Below are positions 1-64,000 of a DNA stretch of 64,000 bases, piece after piece. The notes under the pieces are model-generated. The model worked only from the letters and a program-made list of their open reading frames with translations. It did no database searches and was not told the DNA's origin. The position numbers and the translations under genes are program-made. The DNA comes from Pilasporangium apinafurcum (lineage: Eukaryota > Oomycota > Peronosporomycetes > Pythiales > Pythiaceae). Numbering within the stretch: position 1 is the first letter of the stretch; each line of letters begins with the position of its first letter. The stretch covers positions 53,385 to 117,384 of the forward strand of contig BCKE01000064.1 of assembly GCA_001600495.1 (NCBI GenBank). Reading direction: 5' to 3'.

Positions 1-1540
1 TATCAGTATCGATCCCTTGGCCCTGCAGCAATTGCAGTGCGACATAAAAACACAACGTATAGTCTTCCAGGACCGTCAACTTTTCGTCGAAACTGTCGTT
101 GTTGCTGGTACTACTACTGATGGTTAAGAGTTTCCAGGAACACGCCATATAATGCGTAAAGAGTAGAATTGCTAAGATGATCCATCCGATACGCAGCAAG
201 TGGGAGTACCGAGAGTATACAAGCCATGCCCAGATGCTTCGATCGGAGCGACTATGGACGATCCAAACCAGGCGAAAGATGCGCAGGATGTGCACGATGC
301 GATGCATTCGGAGCACCCCATCGAGCAAGATGTATGTCGTGTAGTGCGAATAGTGAAAATGCGCGCCAGTTATTACATGAATTATCTCGATAGGAACCGC
401 TGAGATAATGTCTACTAGGAATCGCCCTTTAAGATATTCCCTCGCGATTTGCCGTCGGGACATAATGAGCACTCCACGTTTATTGATGAACGCGGTGTTG
501 AACGACAGCAGGATATTCGCTATAAAGATTAATTCTGTTGTGATGTCGAGTGACACAAACCAAGAGTGTCCACTGTTGTAAAATGCCGTTTCCACGGGGA
601 ATAATACGGCGTGGAGTACGAATGCGATCAATAAAACGACGCCGCGCACACGGCAGATCATGGAAAATGGGGAGATGGGTGTTGAAAGACGCAGTAAGAG
701 CCGCCGGTTCGCTCGCTGGAGTTTTCTTCGCCACGATACTATCGTCCAGTGAAGTGAGAACCGACCATGGCCCTGAGATTGACCACGACCCACTGCCTCG
801 TCATTCTTTGGAAAGGTGGGAATGGACGAACGAGAATATGATGGTTGGAAGAAACTGCCATGTTGTTCCGAGGAGATTGGATGAGATGAAGGCGCGCGTT
901 CAAGAGGTGATGCTGAGGATGTGATGTTACAGTTGCTGTTGGTATTGTTAGCAGACCGGTTTAGGGAATTGGTCTCCTCGATATCGTCTAGATGCATTGG
1001 ACTGACCGCCGACGAGCCGTGAAAACTTCCTGAGTGTGTGGACTGGAGCCGTCGAATCTGGAAGCGCTTCATCATTTGTTCATAATGTTGGGGACTTTGT
1101 GTATTGTTGCTGCTGTTATGAGACGCTGTGCTGGTAAACAGCCCCGTAGATGACAGAACCCCGGCCGAAGGTAAGGACACGCTCGATCGCTTGATCTGGC
1201 TGTCCAATGGTGGACTCACTGAAAGTCGATTAAAAGACGACAGTGCGCGCTTGATCTTTACGGGAGTATTATCGACTGCTTTGAACGCCTTCGCGACCGA
1301 TGCATCCACATTGGGGGAAGACTTGAAGTGCCTCATAGTGTAGGAATGACGGTGATTCAACCGCCGAGGCACTGAAATCGAGCTTTGTTCATTTCCTTCG
1401 ACAGCCTTTGCACTTGCACTCAAGCACTCCGCTAATGCTGCCCCGCCCTGTGGGATCATTAATCGCGATGTGATGTCGAGTGGACTCTGACGATGTGGAG
1501 AAGAGTTAGAGACATCACTGGGTGCATGCTGATCCGTCAT
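1..1540 (-). CDS. voltage/cyclic-nucleotide-type cation channel (5' part, runs off the left edge)
   Basis: An open frame of 513 codons starts at the ATG at 1540-1538 and is still open at base 1, so the C-terminal part is missing. The first ~285 residues are Ser/Asn-rich and low in complexity. After that come segments typical of the KCNH/HCN/CNG channel family: S1 (~297-318), S2 with a LSFNTAF motif (~333-350), an S3 region with FLVDIISAVPIE (~372-388), an Arg/His-bearing S4 with LRMHRIVHILRIFRLVW (~411-428), S5 (~450-470) and the beginning of the pore helix (YVALQLLQGQG, ~497-507). The FNTAF...DIISAVP signature is shared by EAG/HCN/plant Shaker-type channels. A cyclic-nucleotide-binding domain would be expected downstream, outside the window. 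Ion selectivity cannot be told because the filter is not included. No intron is needed in the visible part. Confidence 0.85.
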   Translation of the reverse strand, partial: MTDQHAPSDVSNSSPHRQSPLDITSRLMIPQGGAALAECLSASAKAVEGNEQSSISVPRRLNHRHSYTMRHFKSSPNVDASVAKAFKAVDNTPVKIKRALSSFNRLSVSPPLDSQIKRSSVSLPSAGVLSSTGLFTSTASHNSSNNTQSPQHYEQMMKRFQIRRLQSTHSGSFHGSSAVSPMHLDDIEETNSLNRSANNTNSNCNITSSASPLERAPSSHPISSEQHGSFFQPSYSRSSIPTFPKNDEAVGRGQSQGHGRFSLHWTIVSWRRKLQRANRRLLLRLSTPISPFSMICRVRGVVLLIAFVLHAVLFPVETAFYNSGHSWFVSLDITTELIFIANILLSFNTAFINKRGVLIMSRRQIAREYLKGRFLVDIISAVPIEIIHVITGAHFHYSHYTTYILLDGVLRMHRIVHILRIFRLVWIVHSRSDRSIWAWLVYSRYSHLLRIGWIILAILLFTHYMACSWKLLTISSSTSNNDSFDEKLTVLEDYTLCFYVALQLLQGQGIDTD

Positions 1541-1906
1541 GGCTCAGTTTTCTTCCGTGGTTGTCGAAGCTCCGTGTGAGTTCAACAAGTCAGACAGTCT
1601 CCGAGTTTTTTGTGTCTCGCGCTTGCAGCGCTTGAAGGTGCCACCCTCCGTTTTTCGGAGTGCTTCTTTGGCATTCTAATATATTCTTAATTTGCCCAAA
1701 ATGGAGATGAAAACTGCGTGTAGAAGACAGATTTACTGGATTATTCCAAGAATAGTCGAGCTGTAAAGTCATGCAACGTATACTGTGCTGCTCGCGTTAT
1801 CACCTAGTAGCTGTATAGCAGTAGATAAAAATAGAATTTGATAGACCAAAAGTAGGACAGTGTACCTTCTCTGGGTTTAAGCACCATTGGTGACACTTGC
1901 TTTTGC
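1541..1906. other. intergenic, no feature recognised
   Basis: Spacer between two same-strand genes. It should hold the channel promoter and the GPCR 3' UTR. No convincing coding sequence or RNA gene is seen. Confidence 0.5.
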
Positions 1907-4732
1907 TCATGAGGTTTCTTGTGTTGATTTGGCTAGAGCGCTCGAGGTTCCTTTTCCAGATGGATTGCCGAGCTGTGTCGTATCACTGTTGTCCTCCTGC
2001 TTGGGGATGACGCCCCGTGAAGCGTATTTTGAGGCCGATATTGAGTTTTTCGACGACGTGCTCGAGTTGCTGACGGCATGGAGACGAAGGACTTTTGGTA
2101 CGAGCATCAACGCCATCACAATTGTCGTGCACAAGAGCAACGAACCTGAGAGAAAGACGTAGAACGCTGAGGCGGCCATGTCGACGAGATAAGCGAGTGG
2201 GAGGATGACGATGCTGCCAATCAGCACCGTCACAGCTGAGGCGAAGATCCAAATCGATTCCTGGAAATCGGACGAGACGTTGCGGATCAAGAACGACATA
2301 TAGAGCCCCAAGAACAACACGATGGCCTTCCAAAAAATGAGCAATGCGCTAAAGATGAAGCTGTTGGACTTGCACTGAATGTGGTCGACTTGTCCACCGA
2401 ACGCCGTGCTCGGTACGAGTTCAACCCGCGGTAACGGGAAATCAATGGCGAACCATGCGACGATGATGACGAGATCAACCAAATAAAATACTGCGAGGAC
2501 CTTGAGCATCATCACGATTGACACCGTCACACGCTTCATGGCCGTTCGCATGAAGACACGATAGACACGCAGTGACTTGACAACTAGCGCTCCAAAGATA
2601 GTCGTAAACCCAAAAGACGCCAGAACAGGTCGTAAACCACAGAGTAAGTCGGAGGGTTTGCCAGCATACGCCAGCGCAGACCCACACTCGACTATACCAC
2701 CGACGATGATCAGCTCTAATAATTGATATTGCGAGCGTTTGATGATCGGTGCGTTACGGTTGATAAACACGAATAGCATCGCCAACACCATGATACCAAC
2801 CAAGATGGAGCAGAGGATGGAGATCGTGATGAAGATGGGTGACTCGAACGGCATGTATTCGCAATCGATCTGCACGCTTTTGGGCAATGACATGCCACCT
2901 TCTACAGTACATTCCAGCGATTTCGACGAGTTTGTTGGATCGGGGAGCAGCCAATAGTGATTGACTGTGCGTTTTGACGAGGCATCGCACTGTGTGATGT
3001 TGTACATTAAGAAATTGGGATCGCAGGTGGGTTTCTTGGTGATCCACGTTACCCACGTTGTCACACTTTTATACAACCATTCACAGGAACGGCTCGTGAC
3101 TAATGGGGCGGGGTAACTCGCCAGTCCACCGTCGCAGACATACGGCAGCGATTCATTCTCCGGATTTGGCACACCCCAAGAGAATATGATCGATCTTGCA
3201 TCGCTAGTGCTATCGTCACACCCCGTAATTTCGTATTGCACATGATCATCGAACGTACACAACGGCAGCCGTGCGAGCCAGGTCTTCCATTCTATATAAT
3301 GCGTTTTCACCCAGTCACAGGAAACACTGAACACCGGATCTGGGTCGTTTGTGTCATCGGAAGCATTAGTGTATTTTTTCAGCATTGAATCCATGTCCAA
3401 GTCTGTGAACGCAATCCTGGAGAGGAACGGGCCGATGGTATTTGAACCTGCTGTTACTTCGTTGATTAACCGTGTCGCTGAGTATTTCTTAAGACGAGAG
3501 AATGGCATGTCGACTTTCACGGGATTGTCGGTCTGTTCACCGTAGCCATTTTCACCAAACGTAGCGGTGTTGACTGATTCACCTTCGGCAGTGTATTGAG
3601 GCAAGAACAGACGGTCAAAGATCTCAGGGTGCTTGTACCAGAACAAATCAGGTTCGTAGTGGTAAAACAGCACGGGTTTGCCCTGTTCCTGCATGTACAC
3701 CGCGTACTCAAGCGCCTTGCCGTACCCAATGAAGCAGAAATACGCCGGAATGCCCAGGTTTGCAAACACAGCCTGAACCTGCCCAGGACTGTAATAATCG
3801 AACATCATGACGACCACAAGGCAGTCACTATTAGGGTTGTTATTTAATCTGTCCGTACACGCTTTAGTCCGAGAACAGGAATTTTGGCACCCGAAACTTC
3901 CATCTTTGCAGTACTTTGACCCCAGCACTGTCAAATCATAATACTGTGTATCAGCGAAAAAGTCAGCCGCTGAGACGGCCTCGATCAGCTCATCCATTCT
4001 TGTATAATCCTGCCAAAAATTTGCGTAATATGGACCTCCAGGATATTTGGTTGTGTTGAGTGCGTCATTGATGAAATCAGTAGTCGTGTAAATGCCAGAA
4101 CGACCGAAGTAACCAATTTCCCCCACTGGCGCAGCCTCGTCTGGAAATCTGTCCAGCAGATCTTGGATACCTGCGGGCCAGACCTCGAGATTGGCGTGTG
4201 TGGGCGTACAGGCACCGTCGCCATGGGATGACATTCGTTCTGAGCACTTGTTGTAGTCGGCGAGCGAATAGAACGAGACCTGATACCCGTAGATTTCGGA
4301 GGCAAGGATAGCAAACACGTCCGTTACAAGCGAGTGGGTTGCCCAGCCGTTGAGTTCCAGGATGAGTGTACCATTAATCTCACCCTGATCGAGTACCGTT
4401 CCGTCTTGGGCGACAGTCGCACCAGTCCCGTAGATCGTACCAGCAGCCGCGGAGGTGCATGATTGAGCGTAGACGCCAGGCGCAGTCATTCTTGGGTCCT
4501 CGACTCGGAACCGTGGCGTGCTTAGTGCTGCATGTAGAAACGGATGCACTAATCGCCCCTGATCGTCACGATCTTTGGATGAAATACCGAGCTCTTGTTC
4601 CATACTTTCAACCCAGGACTGTGTTAAGCACGTGCCGAAGAAGTGGTTTGGTGCATACGCCATCGCATCGACAGGTTGCCATAACGAAGAAAAGACGCAG
4701 GAGCCGATTGCCGCAAAAAGATAAGTTAGCAT
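1907..4732 (-). CDS. class C GPCR (GABA-B-like 7TM) with extracellular binding-protein-like domain
   Basis: A single-exon frame of 941 residues; the ATG at 4732 is chosen because it opens directly into a signal peptide (MLTYLFAAIGSCVFSSLW). The ectodomain resembles a periplasmic substrate-binding module (OpuAC-like): GTLILELNGWATHSLVTDVF, then Cys-containing loops. A membrane-proximal stalk (~470-620) consists of two tandem Cys-rich repeats of about 75 residues (CDWVKTHYIEWKTWL... and CEWLYKSVTTWVTWI...). Seven hydrophobic segments run from ~627 to ~890; the TM1-TM2 loop has NRNAPIIKRSQYQLLELI and TM3 has VKSLRVYRVFMR, as in GABA-B/class C receptors. A Ser/Thr-rich cytoplasmic tail follows. 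The likely role is plasma-membrane ligand sensing coupled to a G protein. The ligand is unknown; the OpuAC resemblance suggests a small osmolyte or amine, which is inference only. Confidence 0.8.
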   Translation of the reverse strand: MLTYLFAAIGSCVFSSLWQPVDAMAYAPNHFFGTCLTQSWVESMEQELGISSKDRDDQGRLVHPFLHAALSTPRFRVEDPRMTAPGVYAQSCTSAAAGTIYGTGATVAQDGTVLDQGEINGTLILELNGWATHSLVTDVFAILASEIYGYQVSFYSLADYNKCSERMSSHGDGACTPTHANLEVWPAGIQDLLDRFPDEAAPVGEIGYFGRSGIYTTTDFINDALNTTKYPGGPYYANFWQDYTRMDELIEAVSAADFFADTQYYDLTVLGSKYCKDGSFGCQNSCSRTKACTDRLNNNPNSDCLVVVMMFDYYSPGQVQAVFANLGIPAYFCFIGYGKALEYAVYMQEQGKPVLFYHYEPDLFWYKHPEIFDRLFLPQYTAEGESVNTATFGENGYGEQTDNPVKVDMPFSRLKKYSATRLINEVTAGSNTIGPFLSRIAFTDLDMDSMLKKYTNASDDTNDPDPVFSVSCDWVKTHYIEWKTWLARLPLCTFDDHVQYEITGCDDSTSDARSIIFSWGVPNPENESLPYVCDGGLASYPAPLVTSRSCEWLYKSVTTWVTWITKKPTCDPNFLMYNITQCDASSKRTVNHYWLLPDPTNSSKSLECTVEGGMSLPKSVQIDCEYMPFESPIFITISILCSILVGIMVLAMLFVFINRNAPIIKRSQYQLLELIIVGGIVECGSALAYAGKPSDLLCGLRPVLASFGFTTIFGALVVKSLRVYRVFMRTAMKRVTVSIVMMLKVLAVFYLVDLVIIVAWFAIDFPLPRVELVPSTAFGGQVDHIQCKSNSFIFSALLIFWKAIVLFLGLYMSFLIRNVSSDFQESIWIFASAVTVLIGSIVILPLAYLVDMAASAFYVFLSGSLLLCTTIVMALMLVPKVLRLHAVSNSSTSSKNSISASKYASRGVIPKQEDNSDTTQLGNPSGKGTSSALAKSTQETS

Positions 4733-5620
4733 GACGATATGGATTTCCACAATAGTATCTTCTTAACAGTGATGTGGTATCTGTGGAAATAGGGATGGCT
4801 ATGTGCACTTCCTTGATCTTGAATGTCGTCCAGCTTTGTTGGCGCACCGCACCGTTTGTTGTAAACTAGCTGGTGTTGCAAGCTGACGAAGTCACGGAGT
4901 GACGATCACAGGTAAAAATAACACAAGGTGTTGCTGATTTCATCTATGGAAGCCAATAATTGCATAAACAACCGTTGCAGATGGTGATTAGGACTTTCAA
5001 GAACGCACGAGTGCACAAGCTATTATACTATACGAGTGTGATAAAAAGCAATAACTGCTCATCGAGTGGCTATTTTAAGTACTTGAACTCGGATGAAACT
5101 TACGTTGGTCTGCTTCGTACAATCCACATGGTCGTATGGATGTTCCTGATCATGCATGTATTAGCAGCAACTTTCGTAAACTATTCTCGTTCATTTTTTT
5201 ATTCCAAAAGGCAACGGTCACAAAGTGCAAAAGCTTTCTTTACCAAACTGATGTTTTGTCTTGTAGCGATTGTTGTACCCAGTGATACTTGATTTGTTCA
5301 CTGATGCCCGCATTTCACAAACTTGAAGCTATTATTGGGAAATCAAACTTGATCCAAGCATGAAATAGCGGATGATACATCTCATGATGTAAAAGCGACG
5401 AACAGAATGCAATGACTAGCTATAGTCGTGGAAGAAACACCTTCCAAGCCGTTACACAGTGGTAGTTTGAGATCACGATTTCACAGCGCATGTTCCCTAG
5501 AAACATGTAATGGATCTCAAGGATTACACCGTTGAAGATTTACAATGTCCTAGAAAACCAATGTTCGAGCATCCCAGCTCAATGTAAATTATGGTTCTAT
5601 GCTGCCGACGCAAAAGCACT
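4733..5620. other. intergenic; upstream of GPCR, downstream of the Fanzor relic
   Basis: AT-rich with short spurious frames. No protein family is recognised. The part closest to 5620 lies just 3' of the Fanzor relic, where a guide RNA of a live Fanzor element would be encoded, but no structured RNA could be identified by eye. Confidence 0.4.
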
Positions 5621-5639
5621 GTGCGCTGGTGGTAGTCGT

Positions 5640-7062
5640 ATCTGGCAATTCGGATACTCTGGTCGCCCCCTTCCCTCCAGAGCCTGCCTTGTGAGGCGAG
5701 CTATGCTGATTGAAGAGTTGACATCTCGATTTCACAGCCTATGACACTGTTGGCACAGCAATAGACCGTGTACAAGTCGGAGTTGTCTGTCTTCGTCAGG
5801 ATTTTTGATGTTATGGTTCAAACTGACACGAAACTTCTCGCACTTGGCACCCTCGGCTTGGCAGTGAGAGCACTGACAACTGGTCTTGAACTCGCCCATG
5901 AGATACACTGAGTAGCCGCCTTTCCTCGACAGAGTCCTGAATTCCTTTCCCTTCGTGGGCTCCTTGAGCTTACGGCGTTTCTTCTTTTCCCAGGGTGGTC
6001 GTGTCCAGTGTGATGTGTCTCGGAATGACGCTGGTCCTCAGAGGGCAAAAGTTACGGATCTTCTTACCAGCCTGCTCAATCACTTCGGTCATCCTGAGGG
6101 TGCTGGGGGAGTAGTCCTGTGACTTGCACTGCAGGTCGTAATACAGCAGATCCTTCTCATACCTGGTCTTTGCAGGTAGCACTAGGCTCTTCTGCCGCCT
6201 CACCCACGAGTGGTAAGAGGGGTGCGACTGAAAAGGCTCTGAGCCGACGTTCAACAGGTCGTTCTTGAGCTACCGAAGAGTGACACATATCTTCCTGATC
6301 GCAGCCTCGCGCTCCCTTTTGGTTATCCTAGTAGCTCTGATGCGCTCTACCAGGTAGTATTTCTGCCACATCGTATTGACATATGGCTCTACATACTCGA
6401 TGAAGTGCTGCTTGATGTTGGTCTATAGAAGACGGTCACCGCTTGCACGGAAGCATAGTCGAGCACAGTGCTCAGGTGGGTGTAGGACAACGGTTCGTCT
6501 CCTATTGGCAACAGGGGCTCGAAGTGCTGCTTGTAGAACGCAGTCAATTTGTCCCGCAGGCTTTTGGCGGTGGCCGAAGACGGTCTACCTATAGCCTTCT
6601 GCTGACAAACCGTCTTGAACACCGTGTCTACCAGCTCGGCATTCATAACTGACGGTGTATCCTCGTGGTACATCAAGTAGAGCCTGAGGAACAGAAGCGA
6701 TCGAATAACGATGCGGCTGACCGTCGCTGCTGCCTGACTGATCACCGACTGCTTCTCCGAAGTCTTAAGGACGGAGGTAAGACTAGTCTTGATCGTTTTG
6801 TAGTACAACAGGTTGGGGTCGACGGGGAGCTTGTTCCCAAACTCCATCCAACTATAAGCTATGGAAGCCATGTTGTGCCTCTGCACTCGACCTGTCTGCT
6901 GATACCGTCAATCCACCGACTCAGAGACCTCCGAGAGCAATGCAAGGCTCTACAGGTCGCTTCACGTGAATGAGACACTTCCAGGAAGTGCTTGACAACA
7001 GCTAGCTTGTAGTCTTTGGCTTTGTGCTTTATGGCCTTGGTACTATATGACAATATAAGGGT
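5640..7062 (-). pseudogene. Fanzor (eukaryotic TnpB/OMEGA nuclease) pseudogene, relic 1
   Basis: Read on the minus strand, conserved blocks appear in order but in shifting frames. There is a transposase-like helix-turn-helix (KLAVVKHFLEVSHSREATCR, ~7020-6900), a block with LRDKLTAFYKQHFEPLL and LSYTHLSTVLDY (~6550-6440), then IKQHFIEYVEPYVNT (~6425), IPRHITLDTTTL (~6020), a zinc-ribbon half with CQCSHC (~5870) and CEKF, and finally VHGLLLCQQCHRL followed by NRDVNSS (~5760-5715). The last is the second zinc-ribbon Cys pair plus the RuvC-III Asp of TnpB/Fanzor nucleases. Damage: frame changes near 6880, 6430 and 5985, a TAG at 6272-6270, and a TGA at 5734-5732 where the family normally has Trp before NRD. 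The segment carrying the RuvC-I Asp and RuvC-II Glu seems deleted between IPRHITLDTTTL and the zinc ribbon. Such proteins are known from oomycetes and giant viruses. The copy is dead. Confidence 0.78.
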
Positions 7063-7143
7063 TAATACCAACAAGCAGGGGGCTGGCCTCCTGGGTGTTG
7101 TAAATCTTCAACGGTATAAAGAAAATACGTTTATGGAAACGAA

Positions 7144-8889
7144 TTAATTGCTAGGTGGTTGTGGTGACGGAGTACTTTTTTCTAACGCACGTGCTAATTC
7201 AGCGAGCGCACGCTTCATTGCTTCTCGTTCACTTGTGCGATAAGCTTTCAATTTCATATTGGTGATCGCGCGCATTTCTGATTCTTTACTGTCTGGTTCC
7301 AGTTCAATAAATGCTGCTTCCGGATAGAATGCACGGATTTCTTCTTCAACTTCTTGGACTTCTTTCTCGACCAGACGAGTCACATCTTCGGCATACCTAA
7401 CGGTTAAAAGTAATGATGATCAGATAAAAGCTCTCGTTGGGAAGCCAAAAGAATCTAAACAATTGAGGATGTACGTACCAGGCGAGAATCAGCGGTAAGT
7501 CATTCTCCAGATCTTTTGTCTCGAGGAAGACAGGCTTGTACCTGCCAAAAGCAAGCAGCGGTTGACATAAGATAACGAAAAACACGACTATCCCTCCAAT
7601 TGCAATCGATTCGTGTTGTACATTTGCAAGAGCTTTGCAGCCAAGTATGTGCCATCAAAATCCACCTCCGCCTGTGATTATAGAAAATAAAAATCCCATC
7701 ATTTAATCATTTCTGAAAGATAGTCCATTGAGACATAAGAACAAACCTTGTAGCTGAATGTTGAAGGTCCCACCCACTGGGACTGCACGGCATACACATT
7801 ATCAATCGATGGCCGTGCCAAGAGCAGCTCTCGGATTCCCTGTTCAATTTCCGGTTCGACTGACTGCCCCAGTAAAAATCGCTGATTCAAGCGAATGAGC
7901 GTCACAGCAACACCACCTAACAATACGCCAATCGAGACACTCGCGAGGCTATCCCAGAGTGGATTGCCCGTGACATGGCTTGCTCCGATACCACATGCAG
8001 CCATAACAACACCTGTGCACGCAGACATATCTTCCAACACTACCGCCATCATGAACGGGTCCTTGATCTGCTTTATGTACCGATACAACGACATGTCCTT
8101 GGGTTTCCTGCTCCATAGCTCTTTGATAGCGCGACGCAATACCCACCCGTCGATGAGGAACGAGCCGGCGAGTACTCCCCACACTTCCCAGGACAGGAAC
8201 AGCTCCTCTGGTGGATACAACAGACTCTGCACACCATGCGTGATAGTCACGCCGGCGCCGAGCCAGAAAATACCCAACGCTGAGATGAGCGACCAGAAAT
8301 ACGCCGCGCGACCGTATCCATACTGATGCCGCTTGTCTGGCGCACCTGCTGCCTGTCGAAGTCCTAGGACTAACACTGCCTGGTTCCCAGTGTCTACAAG
8401 CGAATGAATCGCCTCGGAAAGCATGGCGCTCGAACCGGTTTTCAGCCATGCGAGCGCTTTCAGTACCGTGATGGCCGTATTTCCAGCCATAGCGAGTAGT
8501 ACCACATCCTTCGAAGTCGATCGGAAACTCTTGCCGGGGAAATATACTTTGTTGATATCCGTGCGTGGCTTCGGCGGCGGGTATGTTGGGTCTACCGCTG
8601 CGGTGCGTAAAAGCGATGTGTCGATACTTGGACCGGTTGGATCATCATCATCAGCTTTATCACTGCCATCTTTGTCGGAAGATGCAATTGTACTAAATGA
8701 GTGTCCATTAGCGAAGATGAACGCAGAGTTTACACGACTGACCCGAAGCGGTTCTCGTATGCTTATACCAGTTTGTTTGTGAGCGAAAATGGGTGACGAG
8801 TACGCGTTGTCAGTACGCAAAAAACGACTGATCTGTGCGAGCGACCGCTTCGACGAGTGAAGCAGCCGCTGTGGAGGACGCACCCACAT
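7144..8889 (-). CDS. SLC30A9-like: SLC30A9/ZnT9-like mitochondrial cation (zinc) transporter
   Basis: Cation diffusion facilitator of the ZnT9 type. Four exons fit both GT-AG rules and reading frame: 8889-7747, 7671-7622, 7541-7479, 7396-7144, giving 502 residues. The ATG at 8889 opens a basic, Ser/Arg-rich presequence (MWVRPPQRLLHSSKRS), which suggests mitochondrial import. The CDF domain (~125-385) includes AGNTAITVLKALAWLKTGSS, HSLVDTGNQ in TM2, the YGYGRAAYFWSL loop, and VVLEDMSACTG in TM5. After splicing, the characteristic AEVDFDG motif continues into the C-terminal domain, which ends in a coiled, charged tail. Human ZnT9 exports zinc from mitochondria; the same role is inferred here. 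Divergent from the RINT1 homologue, with ~330 bp between the two starts. Introns are 75, 80 and 82 nt. Exon 2 and 3 borders were deduced by hand. Confidence 0.87.
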
Positions 8890-9222
8890 ACTCCACGATA
8901 TCAATCGACCGTCTCACAGAGCCCGTTAACGCAGAGATCAAGAAACAGTGAGCGTTCGATCGATGGCGAGTGGTGCAAGTGGTTGAATCTCGCACAAGCG
9001 GAGCAGATGAATGACGTGCTTGCTGCGTTTCACAACGACACCTACTGTGCGTTCCAGACTCAGACAAGATTTAGATGTAACACATATCTATACTCAGATA
9101 AAGCATCAGAATCAGATTTCCATTTTAGTATTAACATATTCCAATAAAATTATTTAGAAATGCATTTCTAAAATTTAGCAGTAGAGTACAGTATTGTTGT
9201 ATTCGATTTTGACGTATCCGCC
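8890..9222. promoter_or_regulatory. shared upstream region of the SLC30A9-like and RINT1-like genes
   Basis: A 333-bp spacer between divergent starts, so both promoters must lie here. The right half is AT-rich. No specific element was identified. Confidence 0.4.
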
Positions 9223-12200
9223 ATGACGATGATGGGAACGGAAGCGAAGCTGCTGGACGCTATCTCGACTAAAGTATGCGCGGGTTTACCACACTCCCCT
9301 TCACAGGATGGAACAGATAATGACAATTCGATAGAGTGGACACATGTATCGACCGCGCTACAAGAGCTTTATCGCACAACAAAAGCAGAATATTCACAAA
9401 TCAAAGAGCAATATGATGAGATGGAGACTATTTTACAGCAAGAAATACGTGTGGAAACGTCAAAAACGAATGAATCTGCTGTAGAAATGCGCGTAGATGC
9501 AACTATCGATGAAATTCAGACTGTTCTACCAGAACTCGAGCGTGCGGATACACATTTTCGGGATGTGGTGGCGATTCTCCAGCCCTCACTAACGCTACTG
9601 GACAAATTGACCACAAGAGCCAAATACTACCAGGCGGCAATGGATGTAGAAACGCGCAGTCGCGAGGCTCAAGAGCGTGCTGTACAGGCCACAAATCAAG
9701 CGCTGGAGACATTTCAGACGTTTACGGCGTTTGTCAAAACCTTGCCTGCGGAGTATCCCACCATACGGGTATGTTGTTCAGTTGCTTTGGTTGAAGTTGC
9801 GGATCCTAATCACTTGGTCTGGGTTAGAGAGAGGCAATGTGCCGTGTTGCAGCGATTTCTGTAAATCTGAAGCGATTTGCGGTAGAGAAATTAATAGCCG
9901 CACTGGTAGAGATCGATTGGCCAGTTGAACTGCAAGATCTCTCTGAAAAGGTATCATAGACTCTATGTCTATATTGGTCTATGACGGTAGAGGAGAGATC
10001 ACTTTGACATATGTGCCGCTGCGACATGGTTGTAGGAAGAACAATTGCATCGTGTTGCTCGAGCGTTCACATACCTGGTGAAGCTACAGCTGAGTCACCT
10101 CGACGCTGGAGATGGAAGTGATCTGGCACAGAAGAATGCTGAGAACGAAGAGAACTCGTCTTTTTCTTCGTTAGATTCATCAACAGCTTCACTTTGGGCA
10201 ATGGAGTACCTCCTAGATGCTCTTCGTCGACGTTTCCGATTTCATTTCGAGCGACCAGAAAGCGCCACTAATCGATTAGCAAAGCCCGAGTGGTATTTAA
10301 GTCATATCCGCGAGCAAACGCGAAGTCATGGTGCCTTTCTGTCCAAAGTGATTACCGAGGAACTGCACAAGTTTACGAATGAAATCGATTGCTGTGATGC
10401 ACAGATCTTGTTGCTACGTGGATTAATCATGACAGCAAAACGCAAGCTTGTGAACGATATGCCAATCCTGCTTACGGTAAGCTAGCTTGCCTGATTTGTT
10501 GTGAAACTCGTTCTCACTAATATAGTTGGTCTTTACAGCACAACGAGCTCCTGTGCCACACAATTGACGAAGTTTTGCTTTTTGAGCAAGCGATTGATGA
10601 CGAGTTTGACTATGGTTCGTGGGCTAATACAAACCGCAAGGCGTACCCACGCTGTATTGATGTATTTACGAGCAATAATGAATATTTGTTCGCCTGGACA
10701 AAAATTGATGTCGAGCTTGCCCAGCGCGTAATGACCACGAGTATTTTTGAGGATCAAACCAAGGCATGGCAAACATATTATGACACTGAAGACGAAGATG
10801 ACGGATGGGCGCTTAAGGATGCACAGGCGATGATCCCGCATGCAGCATTGCAATTTTGTTCATTGCTAGATTTCATGTGTCAACGTTTTCAACCAATGGA
10901 AAGCGAAGAGCACAGTTATCTGTACGTCACACACGTACATAACGTGTTGATAGACGATTTTCATCGACAATGCCAAAGAAGGGGAAAGAAAGTGATCAAC
11001 ACTAACGCACTATCCACCCAGGGAAGGACGGCATGGAAAGAGTGTTTTCATATTGTAAATGCTGCTTATTTCATGAAAACAACACTTAGTGCTTGGGAAC
11101 AAAGCAGTGTTTTCATTGAGTTAACGAAGAAGGTTGTGCAGTCGGAGCAATCGCGAAGTCAAGTGTTGAAAGTTCATCTAGAATATTCCAAGACAGTTTT
11201 GAAGAATGCTGCAAAAGCAGCTTCGGATGCAGTGTTGACAAGTGAAGAAGCGACAGCAGTTCGTCATGCAATCACTGGCCCAGGTGCGATGATCGGGCCA
11301 ACTGCAGCGTTCTCAGCCGCATATTCTGTAGGCTCCAAGACGGTCAAAAGTTTGTTCGGTCGAGCCGAATCGCCCCGTACCTTGAATTCAGAACGAGAAG
11401 AACCTACCAAGGCAGAACCTGCATCTCCCAAGAAACGTGAGATTTCGACTAACAATAAGTCTCGCAAGGAGAACACGGTGGAAAATGAAGAACTGCTATT
11501 CTCGCGCTCAATTTTTGAGCGGCAGATTGCTGATTTCAAGCAACTCATGAGCAACATGCTGAACGATCTTGCCGCCGCTATTGTCTCTGTATTTAAGCGC
11601 GAGGTAAACAATAATAGTCTTCGGTACGTTCTTGTTTTACCGTCAGATTTCCAGTATTGTTTGCACCTCTAACATTGTACTGATGTGCCTTTTGCAGCAC
11701 CACCTGGATGATGAATAGCAAAAGCCAGCCAGAACTCGAAGTATCGCCCGAATTGAGAACTAGCTTCACGTTCTTGAGTCAAATTTTTGCATGTGCACAT
11801 ACAATTCTGACTGCAGAATGCCTACCCCAGTTCTGGAAGGCGATTGCGGCTTCTCTGGATGATTTCTTCGCTACGATTGTGTTACAATCTGGCGTTTCTT
11901 GGTCCAATGAATCTCATGCGACAAACTCTTCGATGAAAACCGGTAAAACGCACCAATATGTTTTTGATATGAATAGTCTTGCATCCATTTTTACGATTTG
12001 CGCCAAGAATCCCAAGGCTTACTTGGGCAAAGTGTTTGATGTATGCAAGATCCTAGAAATGGACTCCTCAAAGTTAGTGGAACTACGCAAGGCAATCGAT
12101 GAAGAGGATGCTGCGATGGAACAGATTACGACGATGCTGGAAGCATGTAACATTTACTCGTTAAAACCCGCGCAAGTGCTCACAGTCTGTGATCAGTGGC

Positions 12201-12241
12201 TGAATCTGCAAGTAATGACATCGAGCGAGATGTTAAAATGA
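9223..12241 (+). CDS. RINT1: RINT1/Tip20 family ER-tethering (NRZ/Dsl1 complex) subunit
   Basis: Five exons join in frame: 9223-9768, 9828-9950, 10036-10476, 10539-11623, 11698-12241, giving 912 residues (the human protein is ~790). The N-terminal third is coiled coil. Diagnostic blocks are FDYGSWANTNRKAYPRCIDV, MIPHAALQFCSLLDFMCQRF, SYLYVTHVHNVLIDDFHRQ, AYFMKTTLSAWEQ, and the C-terminal FDMNSLASIFTICAKNP... SLKPAQVLTVCDQWLNL, all in the order of the RINT1_TIP1 domain. Family role: it bridges ZW10 and NAG/Dsl subunits to ER SNAREs for Golgi-to-ER COPI vesicle capture. A Ser/Lys-rich insertion of ~80 residues lies around 11370-11480 (ESPRTLNSEREEPTK...), which explains part of the extra length. 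All four introns have canonical GT-AG ends and sizes of 59-85 nt. The first ATG after the divergent promoter was taken as start. Confidence 0.88.
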
Positions 12242-12548
12242 GTGTTAGTGTGAAGAAATTTGCGTTGTCAGCTTGTGGATCGAATACTGCCAGTGGGTGT
12301 TGTAATCATATTCTCTGTCCAGTAACTTTTTTGCATGATCTGATGAAGTGTTAAGATAATGCCAATTTCGAATACAAGGAAGGAAATTTGGCTGCTTCGA
12401 AATTCGTATAATTAGTTGAAGCATTTCAACACGAGATCGCGGTTGCGTATTTTTAGCGAATATCCATCTCGAAAAGAGGTGGGTGCTCTATGTCTTACAG
12501 GAACTTTCCACGCCGACCCGCATTGCCATCATATAACTTCACGGAAGG
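12242..12548. other. intergenic, no feature recognised
   Basis: Spacer of 307 bp between two plus-strand genes. Nothing beyond probable 3' UTR and promoter. Confidence 0.4.
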
Positions 12549-15500
12549 ATGACGGATTTGCGTCGGCTGCGTTGGCCGGAGATACCTTCGGTCGACTTGA
12601 TGACAGAGTTTGCGTGGATTATACATCGGGAGGAGCAAGAGGACAGAATCAGCGGGTCACCCTGTCGCAGTCATGAAGACGACGGCGATTCATGGATTAT
12701 TGACGGTCCACACGAAGCTGTCAAAACATATGACAAACCCCAGATTCAGTCACTTATACTTGATGAAGCTACACATCTGCAATATTGTAAAATGGGTGGG
12801 ATCGCACCCAACAAACATGCTGAAGCAATTATCGGGGGATCATCCAAACTTGGGCAATCGATGGCTTCGGTGACCGATGGAGTTGATGTGAACCTTTCGC
12901 CTTATCATCAGAAACTCCAGCATCCTAAACAAATACGTTCACCACCTTCACCGGCTCAACGTGCAGCGAAAAAGATGCTACTGCTGAAAGAGGAGATGCA
13001 ACATTTAGGTACTGACTGGCAAGCATCGACCACAAATGTGGCAACGCAAGTTGTCGACCATCCAAAGTGTGCGAAACAAACGGTATCCAACCATTTTCAA
13101 GAAAATCAGCCGTCTTCGATAGTTCTGTTGCGCCAAGACAATGCTTCTGTACCAAAGATGGTGTCGCCTACTAAGAAAATTTCTTTCTCGCTTCACAAAC
13201 CATCTCACAAGGATAGCGCTGCGAGTGTGAGGACGCCATCGTCGCAATCCCAGAGAAGAAACAAAAAGATGCGCCCAGAAACTCGTGATGAGCAAAACGC
13301 GAGGGATTTGCGTGAGAAACAACTTCGCCTAGGAACATGGCTTGAAGGTGATAACAAACGATATCGGCAGGAAGAAAAATTGCTCCAGATTTCACGCACT
13401 ACATGCTACTCGATGGAAATGGAAGCAAAGATGCAGTCTGCCATGACAAATACGATTGGCAAAGGGCTTTGGGAAGATCCTGTCACGTCGTTGATCGCTG
13501 CAGAGATGACAAGTGAGGCCATATTTGGTGGCTTTGTGAAAACTCGTCGATTAGCGTACTACACTGAAAATGCCATTCAAGACGATCCTAAGCTACAGGT
13601 ACTTCATCCAAAATGTTCAGCAAAATGTGAGAAAACAGATGTAACCACCATCAACGAAGTCTGCTCGTTGTCTAACCTGGCTGATCAAAGAGCTGCCATC
13701 GACAAAACTTTACAGCAATGCAATGACTTTCAGGAACCAAGTCCGTCAGGAACTCCCGTTTCAATCGTGCACAATGCCAATATTGATATGATTGTAAATG
13801 TTGCTGAAGAAATTCGGGGAAAAGCTCACAAGCAGGTTGAAGTTGGTGCTGTGGCTGATGCATTGGCCACGCTGCAAGAAGGGATCAATCAGCTTCTGAA
13901 CGACTTCCATGACAATCAGGACGAAATTCAATTGAATGGGTTTAACTACTCAGAACATGCGCACCGTACAGCCACTTGGTTGCAGCTGAAGTATCGCGCT
14001 CGACATCGCATGCGTGTGCAGCAAGTGGCAGTCTTACAGCAATGTTGGCGTCGCTTTCGAGCGCGAAATAGATTTATCACGAAGAAACGATACGAAACTT
14101 GCAACGCTGAGATCATTCAGCGCCACTTCAGGCAACACTTGCAACGACTACGTCGTGATCGAAGTGCTCGTCGTATCCAAAAATGCTTTCGCGTTTACCA
14201 GGAGCAAAAGATATTGGTGTGTCTCCGGCGGGCATGTCGTTTGTTAGCGCGCGATGAATGGGTCAAGCGTGAGAATATCCGTCGAAAGCAGGCTCGGAAG
14301 CAGAGGACATGGTCAAAATTATCCATGATTTTGAAAGTCATTTGGCTTTGGCGGATTCGTTCATATTCGATCATATGCATGCAAAAACGTTGGAAAGCCA
14401 GGAAACAGTACGCCAGATATATGACCATATTAGCTGATCGCACAGAAAGAGAAGCACAAAGACGATCCCGAGAAGTTGCCTTCCTAAAGCCCAAGCTGGA
14501 CGAAGCGATGATATATTGGCGGCGCTTCCTGCAGCAAACAAACTGTGGTCGAGATCTCGTCAAGTGGCATATGCAAATACCATGGATACGGTTCCAACGA
14601 GCACGAATAAGCTGGCAATTGCTAGACTTGGATACCAGAATTGAGGTTCTTTGTGGCATATACAAAGGCAAACGTGTCTCTGGTATGGAGTTGGAAGCGA
14701 TATGGGAAGAACTAACTTTCAATACTGAAGCCTTGAAAATATCACGACCAAAAGAGATGGTCCTATCATTCGAAAACTTGGCATTCCACCTTAAACATTC
14801 TTCTTCGCTGGAAGTGGGAAAACAATTGCACGAACGAGAATATCTCAAAAAGGCGCAATGGAGAAAACTGGGTGACCGAATCAAAGAACGGACTGTAAAG
14901 CAGCTGAAAGATATTCGTCGATGGACTGTGAACTCGTATTGGCATATGACTCTCTGGTGTAAATTTTACTATCTCGGTCGTTGGTCGTGTCACAATTACC
15001 GCCAAGCTCTGGCAGATCTCGAAAACGATCAGGCGCGCTGTTTGACGACGCTCTTATGCCATCTCTTTCGGCAAATGAGTCAAAATGCACCAGCGTTTGC
15101 CTGTGAATGGTGCTATGAAGGCTTTGGGACCGCTAAGGAGTACTATAAACACAAGAATGAAAGCGAGGGGCTGTGTGCATTGGCGAGACAACGTGCAAAC
15201 GCTGAATGGGACGCTCTGATTAATGATATTAACTTTTTGCAAACAAATCGGAAAACAAAAATAAGCAAAAATGATAATCATGAAAAGATGGATCGACAAA
15301 ATGGACGGTTCAATTTTTCAGAGTTCCAACTGGACGACATATTTGTGAAGAAGCTTCATATGAAGAAGTCTAATCACCTTGATCTGGAGCCTCTACTTCA
15401 AATAACGCTTATTTGTGCCAATGATGAAGAGCAAATAAATCGCAGCAACACGAAGTTATCCTATGAACTGGTGGGATATCTATTACGTTGCTTTCAGGAC

Positions 15501-15800
15501 GATAAGGACTTTCATCCACTACTACGGTTGCCTCTGCACCAATTCGTAGAGTGGAAAGGAGAAGAGAAGGATGCGTCGACATGGATCAGGGCGGACCAAT
15601 TATATGAGCGGCTCGGTGTCAAAATCAAGTGGCCAACGCCGTCAATTCACAACCAAGCACGGCAGACAGTACAAAGTAAATTCGTTGTTGTTCAAATGTT
15701 CAAGTCATGGATGACTCGTGTACGCAGACCATGGAGCAAGTACACCATACTGAATGCTGGTGGATCTGCGAGTTCAGCAACCGTTCTTCCTGTGGCATGA
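12549..15800 (+). CDS. large IQ-motif (calmodulin-binding) protein, function unknown
   Basis: A single exon of 1083 residues from the ATG at 12549. The N-terminal ~450 residues are poorly structured. Near 475-560 there is a run of IQ-like motifs: AVLQQCWRRFRARNRF, EIIQRHFRQHLQRLRR and SARRIQKCFRVYQEQK, which normally bind calmodulin or EF-hand light chains in tandem. A long basic helical stretch follows. Near 850 lies a single C2H2-like finger with CEWCYEGF and a later His and Cys. IQ proteins of this size in zoosporic protists are often cytoskeletal or flagellar, but nothing in the sequence proves location. No enzyme domain was recognised. A start a few codons downstream cannot be excluded. 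Confidence 0.7.
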   Translation: MTDLRRLRWPEIPSVDLMTEFAWIIHREEQEDRISGSPCRSHEDDGDSWIIDGPHEAVKTYDKPQIQSLILDEATHLQYCKMGGIAPNKHAEAIIGGSSKLGQSMASVTDGVDVNLSPYHQKLQHPKQIRSPPSPAQRAAKKMLLLKEEMQHLGTDWQASTTNVATQVVDHPKCAKQTVSNHFQENQPSSIVLLRQDNASVPKMVSPTKKISFSLHKPSHKDSAASVRTPSSQSQRRNKKMRPETRDEQNARDLREKQLRLGTWLEGDNKRYRQEEKLLQISRTTCYSMEMEAKMQSAMTNTIGKGLWEDPVTSLIAAEMTSEAIFGGFVKTRRLAYYTENAIQDDPKLQVLHPKCSAKCEKTDVTTINEVCSLSNLADQRAAIDKTLQQCNDFQEPSPSGTPVSIVHNANIDMIVNVAEEIRGKAHKQVEVGAVADALATLQEGINQLLNDFHDNQDEIQLNGFNYSEHAHRTATWLQLKYRARHRMRVQQVAVLQQCWRRFRARNRFITKKRYETCNAEIIQRHFRQHLQRLRRDRSARRIQKCFRVYQEQKILVCLRRACRLLARDEWVKRENIRRKQARKQRTWSKLSMILKVIWLWRIRSYSIICMQKRWKARKQYARYMTILADRTEREAQRRSREVAFLKPKLDEAMIYWRRFLQQTNCGRDLVKWHMQIPWIRFQRARISWQLLDLDTRIEVLCGIYKGKRVSGMELEAIWEELTFNTEALKISRPKEMVLSFENLAFHLKHSSSLEVGKQLHEREYLKKAQWRKLGDRIKERTVKQLKDIRRWTVNSYWHMTLWCKFYYLGRWSCHNYRQALADLENDQARCLTTLLCHLFRQMSQNAPAFACEWCYEGFGTAKEYYKHKNESEGLCALARQRANAEWDALINDINFLQTNRKTKISKNDNHEKMDRQNGRFNFSEFQLDDIFVKKLHMKKSNHLDLEPLLQITLICANDEEQINRSNTKLSYELVGYLLRCFQDDKDFHPLLRLPLHQFVEWKGEEKDASTWIRADQLYERLGVKIKWPTPSIHNQARQTVQSKFVVVQMFKSWMTRVRRPWSKYTILNAGGSASSATVLPVA

Positions 15801-17492
15801 CGCAACCTTCAATAGGGAACTCACGGAGTGTAAGTCAGCTATGATAATCTCATGATTTTGTGCTGATATGGAGAAATCGGTCGGCATCCACGTGCTGAGT
15901 CATTCTCGGTGGCAATAATCGACCAGTGTTGCTAAAATCAGACGGGTATTGCGCAAACTCGCTGATAAGTGGTAAAAGCATTCATACGTCTCATATTCTT
16001 GCGTTTTGAATGTGAATCACTCCTCGGACTGTGCTCATCCCTGAAAGAGTGCGTTTCATCCGTACCAGTGTCATGAAGTGCTATCTTATCGACAATCAAA
16101 GATGATGTCACAATGGCAATCCAACTTTGCAGACTCGACGACCACCAAAGTGTAAAAAAATGATGGGAACCTGCCCTTATTCTCAGCTAAAGAGGAATTT
16201 TGTCATAACTATATGGGCATCTCTATATAAAGCGAAGAACGGGATCCAAACTAATTAGCTTGTCAAAACGTTGCTCTTGGCATCGCTAGTGTCGTAAAAG
16301 TAGTTGAAAAGCGATGAGGGATACAAAAAATCAAAATAGAGATGTGTGTAACTTAAGAATCATACAGTATCTACATAGTATCCGAACTTGTGTGCATCCA
16401 GCAAACACGTGCTGAATCTTCAAGATAACGCTCTATTCTTCCATAGTAGGTGTTGTTTCATTCATTGCCGCTGAACTGCTGATCCTTCACTACTTCATTG
16501 TGGAACTAGACGAGCAAATTGGCAGGCACTGTCGAGACAGTGCGGAAAATGTTACTATCGCGAATCCCATGCCAACAAAATCAACCAATTGTACTAATCC
16601 GACCGAAGTCTAACTTCGATAGTTTATTATTGCAGGTACGGATGTACTTGGACGTTGCTGGGTTGTTTGCAGCAGCTAAATCGTTGATGTTGAGCTGATT
16701 CTGAATGGATTAGGCGCATCCTTTTGAACGCGAGACTGCAATGAGTCAACATACATACACATCGAAATCATTATCTGGGACGTAAGGATGAGCGACAGGA
16801 AAAAATGCAGCCATCTCAATCAGAGGGCGATTTTGTCGATGAGCGTCATCACTTCATTTGCCAATTAGTTTGAGGCGATTAGAGCGGGTGGTACACGGAA
16901 TAATTACGTTTCGCTCCATCCTTCGGAATCCTCGATCACATCAAAGTCACTCCAATGATACCCATCTCCCCGACTCTAAATTTAGGCATGTTCAACTTAT
17001 TAATTTGGGCTTTTAGTCTCCTGCCCTGTCTAGCTAGTCGAGTATAAACACCCAAAATAGCAGCAGAGCACTAGACTTATCACGTCAACAACAACAAAAA
17101 TCTGAGACGATGGAGATGGAGAGTGCACTCATCTCTGCAGAAATCATCAATAGAAAGGCCGATTCCTGTTCTTTGACAATCAGAGTGTAACGGATGGTAT
17201 CCCATCACGTTGAATTGATTTTTTCCTGCGTTGTGTACCGCCTCTAGTCCATTCACGTATAGTACCTTGACCATTAAACTCGAGCATTTTAATCCAAAGG
17301 AATTAAACTTAATCATGGTGAATAACTCCGTAAAGATCAACACACTCACCATCTCCCTCCCTCCTCCACTGCGAGCCTTACTCACTCGATCACATCAACT
17401 GGCCATGATCCAGCAAAAGCGAGTGGTCCGCAAAGGCTCTCAGATCGCAATTTCTCTCGAGGTGCACACAGCAGAAAAGCCTATCGGTAGAT
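15801..17492. other. 1.7-kb intergenic region
   Basis: Many stops in all frames and no recognisable protein fragment. Should include the MFS promoter at its right end. Confidence 0.4.
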
Positions 17493-19092
17493 ATGGAAGG
17501 TCCACTGACGCCAACGACACCTGAATACACCAAGATCGACGACGATGTGGATGTCATTGATCCCAGATACGACCAAAACACCATGTCCAATTGGAAAATG
17601 AATCGCATGTGGGTCATTGCTGTAGCATCGATGCTCGTGATTCTTTGTTCTGGTGGATTGATTCTCGGTTTTGGACCACTCTATACGTTACTCGTGGAAG
17701 AAGGGCAATGGTCAGAGAAATGCGAGGAAGGAGAAGAACTCGACGGTGTGACCTGTGCGCAACAGGAGGTGTACTTGCAATACATCTTCTCCACAGCGTT
17801 TTTGTGCCTCAGTCTTTCCAATGCTGTTTTTGGATTAATGTTGGACATCATTGGACCTCGCTTATCAATTTGCATCGGATTGTTGATCTCCCTCATGGGC
17901 AACATCATGCTCGCATTTGGACAGTCAACAGTTGGTGATGGATATTCCATCATCATCGGCTATACATGTGTTGGTATTGGTGGCTATTCAATCTACATCT
18001 GCTCATTCCAGTTGACGCAGCTCTTTGAACGCCAAGGGTTCATCACGAGCGTGCTCTCAGGGTTGTTCAACACGTCGGGATACATCTACATGCTACTCAA
18101 CATCAACGGCATGAAGCGAGAGCCCTTCTTCATCGTCTACACGTTTCTGATATTGGCATGCCTCGTGATTTCGTTTGTGTTTTATCCGCTCAACTCACTC
18201 ACGAAACCCAACTCGCATCTGACAATGTCAGGATTTAATTGCCGCCTACCTAGAATCCAGGTATGTTTAGGAAATATCTACTAAATGGTTCTGTGCATGC
18301 GTAAACAACATTCTAACATTATGTTCTGTTTGTACATTCTTTATTTCTTCAGAAACCGATGGGTTTATGGGCTGGGCTCAAACCGCAGCTGCTGCGCGCT
18401 GATCTGTGGTATTTTGCTGCTATCTATGGCTGGATCTCATGCATCAACTCGTTTCTTGGCGGTGCAATCCCCAACATTATTTACCGACTCGCTGGAGAAG
18501 ACGCGGACATGGCAGACGCGTACGTCAACTACATCTCGCCGAGCATCACAAATGGCAGCTTCATCTTCACGCCCATCGTCGGCTGGGCGATCGACAAGTA
18601 TGGCTGTAAAATCATCTTCTTTGCGACGCTGTTGTCAGTGCACGGTATTCTGGCGATGCTTTTTGTCAAATCCTTGCATGCACAGCTAGTGACGTTGTTT
18701 CTGTTCTCGTTTGAACAATCGGCATTCTACTCATTGCAATTTGCCTATGTCGGTATGTGAACCTTCTTGCTCTCACCTTTCCATTTAGTTTTGGGTGGGC
18801 TGACGATGTATGTGGTTGGCTTTGAACAGTCTTGGTCTGCCCAAAGCAAGTCTATGGCTCGGTGCAGTCCTTCTTGGCCATGTCGGCGTTCCTGATGTGC
18901 TTGCTTAACTACATTTTCAACCCGTGGGTGCAAAATCAGTTGGATGGCAACTATAACCCCGTGTTTATCATTATGATGGTACCCATCGCAGTCTTCTACT
19001 TCCTGCTTTTCCTCATTCGGCCAAATCCAACCGTGAACGAGTCACAAACAGAACAGAATGAGAAACTTTCCGTCAAAGTCTCCGTTCAGTAG
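17493..19092 (+). CDS. MFS transporter, SLC43 (LAT3/LAT4)-like, paralogue 1 (three exons)
   Basis: Exons 17493-18260, 18353-18752 and 18830-19092 join in frame to 476 residues. About 12 membrane segments are visible. Family-like features include the TM1 segment ILCSGGLILGFGPLYTLL, a loop with paired Cys (SEKCEEGEELDGVTC), the MFS A-type loop FGLMLDIIGPRL, GYTCVGIGGYSIYICSF, and a late SFEQSAFYSLQFAYV. The pattern is like SLC43 facilitators of large neutral amino acids; substrate is inference. Both termini are cytosolic in the expected topology. Introns are 92 and 77 nt, GT-AG. The next gene, 1.5 kb downstream on the same strand, is a close paralogue, so this is a tandem duplication. Paralogue 2 lacks the first intron. 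Confidence 0.82.
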
Positions 19093-20618
19093 GGAACAGG
19101 AGTAGCAAGCACTACCCAAACTGTTAGTGATGAATATGTCTTGCTGACAGCACCAGACATCAAACACCGACTAGGGCGTCAAAATAAAACGAGATGTTGA
19201 GTCATTCCTATTCTTTACAATAGTTGAGATTATTGTAAGGGTCTCTCCCTTGTTTCAGGTTAGTAGATCACGAAGAAAGGCTTTACATTTTTTTCCTAGC
19301 AACATACTCACTAAGGCTCACTAGGCATTAGATAAAAGGCCCATGAATATGACAATACCTCCGATCTAGTAAATTCTAGTCAAGCATTTGCTTGCATTGT
19401 GTAGAAATATTACAAGTCTTATCCTATCTGTCTTTTTGGTCAATGCTGATGTTGAGTAAGGCTGAAGAAAATGAGCTGTTTTGACGCAGAATCCGACGCT
19501 ATATTCCAATTCAGAGCAGCGAAAATAACCTACTGCCAAAAATTTGCGTAATTTGACCGAGTATTGGTCGCATAACATTTGTTTAGTCCCTGGATGATGT
19601 TACGCAATGTGAAAAAGATGATCAAGTATATCTGTAAGTGTTTGAACGTTGCACTTATAGATTGCTTTGATCTCGAGTTGAAAGGAGAAGTACCACTCAG
19701 CAAAGGCAAATCTTGATTCGTCTACAGTACATCGATGTTGTATTACCGCCAGACAACAGACCAGTGTGGCGCGTCGATGCGCGTCACTGATAAATCCGCC
19801 AATCCCATTCTGGTAAAGAGAGCGAGGTCATTTGAAGTCACGCATCATTTGCGGACCATCTATCACCATCAAGATTTTTTTTCCTTCTTTAATTTGGGTG
19901 ATTTTAAAATATTATTTTAGTTCATCCTCTATTTGTACCAGTCATTTTTGATACCCAAAATAGTATAGGGAACCTAAAATTACGACGAGCTTGAAGCATC
20001 CTCACACGATCAATATGTCTGCTCTCAATATCACGTCGACATGGCAGATACAATCGTACCAAACCTGCAGCAATTGTTGTTTCTTCCTCTCTACTTTACT
20101 ACTAGCAGTATGAACAGATGACATGTGCTATATTCGAAGTACTCTCCTTCTTTATGTGTTTTGTTTCCGCTGGTTTTGCATTCTTTGACCTTGATGCAAC
20201 CTGTGGTGCTGTCTTATGCTTCAACACCTCATCCCCTCTCATCTATGCACCTTTTTTCCTGCTCATCCAGCTCCATCAGGTTTTCTTGATTCAATATGGA
20301 GTAGAACCGGGTCATTTGAGTCGGGGATATCCAATAGAATCCATGCTACTTTCTTCTGATTGTATAGACCAACGTTTTTTTTATACTCGTCAATCGTAGC
20401 GAAACAGAGTTTATTGTGTCTCACTGGAACTGTGATTACTACCTAGTTCACCACACGGAAAAGCCTTACCCAACACCTCCATCCACCGGTATTGTGAAAG
20501 GCGTACTGCCTCAGCTGATCAGAAGTCAATTCTCCACCTGCTGCACACATCCACCAGCCGACTCATTAGTCAATTCATCCATCCATCAATCAGTGGGTTC
20601 TTCCTTCAGTCGCATCAA
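19093..20618. other. 1.5-kb spacer between tandem MFS paralogues
   Basis: No coding region supported. Short open frames here lack family motifs. Contains the promoter of the second paralogue. Confidence 0.4.
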
Positions 20619-22161
20619 ATGGCAGCAGAACCACTTACACCTGTGCGCGGTGGTGCACCGCCTACTCCAACTGGTTCGGGCTATCACAACATCGAAGACG
20701 TGGTCGCGCATGACCCCAAGTACGACCAAGACACCATGTCCAACTGGCGCATGGCGCGCGGCTGGGTCATACTCGTGGCGTCCATTCTAATTATCTTGTG
20801 CTCTGGCGGCTTGATTCTCGGCTTCAGCCCGTTCTACACGTTACTCGTGGAAGAAGGGCAATGGTCAGAGAAATGTGCCGAGGGAGAGGAACTTACCGGT
20901 GTGACTTGCGCTGAACAAGAAGTGTACCTACAATACATCTTCTCAACGTCGTTCCTGTGCCTCAGTCTCGCGAATGCAACGTTCGGGTTGATGCTGGACA
21001 TTATTGGCCCTCGATTGACGGTGTTATGTGGCATGGTTGTATCGCTCATGGGCAATATCATGCTCGCTTTTGGTACCTCCAAGGTCGGCGATGGCTATTC
21101 GCTCATCATTGGCTACACATGCATCGGCATTGGTGGTTACGCAGTCTACATCTGCTCTTTTCAACTCACGCAGCTGTATGAACGGCAAGGATTGATCACC
21201 AGTATGTTGTCGGGACTTTTCAACACGTCCGGATACGTCTACATGCTACTCAACATACATGGAATGGAACGCAAGCCATTTTTTCTCGTCTACACGTTCT
21301 TGGTACTTGCATGCCTGATAATTTCGTTCGTGTTCTACCCGCTCAATTCGATCACCAAGCCTAACTCGCATCTGACGATGTCGGGATTCAAATGCCGCTT
21401 ACCGAAATTCCAGAAACCATTGGGTTTATGGCCAGGTCTGAAGGCACAACTCGTGCGGAAGGATTTGTGGTTCTTCACGATCTTTTTCGGGTGGATTTCG
21501 ACCATCAATGCCTTTGTCGGCGGGGCGTTGCCCAATATTATCTATGTGCTTGCTGGTGATGACGCTTCAACAGCGGACACGTACGTTAATTACGTCTCGC
21601 CGATCATCACGAATGGCAGCTTTGTGTTCACACCGCTCATTGGGTGGCTTATCGACAAGTACGGATGCAAGATTGTTTTCTTCTTGACGCTGTTGGCGAC
21701 GCATGGCCTGCTGATCATGCTGTTCGTGAAGAGCCTGCATTCGCAAATCTTTACAATGTTCCTCTTCTCATTTGAGCAGTCGGCATTCTACTCGCTGCAG
21801 TTTGCTTACACAGGTAAAAGTGCTGTGCTTTGTCCATTGAACGGTTCTGCTTATGTCTAATACTCATTGTTGTTACATTATTACTGTATTGATTATAGTA
21901 CTGCTCTTTCCAAAGGAAGTGTATGGGTCGATCCAAGCGTTTTTGGCCATGTCATCATTCCTTATGGGGCTGCTCAACTATATTTTCAATCCGTGGGTGC
22001 AGAATCACTTGGATGGCAACTACAACCCCGTGTTTATCATCATGATCGTGCCCTGCGCTGTGTTTTACCTGCTACTCTTCCTCATCCGACCCAATCCCAC
22101 GAAAGAAGACGAAGAACTAGAAGGCGATGAGAAGCTCTCGGTCAAGGTTTCAGTTCAGTAA
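20619..22161 (+). CDS. MFS transporter, SLC43-like, paralogue 2 (two exons)
   Basis: Exons 20619-21813 and 21899-22161 join in phase 1 to 485 residues. It aligns throughout with the upstream paralogue: same paired-Cys loop (SEKCAEGEELTGVTC), FGLMLDIIGPRL, SFEQSAFYSLQFAY and C-terminal EKLSVKVSVQ, with a longer N-terminal extension rich in Pro/Thr. The first intron of paralogue 1 is precisely absent: the codons for KFQKPLGLWPG run on without a break. The second intron (85 nt) is kept at the same position and phase. The likely role is uptake or facilitated diffusion of amino acids at the plasma membrane, as inferred for its neighbour. Confidence 0.83.
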
Positions 22162-23942
22162 ATGAATGGCGTTCATGGATCGAATTAAATCGATCTCTAA
22201 TTCGGTTTCAGCAAACTTAATCCTGCCTCGAAGGGCAGGACTATCTGACAAAAGTTTGGTGCGCTGACCGTGTCATTATTTTATCTACCACCAACGAAAC
22301 AGAGAACGCTGGTGTTTTCTCCAACCATTCATATGCTATCTAAGTGTCGCTGAGTTGACCGACAGCCAGCGCAACAACTAGCTTGTGACTCGGCGCCTCT
22401 CGTACCTCCTTTTCCTCTCCTCTGCTCTCATTCTCTGGTTTTATATGTTCTATGGGCTTGTCACGATGTGATGCGAAGTGATTAAGATGCTTCCTCAGCG
22501 CAGTCTCCAACTCAAGTTATCACGTAAAATACTGATAATAGCAGTTTTTGTGCGTGCTCACCTAACTAGTTCCTCAGATACTAAAAAAGTGCCAAAGAAG
22601 CCAATGGCATTTTCTACAAGAAACTATTGGGCCTGTTACGCTAGTGAACTGGCAGGACTCCGATATTTTTTTCGCTTCGTCAAGCGAAGTGTTCACGCAA
22701 GATAGATCCGCTGTAAAGGGGTAACCCTCTTTATTAACTTACACTGTATGGACGTACAAGTAGACATACGAAGGAAAGAGAAGGACTGAAAGAGACTCAC
22801 TCTTTTGGAGGAAACTTAGGAACTGAAGTATCACATTTAATAAAGCTATCTAGAAAAATAAATGGCTAGTATTCGAGTGTCCAGTTCGAATAAAGCTAGT
22901 CATACAAATTTCTACGCCTAAGAAGTCTTTTCTCATTAAATGATGGAAATTGATAGGTGTACCTCACTTTTGTTATATGTACATCACGCCATACATATAT
23001 CTCTGAAACAATATATTTTGGCCTCGCTTTCACTATTTTTCATCATGTGCCGAAACTAAACAGCCTTCATTTTTACAAAAAGGAACCTGCAGAATATTAC
23101 ACCCAACAAGCCTGTGTTAAGATTGCGATGCTGCACTAATCAAGACAGCTAAGAGCGATATATATGCTCAGTTTTGTATTTTTGCATGTTTATCAGAGAA
23201 AGATCGGATAGTTCCTTAAAGTGTGTACCAAGAGATAAACATTTATATGTCGAAACCCTGCTACACAATCAATTACATTGATAGTGCCTCCGTCGCATGG
23301 ATGTCTAGCTTCTCACACCACTATAAATGTATGGGTGAGGTACATCTATCAATTCCCTAAATGATATGCAAATAGTGACTTGTACTATTTATTCTATGCA
23401 GTAAAACCTATTTACTTATGGACTAACCATAAGCAATGAATAGCTGCATCTGCAGATCTGGGTGAGTCTGCAATGTAATGGAGGCTCATTACATACCTTA
23501 GCAGATCAAGTGGTTCGTGGTAATATTAATGTGTACGAGGGTACCTCTTCGCAGGTGGTCTTCGTATAGCTCGTTGACCCGGGCATTATTGCCAAGTTAG
23601 AGTTTACGTCCTGGCAGCAGGGTAATATTCTCGATACCCTTGGTAATAAATGAACCCATGTTCGGTTGGATTCATGTACCCATGAAGTACCATGCCCACA
23701 CTCATTGGTTCACTTCGCCATCCTGGCAACATCTAATTTCCTCTTCTTGTATAGCACTTGAACTTAATTATCCTGTCCTTGATATCGCTGTATTGATTGT
23801 GGACGAACTTATGTGGCCCAACATGTACCGGAAGTTGGTGCAAGGACGTGAAGCCTTTTGGATATTGTGGGCTAATCCTACAGGCGCTAACTACTGCGGT
23901 CGCACTCTCCACCATTCGATCGATCTCACGTATTTGTGTTGC
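22162..23942. other. 1.8-kb intergenic region
   Basis: AT-rich. A stretch around 23430-23700 gives short minus-strand fragments vaguely like retrotransposon polyprotein, but too weak to call. No RNA gene seen. Confidence 0.35.
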
Positions 23943-25010
23943 TTAATACTTTGTAACTATAGTCATGAAGCGATTCGTGGCCAGTGGATTACCTGCAGAA
24001 CTGGCATTGGATGATAAAGCATCTAGTTGAGTGCGCCGTTGAGTTGTAGCACCTCCAGAGCCTGTGGCAAAAGACATAGGAGTCGTATGCGTGAAACATG
24101 ACGCAGGTTCTTGTTGTCGCTGTGGCAGATCTCGGGTGACGATATCGAACCGCGACATGCCCTGCGTATCACGACCGAATCCACGGCTACTTTGAGGGGT
24201 TATGTTTGTAAATGGGAGTTCATTCGCTCGAGTGGTAGTTCCTCGTATGGGTGCTGTCTGCACATTAATTCTGGCACACATTGACCGCGTTTTCGTTGAT
24301 TTAAATGCTGATGGTTGGTGGCACTGGCTAGTCAACGCCTCATCAAGTGCATGACTTTTCTGGACACAATGATGAGATGATTTATCACTAGTCGCAACCG
24401 TACTCCTTGATACCTTCTTTGTGGTTCCCTGGCAAACGGATTGGTGTTTAGCGATGCGATCCTATCGAAGAATCACAAATGATGAGAAGCTTATTGTCGT
24501 GTTCATCATTAGGTAAGGCTTCACAAACCTCGTGGAATGCCCGCTGACATCTTTTACAACGAATTCGGCCATCCTCATCAGGTGTATTCAATTCAACTGG
24601 GGCTTTGGCGTTTGTAGCAGCAGACGACTCAGTCCTTATAGGATATTTTACGTCGTTGCTTTGGTTGTTGTCTTCGCCGGTGCATTCAGATTCGTGGGCC
24701 AGCAGCTTCCCTGACCTAATCACAATAAACGGCATATTTGTATAGAGTTAGGAAACTCTTTGGTGTTTCTATATTACCGCAGCTTTCATGCTCTAGATCA
24801 AGACATCAGTGTCGCCCAGTACCTTATTGTGGTTTTACATTTGCTGCAGCGAACGTCGACGAAGGCATTCCGCTGAAAACATGTTTTCTGATGGATCGGC
24901 AGTGACGTAGCAAAAAACTGACCGCGACAGGCTACACATACCACTGAGGCAGGTGGCGTCGCATTCCGAGTCGTCCTACTGTCGGTGTGTAAGTATCCGA
25001 GCTTCTGCAT
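23943..25010 (-). CDS. ZC2HC-type zinc-finger protein with three C2HC fingers
   Basis: Three exons, 25010-24823, 24715-24529 and 24461-23943, give 297 residues. Splicing builds three evenly spaced C2HC fingers, all C-x2-C-x11-H-x3-C: CVACRGQFFATSLPIHQKTC, then CSKCKTTIR|SGKLLAHESEC, then CKRCQRAFHE|DRIAKHQSVC (bars mark introns). Without the introns fingers 2 and 3 are broken, which strongly supports the model. The C-terminal half is low complexity, Thr/Ser/Gln-rich. The fold is that of the ZC2HC1/ZNF474 family, whose members are often found in ciliated organisms; molecular role unknown. It is divergent from the CWC22 gene with only ~250 bp between starts. Confidence 0.82.
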
Positions 25011-25257
25011 TTAGAAGTTGTGCCAGTTGCATCATCATGGAATGATCAACCTTTAGCCATGAATAGCATGTCGTTTCGTGTTCACGCAACGTTCGCGCAA
25101 CCTACATACACCAACTTGCGTCAAATGTTTTTCTACCAATAAATGATCGTCAATTACCCAATTGACACATTTTATTGGTTTAAATTAATTTTCTACCCAG
25201 GCAGTGGTTAGTATTGGATCTGCCAGAAAGCATCGGCAAACACGAGGGGAAAAGAAC

Positions 25258-28047
25258 ATGGCAGGACGGTCGTTGTCACGCTCTCACTCGCGTTCAGATG
25301 GTCGTCGTGACGACCGGAGACGACACAGCCGCAGTGATCGACGTGCGAGGTCTCCTTCTCGATCCCGGTCTCGATCTTCCTATCGGCGCAATGGGAACAG
25401 TCGGTCATATCAAAGACGACCAAGAAGCAGAAGCAGAAGTCGCAGTGCCAGCCGTAGTGTCAGTCCACGACGCCGTCATAGCAGCAACTACAACGAGAGA
25501 AAGAGTAGAAAGTCACCTGTGAGGAGGGAACGTCGATCTCGATCGATATCTTCGCGCTCGGCTTCTTCTTCTTCTTCTTCTTCTTCTTCTTCTTCTTCTT
25601 CCTCTCGCTCGGCCTCTCGATCCAGAACTCCTCCACGTAAGAAACGAACGGATGAGCAGGAGAAAGAGAAGGTAGTGGAAGTGAAGGAAAAACAAGTAGT
25701 AGAGGAGGCGAAAAAGAGAAAGGAATTAGATTTGACTCCATCGAGGAAGATGGAGATGAAAAGTGAGAATAATGCGGCTACGATGCCGAGCACCTTACCC
25801 TCGAAGAAAGTGGAACATAGATCAGTCTCACGCTCGAAAACACCCCCTCGTAAGAATAGAGAGCACCGAGAAGAGCAAAAAACACCTCCGAGGCAGATGA
25901 AAGACAGCAGAGAGAAACAACGTCGTTCGGCTTCTTCAACTTCGTCTAGATCTTCAGCATCGCGTTCGCGAACGCCTCCTCGAAAGCCATCACGGCGACC
26001 AGAAATGGACGAAACACCACCAAGAAAGAGAAAGAAAGGCAACACCAGTAGAAAGAAGAAATCGCCGTCTCCTGCCTCTTCATCTGCTTCTCGGTCTTCT
26101 TCTTTGTCATCATCATCATCACGCTCAAGAACGCCACCACGAAAGAAGGTGAAGCGAACGGAGGAAGAAACACCACCAAAGAAGAAAATAGAAAAACAGA
26201 GAAATACCCCAGATCGAAAGACCGACAGCAAAGAAGGAAAGAAACAGGACGACGCAACGGTGCGACCACATAACGTTCTCATTGACGATCTCGCCCAAGC
26301 CGGACGAACCGGTGGTGTGTATATTCCACCATTCAAATTGGCGCAACTACGGAAAGCTGCAGGACTGACGGAGGACAAAAGCTCTCCAGAATATCAACGG
26401 CAGACGTGGGACGCGTTACGGAAGAGTCTCAATGGGTTGATTAACAAGGTTAATGTATCGAATATTGCGAATATCATCCCAGAATTGTTTCAGGAAAACC
26501 TCGTGCGTGGCCGTGGGCTCTTAGCACGGTCGATCATGAAGGCACAACTGGCGTCACCTGGATTCACACACATATACGCAGCGTTGGTGGCGGTGATCAA
26601 TACGAAGATGCCAGAAAACGGTGAGCTGATCGTCAAGCGAGTCGTGCATCGTTTCCGTCGATCGTTCAAGCGGGGTGATAAAGTTGTGGCGATTGCGTTG
26701 GTGCGGTTTATCGCGCATTTGGTGAATCAGCAAGTCGTTCATGAATTGTTAGCGCTAGAAGTGATGACACTGCTGTTGGCGAACCCGACTGACGATTCTG
26801 TGGAAGTGGCGGTCAATTTTACGAAAGAGTGCGGCCAAATTCTGCAAGAATTGTGTCCTGAGGGGCTGCGTGCGATCTTTGAACGTTTTCGTGGTATTTT
26901 GCATGAAGGAGAAATCGACAAACGCGTGCAGTACACCATTGAAGGACTGTTTGCGATCCGAAAAGGCGGATTTGCGGATTATCCGGCCATTCATGAGCAA
27001 TTGGATTTGGTGGAATCGGGTGACCAAATCACCCACGAAACGACATTAGAAGAAGAAATCGATCGCGAAGATAAGTTGGACGTGTTCCGTGTGGATCCTG
27101 ATTATGAAAAGAACGAACAAATGTGGGCAGCCATCAAGAAAGAGATTCTTGGAGAATCAGACTCTGACTCAGACGATGAAAGTGGTTCCAGTGGAAATGA
27201 TGATGATGAATCGGATACAGAAGAGCAAGGGGCAATAGTGCAGGACAACAGCGTGCCAATTCAGGATTTCACTGAACAGGATTTGGTGAATCTGCGACGA
27301 ACAATCTATCTGACCATCATGTCCAGTATCAGCCACGAAGAATGCGCGCACAAATTGATGAAGTTGAGTATTCGTCCTGGCCAAGAAAAAGAAATTTGTT
27401 CAATGCTGATCGAGTGCTGCAGTCAAGAACGAACGTACCTACGCTACTATGGATTGCTAGGGCAACGATTTTGTTTGATCAAGCGTGAGTATCAAGATGC
27501 GTTTGATGAATGTTTTGCCGAACAGTATTCGTTGATTCATCGTTTGGAGACTAACAAGCTGCGTAATGTTGCCAAGTTTTTCGCGCATTTACTCTTTTCG
27601 GATGCATTACCATGGACGGTGTTTGAGTACATTCGGCTGAACGAGGAAGAAACGACGTCGTCGAGTCGTATTTTCATCAAGATTCTCTGTCAGGAACTAT
27701 CAGAACACCTCGGATTGAAGAAACTGAAGGAGCGCTTCACGGACGAGATCATGCAGGAAACGTTTGGTGGTTTGTTCCCCAAAGACAATCCTCGTAATAC
27801 GCGATTTGCGATCAACTTCTTCACCTCGATTGGTCTCGGTGGATTAACAACTGAACTGCGTGAGCACCTGAAAAATGCACCAAAGTTGATCATGGCGCAA
27901 TCGAAAGCGGAAGATAACGAGAGTAGTGACAGCGATAGCGACAGTGAGAGCAGTAGCGATGATTCGAGCAGCGGCAGTAGTAGCGGTTCGTCCAGCTCCG
28001 ATTCCGATTCCAGTGACACCAGCAGCAGCGACTCCGATTCCGATTGA
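25258..28047 (+). CDS. CWC22: pre-mRNA-splicing factor CWC22 homologue with N-terminal RS domain
   Basis: A single exon; the ATG at 25258 is used because the open frame upstream of it has no ATG. 929 residues. Residues 1-~330 form an Arg/Ser domain with repeated SRTPPRK-type motifs and a poly-Ser run. The conserved core starts with GRTGGVYIPPFKLAQLRKAA (~350) and continues through an MIF4G domain (IINELFQENLVRGRG-like region, RGRGLLARSIMKAQLASPGF) to ~600, then an MA3 domain (~675-800) with LRRTIYLTIMSSISHEECAH. The tail is acidic and Ser-rich. CWC22 is a spliceosomal protein that recruits eIF4A3 to spliced mRNA for exon-junction complex assembly; here the RS region is N-terminal. Family length is similar in animals. 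Confidence 0.93.
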   Translation: MAGRSLSRSHSRSDGRRDDRRRHSRSDRRARSPSRSRSRSSYRRNGNSRSYQRRPRSRSRSRSASRSVSPRRRHSSNYNERKSRKSPVRRERRSRSISSRSASSSSSSSSSSSSSSRSASRSRTPPRKKRTDEQEKEKVVEVKEKQVVEEAKKRKELDLTPSRKMEMKSENNAATMPSTLPSKKVEHRSVSRSKTPPRKNREHREEQKTPPRQMKDSREKQRRSASSTSSRSSASRSRTPPRKPSRRPEMDETPPRKRKKGNTSRKKKSPSPASSSASRSSSLSSSSSRSRTPPRKKVKRTEEETPPKKKIEKQRNTPDRKTDSKEGKKQDDATVRPHNVLIDDLAQAGRTGGVYIPPFKLAQLRKAAGLTEDKSSPEYQRQTWDALRKSLNGLINKVNVSNIANIIPELFQENLVRGRGLLARSIMKAQLASPGFTHIYAALVAVINTKMPENGELIVKRVVHRFRRSFKRGDKVVAIALVRFIAHLVNQQVVHELLALEVMTLLLANPTDDSVEVAVNFTKECGQILQELCPEGLRAIFERFRGILHEGEIDKRVQYTIEGLFAIRKGGFADYPAIHEQLDLVESGDQITHETTLEEEIDREDKLDVFRVDPDYEKNEQMWAAIKKEILGESDSDSDDESGSSGNDDDESDTEEQGAIVQDNSVPIQDFTEQDLVNLRRTIYLTIMSSISHEECAHKLMKLSIRPGQEKEICSMLIECCSQERTYLRYYGLLGQRFCLIKREYQDAFDECFAEQYSLIHRLETNKLRNVAKFFAHLLFSDALPWTVFEYIRLNEEETTSSSRIFIKILCQELSEHLGLKKLKERFTDEIMQETFGGLFPKDNPRNTRFAINFFTSIGLGGLTTELREHLKNAPKLIMAQSKAEDNESSDSDSDSESSSDDSSSGSSSGSSSSDSDSSDTSSSDSDSD
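25562..25602 (+). repeat. (TTC)n microsatellite inside CWC22
   Basis: About 13 perfect TTC/TCT trinucleotides, encoding a poly-Ser run in the RS domain. Likely length-polymorphic. Confidence 0.9.
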
Positions 28048-28508
28048 GGCTAAGGACAGAGCCTTCGTTTGCGAGAGTATTGTTAATGCAGAGAGGTAGG
28101 AGGGAGTAGTGGGTATTGTTGGAGAAGGTGAAAAGGTCGCTTATGCATTATTAACCTTGCTCATGAATAGACACCTTACCTTCCATTTCCCATCAGATAT
28201 ACAACCTATATAATTTCCATATCGGAGAAAATTAGTCGGCTTTGGACTGCCGTTGGAATTCGTGTCCAGAACCGAGGCAAGAAACTCGAGCTATTGATGC
28301 ATCTCCTCGTGAAGCACTCGTCTCTAGTTCCTAGTGGATCTTGTCAACTCGAATATATTAAGAAGAAAGAATGAGATCAAATCATTGATAAAATATTTTG
28401 ACATCATATTTGTCTCGTCTTTTTTTATTCTGTAATAAATTAAATCAACTAACACTTCAAAATGATCGGACTCTCGGTCCTAATAGTGATGAGGCACACA
28501 TTCTCTCA
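28048..28508. other. convergent 3' spacer
   Basis: Between the convergent ends of CWC22 and the ankyrin gene. AT-rich; only 3' UTR sequence expected. Confidence 0.4.
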
Positions 28509-29699
28509 TCATCGGTCGTGAAGAACGGTGTTTAGATCGGTGCTTACATTTCTGGATGCTCCAGCCTCGACCAATACCTTGGCAACCTCGACAAATCCGC
28601 CACTGATGGCTGCGTTAAACGGTGTCAACCCGTCATTATCTGCAACATCAACACATGCGCCACTCTCTATCAGCAAGCCCACGACAGTGACGTGACCCTG
28701 ATTAGCAGCGCAATGCAATGCTGTCCACCCCGCCGCGCTTCGATGATTTACTTGCGCTCCATTCTTAAGCAGTAGTCGAACGATTTGCTCAAACCCTTTG
28801 TTGGCAGCGCAATGTAATGCTGTCCACCCTTTCAGCGTCGCACTATCCACCTCAGCGCCATGCTCCAGCAGTAATCGTACAATCTCCTCGTGTCCGTTCT
28901 GTGCAGTGGAGATGAGTGGTGTCCAGCCGAGCGTGGAGGCGAGTTGAACATCCGCTCCATGGCGAAGGAGCAATTGTACAACTCCTAAATGACCCTCACC
29001 AGCAGCGTTGTTCAATGGCGTTAAGCCCTTAATGTTCTGTGTATTGATATTCACTTGCTGATCGTGAGTTTCCTCAAGAAGGAAGTGGACGATATGGGCA
29101 TGGCCACGCCGCGCAGCGTTGTTCACCGGTGTCGCTCCTGCAGCATTCTTAGTGTTTACATTGGCTCCATGGTGGAGCAGCAACGATACCATCTCCAATT
29201 GACCATCATGAGCCGCTGTGTTCAATGCTGTCCATCCGTCCACGTTACAGTGATCAATCTGTGCGCCGTGCGTGACCAGTAACTCGACAATTTCTTCATG
29301 ACCGTGTAATGCCGCAGTGCTGACTGGCGTGAAGCCATGGATGTCAACGCATTCGATCTTTGCGCCATTCTCGAGCGTGAAATGCACGAGCGAGAGGTCG
29401 CCGTTTTGGGCGGCGATGTGCAGCAGCGTCCAGCCGTTGTGGATGTTGAGGTCAATGTCGGCACCTTTTTCAACAAGGAACCGCACTTTGGCGAAATCGC
29501 TATCCCAACACGCCCTGCGCACGCGAGTGCCAAGATCTTCGGTCGTTGAGTCCATCATACGTAGCATCGCTACCTCTGTCTCTTCTTCTTTAGCTAGTGG
29601 ATCATATTTCTGGCTTTGTAGGACCTGAATATTGTAGCTACTCGCCTGTGGCTGCCTTGAAGGCCGAGTCTGGACAGCCTTAGACGAGCGGCAGCCCAT
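28509..29699 (-). CDS. ankyrin-repeat protein with N-terminal acylation signal
   Basis: A single exon of 396 residues from the ATG at 29699. The N-terminus MGCRSSKAV fits N-myristoylation at Gly2 and palmitoylation at Cys3, so membrane anchoring is likely. From ~70 to ~385 there are about ten ankyrin repeats, with typical GWTALHCAANKGFEQIVRLL and GLTPLNNAAGEGHLGVVQLL units. Ankyrin stacks act as protein-binding scaffolds; no catalytic domain is present. Several repeats are nearly identical at DNA level, consistent with recent internal expansion. The partner is unknown. The gene shares a ~1.1-kb upstream region with the PDZ-Tubby gene. Confidence 0.88.
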   Translation of the reverse strand: MGCRSSKAVQTRPSRQPQASSYNIQVLQSQKYDPLAKEEETEVAMLRMMDSTTEDLGTRVRRACWDSDFAKVRFLVEKGADIDLNIHNGWTLLHIAAQNGDLSLVHFTLENGAKIECVDIHGFTPVSTAALHGHEEIVELLVTHGAQIDHCNVDGWTALNTAAHDGQLEMVSLLLHHGANVNTKNAAGATPVNNAARRGHAHIVHFLLEETHDQQVNINTQNIKGLTPLNNAAGEGHLGVVQLLLRHGADVQLASTLGWTPLISTAQNGHEEIVRLLLEHGAEVDSATLKGWTALHCAANKGFEQIVRLLLKNGAQVNHRSAAGWTALHCAANQGHVTVVGLLIESGACVDVADNDGLTPFNAAISGGFVEVAKVLVEAGASRNVSTDLNTVLHDR

Positions 29700-30783
29700 T
29701 TTCGTGCGGAAATCTTAAAACACTGCGTGTGTGGCTAATCTGATAGATAAATGGCCATCACTTTCGTTCGGTGCCGTCCCGCTTTCTCTTCTTCCTCACC
29801 TCGCTTTGCCCGCGAGATTTTTCATGAAGCCAAGGGCGGTCCCACTCTAGGTGGTCGAATGATATCTCGATTAAATCCGCACCCGAAAATTTTGAATGCG
29901 GGTCACTAATGACTATTACACGATTATTTAATGGAGTTGAAGTTGGAATGAAATTTCGGTTAAGACCGCAATGTATGCCCGCACGACGGTCATTTCACCA
30001 TCTCCTGCACATGCATCGTGGTATGAGAACTTCGAAGTCTTTACGAACACTCTGTCGAAATTTTTTACCCACCAAGCACTAATAATATGAAGGTGAACAA
30101 TACAAAAATGGATTGATTTTCGTCTCATGATGATGCCAACAGCCGATTTTCTCTCTCGCTCTCTCTCTACCAACAAAAGTTTTAATTTCTCACTCAAACA
30201 CATGTCAACCATGTACAAAAAAATCACAACGTTATGTTGGACCCATTTAGAAGATCAGCACAAGTGATATATGAGCAAAACTAAATAAATAAAAAGACAT
30301 ACAGACAATAAACTGTGAGTCGACTGGCTAATGGTCCAACCTTTCAGCAGACAAGCTATGTTTGTGTACTGTGGATATCTGTTTGAACAAGATCTGCCTG
30401 TCAGCTACATAAGCGAGCCGGTCTCGTCAAGGCAGTTGTTTGGATGGGGAAAATATTTTCGATCATGTTTGCATCGGGAAGCTCCTCTCGCTTCACATAA
30501 TCATCTTCCATCTTCATACCATCGGCCCAAACGGAAATTGCCTGCGAAGGTAAATTTGGCAAGAATGCGAGTCTATTTTTTTCTTTATGGGAATGGCGCT
30601 ATATATGTTTCGACTTAAATAAAAAAGAATCTTATCTCTTTTTCGTCAAGCTCTCAGATGTTGTAGCGATTGATCATCACACTCTCCAGCTTCCCAAGCC
30701 TTGATAAATTGTGTACGAATTTCCATTTACCATCGAACTTGCTCTTCGCAAAAGCCGGTCGCATCCATTCATAATTCAGCGTG
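29700..30783. promoter_or_regulatory. 1.1-kb divergent upstream region
   Basis: Between the ankyrin and PDZ-Tubby starts. Contains a short CT-rich tract near 30150-30170. No gene supported. Confidence 0.35.
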
Positions 30784-33033
30784 ATGTCGTTCTTTACAAG
30801 CAACGCCTACGCATCTTTCCACCAATCACCACCGTCTCTCAACCTCAACTCCTCAGCCACTGACACTCATCTGCCAACAGCTTCCTCCTCCTCTTCTTCT
30901 TCTTCTTCACCGCACAAACGCAAGACCAGCAATGGGTCAAAGAGATCCATTGGAAATGACTCATTCATCAGTACGTGCTCGACAAACTCTCTCAGCGACT
31001 TTGATCCGCTTTCGCCCGTCAACTTTACGCATGGCTCAACAAATAATGATCCATGGACCAGCAGCCACTTCAGTCAATTGCACTTGCCATTGCCAGCGTC
31101 CGATCAGGAAAGCTACCCACTCTCTTTTGCATCGTCATCATCGGCAGCATTGGCATCGACATCACTCAAAGTCTTTGCTTCGGATGACCACCAAGGCGAT
31201 GAAGAGTGGGGCGAATTTGTGACCTTTGGCTCACGGAAAGACTCGGATTGTGGTAGCCACATCAATGAAGAGATTGGTTACTCATATAGTCCAACGAAAG
31301 AGGAGGCTGATTTACATACCGGCAGCGGTAGTCCAGGGCATCCAGCTCGAGAACGAGAAGGTTATTCTCGCATGGCTAACGCTCATTACGCAGAAGAAGA
31401 GGAGGAAGATGAGCAGGCTCAGCAGAATGAAAGACGGTACCATTATTCCCAACCGATTGCGCATCAGGCTATGAGTCGATTACCACGTGAGGATTTAAGA
31501 CCAACGAGCCCCTTAGCGTCGTTGGCTTCGTTGTTTCGACTCGGCTCGTCATCATCACTGACTGGCAAGGCCAATCCGTCCAAACCTGGATCTCCCCAGC
31601 AACAACCACCACGTAATTACGACTCGTACGATGTCATGTTCGCCAAAGGTCCCATTGGTCTCGAACTGGAGACCGACTGGTACGGACGACAGGCGGTCGT
31701 CAAAGGTTTCAAGCGAATCCACAACGACAGTCAAGATGGCCCTGCCAAAACCTGTGGACTCATCCGCATTGGCGATGTGCTCACAGCAATCAATGGCGAA
31801 TCCTGTCTTGAAGTGAATTTCCAAGACACACTTGCCCGATTGCGGCAGGTGAGCAAAGGCCCACATACACTACATTTCAAATCGCTGGAAATTGTAGGAG
31901 ATTTGAGCGTCTACAATCACGATCTCGACATTTTACAGGCCAAGAAATTCATTCATGAGCACAAACAGAAGTTTTACCGCCCGCCTTTGCCACTGACAAG
32001 TGCTGATAACAAAGCGTTGATCCCGGGTTGTGTAGAGCGACTGCGTGGACCCTCAGTGACATCGTTTAACTTCCACCGCGAAGACACAGGCGAGTTTTTG
32101 CTTGCATGTTCTTGTGTGAACGAGTGTACGGGCGTGTTTCTCTTTCATACGCTGCAGGATGCCCATCTGCGAGAGTTTAAGGATCTTCCACAAAGCGAGG
32201 ACTCGGCAGTGTACCTGGGACAAATGGTGCCGAATTTCTTGGGTACTGAGTTTACGCTGTTTGACCACCAGCAGAAGCAGAAAAACGAGCTGGCGTTCTT
32301 GATATACAGTTCAAATGTGTTGGGGCGTGTGCCGAACTTCCTCAAGTGTGTATTTCCCAGGCAGGCCCATCATCATGAAGAGAATGGAGATGAAAAACAA
32401 CCAGGTACAGCCAAGAAACCGAACGCGCTTAATTCGACATTTGCTCCGACTGGGAGCATCGCGGAGCGGTACAAACGACTGAAGCAATCGCGGCAATTTT
32501 CGTTTGTGGAGCGGTTACGTACATTTTCTTTGGATGATCTCGAGTGGAGTGTTGATTTCATCACTCAAGATGACGGGGAGAAATTGGCTGCGCTCTGGTA
32601 CGACGACGATGACCATACAGGGAAATCACGCGCTTCACTTCGCCTCCGATCCAACAGCCTCAACAACATCAGCAATCGCCGAAGCATGTCGTCTCGAAAT
32701 CTCTCAACCCCATATGGTGCAGTCGAACAACATGACTACGCCTGCGATTTGCTGACTTTTGAGACAAAGAAACCTGCGTGGAATGAAGAACTTGGTGCCT
32801 GGACACTCAATTTTCAGGGCCGCGTAAAAATGGCGTCCAAAAAGAATTTTTTGGTTGTCGCTGAGCAAGGAAATCCGCACATGGAAACAGAATTCCCAGA
32901 GGAAGCAACATTTTTGCGATTTGGGAAAGTAGCCAAGACACGGTTCGCACTCGATTACCAGACACCGTTGTCGCCGATGCTGGCGCTGGCAATCGCATGT
33001 TCTTCGTTTGCACACAAAATCGCGGTCACCTAA
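30784..33033 (+). CDS. PDZ-Tubby fusion protein (TULP-like)
   Basis: A single exon of 749 residues from the ATG at 30784 (the preceding in-frame GTG is not used). Residues 1-~270 are Ser-rich and low complexity. A PDZ domain spans ~280-370, with carboxylate-loop GPIGLELE and the GLIRIGDVLTAINGESC strand. A Tubby domain spans ~405-749, starting FNFHREDTGEFLLACSC and including YLGQMVPNFLGTEFTLFD, VPNFLKCVFPR, and the C-terminal signature FQGRVKMASKKNFLVV... LSPMLALAIACSSFAHKIAV. The Tubby core carries a ~120-residue low-complexity insertion between its halves. Tubby domains bind PI(4,5)P2 and help deliver membrane proteins to cilia; PDZ domains bind C-terminal peptides. The combination suggests a membrane-tethered adaptor. 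Confidence 0.88.
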   Translation: MSFFTSNAYASFHQSPPSLNLNSSATDTHLPTASSSSSSSSSPHKRKTSNGSKRSIGNDSFISTCSTNSLSDFDPLSPVNFTHGSTNNDPWTSSHFSQLHLPLPASDQESYPLSFASSSSAALASTSLKVFASDDHQGDEEWGEFVTFGSRKDSDCGSHINEEIGYSYSPTKEEADLHTGSGSPGHPAREREGYSRMANAHYAEEEEEDEQAQQNERRYHYSQPIAHQAMSRLPREDLRPTSPLASLASLFRLGSSSSLTGKANPSKPGSPQQQPPRNYDSYDVMFAKGPIGLELETDWYGRQAVVKGFKRIHNDSQDGPAKTCGLIRIGDVLTAINGESCLEVNFQDTLARLRQVSKGPHTLHFKSLEIVGDLSVYNHDLDILQAKKFIHEHKQKFYRPPLPLTSADNKALIPGCVERLRGPSVTSFNFHREDTGEFLLACSCVNECTGVFLFHTLQDAHLREFKDLPQSEDSAVYLGQMVPNFLGTEFTLFDHQQKQKNELAFLIYSSNVLGRVPNFLKCVFPRQAHHHEENGDEKQPGTAKKPNALNSTFAPTGSIAERYKRLKQSRQFSFVERLRTFSLDDLEWSVDFITQDDGEKLAALWYDDDDHTGKSRASLRLRSNSLNNISNRRSMSSRNLSTPYGAVEQHDYACDLLTFETKKPAWNEELGAWTLNFQGRVKMASKKNFLVVAEQGNPHMETEFPEEATFLRFGKVAKTRFALDYQTPLSPMLALAIACSSFAHKIAVT

Positions 33034-33119
33034 CTTATCAAAATGATATTATTCTCTATATTACCATGTCCAATGAAGCGACTATTCTCACTATCATCTA
33101 GGAGATAATTGGTCTTGAT

Positions 33120-34194
33120 TCACCATAATGCATCATCGTCATCATCTTGGATGAGGCCGAGTCCTGTGCCTGTTTCCAGACAAGGCTTATTATCGTCTTG
33201 AACGAATTCATGGACGTCTGTGGATGGAATAAACGCGACATGGTTCTCGAGCGCCTTGCGCATGCGCGTTGTAGCGCTAGCAGCTGCTTGTTCTTCGGGT
33301 GAGGTAGTGGAGGAAACAACAGGAGTAGAAGTGGCTGAGAAAGGAGGGACAATACCCTCAATCACGCCGACACATTCGCCAAATTCATTTACCACCGCTC
33401 CACCACACATCCCTTCTTCTAAAACTTCTTCGCTCCACGCAAACGCTTGTCTTTGCATACTTTGCCCGACAAATCGACCAGGTACTTGCTTCGGATACTG
33501 ACCAACACCGTCAGTTTCACCCTCGCTCTCATCACCATCACTACCATCCTCGGAATTGGTCGTACTGGTATTGATGGTTTGTTTATGACCCATGAACACC
33601 AACACATCCCCTGGTGAACAATCCGTTGGGTTGAGCACTAACGGCTGCAAAACTGCTCCAATGTCTAACGCTAATGCATCTTCATGTAATGAGAGCATCG
33701 CAAGGTCACGGTTGGGATGCAACCACACGGTTGTCTCCAATGGAATATCCGCCACTATTCGTGGCGATAGTACTTTAGTGTTTTTGGTTTTATCTTCATT
33801 GTCGTTCTCCAGTAGTTGTAAGGAATGCTGCACGAATTCTTCACTCACGTGCTGTAGCCAGTCCCACTTGTCCGCAAAATAATTGGGAAACAACCACGGA
33901 CACGCGACGTGCTGACATGTCAGCACCACCCAGTGGTCTTTAGATGGATTAATATGGTCCAGCACTTTAGAGGGTAATGTGGAGCGACCTGACCGCGTGG
34001 AAACGTCCAATAGACATGCCGAGCCACTACAAGAACAAAAAGAGTTATTGCACAGAACTCACTGGAAACAAAAAAATAGGAGGCTTAAAAAGGCAGTCTT
34101 ACCGACTGAGATACTCCATCTCGGTCATACCTTCATGCGGAAGGCGGAAGCGCGTCGTTAGTGACAGCACAGCGTGCCGGCTACGCAACATCAT
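33120..34194 (-). CDS. chymotrypsin-fold protease homologue with Cys in the nucleophile position
   Basis: Two exons: 34194-34103 (MMLRSRHAVLSLTTRFRLP..., basic and hydrophobic, perhaps a mitochondrial presequence) and 34026-33120, giving 332 residues. The 76-nt intron is GT-AG. The fold resembles trypsin/DegP proteases: His70 in LTCQHVACPW, Asp138 in PNRDLAML, and the nucleophile loop EEGMCGGAVVNEFGECVG at ~236-238. The usual GxSGG is replaced by GMCGG, so Cys238 takes the Ser place, as in viral 3C-like enzymes. Whether it is a Cys-dependent protease or an inactive homologue is open. The Asp/Glu/Ser-rich insertion at ~182-205 is unusual. The gene converges with the PDZ-Tubby gene, 86 bp apart. 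Confidence 0.7.
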
Positions 34195-34339
34195 CGCTCG
34201 CTCTACCAGTCGACGCGCTTTTCCTATTCAGTGAAATGAGCTGGTCGCGTGAGAATGATGGTTGATTGAGGTTTGTCTCTTATAAAGAGGTAGAGCTTAT
34301 TAGAAAACCATCCAAGTACATCACTAATATCCAGCATAT

Positions 34340-34860
34340 GCTAAATATGATCTGTTCGTTTACTTTGAGTTTCTTCCAAACAATCAAAGCGTAGGTTGTT
34401 CTCCACACTAACAAGCTAGTGCAAATTACAATACCTTGCGGAAGGCAGCCCCGATCACCCTCGCGCGATGCGTCCAGGTAAGTGTTCATTCTTGAGAAAG
34501 ATGTCTCTAGCAGCATTGACATTTCTATCAAGGATGGGCTTGCAGTGAGGACAGTCCAAGACTTTCTGGTGTTTCATCGTGTGGTTGATTCTCCCATATT
34601 TGAGAATAAGTCGAAGGATGGAAGAAAGACTTCATGGTAATTGTCCGCCAATCACTTGGAGACTTTATAATGCATGTCCGACGTCATCGCTTTCATCTAT
34701 TGAAAGATCCTGTAAACTCTTTTTCTCATGCGATGACGTTTTCGCTTGGACTTTTCTTGCAACAACTGAGATTTATTAGGGGGATTTTGTATCTTGATGT
34801 CAACTTGCTAAAGGTACGTTCTCGCACGTCAGATTTCAATCGTTTGAAGCAATAATGAGA
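34340..34860 (-). pseudogene. Fanzor/TnpB-like nuclease remnant, relic 2 (C-terminal part)
   Basis: On the minus strand short fragments match the C-terminal half of a Fanzor/TnpB nuclease: MTSDMHYKVSK followed by a TGA (34653-34651) and LADNYHEVFLPSFDLFSNMG (~34650-34595), then KHQKVLDCPHCKPILDRNVN (~34570-34515) and AARDIFLKNEHL. The last block is the second zinc-ribbon Cys pair plus the RuvC-III region, where the usual DRD reads DRN. The stretch between FSNMG and KHQKV, which should hold the first Cys pair, is missing. It differs from relic 1 and belongs to a different Fanzor lineage. It cannot make an active protein. Confidence 0.7.
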
Positions 34861-35497
34861 GGTAAACTTAATCATCGATAAACATGTACATGGCTGTCTG
34901 TGTGACACAAAGATTACAGATAGATCCGCTTGTGACTCGCACTGCGGGCAAACGGCCATAAATGATGACCAGATGCGTAGCTATATTGCTATCTTAAAGA
35001 ATCGAGTCAGTGAATATGAGCGTTGAATAAACAAAAGAGTGATTAGAGTTGAAGCGCAAGATAATCAACAATCATGATCCAAAATTTTTTTGGTAGAAAG
35101 CGCCAAAAAAGGTAAAATTTGTATATAAAAATTGTGCTTTTAATCATATTATGGACATATTTTTATTTTATACCCTTTTTTGTTAATATTTCTCTAATAG
35201 AAGTACAACTGTTGTGGGTTGGATTGGAGCAAAGTACCCACATGTCGCTTGGAAAGCTACAAGATACGCGTGCATTTTGATAAGGAAATCGAAATCAACA
35301 CAAACTTGGCCATGCAGTAGACTCGACGCTGTGAATATATGTGTATACACACCCACTCACAATAAGATGAATTATCTTGTTTGGTGGCAGTGATTACCAC
35401 TGCAATGTTTCACCACCCTCTAGTTCTCCACTTTCCGTTCACTCCAAGTCATTCTTCAATTTGTCGCCTCATTTGCAAACCAATCCAACCAAAACAA
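34861..35497. other. AT-rich intergenic region
   Basis: Contains very AT-rich sequence at 35080-35200. No gene seen. Includes the promoter of the secreted-protein gene at 35498. Confidence 0.4.
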
Positions 35498-36298
35498 ATG
35501 CAATCAACTCGGATTCTCGTAATGCTGCCTACTACGTGCCTAACCTTGATGATTGCCATCATCACTCTCGTCGTCCGGCTGTCAAACATGCTCGTCAATG
35601 CTGATAATTCGTACTCAGTTCTTTCTATCTACACCAACTCCGCATGCACTAATCCACCAGCATTCATGACACTCATAGCTACGCCCATGTGCGGAGACAG
35701 CGGCGACCGATGCATCGATGTGCTCTGGGGAAATGACGACTTTTACACCAAGACAAGCTGCACAGATGACGCGTCGGTGTTTGTCTTGGACGCCTTTGCT
35801 AACGCCATATACTTGACGGTCGAGACCTACAGCTCCACCGACTGTAGCGGGATACTTGTCTCGGCTCAGGCGATGCTTGCTGATGGTAATTGCATTTCCA
35901 ATACCATGACATCCTTAAGCATGCAGGCGATAGTGGGATCTGATGGCACCGTCACAGTGGAAGAATACTCGAGTTCTGATTGCAGTGGCAGCAGCTCTAA
36001 TTCGATGCAGTACACCGTCAATCAACTCGATATTTGCATGGCTGATCATACCAAGACCTTTCTCACTAATGTCGGGTCAACTGGCACTGATATATCGACA
36101 CCGGTGGTTACCACGACGAATTCAGGCTCATCGTCCAGGACAAGCACTATGATTAATGATCTACCAGTGGCAGGAAATGATGATGTGACCTCCACGACGG
36201 CGGCAAGTGCCAACACTGAAAGCGGTGCGCCGGCACTGGTCAGCTCAACGATATCACTTGCCGTGATTGGAGCAATTGTGATTGCTGCAACGCTTTAA
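35498..36298 (+). CDS. secreted Cys-rich, probably GPI-anchored protein, paralogue 1
   Basis: 266 residues from the ATG at 35498, chosen because it starts a strongly hydrophobic signal peptide (LVMLPTTCLTLMIAIITLVV); the frame opens further upstream but without a better start. The mature part has about ten Cys in a pattern shared with the next gene (TKTSCTDDASVFVLDAF, YLTVETYSSTDCSG, ADGNCIS). A Ser/Thr-rich stretch follows, then a C-terminal hydrophobic tail (TISLAVIGAIVIAATL) typical of a GPI-anchor signal. No enzymatic domain is recognised. A cell-wall or surface protein is the natural guess. It is tail-to-tail with its paralogue. Confidence 0.75.
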   Translation: MQSTRILVMLPTTCLTLMIAIITLVVRLSNMLVNADNSYSVLSIYTNSACTNPPAFMTLIATPMCGDSGDRCIDVLWGNDDFYTKTSCTDDASVFVLDAFANAIYLTVETYSSTDCSGILVSAQAMLADGNCISNTMTSLSMQAIVGSDGTVTVEEYSSSDCSGSSSNSMQYTVNQLDICMADHTKTFLTNVGSTGTDISTPVVTTTNSGSSSRTSTMINDLPVAGNDDVTSTTAASANTESGAPALVSSTISLAVIGAIVIAATL

Positions 36299-36520
36299 GG
36301 AATAGACAAAGTTTAACAAGGCACATCTTCTCTTTCGATGAGCTGTAAGTCTGCGCTCAAGGCTCCATCTTGCTCTGCATTGATATATGACAAATATGAG
36401 TATCATGCAATCTATACCCCACCGAGAGTGCGCATATTTATTGTTGATTTCTCTTTGGTTATTGACGACTGAAATACTACAAAACTAAGAAACAACTATG
36501 AATCGCAAAGGATCTACTAA

Positions 36521-37276
36521 TTACAGTATTGATGCCGCTACCATCGCCAGTCCAGCAGCCACAAATGAGATGGAAGCTAATGACGCAGCACTATCATCTG
36601 CAGCTATCTTTGACGAAGATGAAGCCGATGCGATCGGTGCGCTTGTTGTGGTGGTCGAAGTAGCAGATGAAGACGAACCTGTCGACGTGGTAGGTGTTGT
36701 CGCATCACCGTCAGAGGTTCCAGTCGTCGTAGCTCCGTCACCCGAAAGGAAAATTTTGAGCGAGCCGGCGTAGCAAGTATTCATTTCCTTGCTCGTGTAG
36801 GTGTACGCGAGTACCTGGTCGCCTGTACAGTCCGAGGTCAAGTAGCTGTACACACTGACGGAACCACTGGAACCCACTTCAACCTTCATGGCACTGGCCG
36901 TGATGCTATCGAGCAAGCAACTGCCATCTGCAAGCAACGCCTGCGACGACAACAACGACTCGCACTTTGTGTCGCTGTAAGTTTCAATGGTCAAATACGA
37001 AGTGCTACCAAAAGCGTCTTGTGCAAACGCTTCAGTATCATCCGTGCAGCTGGCCTTGGAGTAAATCGATGCACCGCTGAACTCGCCACCCGCGCAAGTG
37101 TCGGCTATTTCGGTACAGGACGGCATGGTCACCATTGACAGCAGCTGAGGTGTGTCGGAACAAGAATCATCCGAGTACACTGCAAAAGTCGAAAAACTAT
37201 CAGCGTTCGCTTGTTGCGCGACGATTGCAAGCACACCGGCGAGCGTAGAGGCAACGATACGGCTTGGAATTTGCAT
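36521..37276 (-). CDS. secreted Cys-rich, probably GPI-anchored protein, paralogue 2
   Basis: 251 residues from the ATG at 37276, opening a signal peptide (MQIPSRIVASTLAGVLAIVA, cleavage probably after NADS-preceding Ala). Shared Cys framework with the convergent neighbour: YSKASCTDDTEAFAQDAF, YLTIETYSDTKC and LADGSCL. A long Ser/Thr-rich stalk (TTPTTSTGSSSSATSTTTT) and a hydrophobic C-terminus (ISFVAAGLAMVAASIL) suggest O-glycosylation and a GPI anchor. Function unknown. The two genes converge with ~220 bp between stops, an inverted duplicate pair. Confidence 0.78.
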   Translation of the reverse strand: MQIPSRIVASTLAGVLAIVAQQANADSFSTFAVYSDDSCSDTPQLLSMVTMPSCTEIADTCAGGEFSGASIYSKASCTDDTEAFAQDAFGSTSYLTIETYSDTKCESLLSSQALLADGSCLLDSITASAMKVEVGSSGSVSVYSYLTSDCTGDQVLAYTYTSKEMNTCYAGSLKIFLSGDGATTTGTSDGDATTPTTSTGSSSSATSTTTTSAPIASASSSSKIAADDSAASLASISFVAAGLAMVAASIL

Positions 37277-38319
37277 GGTGGCTAGTTGGAGCAAATGGCT
37301 TCTACTTGATGCTTGATGCTTGTGAGGAAGAAGGCGAATTGTGGAATGAATAACGCCAGTTGTTGTGTATTCGAGTGGACTTCTCACAAAGTTTGTTGAT
37401 GAGGTGGTGAAAGACCTTCATTAACCAGAGATTTCTTCTGCGAACAGCAAACAGTATCGCAAGCGATCCTTATATATTAAGCGATTGATTAATTGGTAAT
37501 GGGTGTACTCTTTCGACATAGAGAGGCGAAACCACTACCACAGTCTCTCTACCATTTTTTTCGATGGTTGCGCAGGATACATCGATGGATTCTTCAGTAA
37601 ATATTAGTAAAGGATGGATGGCAGCTGGTATCGATGCATATTCCTATAACGTTTCAAAATGCTCTAAACCGACCATCTCTGGCGCCTTTATCACGATTCC
37701 ATAATGTCGCTACATATAGCCAGAAACGTCAGGTGTTGGCGATTTCTGGGATTGAAAGATCAGCATGGGCAGACATTTGCTGTATGACTGCGAAAGCAAC
37801 AGATTAGTCCATTTTGTACATTTGCCTTTAATGATGAAATTAACGCACTGCAAGCCATACTGTGTACATACACTTCTGTGCTTAGTGTGGCTTCTCTGGG
37901 CTACCATGAGCCCAACTGGTGATATTGCTGATCGGTGCCATCTAGCTTCAAACACGCCCATCTCCCTTGATTAATTGTGAATGCTTTAGCCTTTATTCCC
38001 CACTTGTACAACGTGTTGTAGAAATGATGTGAGGAATAAAGATTAAAACTAAAATTGCCTTGAGAGTAGACTTTAGAATTCATTGGATGGAGAAACTCCT
38101 TGGTGGCTCTTGCTGCGTGCACAATCATCTTGAAAGGCTATGTTGATGATCAATCGCGTTTCCAGAAAAATAAGATTATACACCTTGGGTGGGGAAAAAA
38201 GGTTGATATATGGAGTTAGAAAAATCAAGTATACATCACAAGGTACTGCTCAGGAGTTTGAGACTTTCTCATTTCGGTGGCGTCTCTTGAATTAATCGTT
38301 TCCAGCTTCTCAATAGCGA
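37277..38319. other. intergenic, no gene recognised
   Basis: Short spurious frames only. Leads into the third Fanzor fragment, so some of it may be decayed element sequence. Confidence 0.35.
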
Positions 38320-38343
38320 AGCGTATTGAATTGAAGTATTTAT

Positions 38344-38572
38344 CACCTCACGTCCATCTATTGAGTGTCGCTTCAACGAAGAAATTGGCGGTAAGGATCT
38401 TTATGGTGTGCGATACTACGAAAATAGTGAATGCCATCGCATATTGTGGGACCGTGACATCAACACTGCAATAAACATTTTGAGACTATTCATCGACCAA
38501 GTGAAGAAAAAGAGAAGACTCGAGGCGTTCACGAGGAAAGAGAATGAATTGGTACTCGAAATCAAAAACTGA
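38344..38572 (+). pseudogene. Fanzor nuclease C-terminal remnant, relic 3
   Basis: An in-frame stretch on the plus strand reads SIECRFNEEIGGKDLYGVRY, then YENSECHRILWDRDINTAIN and ILRLFIDQVKKKRR to a TGA at 38570-38572. This matches the end of Fanzor proteins of the kind found in oomycetes and giant viruses: a zinc-ribbon Cys, the WDRD of RuvC-III (38447-38458) and the NTAINIL helix. The rest of the gene is not found upstream. It is on the opposite strand from relics 1 and 2 and has its own C-terminal form, so it is an independent insertion. Confidence 0.7.
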
Positions 38573-38792
38573 GGGGATAAAAGTCCTCACTGCTATGATT
38601 CCGGAAACGGATGAGTGTAACTATTTTCTCCACGTGTTTTGTGCCACGCGCAGTACAGAACACCTGGGGAATAAAGGCTAGTGGCAACAATAATGAATGT
38701 ATGTATAGCATATCCACACTCATACCTTACCACGAATATGCTATCATTCCATATATATAACAAAAAAAGCCTTTCTTCTTTGCCTTTTCCCT

Positions 38793-41700
38793 TCATACTA
38801 CTTCCAGTAATAACGCCACACCTGCGAGAATCCACTTGGATGGCAGGGCTTTGGTGCGTAATTGTGCTGTGAACACATACGTCGGTCCGCGCTGTTGTGT
38901 CTTGTACACCGGACACTCATAAATATGCAGATTGGTACTCGTACTTGAACTCGATGTTTCTTTCCGCGTGGTCAGCACAGCGCGGCAGTTAAGCACGGGC
39001 ATCAGTACGTACATTTCCTTTGGGAAACTGTTCTCAAGCGTCCCGTTACCCATATCCCATCGTGCTCCTTCAAGAGCGAGGCCGTGAATGTATTGCCCGT
39101 CTCTTGATGGTGCATCGATCATTTCTAGGCTGCGCTTCGTGATGTCGGTCATAACACTCAACTTGTCCAACTCCAATGAATTCTTTTGGGCCGATGTCTG
39201 CAGAGTCGCAGTGAGAAAAGATTGCGGGTTAAAGAGACCTGGAAACCAGACCACGAGCGGAAGGTCTGGAGCCTGTGTGCTCCATTCTTGCAACTGATCG
39301 ATCCGCTGTTGAAGATTCGCAAGCCATGGTCCCAACGACCGACGAGAGGGGTACGCTACTTTTTCCCAACTTGGAGGAATGCGATCGTAAAACAGACACT
39401 CCTGTAGCCGCTCCATCGCCTCTGTGAGTGTGATCTCTCCTCGAAACCCCAATTCCAGCTCCAAGAGTGAGGTGGTCATCTCGGACAGTAAGTAGTTCAT
39501 TCGTTCGCACTCCTGTAGTAACACATTTTGGTACGGATCCATTTCTTCCGCTGCTGCCATGGCCAATGCGGTAGCTGTTGATGCGCTGCGGCCACCACCT
39601 TTTCGTCCTCCGTCTGAGCTCGCGGCACTAGCAAGTTCCGACGACTTGAAAAACAGCTCGTGAACATCGAAACGAAAGTCACGGTAGCTCTCCAAGATAT
39701 CTTGTAATACGCCCTCGGCCACCATCTGCATCGAATCTGACGTGTTTTCGCCGCTGCTTTTGTTGCCATTGGCTTCTTCATTGTGGTCATCGTCGCGTTT
39801 TGTCAGTAAGAGAATTGTCTGGACGAGTCGCTCGCCGTGTTCAGTACGATATGCCACTTCTGCGTTTGGATGTAAGCCAAATGCTGTAGGCGTATCATTC
39901 ACTAATGTATGATCTATGTGTTCGAGAATACGATCGAAACCAAAAGAAAGCTTTGGTGTGAGGAAATCACGACGATGGGCACCAGATCCAATAGAATCAC
40001 CTCCTCCACCACCACTGCCACCTGCAGCACCACCGCTGTCGCCACCACCACCGCTACCACCGCCTGAATCATTGCCAGATTTACCTCCACTACTTGACTC
40101 GTCACTATATGGAACCATCGATAGCTCCTCCAGCAGTTCGTCTCGCAAGAAATAGTTTAGATATGTCGCAGCTACTAAACGATCGAACTCATTCACGATA
40201 TGCCCACCGTACATGATCTCACCAAAAAGATATCGCAAATCCTGCCATGGTACACGTGCCGGCGCATTTTCCATGTAGTTCTTTAATACTGTACTACTGG
40301 CGATCAAGTCGCTGGCAGCAAACGGATACATCATGTTAAACCCTTGAGTACCAAATTTCTTGCGCTCTAGCATTAATGAGTGGAAGTAACACATCGCAAA
40401 TAAGATGCACCGCGTTCGGGGTTCTAGTTCATCGATTTGCGTTTTGTTAAAGCAACAAAACGCTCGTTTCACGTTTGCCTTCAACCCCGTCGGCGGCTCG
40501 TTGGTTAGCTTGATCGACCGCTCAAGTACACCAATGGGAATATTTGTTGATGGATCGCTCGTGATAAACAATCGGAAGCCTGGGTGTAGTCCACCAGAGT
40601 TCGCTACGATCGAATTTGACCGACCAACTGGACCGCTACCTTCTGATTCATCGATGTTACTCATGTTCGTAGTAGGCATTGTATGTGCCATTGTTTTACC
40701 CGATTTTGAGAGCTGCTCGAGCCACTTGTCGAGTTCTACCATCCATCGCGGCATCAAGTGTACATTGTTCAAAATGATCCAGTGGCCGTTTTCTACCGAT
40801 CGCTGGAGGATTGCCATCGCGATATTCTCTTGCCCTTGTCCCAGCGCGACGTTGTGGTAGTCTACGCCTTTGATGCGTTCTTGGTCATGGGTAGCGAGCT
40901 TATCTACGTCTGCTACCACATCAGCTCCAGGCGAAAGAATGAAGTACATTGGTGTCCATGGTGTGCTTTCCTTAATCGCTTTCTTCAGGATCGCAAAGCT
41001 ATTGAGCTGACTATCACAATTTAGGTATTCGGATCCATTTGGTAGTGTCATGGAGACAAAATTGCTAACCGCAGGGATTAATCGATCTGGTCGCATGCAT
41101 TTCACAACAAGAAGCTTCAGAAATGGAGCCGATTTGTCCAGATCACGCCAATCGAGTGGGAGCTTTTCTGTTTCCGGATACGGAGAATTATACCATTCTT
41201 TAAATCGCACTTCGGATTCTTCCAAATCCGCAACAAATCTCTCGAATGGCTCAAGTGTGATCAACGCTTGCAAAGACTGCCATTGGGATTCGTTCAGCCA
41301 AGGAATGGTGTTCGCCGGACCGACCAGCTTTGGACCCTGGAGCAAAAACCGCGCATTCTCCTCATTATATCCGCTGTTCGCACCGATAACTCCACGCCGC
41401 AATAATAACAGAACTAGTTGTGTGAGAAACAATAGTTTATGCTCCTCAAATAGTCCTCTGGAGACCATGGAATACATTGTCCAACGCAATGTTTCCTTTA
41501 AGACCGGAACACGCTCAAATGCCGAGGCGTAGGACGATGACGATAGGAAGACACGAGATTGTGCTTGTACTTCGTCAGTACTGTCCGTTTGCGACGCCGT
41601 GCGTGGAACTTTGTTCATAGCAACATAAAAGAAGGTCATGAAAGACTCAAGCGAATAACGGTACATGTGGTTCACTTTGCACAGCTGTCCCATCAAGAAA

Positions 41701-44700
41701 TACAACATACTGGCTTCATTTGCGACTGGTCGATACACCTCTCTCGCCAAATTGATTTCTTTTTCTGTCTCTTTGCCTTTCACAACAGCAAGTGCCACTT
41801 CATTTGCGGTTAGTTTAGTTTTCTCGAGTCCTTCTACTAATGGGACATCCGAAAGGATATCATCTGGCGCATTCGATAGCCGTTCCAGTAATAAATTCTC
41901 CAAGTGCAGGAGCTGAATTTGATATCCATTGAATTCTTGCTGCAGTTGTTGCTTTTGCTTTTCGAGGTCAGGCTGCTCCAAATTCACGACATTAGCCAAA
42001 AGTTGATCTTCGAGACCCCTTTCGGTCACGCTAAAGTCGATTAGCGTGCAGTAGGCCAAAATTTCTGGACGATAATGAGGATTTGGTAATTTTGTTTGCA
42101 AATACAAACGGAAACGGGGATCAACTTCAATTTCTTCAGCGGCAAAATGAAGGAACCAGTTTCGACCTTTTCGGTAAACTTGACGCATTAGCACAGGTTC
42201 CAAGGACGAATCCACCACTTCACCTAGATTTTCTATAATCACACTTTGGCCATTTGTAATCGCCGCTTTCAAGCTTTTCATCCAGTTCTTTTGAGAGAGA
42301 TGTAATATTAAAAGACTTGAATTATCTTGCTCTTTCGCTTCCGTTTTTTTCTCTTCTGTGCGCGTTGATGCGTCAATGCCTATCCCAAGAGATAGTTGAT
42401 GAGCCTCCTGCTGTTGCTGCAAGTTTCTCGCTCGCAGCCACATGATCCCTTGAAGCTGAGGATCAACAAGTAAAGGCCAGCGCTCACAAGAAGTGATGAT
42501 ACAACCATTCTCGATAGAAATTCGGTCGGCAGGAAGTCCTTCATTCATCCATTGCGCTATCATGCTGGCATTACTCAGCATATCTATGGGATCCACTACT
42601 CCGTCGCTATCTGCATTCTCATTGCTTTCGAGATCATGAAGCGATGTTGCTGTGGCGTCATTAGCTATGTCATTTCGCATTAACGTTGACTCGACCGATA
42701 ATACAGTAGCAGATCCACTATCTTCGCCCACATCACTAGGACTGGGTCCACCGAGATTCCTGGTGGAAGTAACTCCTTCATTTCGATTTCCTGGGATAGA
42801 GATGGGGATTTCACGAGTCAAGAGATCAGGAAGCCAGGTATGCTTCCATAGTTGAGCGCGAAAGCTTGCATTAAATGGCCCAATATAACTGACAAACCCA
42901 GCCGCCAATAATGAATCGCCAATCAAAGCATTTTCGCCAATCCTTAATGCATCAATTTCATGGCTCCATCGATTGTTTTCGGATGATAAGCCATTCACCA
43001 GTCGTTCTGCGAGTGATAACCGTTCTTGACAAGCGTGAGCTTCAGCTTCTACTTTGGCTTTTTCATTCGTAGCTTCACGGAATGATTTCTGAAGGGTATT
43101 AAGTTGCGCTTCAACCTCAGCAACAAGTTTCTGTACAGCCGCTAGCTCTACATCGGCCTGTATTTTTGTTTGTTTCGCTTCCTCCAGCGTATCCATAAGT
43201 GGTTTTACACGAACGTAAACGTGATGAAATGCAATAATGTTAATCACCCAAACGCATAAATTTGCTGCGGCAAGAGATTTGCTTTTCATTTTCTCGTAAT
43301 TGAAATTCGGATCTTCGTTTATCAGTGGTTCCACTCTAGCCACAATATCGGGAGGAATGTTTTCTTTATCATATTGTTCCAATTGCTGTTTGAAAACATC
43401 AACTTTTGCCATCATTTTCTTGGCATTGTCCCAGCTGAAGTTCTTAGTTTCATTTTTCAGCATCATCAGAACAGCCGCAGTCACTTTTTCGACACCAGCC
43501 GGCGGTTTTCCCATTGACTTTAGCTCGGTCAAAGAAGCTTTGTTAAGGCAGTTAACAGCCTGTTGAGCAGCATCTAGAGCAGGCTTTGCAATAGCCAATT
43601 CTACTGATGCTTGAGCTTCTATAGTTGATGCGATCTCGGCGGCTTTTGCTGCTTTTGCCCTTTCTTCATCAGCACGGCACTGTTTCAACTCGGCATCACC
43701 ACGCTGTTTGCCCATTTGTTCCAGCAAAAGATCGGTTGCTCTCTTCCTTTCGTCTACTTTTTTCATCGTTTTTTTGAGTTCGTCTTGTAATTCAGCAACG
43801 TTCATAGCTGTTTTTTTCAACGTTGCTAAACCAACTTCGAGACGTTTAATTTTTAGCGTCTGTGCAGCTCGCTTGGATGAGAGCAAGAGGCGGTAAAAAC
43901 GAATTAATTCCAAAAAGGACGTCGGTGTGACATAATTATACCTCCCGTACGATTTCACGTACATTGCGCTCGCATTAGTCACGGAGAGATGCATTTCTGC
44001 CATATGATGGCACACATTCTCTTGGATTGCTTGTGTTGACAAGTCGACATCTCTTAAAAACTCCAATGACACGTCAATAAGTGCTTCTTTTGGCCATGGG
44101 TGAAACCAATCCATGGTACAGCAGCTTACAAGGGATGGAAAGTTTCTACATCGCACTCTAAAATCAATTCCGACGGGTGAAAATGCCATGATCACGTGTA
44201 AGTTGGAACGAACACGATCGTAAAAAAAATCTTGTAATTGCTCTTTCGTATCAGGAATACCTTTCGACTTTGCTTCCAACCGTAATGATCCCGTCATTGC
44301 ATCCATTTCCTCACCCGAGAAAAGACCAGCGACATTCCCAGACGTGAGCAAATCATTTAAGGGAACAAGGAAATGATCGTCAGTGATCTGGGAGTCAGTA
44401 ATTAACAACACAATCGGTTTTGCTGGCCGAACACCAGCTAGTCTGTAAATTGATTTCAAGTCCTCCTTCAGTTCACTCATCCCATATGAAGGAGATGAAC
44501 TCATACTGAGCGAATGTAGCGTGTAGCCACAAACAAAAGCCGCGAGACGTGAGAGAGACTGTTTTCCGGATCCTCCTACTCCGATGAGAAGGGCATTGCC
44601 GCGGGGATTTGAAAGAATACGAACTATGCGAGTGACATGTTCCAATGCCTGATCAAACAATACCAAGTTCATCACTGGATGATTTTCATTATACTCCTTC

Positions 44701-47700
44701 AGCTTGGCTTCGAGGCATGCCGCAAGTTGTGCATTATCTTGTACAGGTACGTAATTTCCGAAGGATGAGCTCTCATAGTCAGCATCTTCACCAGCAGTAG
44801 AGGAAGTGATACCATTCAAGAAGCCAGCACAGATCAAAGGCGTTGTAAAGAGGTCAGCTTGATCTTCTTCTAGGTGCTTTTTTGTTTGTTCAACAGCCAT
44901 TTCAGTAAACCGCTGGACTTCGCTTGATGTTGCCATTCGGTCACTGAACACGCGAAAACACTCGTGCAGCCACAACCGACAAAACAGAAGCGAATTCTTC
45001 AAATATGATTCGGGACGCGCCATTAAAAGACCTTGGAACAATGAACTCAGTTCCCGCATGCTGAAAACATAATGAAATTTTGTTGCTGTGGGCAGGAAAT
45101 TATTCCGTACATCGCAATAAAGATCAATAGATGCGGCCACAAGCGCAGGAGCAAGTTTCTTTATGCTGTCAGCGAAATTCTGCAAGTGTTGACTCAAAAG
45201 TGTCATGTAAATGGTCGTTAGATCTTGCTTCGATGGCATATTCACACACAGCGTCGAAAAATGACGTTGGAGGCGCGGATTGATTGTAAACGATCCTGCT
45301 TTGTGATTCATGCAGCTCAAAAATTGAACCTCCTGGATAGTTTTCTTCACTGTCAAATCCTGGCGGTCGTACCATGTACCATAATCCATGTGCTGTCGCA
45401 GCAAAGCGAGAGCAGTCTGCGTTCCGTATTTTTCTGGCGCAGGCATATTCAAATCATCAAGGAAGTAGACAAGCTTTCGGTTCTGCAGCGGCCCATATAC
45501 GCGTCCAGACCGTTTCTCAACGTACTGTTCCAGACGCAGTTGTAGCTGGCGAGCGTCCATGTAATGATGCATATTGACATGTGCAAACGTGAACTCATCA
45601 TCCAGATTCTTCAGATGCTCATTTGCAAGTGATGACTTTCCAGACCCACTGCAACCAACTAGGAGAACAGGGTGTGTTCGACCCAGAAATACATCCATGA
45701 GAAAATGCAGTCGGGTCGATTCAACAGTTGGCACTGTTAACGCATAAAATGGAACATCGACGATTGACATTGGTGCTGGGAGCTTATCACTCCAAAGTAC
45801 GAGCTCGTTGCGCATTATGTCGTAATGCAAATCAAACAGATTCGCTGTTGCATTTAGTAGTGATATCGCGCTATTCATGTCGGTGCCGCTACTTCCTGAG
45901 GTTGACCCTGCTGTTGAGGTTGAGAATCTGTATTTGGCAATTAATCTGAACTGAGACGAAAATATTCTGCGTTGGTCATTGGCTTTATCTCCATCAAGAG
46001 AGCCACCAAAGGCCCACAATGCACAAAAGATAAATGCATTTTCCAGCACATCTTGAGTTTTCTCTTGTTCGCTCACGAGACATAACAGACCATCAAGCAT
46101 CCGACAGAGCATTTCCACCATTGCAACAGGAACGATAGAAACGACAGACTGTAATTTTGATTCTCGAAGTATCACAAACATGGCATCAACATACTTTGAA
46201 AACAGACCGGGAAGCACCGCCGCTTCATTTGGACTATCGCGTTGTTGCACCCAAGAATCAACAAATGGGTACCACCCAATGTCGGTATCGTTCACGTATA
46301 TAATGCCAGCACGCGATACAGTCGCCGGAGTTGCATTCGCCAGAGACGATATCTCAAATATTAGTCGCATGGATTTGGATAATGGGATCCGTTCATTGGA
46401 TACTAGTGTAAGTACTTTGTTATCGTCCATCACAGTATTCATGCTTTCAATCCACACTGCATCGATGTCACCATCCAGAACCACCCACTTATACGTTTGA
46501 GACTCATGATACGGGGCAATGTCCTTCGACATGTTGCGCATTATGGAGGATAATACTCCATCTTTCCAGTCATTATCCAGAGTCATATATCCATAGAGTT
46601 CATCAACCGTGATCGCTTTGGGATTCACATTTTCAAATACCGTCACAGCTTTGCTCATATGCTCGTGAATGTCTGCATTGACTACATTATGGCACGCAGC
46701 GAGGGTGTTCCAAATCGTACTTTTACCACAACCAGCAGGACCAATAAGCATCACGCTGTGGCGAACCTTCAACACCTCATTATACTCTATGACTTTCTTG
46801 ATAAATGCTTCTTCTGGTTGTAATTTCAGCTGTGTACAAACTCTGGTACAAATATTTTTAAGGGCATTATTACTCATTCGTGGAAGCTCTTGGTTAGGAA
46901 ATAAATCGTTAAGTAACCCAAGAAAGACAGGATAATCGGTCGGAAGCATTTTCGGAGCGTTGAAATCGCGTAGTACTTGCATGAGCACGACTTCTTCGGA
47001 AAACATTGCTTTTTCTCGACGTAGAGAACCTGCGACCAGTAGTACTGATTTTACTGCACGTAATCCCCAATCATAATGCTTCTGCTTAGACAACAACTCG
47101 CTGCTGAGATCGTAAAGTGTCACGAACTTTACCGATAGTATGCGTGCCTTAAGAAAACCTTCTGCCATCAGCATGTTCTCGCAGATTGGTTGTAGGTCGG
47201 GTTTGATCATAGCGCAAGATCGGAAGAGCGCCTTAAGATTCTCTGGAAGCTCTGCACGACCGGCGTATCCCGGATTCATCGTAATGAAAAAGCCAACAGT
47301 GGGTACAAGAGCAATGGTTTTACCGAAGAAGTCACATGTACCAGTTCGGGGCATAGTTAATGGAGCAGATGATCCAGCGCCACTGTCTTGACCGCTTGAC
47401 GTTGCTGACCCATCTGTGCCTGTAGCTGATGTGGAAGCACGTTGGGTCGTTGCCATGAGCACTGAAGCATCAAGTACAGTCTTCACCTGTGTTGCCACAA
47501 CGGAAAGAACTTCCACTGAAATGCGGTTGAACTCATCAAAACAACCCCAAGCTCCTGTTTGAGCGAGTCCTCGAAAAATATCGGCCATGGTTTTATAGTT
47601 CATCTGGTCGCTACAGTTGAAAACGTAGCATTGAAGTCCCAACCCACGTGCTAGATCCTTTGTTGTCTCCGTCTTTCCTGTTCCGGCTGGACCAGCAGGT

Positions 47701-50700
47701 GCACCACCCAGACAAAGTCGCAGCGCGGTGGTCAGTGTCACATAGCAACGATCCGTGAGCGGAGTTATCACAAGGCGGCCACAGTTTCCCGTGTACTCGT
47801 AACTATAAAACGATTGGAAGTCACAGATCTTGATGTGCACTTCTTTTTTCTGTCCTGTACTCGTTGTGATGGCCGCTGTATAAAAACGCAACTGAGATTG
47901 CCACTGGAAATCAAGCGAGCTATTAACCTTCTTCGTTATCAGTGATTGCACGACATCTCGTGCATGGACATCAACAGTAATGAGCGTGATAATCTTTTGT
48001 CGATCCAGAGCTTTTAGCTCTCCTTGCACCAACTTAATGAGCTCTTCCAAACGTACTGTGGAGACGTCACCATATTTCTTGATCGCATCCTCAGTACCAT
48101 TTTCAAACTCTTCCAAAGCTGCCTCGACCTCTTCCGTCCATATAATTTGGCTACCGAGCAGTGCTACTTGGGCAGGATAATCAAATATCCATGTATGACG
48201 GGCACAATCTATTCCCCACAAGGCGCTACTCTCCACAGCATCAAAAATCTTCTGGCGCAATGTATCCTGCATCACCGTGACCAAATCATTAAACCAATTT
48301 TCCACCGTTCCGTGAATCAAATGCGAGTCCATGAACACCACCACTTCTCCCTCTTTTGAAATCATTGCCATCGCCAAGTATCTTTCTAGGACTCCAGAGG
48401 ATGAAGACGACCTAGATAATGTCCTTTTCCTCTCTCCAGAAGTAGAAGCTCCACTAGTATTTGGTTGGATGTTACTGTCCGATGCGGGGTGTACCACCTC
48501 AAAGTCAAATGACTGGATTCCGTCAAAACAATTACCAAAATGCGGCTGAATCTTTGGCGGGCAATTACCGTTCGATAATATTTCCAATAATGAGGCATTA
48601 GAAACAAAGTAGAACCGAGGGAAGACATCCTTTTTTCCATCCAAATATTGATTTAGAGCCTTTTGACACATCTCTAACTCAGCTTGAAGATCTCGTAAAA
48701 ATTGCTCTCTCCCATCTCGTTGACAGCATGCAACCAACACCGAGGGACAAAGCTGAGCATCGTGAAAGAGTTCCTTCATTTCCTCATCAACGTGCTGAAA
48801 GCGCTGGAAATCTGTAGGCAGTTGCCGTTGAAGATCCCCAGTCGAGCTGAGGAAAATGGATTCCAGGCTACACCACTGTCGTTGCAGGGCAATCCAGAGC
48901 TTCAAGATGATGTCAACATTCCCAAGCCTCAGTTGCCACTCAAAAACTTTGTCCTTGAAATAAGTCACGAATTTACCCATTCCAGCCATATTTTGTAGTT
49001 GAAGTTGATGCTCTTCTAAACACTCAATGATGGCAGTTGGAGGTTTGAGAATAAGGATATCACCAGCATCTTGCAAATCTGAAGAAAGCGACACTGTCGA
49101 ATTGCCTGACGGTTGCAAACCGGAGCCAGAGTTACGACGCACAAATTTTGACGCAGTTTGAACGCTGCCAGCGGTCTTGTATGGAACAAATTCGAGTTGA
49201 AATGCGTTCCATGATGTTTCTATAGCATGCAATTGTTGCTCGATTTTGAACTCTCGACTGGCCATTTCCACTAATTCAGTAACTTCGTTTACAAAGCGAA
49301 AGAGCTCCAGTTTTAACACTTCCTCAAACCGTAAAAGACTTTTTCCGCCAATATTAGATCCGCTTACGCTGAAGGGTCCAGATGCATGAGCAGCAATGGT
49401 AGAAGGATTGTCAGTACCCATATCGAAGTGCTTCCGTGTGAGCACCATTAAGCTCTTCCAGTGACGCTCTCTCATGACAGGAGAGTGTAAATGTTTTACT
49501 AACGGTAAAGTGACGGCCATTTGACGCAGTTTTTGTTCCAAATACTGATAAATTGGCCAATCTTTGATCACCCTTGTCGATGGAAAAAGCAAATGCCTTT
49601 GCCGTTCAATTTCATCTACCTCTTCCATCAATTGCTCGGTGTTCAACTCGTCCCAAAGCAACGGCTGCCAATTGTACACATATACTGCATCCAACATCGC
49701 CACAAGGTCCCAAAGATGCTTCAGAGTAATGAAATCTGCACGCAACCCACTTAGAAGGTCCTTTTTGCTGGAGGCAAGCTCAAACATGTCCTCTAGCTCT
49801 GCCAGTCGGGCAGCTTCCAGCTCAACTTGAACCAACTTGCCATGATATGCATCAATACTTCCATAAACATCAGCGATCGCTGGTCCAGAAGTTGGAGCAT
49901 AGATTGGTGCCGTAGTCAGGAACTCTTCTTTCATCTTGGCTAGTTGACGATGGAAATCAGCTATTTCCAATTTAACAGACTCAACCATATGGTTTTGCAG
50001 GGGCTGAATCAGTTCTTTCTTTTTAAAGGTTTTGTTCACCATATTTTCCCATCGCAAAGGTGCCTGGTCCAAAAAGGTGACGACATTTTCTTTCCCTACA
50101 TACGATAAATCGAGAGAAATGCCGTTTTGTTTTAAAACAGCGACGATCTCTTTTAATGGTGTGAAGTTGACGAGCAAATCTTCTCGCATTAAACGTCGAA
50201 CGTCACGAATATGATGCATACAATTCATAAGTCCCTGTTTTTCGAGATCAGGTTGCCGATTGTCAATTTCTTGATCGAGACCTGCATTCACGCGTTGCAT
50301 GAATGTATCCATCCACGACAATTGATTTACAACTCGATCATGAAGATACTGAGTAAACATATAAATCCACTTTGTTACCCACGTTGAAAGTGCTTGCTTG
50401 ATTGGGAGAGAATTAACCCGCACAAAGCCCACATCTTTGGCATGTTTCGACTCGGAAATCTCGTTCTGTAAGGACAAGAAGAACTGAATATTTTCTTCGA
50501 ATCGCTTCAAATTCAGAAGCTGAGCAGGCATAGGCGGAGGAGCCATGGATGAAGCAGTATTGGTGCTAAGTAACACTGGCTTTTTCGCTGCCCCAGTGGA
50601 CGAAGATGATGTAGATGTTCCTGTGGAAGAAATTTGTAGATGGTCTGAACTGACAATTGTTCCACCTGCCAGCTGCTCTGGATACGGCCTCCAAGCTGTG

Positions 50701-53700
50701 CTGAGGAACTGTAGAAACATTTGAGGTAAATCTGTCGTCCAAAGATACTCATATTTAGTCAGTTCCTGACGATAGGCAGCGCAGGCCTTTTCATTTTTAT
50801 CAAGATAACCGGAAATGTCTGCAATTAAGTGTTGGACCTGAACATTTTCCCGCAGTTCCTTCAAATAAGATCCTTCGGAGCTATCCAGTCGCTTAAAAGT
50901 TGTGGAGCACCCAAGAATGGCTTCCACGTACCGCATCACAAGATCCCGCAGACCATTTTTGGCACTTGTAGTCTGGATCGTCGGAAAATACACAATATCT
51001 TTCCCATACAAATCTAATTCAACTTCTAAGAGAGCTGAAATATCTTCGCTCTCAATTTGTTTCGGATCCAGTTGGTCTCGTAAATGCCCCAGCGATTGCA
51101 AAACAACCCGCGTTAAGCCGTCTTCAACCATTCCACTCACGTAGTCCACGTAGGCCCGCCAATCTGGACTTCCCTGGGAAACTCGCAAATATTTTAAAGT
51201 GTCTTTCAATAGACGGTGAATTTCGTTCCCACCTTCTTTGATCATATGGTACTTTTGTTGACACATTTCCCGTTGCAGCTGTTCAAATTCATCCACGGAC
51301 ATTGTTTTACTTTTCCGTTCAAAAAGTAATGGAGGTGCATTCCACGACTCTAGTAGTTCCATTACACGTGCCTGTTGCGCTTTCATTTGGCTCAGTAACG
51401 TGTTCGCCTCGTTCACATCAGTCAGTGATTCTTTCAAAAAAACGTCGATACCATGTGACTTCCAGTTTAGAGCCTTGATTCCTTTATTCAACGCCTGATC
51501 CATACGGTCCAGGTAATTCTTTACCAGTGGTTTTTCGACAGATAACAGAGTAGAATGAATAGAGTTATACATATCGACAATCAGTTCCAAATTTCCTGTC
51601 TGCCGTCGAAATACCTCTGCACGTTTGTAAATTGTTAGAGCATCTTCTGGAATCTCCAGTCCAAGCAATAAGAAGTATTTGACCTCACGGAGTAATTGGA
51701 CGAGAGCAGCGTCAAAATTTACAAAAAGAGTCCCCATCGGTGGCGAGCCAGTTGACTGTGATGTATTTGGTGGTTGTAGCTGATTTCCCTGTGGAGATGT
51801 CACAACCGATATAATCGGTAGCTCGCCGTTATTGCCTCCATTACTAACAACTTCACGACGAATCAGTGGTAACTTCAGCTTGGCGTTCGATGATGTTTCA
51901 ATGGAGACACTCCATTGTTTCACCATTTGAACTTCATACTCTTGTAACATTGCCATTACATTCGTGTACATCTTGATTGCTTCTTTTGAATCGTCACGCT
52001 CCAATACAATTCGGGGAGAAATTTGCTTTAATTTCTTCATTGGAAAGCGAATCCGCTCGGCAAGACCACGACACCACGTCACCGCACCTGCAAACGGAGG
52101 AAGATTCGGCGGTATCGGTGGCTTCTCTCGGTTCTCAACAAATATTTGTTGGACGACATGCAGATCCTCTGCGTAAGATGCAATGAGAGCAGTATGTTTG
52201 CGCTCCAATTCGTTCTTTATGATCTGCCGATCTAACAACTCTTCGAAGCAATCCAAGCATTTAAACCTCCCTGTAATTGTCTTGGCATCATCAAAAGCTT
52301 GGTTGATCACAGATGCCAAGCGGCGCTCCAGCTCTTTATTCTTGGAACGAAAGGTGTAAAAATCATCCTCAAAATGTTTCGCATCCAGGTCCATTAGATC
52401 GTAATGCACATTCTTCATTTGTGACTGTGTCTCTTGGAAATCTGCATAGATCTGATGTACACTCGCAGTCAATGTTTTGCCTTTGGTTCCGCCAATTTCC
52501 ATGGCAGCGAGTTTCCGAAATTGAGAGATTGTCTGCGTGAGCTCCAAAACATCATGACAACGCTCTAGAAATGCATCCAAACGAATAAAGAGTGCATTGT
52601 TCTGAATCCGCCAAGGGTTGCTCGGGACTTCAACCACCGATTTGGCTTTATAATCGAAATAAACGCTCTTAAAATTTGCGCATACCTGCAATGATACAGT
52701 TAGCATTGAGCTTGCTTGCTCCAGTTCTTCGTTATCGATGAGCTCAAAGAGCTTCTTCCCATTAACATACGCAGTTGCCTTACGAATGATCTCATTACAG
52801 ATCTGACGAATAAGCACAACTAATCGTGCAGGCGTGTTATAAAAACGACTGCATTTCCACACGAGTAAGATGGAGTGGCAAATCGGGCGGAATAAGTCCT
52901 TGATTTCTGGAAATTCCTCCGTGGGATGAGTCGATAACTGTTCAAACCATTTTGCCAGCGGCTGGAGGAAGTGACTATTGTCATTCGCTTCCGCACGAGC
53001 AAGGAACACTTCCTTGCATAGCTTTGCAAAGGGGACGTTGTACGTACTCTTCGATGCATCTAGACACTGCAGCACCTTGCGAATGTTATCTGACTGCAAC
53101 TGTGCAAACACAGAGTTGAGGTTCTTCGCCTTTGCCGCCCAAAACCGGAGCTCTTCCATAGGTCCTACATGCACACCCTGCTGTTTTTTGCTGAGCATCG
53201 ACTCTGGATCTTGCTTTAATATGTTTTTGATCTGCTTCGTCCACGTGATGAGACAACCTTCCAGTCCATGGACTTGGTCTTTCACGAGCACAGGAGGGGA
53301 AGAAGCAGTCACTATAGAAGATGCTGCTCCTTTGGGAGAGAGCAATGCCGATGAAGCGCTATGCTCCGTCAAGATTTGATCCCATGGTAAAGGCAAACAT
53401 GTGGCGCCATTCGTTTGCCCCACTGTGATCTGTAGACTGGAGAAGAACCCGTGAATGTTGCTGATCATTGACGTTGTGACCATCTCTGGCCACATGCGCT
53501 GGTTTCGTGGATTACCGATCAAAGGAATGTAGATCTCGCGCAGCAGCAATTCCAATGACTCGAGTGCATTTTGCTCCAATGTCCCTGTCAGAATCTCTTC
53601 GTGAAATTTATCAAAACTCACGGGTGCTTTCGTGGTTTTGATCATGTACAGCACGCAAGTGTTAGCATGCTCAAACAATCGTGGTGGTGGCACTGCGTAG

Positions 53701-53966
53701 ACCTCAATATTACCACTGTTTTCCATTCCACGGTCTGTAAAGACCAGCAATCGTGCATCACCCACGTGAAGGAAATCAAAAAGCATGGTCGCGACATTGT
53801 CAGACGCGAAGCGTTTGTTCAACTTGTCCAATTTCACCGCCGGAAACGTACGCAGCACCAACCGACGCATGAACTCAACGCGCGGGTCGTCCTTCGGTGC
53901 TCCTTGGGGCGTTGTAGAGGCAGTTGTTGTTGCTGCCATATTGTTTGATGCGCGCTCGGTCTCCAT
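38793..53966 (-). CDS. axonemal outer-arm dynein heavy chain, beta type (DNAH9/11/17-like)
   Basis: A 15,174-bp single-exon gene for 5057 residues, from the ATG at 53966. The tail (1-~1450) and linker precede a six-AAA+ motor: P-loops AAA1 GPAGTGKTE (~2092), AAA2 GPAGCGKST (~2409), AAA3 GCSGSGKSS (~2770), AAA4 GVGGSGKQS (~3128). The antiparallel coiled-coil stalk and microtubule-binding tip lie at ~3350-3660. The C-terminal domain ends with NLHIYECPVYKTQQRGPTYV. AAA1 NCSDQMNYKT and the CFDEFNRISVEVLSVVATQV block fit axonemal dyneins; overall similarity is best to beta/DNAH9-11-17. Lineage-specific low-complexity insertions occur in AAA1 (~2180), after AAA5 begins (~3725-3800) and in the C-terminal region (Gly/Ser run, ~4622-4660). 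It drives flagellar beating in zoospores. Longer than the usual ~4500 residues because of those insertions and an extended tail. Confidence 0.95.
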   Translation of the reverse strand: METERASNNMAATTTASTTPQGAPKDDPRVEFMRRLVLRTFPAVKLDKLNKRFASDNVATMLFDFLHVGDARLLVFTDRGMENSGNIEVYAVPPPRLFEHANTCVLYMIKTTKAPVSFDKFHEEILTGTLEQNALESLELLLREIYIPLIGNPRNQRMWPEMVTTSMISNIHGFFSSLQITVGQTNGATCLPLPWDQILTEHSASSALLSPKGAASSIVTASSPPVLVKDQVHGLEGCLITWTKQIKNILKQDPESMLSKKQQGVHVGPMEELRFWAAKAKNLNSVFAQLQSDNIRKVLQCLDASKSTYNVPFAKLCKEVFLARAEANDNSHFLQPLAKWFEQLSTHPTEEFPEIKDLFRPICHSILLVWKCSRFYNTPARLVVLIRQICNEIIRKATAYVNGKKLFELIDNEELEQASSMLTVSLQVCANFKSVYFDYKAKSVVEVPSNPWRIQNNALFIRLDAFLERCHDVLELTQTISQFRKLAAMEIGGTKGKTLTASVHQIYADFQETQSQMKNVHYDLMDLDAKHFEDDFYTFRSKNKELERRLASVINQAFDDAKTITGRFKCLDCFEELLDRQIIKNELERKHTALIASYAEDLHVVQQIFVENREKPPIPPNLPPFAGAVTWCRGLAERIRFPMKKLKQISPRIVLERDDSKEAIKMYTNVMAMLQEYEVQMVKQWSVSIETSSNAKLKLPLIRREVVSNGGNNGELPIISVVTSPQGNQLQPPNTSQSTGSPPMGTLFVNFDAALVQLLREVKYFLLLGLEIPEDALTIYKRAEVFRRQTGNLELIVDMYNSIHSTLLSVEKPLVKNYLDRMDQALNKGIKALNWKSHGIDVFLKESLTDVNEANTLLSQMKAQQARVMELLESWNAPPLLFERKSKTMSVDEFEQLQREMCQQKYHMIKEGGNEIHRLLKDTLKYLRVSQGSPDWRAYVDYVSGMVEDGLTRVVLQSLGHLRDQLDPKQIESEDISALLEVELDLYGKDIVYFPTIQTTSAKNGLRDLVMRYVEAILGCSTTFKRLDSSEGSYLKELRENVQVQHLIADISGYLDKNEKACAAYRQELTKYEYLWTTDLPQMFLQFLSTAWRPYPEQLAGGTIVSSDHLQISSTGTSTSSSSTGAAKKPVLLSTNTASSMAPPPMPAQLLNLKRFEENIQFFLSLQNEISESKHAKDVGFVRVNSLPIKQALSTWVTKWIYMFTQYLHDRVVNQLSWMDTFMQRVNAGLDQEIDNRQPDLEKQGLMNCMHHIRDVRRLMREDLLVNFTPLKEIVAVLKQNGISLDLSYVGKENVVTFLDQAPLRWENMVNKTFKKKELIQPLQNHMVESVKLEIADFHRQLAKMKEEFLTTAPIYAPTSGPAIADVYGSIDAYHGKLVQVELEAARLAELEDMFELASSKKDLLSGLRADFITLKHLWDLVAMLDAVYVYNWQPLLWDELNTEQLMEEVDEIERQRHLLFPSTRVIKDWPIYQYLEQKLRQMAVTLPLVKHLHSPVMRERHWKSLMVLTRKHFDMGTDNPSTIAAHASGPFSVSGSNIGGKSLLRFEEVLKLELFRFVNEVTELVEMASREFKIEQQLHAIETSWNAFQLEFVPYKTAGSVQTASKFVRRNSGSGLQPSGNSTVSLSSDLQDAGDILILKPPTAIIECLEEHQLQLQNMAGMGKFVTYFKDKVFEWQLRLGNVDIILKLWIALQRQWCSLESIFLSSTGDLQRQLPTDFQRFQHVDEEMKELFHDAQLCPSVLVACCQRDGREQFLRDLQAELEMCQKALNQYLDGKKDVFPRFYFVSNASLLEILSNGNCPPKIQPHFGNCFDGIQSFDFEVVHPASDSNIQPNTSGASTSGERKRTLSRSSSSSGVLERYLAMAMISKEGEVVVFMDSHLIHGTVENWFNDLVTVMQDTLRQKIFDAVESSALWGIDCARHTWIFDYPAQVALLGSQIIWTEEVEAALEEFENGTEDAIKKYGDVSTVRLEELIKLVQGELKALDRQKIITLITVDVHARDVVQSLITKKVNSSLDFQWQSQLRFYTAAITTSTGQKKEVHIKICDFQSFYSYEYTGNCGRLVITPLTDRCYVTLTTALRLCLGGAPAGPAGTGKTETTKDLARGLGLQCYVFNCSDQMNYKTMADIFRGLAQTGAWGCFDEFNRISVEVLSVVATQVKTVLDASVLMATTQRASTSATGTDGSATSSGQDSGAGSSAPLTMPRTGTCDFFGKTIALVPTVGFFITMNPGYAGRAELPENLKALFRSCAMIKPDLQPICENMLMAEGFLKARILSVKFVTLYDLSSELLSKQKHYDWGLRAVKSVLLVAGSLRREKAMFSEEVVLMQVLRDFNAPKMLPTDYPVFLGLLNDLFPNQELPRMSNNALKNICTRVCTQLKLQPEEAFIKKVIEYNEVLKVRHSVMLIGPAGCGKSTIWNTLAACHNVVNADIHEHMSKAVTVFENVNPKAITVDELYGYMTLDNDWKDGVLSSIMRNMSKDIAPYHESQTYKWVVLDGDIDAVWIESMNTVMDDNKVLTLVSNERIPLSKSMRLIFEISSLANATPATVSRAGIIYVNDTDIGWYPFVDSWVQQRDSPNEAAVLPGLFSKYVDAMFVILRESKLQSVVSIVPVAMVEMLCRMLDGLLCLVSEQEKTQDVLENAFIFCALWAFGGSLDGDKANDQRRIFSSQFRLIAKYRFSTSTAGSTSGSSGTDMNSAISLLNATANLFDLHYDIMRNELVLWSDKLPAPMSIVDVPFYALTVPTVESTRLHFLMDVFLGRTHPVLLVGCSGSGKSSLANEHLKNLDDEFTFAHVNMHHYMDARQLQLRLEQYVEKRSGRVYGPLQNRKLVYFLDDLNMPAPEKYGTQTALALLRQHMDYGTWYDRQDLTVKKTIQEVQFLSCMNHKAGSFTINPRLQRHFSTLCVNMPSKQDLTTIYMTLLSQHLQNFADSIKKLAPALVAASIDLYCDVRNNFLPTATKFHYVFSMRELSSLFQGLLMARPESYLKNSLLFCRLWLHECFRVFSDRMATSSEVQRFTEMAVEQTKKHLEEDQADLFTTPLICAGFLNGITSSTAGEDADYESSSFGNYVPVQDNAQLAACLEAKLKEYNENHPVMNLVLFDQALEHVTRIVRILSNPRGNALLIGVGGSGKQSLSRLAAFVCGYTLHSLSMSSSPSYGMSELKEDLKSIYRLAGVRPAKPIVLLITDSQITDDHFLVPLNDLLTSGNVAGLFSGEEMDAMTGSLRLEAKSKGIPDTKEQLQDFFYDRVRSNLHVIMAFSPVGIDFRVRCRNFPSLVSCCTMDWFHPWPKEALIDVSLEFLRDVDLSTQAIQENVCHHMAEMHLSVTNASAMYVKSYGRYNYVTPTSFLELIRFYRLLLSSKRAAQTLKIKRLEVGLATLKKTAMNVAELQDELKKTMKKVDERKRATDLLLEQMGKQRGDAELKQCRADEERAKAAKAAEIASTIEAQASVELAIAKPALDAAQQAVNCLNKASLTELKSMGKPPAGVEKVTAAVLMMLKNETKNFSWDNAKKMMAKVDVFKQQLEQYDKENIPPDIVARVEPLINEDPNFNYEKMKSKSLAAANLCVWVINIIAFHHVYVRVKPLMDTLEEAKQTKIQADVELAAVQKLVAEVEAQLNTLQKSFREATNEKAKVEAEAHACQERLSLAERLVNGLSSENNRWSHEIDALRIGENALIGDSLLAAGFVSYIGPFNASFRAQLWKHTWLPDLLTREIPISIPGNRNEGVTSTRNLGGPSPSDVGEDSGSATVLSVESTLMRNDIANDATATSLHDLESNENADSDGVVDPIDMLSNASMIAQWMNEGLPADRISIENGCIITSCERWPLLVDPQLQGIMWLRARNLQQQQEAHQLSLGIGIDASTRTEEKKTEAKEQDNSSLLILHLSQKNWMKSLKAAITNGQSVIIENLGEVVDSSLEPVLMRQVYRKGRNWFLHFAAEEIEVDPRFRLYLQTKLPNPHYRPEILAYCTLIDFSVTERGLEDQLLANVVNLEQPDLEKQKQQLQQEFNGYQIQLLHLENLLLERLSNAPDDILSDVPLVEGLEKTKLTANEVALAVVKGKETEKEINLAREVYRPVANEASMLYFLMGQLCKVNHMYRYSLESFMTFFYVAMNKVPRTASQTDSTDEVQAQSRVFLSSSSYASAFERVPVLKETLRWTMYSMVSRGLFEEHKLLFLTQLVLLLLRRGVIGANSGYNEENARFLLQGPKLVGPANTIPWLNESQWQSLQALITLEPFERFVADLEESEVRFKEWYNSPYPETEKLPLDWRDLDKSAPFLKLLVVKCMRPDRLIPAVSNFVSMTLPNGSEYLNCDSQLNSFAILKKAIKESTPWTPMYFILSPGADVVADVDKLATHDQERIKGVDYHNVALGQGQENIAMAILQRSVENGHWIILNNVHLMPRWMVELDKWLEQLSKSGKTMAHTMPTTNMSNIDESEGSGPVGRSNSIVANSGGLHPGFRLFITSDPSTNIPIGVLERSIKLTNEPPTGLKANVKRAFCCFNKTQIDELEPRTRCILFAMCYFHSLMLERKKFGTQGFNMMYPFAASDLIASSTVLKNYMENAPARVPWQDLRYLFGEIMYGGHIVNEFDRLVAATYLNYFLRDELLEELSMVPYSDESSSGGKSGNDSGGGSGGGGDSGGAAGGSGGGGGDSIGSGAHRRDFLTPKLSFGFDRILEHIDHTLVNDTPTAFGLHPNAEVAYRTEHGERLVQTILLLTKRDDDHNEEANGNKSSGENTSDSMQMVAEGVLQDILESYRDFRFDVHELFFKSSELASAASSDGGRKGGGRSASTATALAMAAAEEMDPYQNVLLQECERMNYLLSEMTTSLLELELGFRGEITLTEAMERLQECLFYDRIPPSWEKVAYPSRRSLGPWLANLQQRIDQLQEWSTQAPDLPLVVWFPGLFNPQSFLTATLQTSAQKNSLELDKLSVMTDITKRSLEMIDAPSRDGQYIHGLALEGARWDMGNGTLENSFPKEMYVLMPVLNCRAVLTTRKETSSSSTSTNLHIYECPVYKTQQRGPTYVFTAQLRTKALPSKWILAGVALLLEVV
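39985..40080 (-). repeat. Gly/Ser-coding low-complexity insertion in the dynein gene
   Basis: Imperfect GGY/AGY codon repeat (GGGSGGGGDSGGAAGGSGGG) within the dynein C-terminal domain. Probably a flexible surface loop. Confidence 0.85.
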
Positions 53967-54984
53967 CTTCAATCCACCAAGATCAACTCACGCAAAGACG
54001 GGAAACATGCACTTTGACGATGATGGCAACTCAATCCAAACAATTAAAACAGCAGCAAACAAACCAATACCTCGACAACCAACGCATGTGTACGTTGGTC
54101 GGGAATTCCGATAATAAACTATTTATGCCTAGCGTCAAAGACTTGTCTCCCCTCTGTTGATCGACCCTTCACGAAGGGTCCGCCTGCCTCCAATTCCATC
54201 TTCATCAAGTGCAAACGCGGCAAACTGCAACAGAGAACTTTGTCATATTCCAGAAAGCGACGCTATGTACTTGTATCAATTTAACCGAATTCCAAAAGGC
54301 GATGATAACCAATTAACACGGTAAATTTTTACCGTGATTATATATTACTGCAGTAAGGCAATATCCAAGTTGCACTAGAGTTGCCCGTAAAGTTGCCCGC
54401 CTATTTCGCAAATTGATATAGAAAACAAAAAAGGAATTGTTCCATGTTCCATATATCAATTGCTACTATATTTAGCAGCAACTGACTCGAACCATTCGAG
54501 CAGAGCCGATATACGCACGCACATATACACACACACGTACACATACACTCTTTCATGGTGAGCACTTCGTCGTTCGCGTCACGTTGGCAGTTGATGTTCG
54601 ATTGGAAGGCAATCGCTCCCACAACCCCGCCACATTCATATTCCAAAAATCGATTTAATATCGTATAAAAGCACATTTAACGGTGTATTTACCTCTTCCT
54701 CTACGATTTGCTTAAATGATAAAAGTAACTTTAAATGTGTTGTGAGACTAGTATTATACCTTAATTTGGTAAATCTTGGTTGATTTGTTATCGTAGTAAG
54801 CCCCTGCCCTAGAGGCACGAAAGGAAACATGTGCGCCACTAACTGGAAGAGGCGCGACACGGAGCAACAAAAAGGAAAAAGAAGAAAATAACAAAGCGCT
54901 GGCCAACGTCGTTGCTACTGCTTCTTCATTTTGCCTCTTGACGCCTATTGTACCTCCGCTGTTCCCTGTTCTGCTTGCTCTCTA
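53967..54984. promoter_or_regulatory. 1-kb divergent upstream region (dynein / coiled-coil gene)
   Basis: No gene recognised. It contains a short CA/TA-rich tract at 54515-54550. Promoters of both flanking genes must lie here. Confidence 0.35.
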
Positions 54985-56104
54985 ATGGCATCACAGCAGC
55001 AACACGTCCCCAAAGCGGGAACTGCCACGGCCCTTGAAGATCCATCCACCATAATAAAGAGCGACGCTGGTGACCGTGATCTGGAGTTGTGTTTATTACA
55101 GTCCTTTGGCACGTACGCCAGTGAAAAGCTCGTAAGTTCGTATGTGTATATGAAAAACACGTCACGATTGGCGTGGTTTCTTGCCAATACGACCGAGAAA
55201 TTCGTGACGAGTTCTGGATTAGCGACACTCGTGGAGATCATTTTCCGACAATACCAGCGTATTGGTCATCCGTGGTTGCATTATGTCGATGAAGCCATGG
55301 GCAGACGCATTATTGACGTGTTTGTGAACATTCTCTTGTTGGCAAATGAGCATGAAGAGGGATGTGCAAATTCTGTGGATACATTGGAAGAAGGCAAGCA
55401 TCAGTCGAAGCCTTGGAAATTGACATATCAAGAACGGATTACGGCGCTGTTGCATGGAGAAATCCCACGTCTGGAAGCAATGCTCGAAGAAGCAAAACGC
55501 CGTGACCAAGCGACGCAAATGCCAACGCCACCACCGTCCATGGTGATGGATTTAAAGGATTTCGTGCCTGTAGATGAAATTCGCCGCTTAAAAGACGAAA
55601 ACAAAGTGCAAGTGCACGAAATGAACAAGCAGTTGAGCTTGCTACGCGAACAAATGAACGAAGTCGTGCGTGATCGCCAGCGGTTGGAACAAGACCTTAC
55701 AGATGTCCATAATTACCAAGAAAGCGAGCGTGGTCAACGATTCCGCGAAATGGAGGCAATATATGATCGTACTTATAACCTTTTATGTTCACTATATGTC
55801 AACTCATATACTGCCTTGGGTATTGTAGGAGGAATTGGCGCGTACGAAGTTAGAAGCAAACCAAAAAGCCCATGACTTGCGCCGGTTGGAGCTTGTTATT
55901 GAGGCGATGCGTCGCAAACGCAAGGGCAAAGGTAGTCGCTCTGGCCCAGGACGAAGTACCGCAGTAAGTGTGATATATCAAGACAAATGAATAAGTTTGA
56001 CGGATGGCATTCTAATCGTATATGTATTAACTAATTCGTTTGATTGATATTCATAGTCGGAAGATCCACCCTCGCCAAACAAGGACGACATGATGGATGA
56101 ATAG
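54985..56104 (+). CDS. coiled-coil protein of unknown function (three exons)
   Basis: The start ATG at 54985 opens MASQQQHVPKAGTATALEDP. Exon 1 codes for a helical domain (LELCLLQSFGTYASEKLVSS... RLAWFLANTTEKFV) followed by coiled coil. Exon 3 (56057-56104) ends SEDPPSPNKDDMMDE; its intron (55964-56056) is canonical. The first intron is uncertain. Taking 55756-55828 (GC-AG) keeps a perfect coiled-coil register (FREME|EELARTKLEANQKAHDL) and a good acceptor; a GT-AG alternative (55769-55853) also stays in frame but loses 12 residues and uses a poor acceptor. With the first model the protein is 317 residues. No known family is recognised; divergence from a flagellar dynein gene hints at a cytoskeletal job, nothing more. 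Confidence 0.65.
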
Positions 56105-56378
56105 TCGACTGAATTTTTGTTACGCTCTTTCATCTGCGAGACTTCTAATACAACAGGAAGTTTGGTGTTGCATGTCAGAACGTTGATCTATGATCAAATT
56201 CATTACACGTAGTCAATGAGAGTAAGAATACTAATTCCATTCATGGCAGTTACTTCATTGATTACCAAGGCACTGAAAAACTAGTGGAAAAAAACTCACC
56301 CTTGAGCGCCCTAGGTAAAAGCTGTAAACGCTACGAATATGCATGGACATGTCCAGAATAACTCTTCATTTAATCATG

Positions 56379-57293
56379 TCATCCGGTAATTTCCGCAGAG
56401 GAAATACGCTCTTGCTCGGCCTGGCTACTCTGTTGATGCTTCTTCTGTTGCGACTTCGCTCCGCAACTAGAACATTGGCAGTTTGAACAGCCGCACTTTT
56501 CCGATTTCTGCCCACAGCCCGTGCATTTAGACTTTTTGTCACCGCAGCTAGTACATTGACAGTTCGAACAGCTGCATTTATCGGATTTCTCTCCGCAGCT
56601 CGTACACTCGGACTTTTTGCCACCACAGCTGGTGCATTTGCAATCACCCTTGCAAGTACAGGTCTTGCACTCGCAGTTGTTGCAGTGGCAGGAGCATTTG
56701 CAATCCTTCGTCTCACAGTGGCAAGTGCATCCACAATTCTTACCGCTGAGCTTCTCGGCGCTGCAACGCTTTAAATGTGCCATTTCGATCGCCGACTGCG
56801 CCAGTTCAATACCGTGGTTGCATTTCTTGTTGCTCGTACCACACGTACCCGTAGAGGTAGCACATGACTTGGCTTGACCCTCGTCCGTGCAAGTAAGCAG
56901 CCCATACACCACGGGAGTCTCCGTCTTGACGTTGAGCTTCATCAACCCCATCGTCACGGCTTCACTCACGAACTCGTATGCCATAGTCGCGCCTTTGATC
57001 ATGCAGCCAAGGGCAATCACAGCATCAATCTGGTCTTTCTTAACTTGAATCACGCGGCCAGCGGCGAATGGGAGCTCAAACGCGCCTGGGACTTCGATTT
57101 GCGTGATATCTTCACGACTCACGCCACGGTCAAGCAATTCCTTCTTCGTGGATTCAACCAGCGGATGTAGAACCGATTCAGCATACCAACGCGTCGACAC
57201 GATGGCAATCTTCATCCCACGGCCATCCTTGTGGCTGAATGTGCATTTCTTGCATGGACCGTGGCCTCCCACTTGTTCCTCAACAATGTTCAT
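56379..57293 (-). CDS. lumazine-synthase-fold protein with metallothionein-like Cys-rich tail (copy A)
   Basis: 304 residues, single exon, ATG at 57293. An N-terminal CxxC (Cys14, Cys17) precedes a complete lumazine synthase (RibH/Rib4) domain at ~27-175: IAIVSTRWY, VPGAFELPFAAG, ALGCMIKGATMAYEF and the C-terminal helix AQSAIEMAHL. Family enzymes join the ribityl-pyrimidine to dihydroxybutanone phosphate and have a conserved His in TMHFEY/TTHYDY; here that site is Ala105. The usual phosphate-binding Arg appears replaced by Cys144. From Cys177 on, a tail of ~105 residues holds 30 Cys as CxC and CxxC motifs plus Lys/Ser/Gly, as in metallothioneins, with no aromatic residues. The tail includes a 27-residue tandem duplication. 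It probably oligomerises through the lumazine-synthase fold and binds metal through the tail (inference). Catalysis is doubtful. Confidence 0.85.
   Translation of the reverse strand: MNIVEEQVGGHGPCKKCTFSHKDGRGMKIAIVSTRWYAESVLHPLVESTKKELLDRGVSREDITQIEVPGAFELPFAAGRVIQVKKDQIDAVIALGCMIKGATMAYEFVSEAVTMGLMKLNVKTETPVVYGLLTCTDEGQAKSCATSTGTCGTSNKKCNHGIELAQSAIEMAHLKRCSAEKLSGKNCGCTCHCETKDCKCSCHCNNCECKTCTCKGDCKCTSCGGKKSECTSCGEKSDKCSCSNCQCTSCGDKKSKCTGCGQKSEKCGCSNCQCSSCGAKSQQKKHQQSSQAEQERISSAEITG
56475..56636 (-). repeat. 81-bp tandem duplication in the Cys-rich tail of copy A
   Basis: Two units, 56636-56556 and 56555-56475, each coding 27 residues of the form CTSCGxKKS..CTxCGxKS followed by a CxCSNCQ block; a third partial unit starts at 56474 (CSSCGAK). 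The two units differ at about five residues. Confidence 0.85.
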
Positions 57294-57743
57294 TTTGTCT
57301 GCGCGCCCAACTACTGTTGCTCAAGTTGTCAGTTTGATAAATGAGATGGTTTTAGTTTGGAGTACGCAAAAAACGGAATGCGACTAACCGTCACATTAGT
57401 TGAAGAACCCGTTAAAGAAGGGAAGAAGAGCTAAGATGGGAATGAGAGACTAACTAACGGTCGCATGTGAGGATATGACAGTTGAAGCGACCGTGTCCAT
57501 ATCTGTGACATGTATGAGATAACCACGAGTAAATAGAATGTAGCATCAGCCACATTTTGTCATTTCCTGGAGAATTTGAGTTCGATATAACCAACAAAAT
57601 AAACCGACATGTCCTATTGCATTTCATTCTGTGTGATCCAGAAAACCCATATCTATTGCCTCAAAATCATGATCTTTAGTTTCACAAAATAAAAATGCAA
57701 CTTTTCGAAAACGCACACGGATTCTTCGTCACCTCTCCAGGAT
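57294..57743. other. spacer between copies A and B
   Basis: 450 bp between two same-strand genes, AT-rich toward the left gene. Expected to hold the promoter of copy A and the 3' UTR of copy B. Confidence 0.4.
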
Positions 57744-58490
57744 TCACTTGTTGCTAGTTTCTTTGCATTCACACGATTCGCAGTGATACTCGTGTTTCCG
57801 GTGCGTCGGGATCATTGACGCTGGGACAGCGGTTGATGGCAGAATGTTGACAATCCTTTCGCCAATGTCAGACGCGAGGCTGTGCTGCTCTTGTTTCTCT
57901 TCACCACTTCCATCACCATGGCAACCACACACACAACTCGCCATCATCTCTATATGCATGTCCTGGTTGAACTGGCCTATTTGGATGGCTGTTTGTGCCC
58001 ATTTGACGCCATAACCGTGATGGCGCGTCTTGCCCTCAGTCAGTCCAGCACAAGCGCGAGCTTGTATGTCATCCAGACAGACCAGTACGCCATTAATCAC
58101 GGGTGTGTGGGTCATCGCTCCAATTTTCAAAATCGCTCGGGTTACAGCTTCAGCAATGAACTCAAATGACATAATCTTGCCCTTAACTAGACAACCGATG
58201 CACACAACCGCGTCCAACTTCTCGTGCACAGCAGCTGCTCGAATTAACCGCTTTGTGGCATACGGAAGTTCAAATGGCAGAGAGACTTGCAGTTCGTGGA
58301 CATGGTCACGCTTGACGCCCTTAAGCAATAGTTCACCTCGACATGCGTCGACCAACGCATGCACAATGTCGGAACTTTGACTAGTGTAGACGATACCGAC
58401 ATGTAACCTAGAACCATCAAGCTTAGATGAAAAATGCATGCCTGGGGGCTCTAGAAACGCAGGATGGGTGACCTCTTTGCGACTCGCCAT
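57744..58490 (-). CDS. lumazine-synthase-fold protein with reduced Cys clusters (copy B)
   Basis: 248 residues from the ATG at 58490. The lumazine synthase domain spans ~28-178: LHVGIVYTSQS, LQVSLPFELPYA, VVCIGCLVKGKIMSFEF, INGVLVCLDDIQARACAGL and GVKWAQTAIQI. The active-site His is Ser108 and the Arg position is Cys147. The substrate-stacking Arg-Trp pair of fungal enzymes is also lost (SQSS instead of ARW). The tail has only small clusters, CVCGC at 186-190 and CESCEC near the end, so metal capacity is much lower than in copy A. It is closest to copy B' (61407-62234) by the shared LPFELPYA, MSFE and CAGLT blocks. Probably not a functional riboflavin enzyme; it may co-assemble with the other copies. 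Confidence 0.82.
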   Translation of the reverse strand: MASRKEVTHPAFLEPPGMHFSSKLDGSRLHVGIVYTSQSSDIVHALVDACRGELLLKGVKRDHVHELQVSLPFELPYATKRLIRAAAVHEKLDAVVCIGCLVKGKIMSFEFIAEAVTRAILKIGAMTHTPVINGVLVCLDDIQARACAGLTEGKTRHHGYGVKWAQTAIQIGQFNQDMHIEMMASCVCGCHGDGSGEEKQEQHSLASDIGERIVNILPSTAVPASMIPTHRKHEYHCESCECKETSNK

Positions 58491-58970
58491 TTTGGCTGGA
58501 TAATAATTTCGTTGTTGGGTTTCGTTTGAGCCGCAGATAGCGAAATGAGTATTGGGCAAGCTTGCGAAAGTAAATATCTGTAGCAGTCACAAGATAAATA
58601 ATACCAAGGCACCTTTCTCATCCTGAGAGTGATGAGGCCGTTGGCATGCGTTAACATGTTGGGCAAGCAAGTGAAAATGCTGTCGCTAACGGTTGAAGCT
58701 GTAAAGTGCATCATCTCACGAGCCCTGTCAACTCGAACTCGTCTCTGTCTGATCCATTGTCGCGATCGAAAAGTGTGCTCAGACAGACCTACCAGATCTT
58801 GTATTGTTTTCATTGAAGCTTCGTACAGCAGAGAAAAACAAATGCAGAATACATTTTTAAGGTCTGAGACCGGGATTGAGATTTGACTCACAGCTCCTCC
58901 TGCTCATGCTATATTAGCAAAACAGCAAAGCTCAGAACGAATACTAATGGGCTTAAAATGCTAATTCTTC

Positions 58971-59850
58971 TCAATCAGTCGCCAGGAACTTGACACCGTC
59001 TTCTTCGCACGTTTCCCCAGCAATAATCGCTGCCTACAGACAAGAAAACAACAATAGGAGAGAAAAATGTCAATCATCTCTATCAGTCATCATATATCGC
59101 TTGATCTTCGGTCACTTGCTTTTCCTTCGTCTTCTAGCACTTGCAACGCCTCACGCAGCAACCACGGCTCCATGCCATGAATATCTACAGCATTCATCAT
59201 CGAGAGACACTCAGTTCAGTCACTGTCAACAACAATGTAAACATCACTGCATACTTACTAGAGCCCAGGGTTTCTTCTCCTGCATATAGTTCATAAACCG
59301 TGAAAACATTCCCCAGCATTCCATGCTCCTTCGCCTGTAATAGTTCACACCTTCCTGTCAGTACACTCACCCATTAGAGTACGACAAATCACTCTTCACA
59401 TACGAAATCGTAGATCTCAACGGCCCACTCGGCAGGTTTTTTCCACATAATACGACATCGCATGTGCGTCTCATCCTCCCAGCTACCATTACCGCAACGG
59501 ATGAGATATTCGACAACAGCCAGCCGTCCTTCATGAGCCATTTTACGCGAGATTTTCACGTTTTCAAACAGCGATGACGTGAATGGCTGGAAGATTGGCT
59601 GGGCATGTGTGCGATGGTATTCTAAAATGAGCTGCTTCCAGAGCACAAGCTGCTTCTCACGTGTGGCACGCACCGGTTGCAATCTAGTAGCACGATGAGT
59701 AGATCAGGTCTTTCATCATGTTTCATGCCAAGTTTACGTAGCTGTCCAATAAAAAACGCTGGAAGATGGCGGTATGGGCTCAGGAACGTACGTAAAGAAT
59801 GGAGGGAAGTCGTAGTACTCTGGGTAGGCGAATTTGTCCACCGCCGCCAT
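58971..59850 (-). CDS. VPS25: ESCRT-II subunit VPS25
   Basis: Five exons join in frame to 180 residues (human VPS25 has 176): 59850-59792, 59683-59404, 59334-59259, 59184-59120, 59033-58971. The N-terminal YYDFPPFFTLQP contains the PPFF/PPxY-type motif that contacts VPS22/VPS36, then RATREKQLVLWKQLI, SLFENVKISRK, IMWKKPAEWAVEIYDF, VFTVYELYAGEE and IHGMEPWLLREALQVLEDEG, ending DGVKFLATD. These are the two winged-helix domains. Introns 1-3 are GT-AG. Intron 4 (59119-59034) begins GCAAGT and ends CTGTAG, a GC-AG intron supported by the exact match of the joined residues to the family C-terminus. Role: endosomal sorting of ubiquitinated cargo, bridging to ESCRT-III. It sits inside the lumazine-synthase cluster, with no functional link known. 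Confidence 0.92.
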
Positions 59851-61406
59851 CGCACAAGAGTTGAGCAGGTGGATGTTTCTTTGTCAATGTGCTTCTTCGT
59901 ATTCACTCTCTATCATGCTATAACCTCTTGGTGCTAGAACTGCTAATTAGCACACAATAGAATGGATATGAAGAATTTTGTTAATTTAGCATATTGGGTT
60001 GAAATAACATCCAACCACAATAGGATGAAATAGTGTGGCTGTATCCACCAACATTTGGAAGCTGAGCGACCAATCTCAGAGTGTTACTGTTGCTCATTTC
60101 GTCACCATTTTCTTGTGTGTGTTGCTCCTCATCCTAGAGAACACGCATTGACAATCTTTTCAAGCATGTGCTAAACAAAAAGAAGAGTGGTATTGATTTA
60201 TTGTCACCGACGACCGTGACTGAGTCAGTGGTGATGTTATTGTACAATGTCAAAGTACCATAGAAAAGCATTCATATTGGAATAGCTGGGGCTGATTGAT
60301 ATAATTGTTTTCGATATCATTTACACACGTTCGACGCGAGTTATTCATCCTCGCGTTTCAGCGCTTCCTGTCATTATGAATATCGACGATTGTAACGTGT
60401 GCGCAAGCAAAGGATGTCGTTTCTTGTTAGTGCTATCACTACATCTCACGAAATTTTTAAAGAGGCTAGCAACATCGCACATGCCTACCTATCAGTATGC
60501 GGGCATTTCAAGGAGCGTCCCAGCCACGTTGACGAAGAACAAGTACAGCAAGATGAAAGAAGACCTCTGCTCGATTTTTGAGATGTTCCCATGAACCGGA
60601 TGTGCTCAATCTGCAGAACCGATCATCATCGTCATAGAAACTACCCCTCGAACTTGAAATGCTTATGGCGAGGTTGAGGACGATCCCGATTCTTGCACGT
60701 GTGATCGCTACCTCTTATTCATGGTGGTGATATTTCATCAGAGACTGGATCTAACCAGCAAGTCCAACAAAGGAGTCATTAAGGAATGGTAGCAGCTTCA
60801 AGACGATGTCGAGAAGCTGGTTGCCAAGCTGTGAAAGGAGGTGGCGGACAGGATCGTTTTGCTCATCTCCGACCAAGCGGCACAGCCATTGGTGATGCTG
60901 GCGTACGAAGCCACATTCATGAAGATATGCTCTCGACAGAACATCAAGAGTTCATCACATTCATCTTTGACAGAGTTGTCGTTGGACGTAAAAGTGGCCT
61001 TCCAGATAGCTATACACAGCTTGGCGAAGAACAACTTCTCGCCTAGCAAATGCTGTTGGTGAGTATGGGACGGTTGGGAAGGGTGTTTATGTATTTAGCA
61101 TTCATTGCTCATTGTATTTCCGTGCATGCATAGTAACCAGGAAAGATACCGTCATAAGAATATACGACGCACACACTTGGCCCCGTTAGCATGTCTTGTC
61201 TCATTCTCTTGTGTAGTAAGCACAGAAGCCACCCCAATCTATGCGCATATGGAACTCCAACGGCGAGAACACACAGACTGGGACAAGGATATGCCATTTT
61301 TTGCCCAACACGCTGATGCTGCGTGGGGTCATTTCGTAATTTGCAGAGGCACACAAACGTCACAAGGCCAAGATCAAGCATACATAAGCAAATTTAAGCA
61401 ACGGAA
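59851..61406. other. 1.5-kb region between VPS25 and copy B'
   Basis: Apart from the possible decayed coding sequence at 60376-61046, listed separately, nothing is recognised. Contains the promoters of VPS25 and copy B'. Confidence 0.4.
60376..61046 (+). pseudogene. possible decayed coding sequence, family unknown
   Basis: Short plus-strand frames broken by stops give helical-looking stretches such as HEIFKEASNIAHAYLSVC and LQDDVEKLVAKL, then a stop and KEVADRIVLLISDQAAQP. A CxxC...H...C group (CSICRTDHHRHRNYPSNLKC) near 60600 looks like a zinc knuckle. No family could be named and frames change several times. It may be an old gene or transposon fragment, or chance. Confidence 0.25.
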
Positions 61407-62234
61407 ATGGCAACTCTCGCGCCTGCAGAAAAGACTGTGCTAGTAGAGCCGCCAGGAGTAGTGGCCTCGTCGAAAACTGATGGAGCAGGGCTGCACGTAG
61501 GTTTGGTGTTCACACGGCAATGCGCCGAGATCGTCGATGCGCTAATGAGCTCGTGTCGAGCCGAGCTACTGCTTAAGGGTGTTGCACGCTCACATCTCCA
61601 TGAGCTACAGGTATCGCTGCCATTTGAATTGCCGTACGCGGTCAAGCGCCTAATTCAGACAGCTCCTCCGAATGAAAAACTGGACGCGGTAGTTTGTATT
61701 GGCTGCCTGGTGAAGGGCAAAACGATGTCGTTCGAGCAGATTGGGGAAGCTGTGACGCGTGGAGTCATGAAGGTCGGCATGATGACTAAAACACCCGTGA
61801 TTAATGGCGTGTTGACCTGCGAGAACGAAGCCCAAGCCAAGGAATGTGCGGGTTTAACCAAAAGCAAGGTGCTCTCGCACGGTTTTGGCGTGGAATGGGC
61901 GCAGTCAGTAATTACAATGGGCAAATTCAACCGCAAGGCGCAAGAGAAATTAGCGGCAAATTGCAAATGCCACTGTCATTGCGTGGCGGATTGTGCGTGT
62001 AGTTGTGGCTGCACAAAATGCCAGGATTCGGCGGAAGGCTGTAACTGTAAGGACTGCATTTGTTCCAAGTGTAAGAAGCAAACGACGACTGGTTTGAGTG
62101 GAAAGGAGAAGCAGGAGACTGGCGAGCAGCAACAGGGACAACAGCAGCACCAGGGCGAGGAGAAGCAGAGCTTTGCGGCGAGTGTAAAGGAAAAGATTGT
62201 TGGGATGGTTACCACCAAACAACAGCAAGAATAG
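61407..62234 (+). CDS. lumazine-synthase-fold protein with Cys-rich tail (copy B')
   Basis: 275 residues from the ATG at 61407, single exon. Lumazine synthase domain ~28-178 with LHVGLVFTRQC, LQVSLPFELPYAVKRLI, VVCIGCLVKGKTMSFEQIGE, INGVLTCENEAQAKECAGL and GVEWAQSVITMG. The His position is Ser108 and the Arg position Cys147, as in copy B. Residues 186-222 contain 14 Cys, mostly CxC with two His (CKCHCHC... CNCKDCICSKC), a metallothionein-like cluster. This is followed by a Gln/Glu/Lys-rich linker (EQQQGQQQHQGEEKQ) and a short amphipathic C-terminus (SFAASVKEKIVGMVTTK) that also has a counterpart in copy B. Likely role as for copy A: an oligomeric carrier of metal-binding tails (inference). 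It diverges from VPS25. Confidence 0.85.
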   Translation: MATLAPAEKTVLVEPPGVVASSKTDGAGLHVGLVFTRQCAEIVDALMSSCRAELLLKGVARSHLHELQVSLPFELPYAVKRLIQTAPPNEKLDAVVCIGCLVKGKTMSFEQIGEAVTRGVMKVGMMTKTPVINGVLTCENEAQAKECAGLTKSKVLSHGFGVEWAQSVITMGKFNRKAQEKLAANCKCHCHCVADCACSCGCTKCQDSAEGCNCKDCICSKCKKQTTTGLSGKEKQETGEQQQGQQQHQGEEKQSFAASVKEKIVGMVTTKQQQE

Positions 62235-62790
62235 TAACCATGCAAAGGGATGTAATGCGAGAAATGTGGTTGCAAGTCAGGACATCGTCGGATCAAGAGT
62301 GGAGCTAACGATGATGCCGGACAGACAAAGATGGTGATTAGTATAACCTGCATTTTTACCTTAGTAAGGAGGCAAGTGAGCAATGTATGTTGTCGTGTGA
62401 TTGTACGGGTTTGCTAACGAGAAAGGATGGACTACAAAGCGTCGTTGGCAAACATTGTGGATGTTGACTTTAGTTCTGATTATGTCTGATAGCTTTAAGT
62501 AGTACTACCTGATTTGACTTGTAAAGACGTAATCGATCATAAAAATGCCCCACTTCCACCATTGCGGTTTTTTTCATGTTCGATCCAACCATTATTCTGT
62601 AGCTCCTCTCTTTCACGATGGAGAGAAGAGAAGGAGATGAAGTTCCATCACTCACTTCCACTTGACAGTTGGGTAAGGCTACTTTTCTCCCCTTTAACAC
62701 CGCTAACTCGCTCAGATTCAACATCAAACCTCATTTAACAACATCTGTCGATCTACTTAGTCACCAAAGGGCAACAACTAAACCCGTGCT
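62235..62790. other. spacer upstream of copy A'
   Basis: No gene. Contains the place where the first exon or start of copy A' should lie, but no in-frame ATG with similarity to copy A was found. Confidence 0.35.
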
Positions 62791-62799
62791 CGCTGTTGA

Positions 62800-63488
62800 T
62801 TCCGGCACATCCACTCCGACCTGCAAAGCCCGATATATCATTGGGCACGGTCTGAACATCGCCATTGTCTACGCGCGTTGGTATGAGCAAGACATTCTTC
62901 ACCCGCTGGTCGTTAACTGCAAACGAGAGCTGCTCGCGAAAGGCGTGTTGGCAGGTTATATCCTCGAAGTAGAAGTCGCTGGCGCCTACGAGTTGGTGTT
63001 TGCCGCAGAATATGTTATCGCCACCAAACGAGACCAAGTGGATGCGGTTATTTGCATTGGTTACATGATCAAAGGCAAAACGATGGCATACGAGTTTATC
63101 TGTGAGGCAGTGACCATGGGGCTCATGAAACTTAACGTTCAGCAAGACACGTCCTGTCGTGAACGGTTTATTGACGTGTGTAAGTGAATGACAAACTAAA
63201 GTCTATGTAGAAGCCAAGCACAGTTGCGATGCCAGCACGCAGAAATGCAATCACGACGTCGAGCTAGCACAGTCGGCAATCGAATTGGCGAATTTGAAGC
63301 GCTGTACTGCTATCAAAATCCCCCGATTCCATCAATGCACATGTGTCTGTCATTGTGACACGGCTGACTGTAAGTGTTCACGCCATCGTGGCAAGTGTGG
63401 TTGTCGCATTTGTGCCTGCAAAGGTAAATGCCAGTGTGGGTGCTGTGAGGAGAAGCAGTGGTGTCAAAAAGTGCGGTGTATGGTCTGA
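62800..63488 (+). pseudogene. lumazine-synthase/Cys-tail pseudogene (copy A')
   Basis: The sequence follows copy A: NIAIVYARWYEQ, VEVAGAYELVFAAE, VICIGYMIKGKTMAYEF (Ala at the His position, as in copy A) and EAVTMGLMKLNV. Near 63147 a 1-nt change shifts the frame; beyond it PVVNGLLTC continues in the new frame, then an in-frame TGA (63187-63189) stands where copy A has Gly139. After that KCNHDVELAQSAIELANLKR and a 16-Cys tail (CTCVCHCDTADCKC..., ending at a TGA at 63486-63488) continue to the expected end. No ATG is present upstream in the first frame. Tail and domain are otherwise well preserved, so the decay is recent. Confidence is good that the reading frame is broken, unless sequencing errors are responsible. 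Confidence 0.78.
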
Positions 63489-64000
63489 CGGCAATGGTTC
63501 GTGGCTGTAACGATTGCGAACGTACGGGTTGTGAAGGGAAGAAGATGAAGAAGTAGGAGGAACAAAACAGGCGATGAAGGATGTGAGTTTGTGTTTTTGT
63601 GTGTTGAGGAACTGTTGCATTGACTGAGACTTATGAAAGGAAATAAATGCATGTTCTTTGTGTTCACTAGGAACAACGGATAGCATAAATAGTGCCAAGT
63701 GATTAGTGCGATACATTTTCGTTCCTTTCTCTCCAGTATCATGGGTCATGCTTGACTATCCACTTTGTATCTATGAAAAATACGAGGCTACTGTAACCAG
63801 ATATTCACAGAGAAGCTGTGGCAAGAAAAAATAGGAGATGCTATGTATATAGACTTTGTGTACGTCCACTTCATCGTAGAAAGCGTATATTAGACCATAA
63901 AGACGCAGCCATAGACATCTGGATGCACAAGCGCGCAATGAGATGGCTGGTCTAGACCTTCTTGAACGCCAGGGCAGTTGCCGATAATGGAACCAGCACA
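63489..64000. other. right-edge noncoding sequence
   Basis: 3' flank of copy A'. No feature recognised up to the window end. Confidence 0.4.

Follow-up and report, generated by a model that had tools for sequence, protein, structure and literature searches.

As to the assembly of lumazine synthases (RibH), 60-mers are formed by family members of various bacteria and archaea, whereas fungal members may occur as pentamers or decamers, and the N- and C-termini of lumazine synthases in general face outwards and accept fusions, according to excerpts of PMC7369331. The same excerpts describe engineered display on lumazine synthase through C-terminal peptide fusions, oligohistidine tags included. 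As to catalysis, an excerpt of PMC12871164 names Phe22, His88, and Arg127 as important, and presents BsfB, a self-resistance duplicate that accompanies a normal RibH and keeps all three residues. Metallothionein records in GenBank include three from Phytophthora and two from Peronospora, as counted in an excerpt of PMC7216689. Our literature search returned no RibH-metallothionein fusion and no study of an oomycete lumazine synthase; one paper, PMC8306872 on cadmium in durum wheat, contains both terms, once each. Here we describe a locus in the oomycete Pilasporangium apinafurcum that shares with engineered display the C-terminal fusion, while being natural, eukaryotic, and built on a predicted catalytically dead copy, and that shares with BsfB the presence of RibH copies additional to a normal one, while lacking the His and the Arg that BsfB retains.

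The window, the whole stretch of DNA analyzed, covers 64,000 nucleotides (assembly GCA_001600495.1, contig BCKE01000064.1, positions 53,385 to 117,384 of the forward strand), and a profile search with PF00885 recognizes four RibH copies in it, at window positions 56379-63488. Three are intact single-exon open reading frames, copy A (56379-57293, reverse strand, 304 aa, RibH domain at approximately 56769-57218), copy B (57744-58490, reverse strand, 248 aa, domain at approximately 57975-58406), and copy B' (61407-62234, forward strand, 275 aa, domain at approximately 61491-61928), with whole-protein E-values of 1e-40, 5e-31, and 3e-35, respectively. The fourth copy, A', lies on the forward strand in two pieces. 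The first (62702-63184, in a frame open from 62666) holds the bulk of the domain, with the profile match spanning positions 2-97 of 139 and no in-frame ATG ahead of the domain. The second (63192-63488 including the stop, in another frame) is directly preceded by an in-frame stop and holds the domain end and a shortened Cys-rich tail, with 19 Cys in the 98 residues encoded by 63192-63485, domain end included. As the domain and the remainder of A' are in different frames, with a stop, we count three intact genes and one broken gene. Thus, of the four RibH-tail genes proposed in the initial annotation, each with a complete domain, four RibH-related copies are recovered and three of them (A, B, and B') are intact fusions with complete domains, while A' is broken across two frames, its domain split between them. 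An intron in A', considered in place of damage, was rejected on inspection, given the collinearity of both pieces with A and a stop that falls within the homologous stretch. The break may be due to a sequence or assembly error. Between the palindrome arms, and outside the RibH-tail system, is an exon for a VPS25-like (ESCRT-II) protein (59392-59703, reverse strand; PF05871, E-value 9e-24).

A canonical RibH (the C3 copy) and further riboflavin genes are encoded elsewhere in the same genome. The bacterial reference consisted of the best 80 of at least 540 relatives (at least 592 matching stretches in prokaryote genomes), mostly from Bacteroidota and picked by likeness to C3. The His88 position is occupied by His in C3 and in 80 of the 80 bacterial proteins, by Ala in A, and by Ser in both B and B', and the Arg127 position is Arg in C3 and in the same 80, while all three intact copies have Cys there, with the numbering assigned through motifs rather than through an alignment to the B. 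subtilis protein. Both positions are also lost in A', as read from its pieces, the latter being Tyr. The initial annotation mentions neither these losses nor the canonical copy. In A, two extra Cys are found in the loop neighboring the Arg127 position. Scores against the NCBIfam equivalog TIGR00114 (cut-off 84.6 bits) are above the cut-off for A (110.5) and B' (93.3) and below it for B (79.7). Judged by these residues, A, B, and B' are predicted to be pseudoenzymes, catalytically retired old duplicates of an enzyme that makes vitamin B2, and the loss of the catalytic His and Arg strengthens the earlier suggestion of a repurposed lumazine synthase. Retired copies might retain a flavin-related role, through binding riboflavin or lumazine or through mixed rings with the canonical RibH that tune riboflavin synthesis, with the Cys tail acting as a redox sensor. 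Family ancestry points in this direction, as do the retention in A of Trp27 together with the motifs VPGAFELP and GAT, and the existence of a canonical partner for mixed rings. However, B and B' have Gln at the Trp27 position and are devoid of the PG of the substrate loop, although both domains are constrained. These losses make ligand binding unlikely in B and B', and we consider a flavin-related role distinctly unlikely.

The tail of A (56382-56765, reverse strand) has 30 Cys in 128 residues, the tail of B' (61932-62231, forward strand) 14 in 100, and the much reduced tail of B 6 in 73, in agreement with the counts first proposed (30, 14, and approximately 6). The 30 Cys of tail A far exceed chance expectation, as 2000 first-order Markov resamples averaged 7.3 and peaked at 16. 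They form 13 CxC and 9 CxxC motifs, and no CC pair and no hydrophobic stretch were found on scanning this tail. By reading the sequences, aromatic residues are nearly absent from the tails of A and B'. AlphaFold2 confidence is low in the tails of the two copies modeled (A and B'), and a helix is predicted at residues 279-300 of A, after the low-confidence stretch. Metallothioneins resemble the tails of A and B' in Cys richness, CxC density, scarcity of aromatics, and low AlphaFold2 confidence, and the Cys density with CxC/CxxC clusters in these two tails bears out the notion of metallothionein-like tails on a lumazine synthase fold. The 6 Cys of B, on the other hand, mean that not all copies can be strong metal stores. 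The tails differ from metallothioneins, which are small stand-alone proteins, in being fused to a ring-forming domain within one open reading frame and in having no match to Pfam metallothionein models (three intact-copy tails, E-values up to 10). The only Pfam row for the tails was a sestrin model with the tail of B' (E-value 0.34). A PDB search with tail A returned no metallothionein and two weak zinc-ribbon-like matches (E-values 0.08 and 0.34). The latter, along with CxxCG knuckle-like repeats in tail A and a C-terminal segment past the Cys part that is common to B and B', would fit tails of a zinc-knuckle or interaction type, holding a few structural zincs and docking partners, with the dead RibH ring serving as a hub and the function being other than metal storage. 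The dense CxC motifs of tail A are more like thiolate clusters than spaced knuckles, and Cys numbers ranging from 6 to 30 among intact copies also speak against such a hub, which we regard as unlikely.

Sequence divergence between the copies is uneven. For the B/B' domain dN is 0.24 and dS 4.9, for A/A' piece 1 dN is 0.33 and dS 3.4, and for piece 2 (domain end and tail) dN is 0.37 with dS saturated. The RibH domain is under purifying selection despite the lost catalytic residues. With dS near-saturated or saturated in both pairs, the order and dates of the duplications are ones that we infer. Divergence is fast in the tails of B and B', where dN reaches 0.57 across 49 codons. Between the tails of A and A', Cys is kept at 14 of 16 aligned positions and other residues at 15 of 41 (Fisher p 0.0005), in a comparison that involves a broken copy and an alignment that still rewarded Cys-Cys pairs (9 lowered to 4). 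In A/A' piece 2, 10 of the 16 shared Cys codons differ as TGC/TGT. One could read the cluster as functionless duplicates in decay, their tails being unselected repeat expansions, and the broken A', the fast divergence of the B and B' tails, and an 81-base tandem repeat in tail A (2.2 copies, 56461-56638) are in line with this. Against decay speak the low dN beside near-saturated or saturated dS in the B/B' domain and the A/A' pieces, and the Cys retained through silent codon changes, and we consider it extremely improbable.

In AlphaFold2 models of A and B' the RibH domain mostly has pLDDT of 90 and above, and the 50 Foldseek matches listed for these models have target-normalized TM scores of 0.80-0.92. 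The lumazine synthases of Candida and S. pombe are pentameric. The best matches are mostly fungal enzymes (1c41, 2jfb, 4kq6, 1kz9), 1c41 carrying the title "pentameric," with icosahedral enzymes following closely (for A, the B. subtilis enzyme ranks 11th). The distance between the Arg127 position and the closing Gly is 11 residues in C3, 14 in B and B', and 17 in A, versus 9 in 77 and 8 in 3 of the 80 bacterial proteins. A short GxxGNKG-type loop after Arg127 is tied to 60-mer assembly. The short loop expected of the icosahedral type is thus absent in A, B, B', and C3. The initial annotation envisaged a cage, 60-subunit shells bearing metal-binding tails, of which the fold is predicted and the 60-mer is weakly supported. 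The occurrence of 60-mers in bacterial and archaeal members of the family and the icosahedral enzymes close behind the top fold matches speak for such shells, and the lengthened loop and the mostly fungal top matches speak against them, although the loop alone is not decisive, as the Aquifex enzyme, when given the yeast loop, is reported to have formed a larger capsid where pentamers had been expected (excerpts of PMC7369331). The loop and the fold matches together make pentamers likelier, suggesting that the proteins would form rings of five more probably than 60-mers, and we hold the 60-subunit shell to be highly unlikely. Overall, the cluster copies resemble fungal-type lumazine synthases in the whole domain and fold, the lengthened loop, and the likely pentamer, and differ from them in the lost catalytic His and Arg and in carrying tails that span 73-128 residues and, in A and B', are rich in Cys.

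The Cys-rich tail is absent from the best 80 of the prokaryote RibH relatives, and a scan of viral contigs with the five-copy alignment gave 18 pattern matches and no relative. No family of this architecture was found in the literature searched, among these 80 proteins, or in the viral contigs, in keeping with the initial annotation, which knew of none. Within the genome, a search with tail A matched only A and A' and missed the tail of B', so this search is not sensitive. The CxCxCHC pattern occurs at 32 genome sites, versus 10 for the reversed control, with 4 of the 32 within the cluster (2 of these in A). Of the 28 outside the cluster 20 were inspected, 6 being without in-frame open reading and 14 lying in frames of no more than 87 residues that carry 4-11 Cys. 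Stand-alone metallothioneins of families PF00131, PF12749, and PF01439 gave no match in this genome or in any control genome, so their absence is not established.

We give about an even chance to the explanation that the cluster encodes retired RibH proteins, likely pentameric, serving as ring-scaffolded, cytosolic, metallothionein-like metal buffers, of which the pentamer, the tail display, the metal binding, and the cytosolic buffering are parts that we infer. A duplicate of the RibH of this genome would have lost catalysis through the His88 and Arg127 positions and acquired a C-terminal Cys-rich tail opening with a CxCxCH(C)-type motif, the tailed pseudoenzyme would have split by duplication into the A and B types, and the A-B block would then have been copied in inverted orientation. 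The proteins would still fold and, most likely, assemble as pentamers of the lumazine synthase type, and their unstructured tails would face outward and wrap themselves around ions of soft metals (Zn, Cu(I), Cd), resulting in a ring-scaffolded buffer in the cytosol. Mammalian metallothionein binds approximately 7 metals per 20 Cys. A more tentative elaboration, which we consider possible and rather doubtful, has a five-fold ring of A presenting up to 150 tail thiols, the Cys-bearing vacated active site providing a second metal site at the interface, and mixed rings of A, B, and B' setting the thiol content. Two phytochelatin synthase-like genes in the genome indicate that metals are handled by another route too. 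No words of 8 or more bases common to A, B, and B' were found within 450 bases upstream, and a single animal-type metal-response core close to the A start and a single yeast Ace1-like word close to that of B are no more than expected by chance.

If this explanation is true, an essential ring-forming biosynthetic enzyme has been duplicated, stripped of catalysis, and reused to scaffold a disordered metal-binding tail, and the fusion of peptides to lumazine synthase, practiced by engineers, has here apparently been made by evolution. The system would allow one to test cleanly if display on a ring alters metallothionein function. Copper is a long-used control agent against oomycetes, and the cluster presents a candidate thiol metal buffer for these organisms. 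The duplicated synthases of P. apinafurcum, having lost their catalytic residues and gained Cys-rich tails, may bind metals rather than produce a vitamin.

The window belongs to contig C64 of a genome of 36.5 Mb in 136 contigs, in which elicitins are matched 50 times, versus 0 in 14 prokaryote controls; by its gene content this is an oomycete. Matches to PF00885, the lumazine synthase (RibH) family, occur at six places genome-wide: one canonical copy on contig C3, one degenerate copy on contig C25, and four in the window. The latter are arranged palindromically, with copies A (56379-57293, 304 aa) and B (57744-58490, 248 aa) on the minus strand, followed by a VPS25-like exon (59392-59703) and then by B' (61407-62234, 275 aa) and A' (ending at 63488) on the plus strand. 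While the initial annotation counted four genes, three of these (A, B, and B') are whole, each an uninterrupted ORF with a whole PF00885 domain, and the fourth, A', is broken, having no in-frame start before the domain, a frame change, and an in-frame stop. Only short frames lie between the VPS25-like gene and B' (60286-61094), and the four that were compared with Pfam had no hit with an E-value of 0.1 or less. Elsewhere, the minus strand of the window carries an unbroken 5057-aa frame (38793-53966) that, named from sequence alone, looks like a dynein heavy chain, and nine elicitin-like matches, all minus strand, lie inside 18 kb of contig C54 (155469-173362).

Catalytic positions were compared in an alignment of 80 bacterial RibHs, the best 80 of at least 540 relatives, with five own copies, A' being left out; residue numbers were set on sequence motifs and, like the labels Phe113 and Trp27, are our assumption. 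All 80 sequences of this best-80 set, and the C3 copy as well, have His and Arg at the His88 and Arg127 positions. Copy A has Ala and Cys there, B and B' both have Ser and Cys, and C25 has Leu and Val; the pieces of A' show Ala (read from the frame) and Tyr (against A). At the Phe113 position, Phe in all 80 bacteria, A has Tyr and both B copies have Asn; at the Trp27 position, Trp in all 80, A retains the Trp and both B copies have Gln. Phe22, His88, and Arg127 are of importance in catalysis, according to PMC12871164. Judged by their residues, the cluster copies are pseudoenzymes, for which a role as a flavin-linked regulator is one alternative to be weighed. The working lumazine synthase is presumably the C3 copy; one DHBP synthase match and riboflavin synthase matches, whose internal stop codons are taken as introns, are found elsewhere in the genome. 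A possible tail anchor closes the C3 copy (L001:1303-2088): the hydrophobic segment TWLHIATISALGFAATALA, with a mean hydropathy of 1.4, and then KKFSH.

A tree was built from 40 of these bacterial sequences, its only outside sequences, and all own copies except A'. One branch (99/75) groups the own copies; among them C3 sits closest to the bacteria, and a further branch (99/87) unites A, B, B', and C25. Their inner order is unsure, since C25 and A drew a long-branch warning from the program. The C25 copy (L006:1420-2109) is RibH-like and highly diverged, on a very long branch, and has neither the catalytic His and Arg nor a Cys-rich tail. No such tail is present in the 80 bacterial RibHs, the best of at least 540 relatives, and a scan of viral contigs found no viral relatives. 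Literature searches for lumazine synthase together with metallothionein, and for lumazine synthases in oomycetes, gave nothing relevant among the matches listed; the family may sit unremarked in public proteomes.

The tails contain 30 Cys in 128 residues in A, 6 in 73 in B, and 14 in 100 in B'. The motif CxCxCHC in A, A', and B', with CxCxCH in B, points to a single ancestral tail. An 81-base tandem repeat (2.2 copies) lies within the tail of A, in which no hydrophobic segment was found; the C-terminal stretch of B is mildly hydrophobic (mean 0.96), and no signal-peptide-like stretch was seen by eye at the N-terminus of A. The Cys-rich tails could alternatively be zinc-knuckle interaction tails.

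Despite their pseudoenzyme status, the cluster copies are, by codon comparison, under selection. The B and B' domains differ with dN 0.24 and dS 4.9, the latter near saturation (pS 0.75), and their tails with dN 0.57 (49 codons), so the tails evolve faster than the domains. For A versus A', piece 1 (62702-63184) gives dN 0.33 and dS 3.4, and piece 2 (63192-63488) dN 0.37 and saturated dS, suggesting either that constraint acted over most of the history of A' and the break came late, or that this copy contains sequence errors. Cysteines are kept at 14/16 positions in the A/A' tails versus 15/41 for other residues (Fisher p 0.0005, from an alignment that still rewarded Cys-Cys pairs). Piece 2, which covers the end of the domain as well as the tail, has 16 paired Cys, and 10 of these are encoded by different codons in A and A', an argument that selection acts on the cysteine rather than on the DNA.

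AlphaFold2 models the RibH domains confidently (pLDDT of at least 90 for 146/275 residues of B' and 137/304 of A), and gives low confidence across the tails of A and B', read here as disorder in the metal-free state; residues 279-300 of A are modelled as a C-terminal helix. The top Foldseek matches are mostly fungal lumazine synthases, with icosahedral enzymes close behind (Bacillus subtilis is 11th for A). The segment running from the position of Arg127 up to the closing Gly has 9 residues in 77 and 8 in 3 of the best-80 bacterial set, whereas C3 has 11, B and B' have 14 each, and A has 17. According to PMC7369331, fungal enzymes can form pentamers or decamers, the yeast loop was once believed to block capsids, and transfer of this loop to the Aquifex enzyme yielded a larger shell instead of pentamers. 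Together, ranking, loop lengths, and these statements make pentamers the likely assembly for the cluster proteins; the rival is the 60-mer cage of the initial annotation. As the termini of lumazine synthases face outwards (PMC7369331), the tails would be displayed.

A promoter word of at least 8 bases common to A, B, and B' was not found within 450 bases upstream, leaving metal control without support from promoter words; close to their respective starts, A has one metal-response core and B one Ace1-like word, which we take to be metal-control motifs, and both are within chance. The usual candidate metals are zinc, copper(I), and cadmium. Two phytochelatin synthase-like genes (C28:222479-223252 and C17:577019-577791, three matched stretches each) point to a probable second way of handling metals through thiols in this organism. 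The best reading of the cluster sequences is a metallothionein-like thiol metal buffer, in which a pseudoenzyme ring would serve as the scaffold for the displayed tails and buffering would take place in the cytosol.
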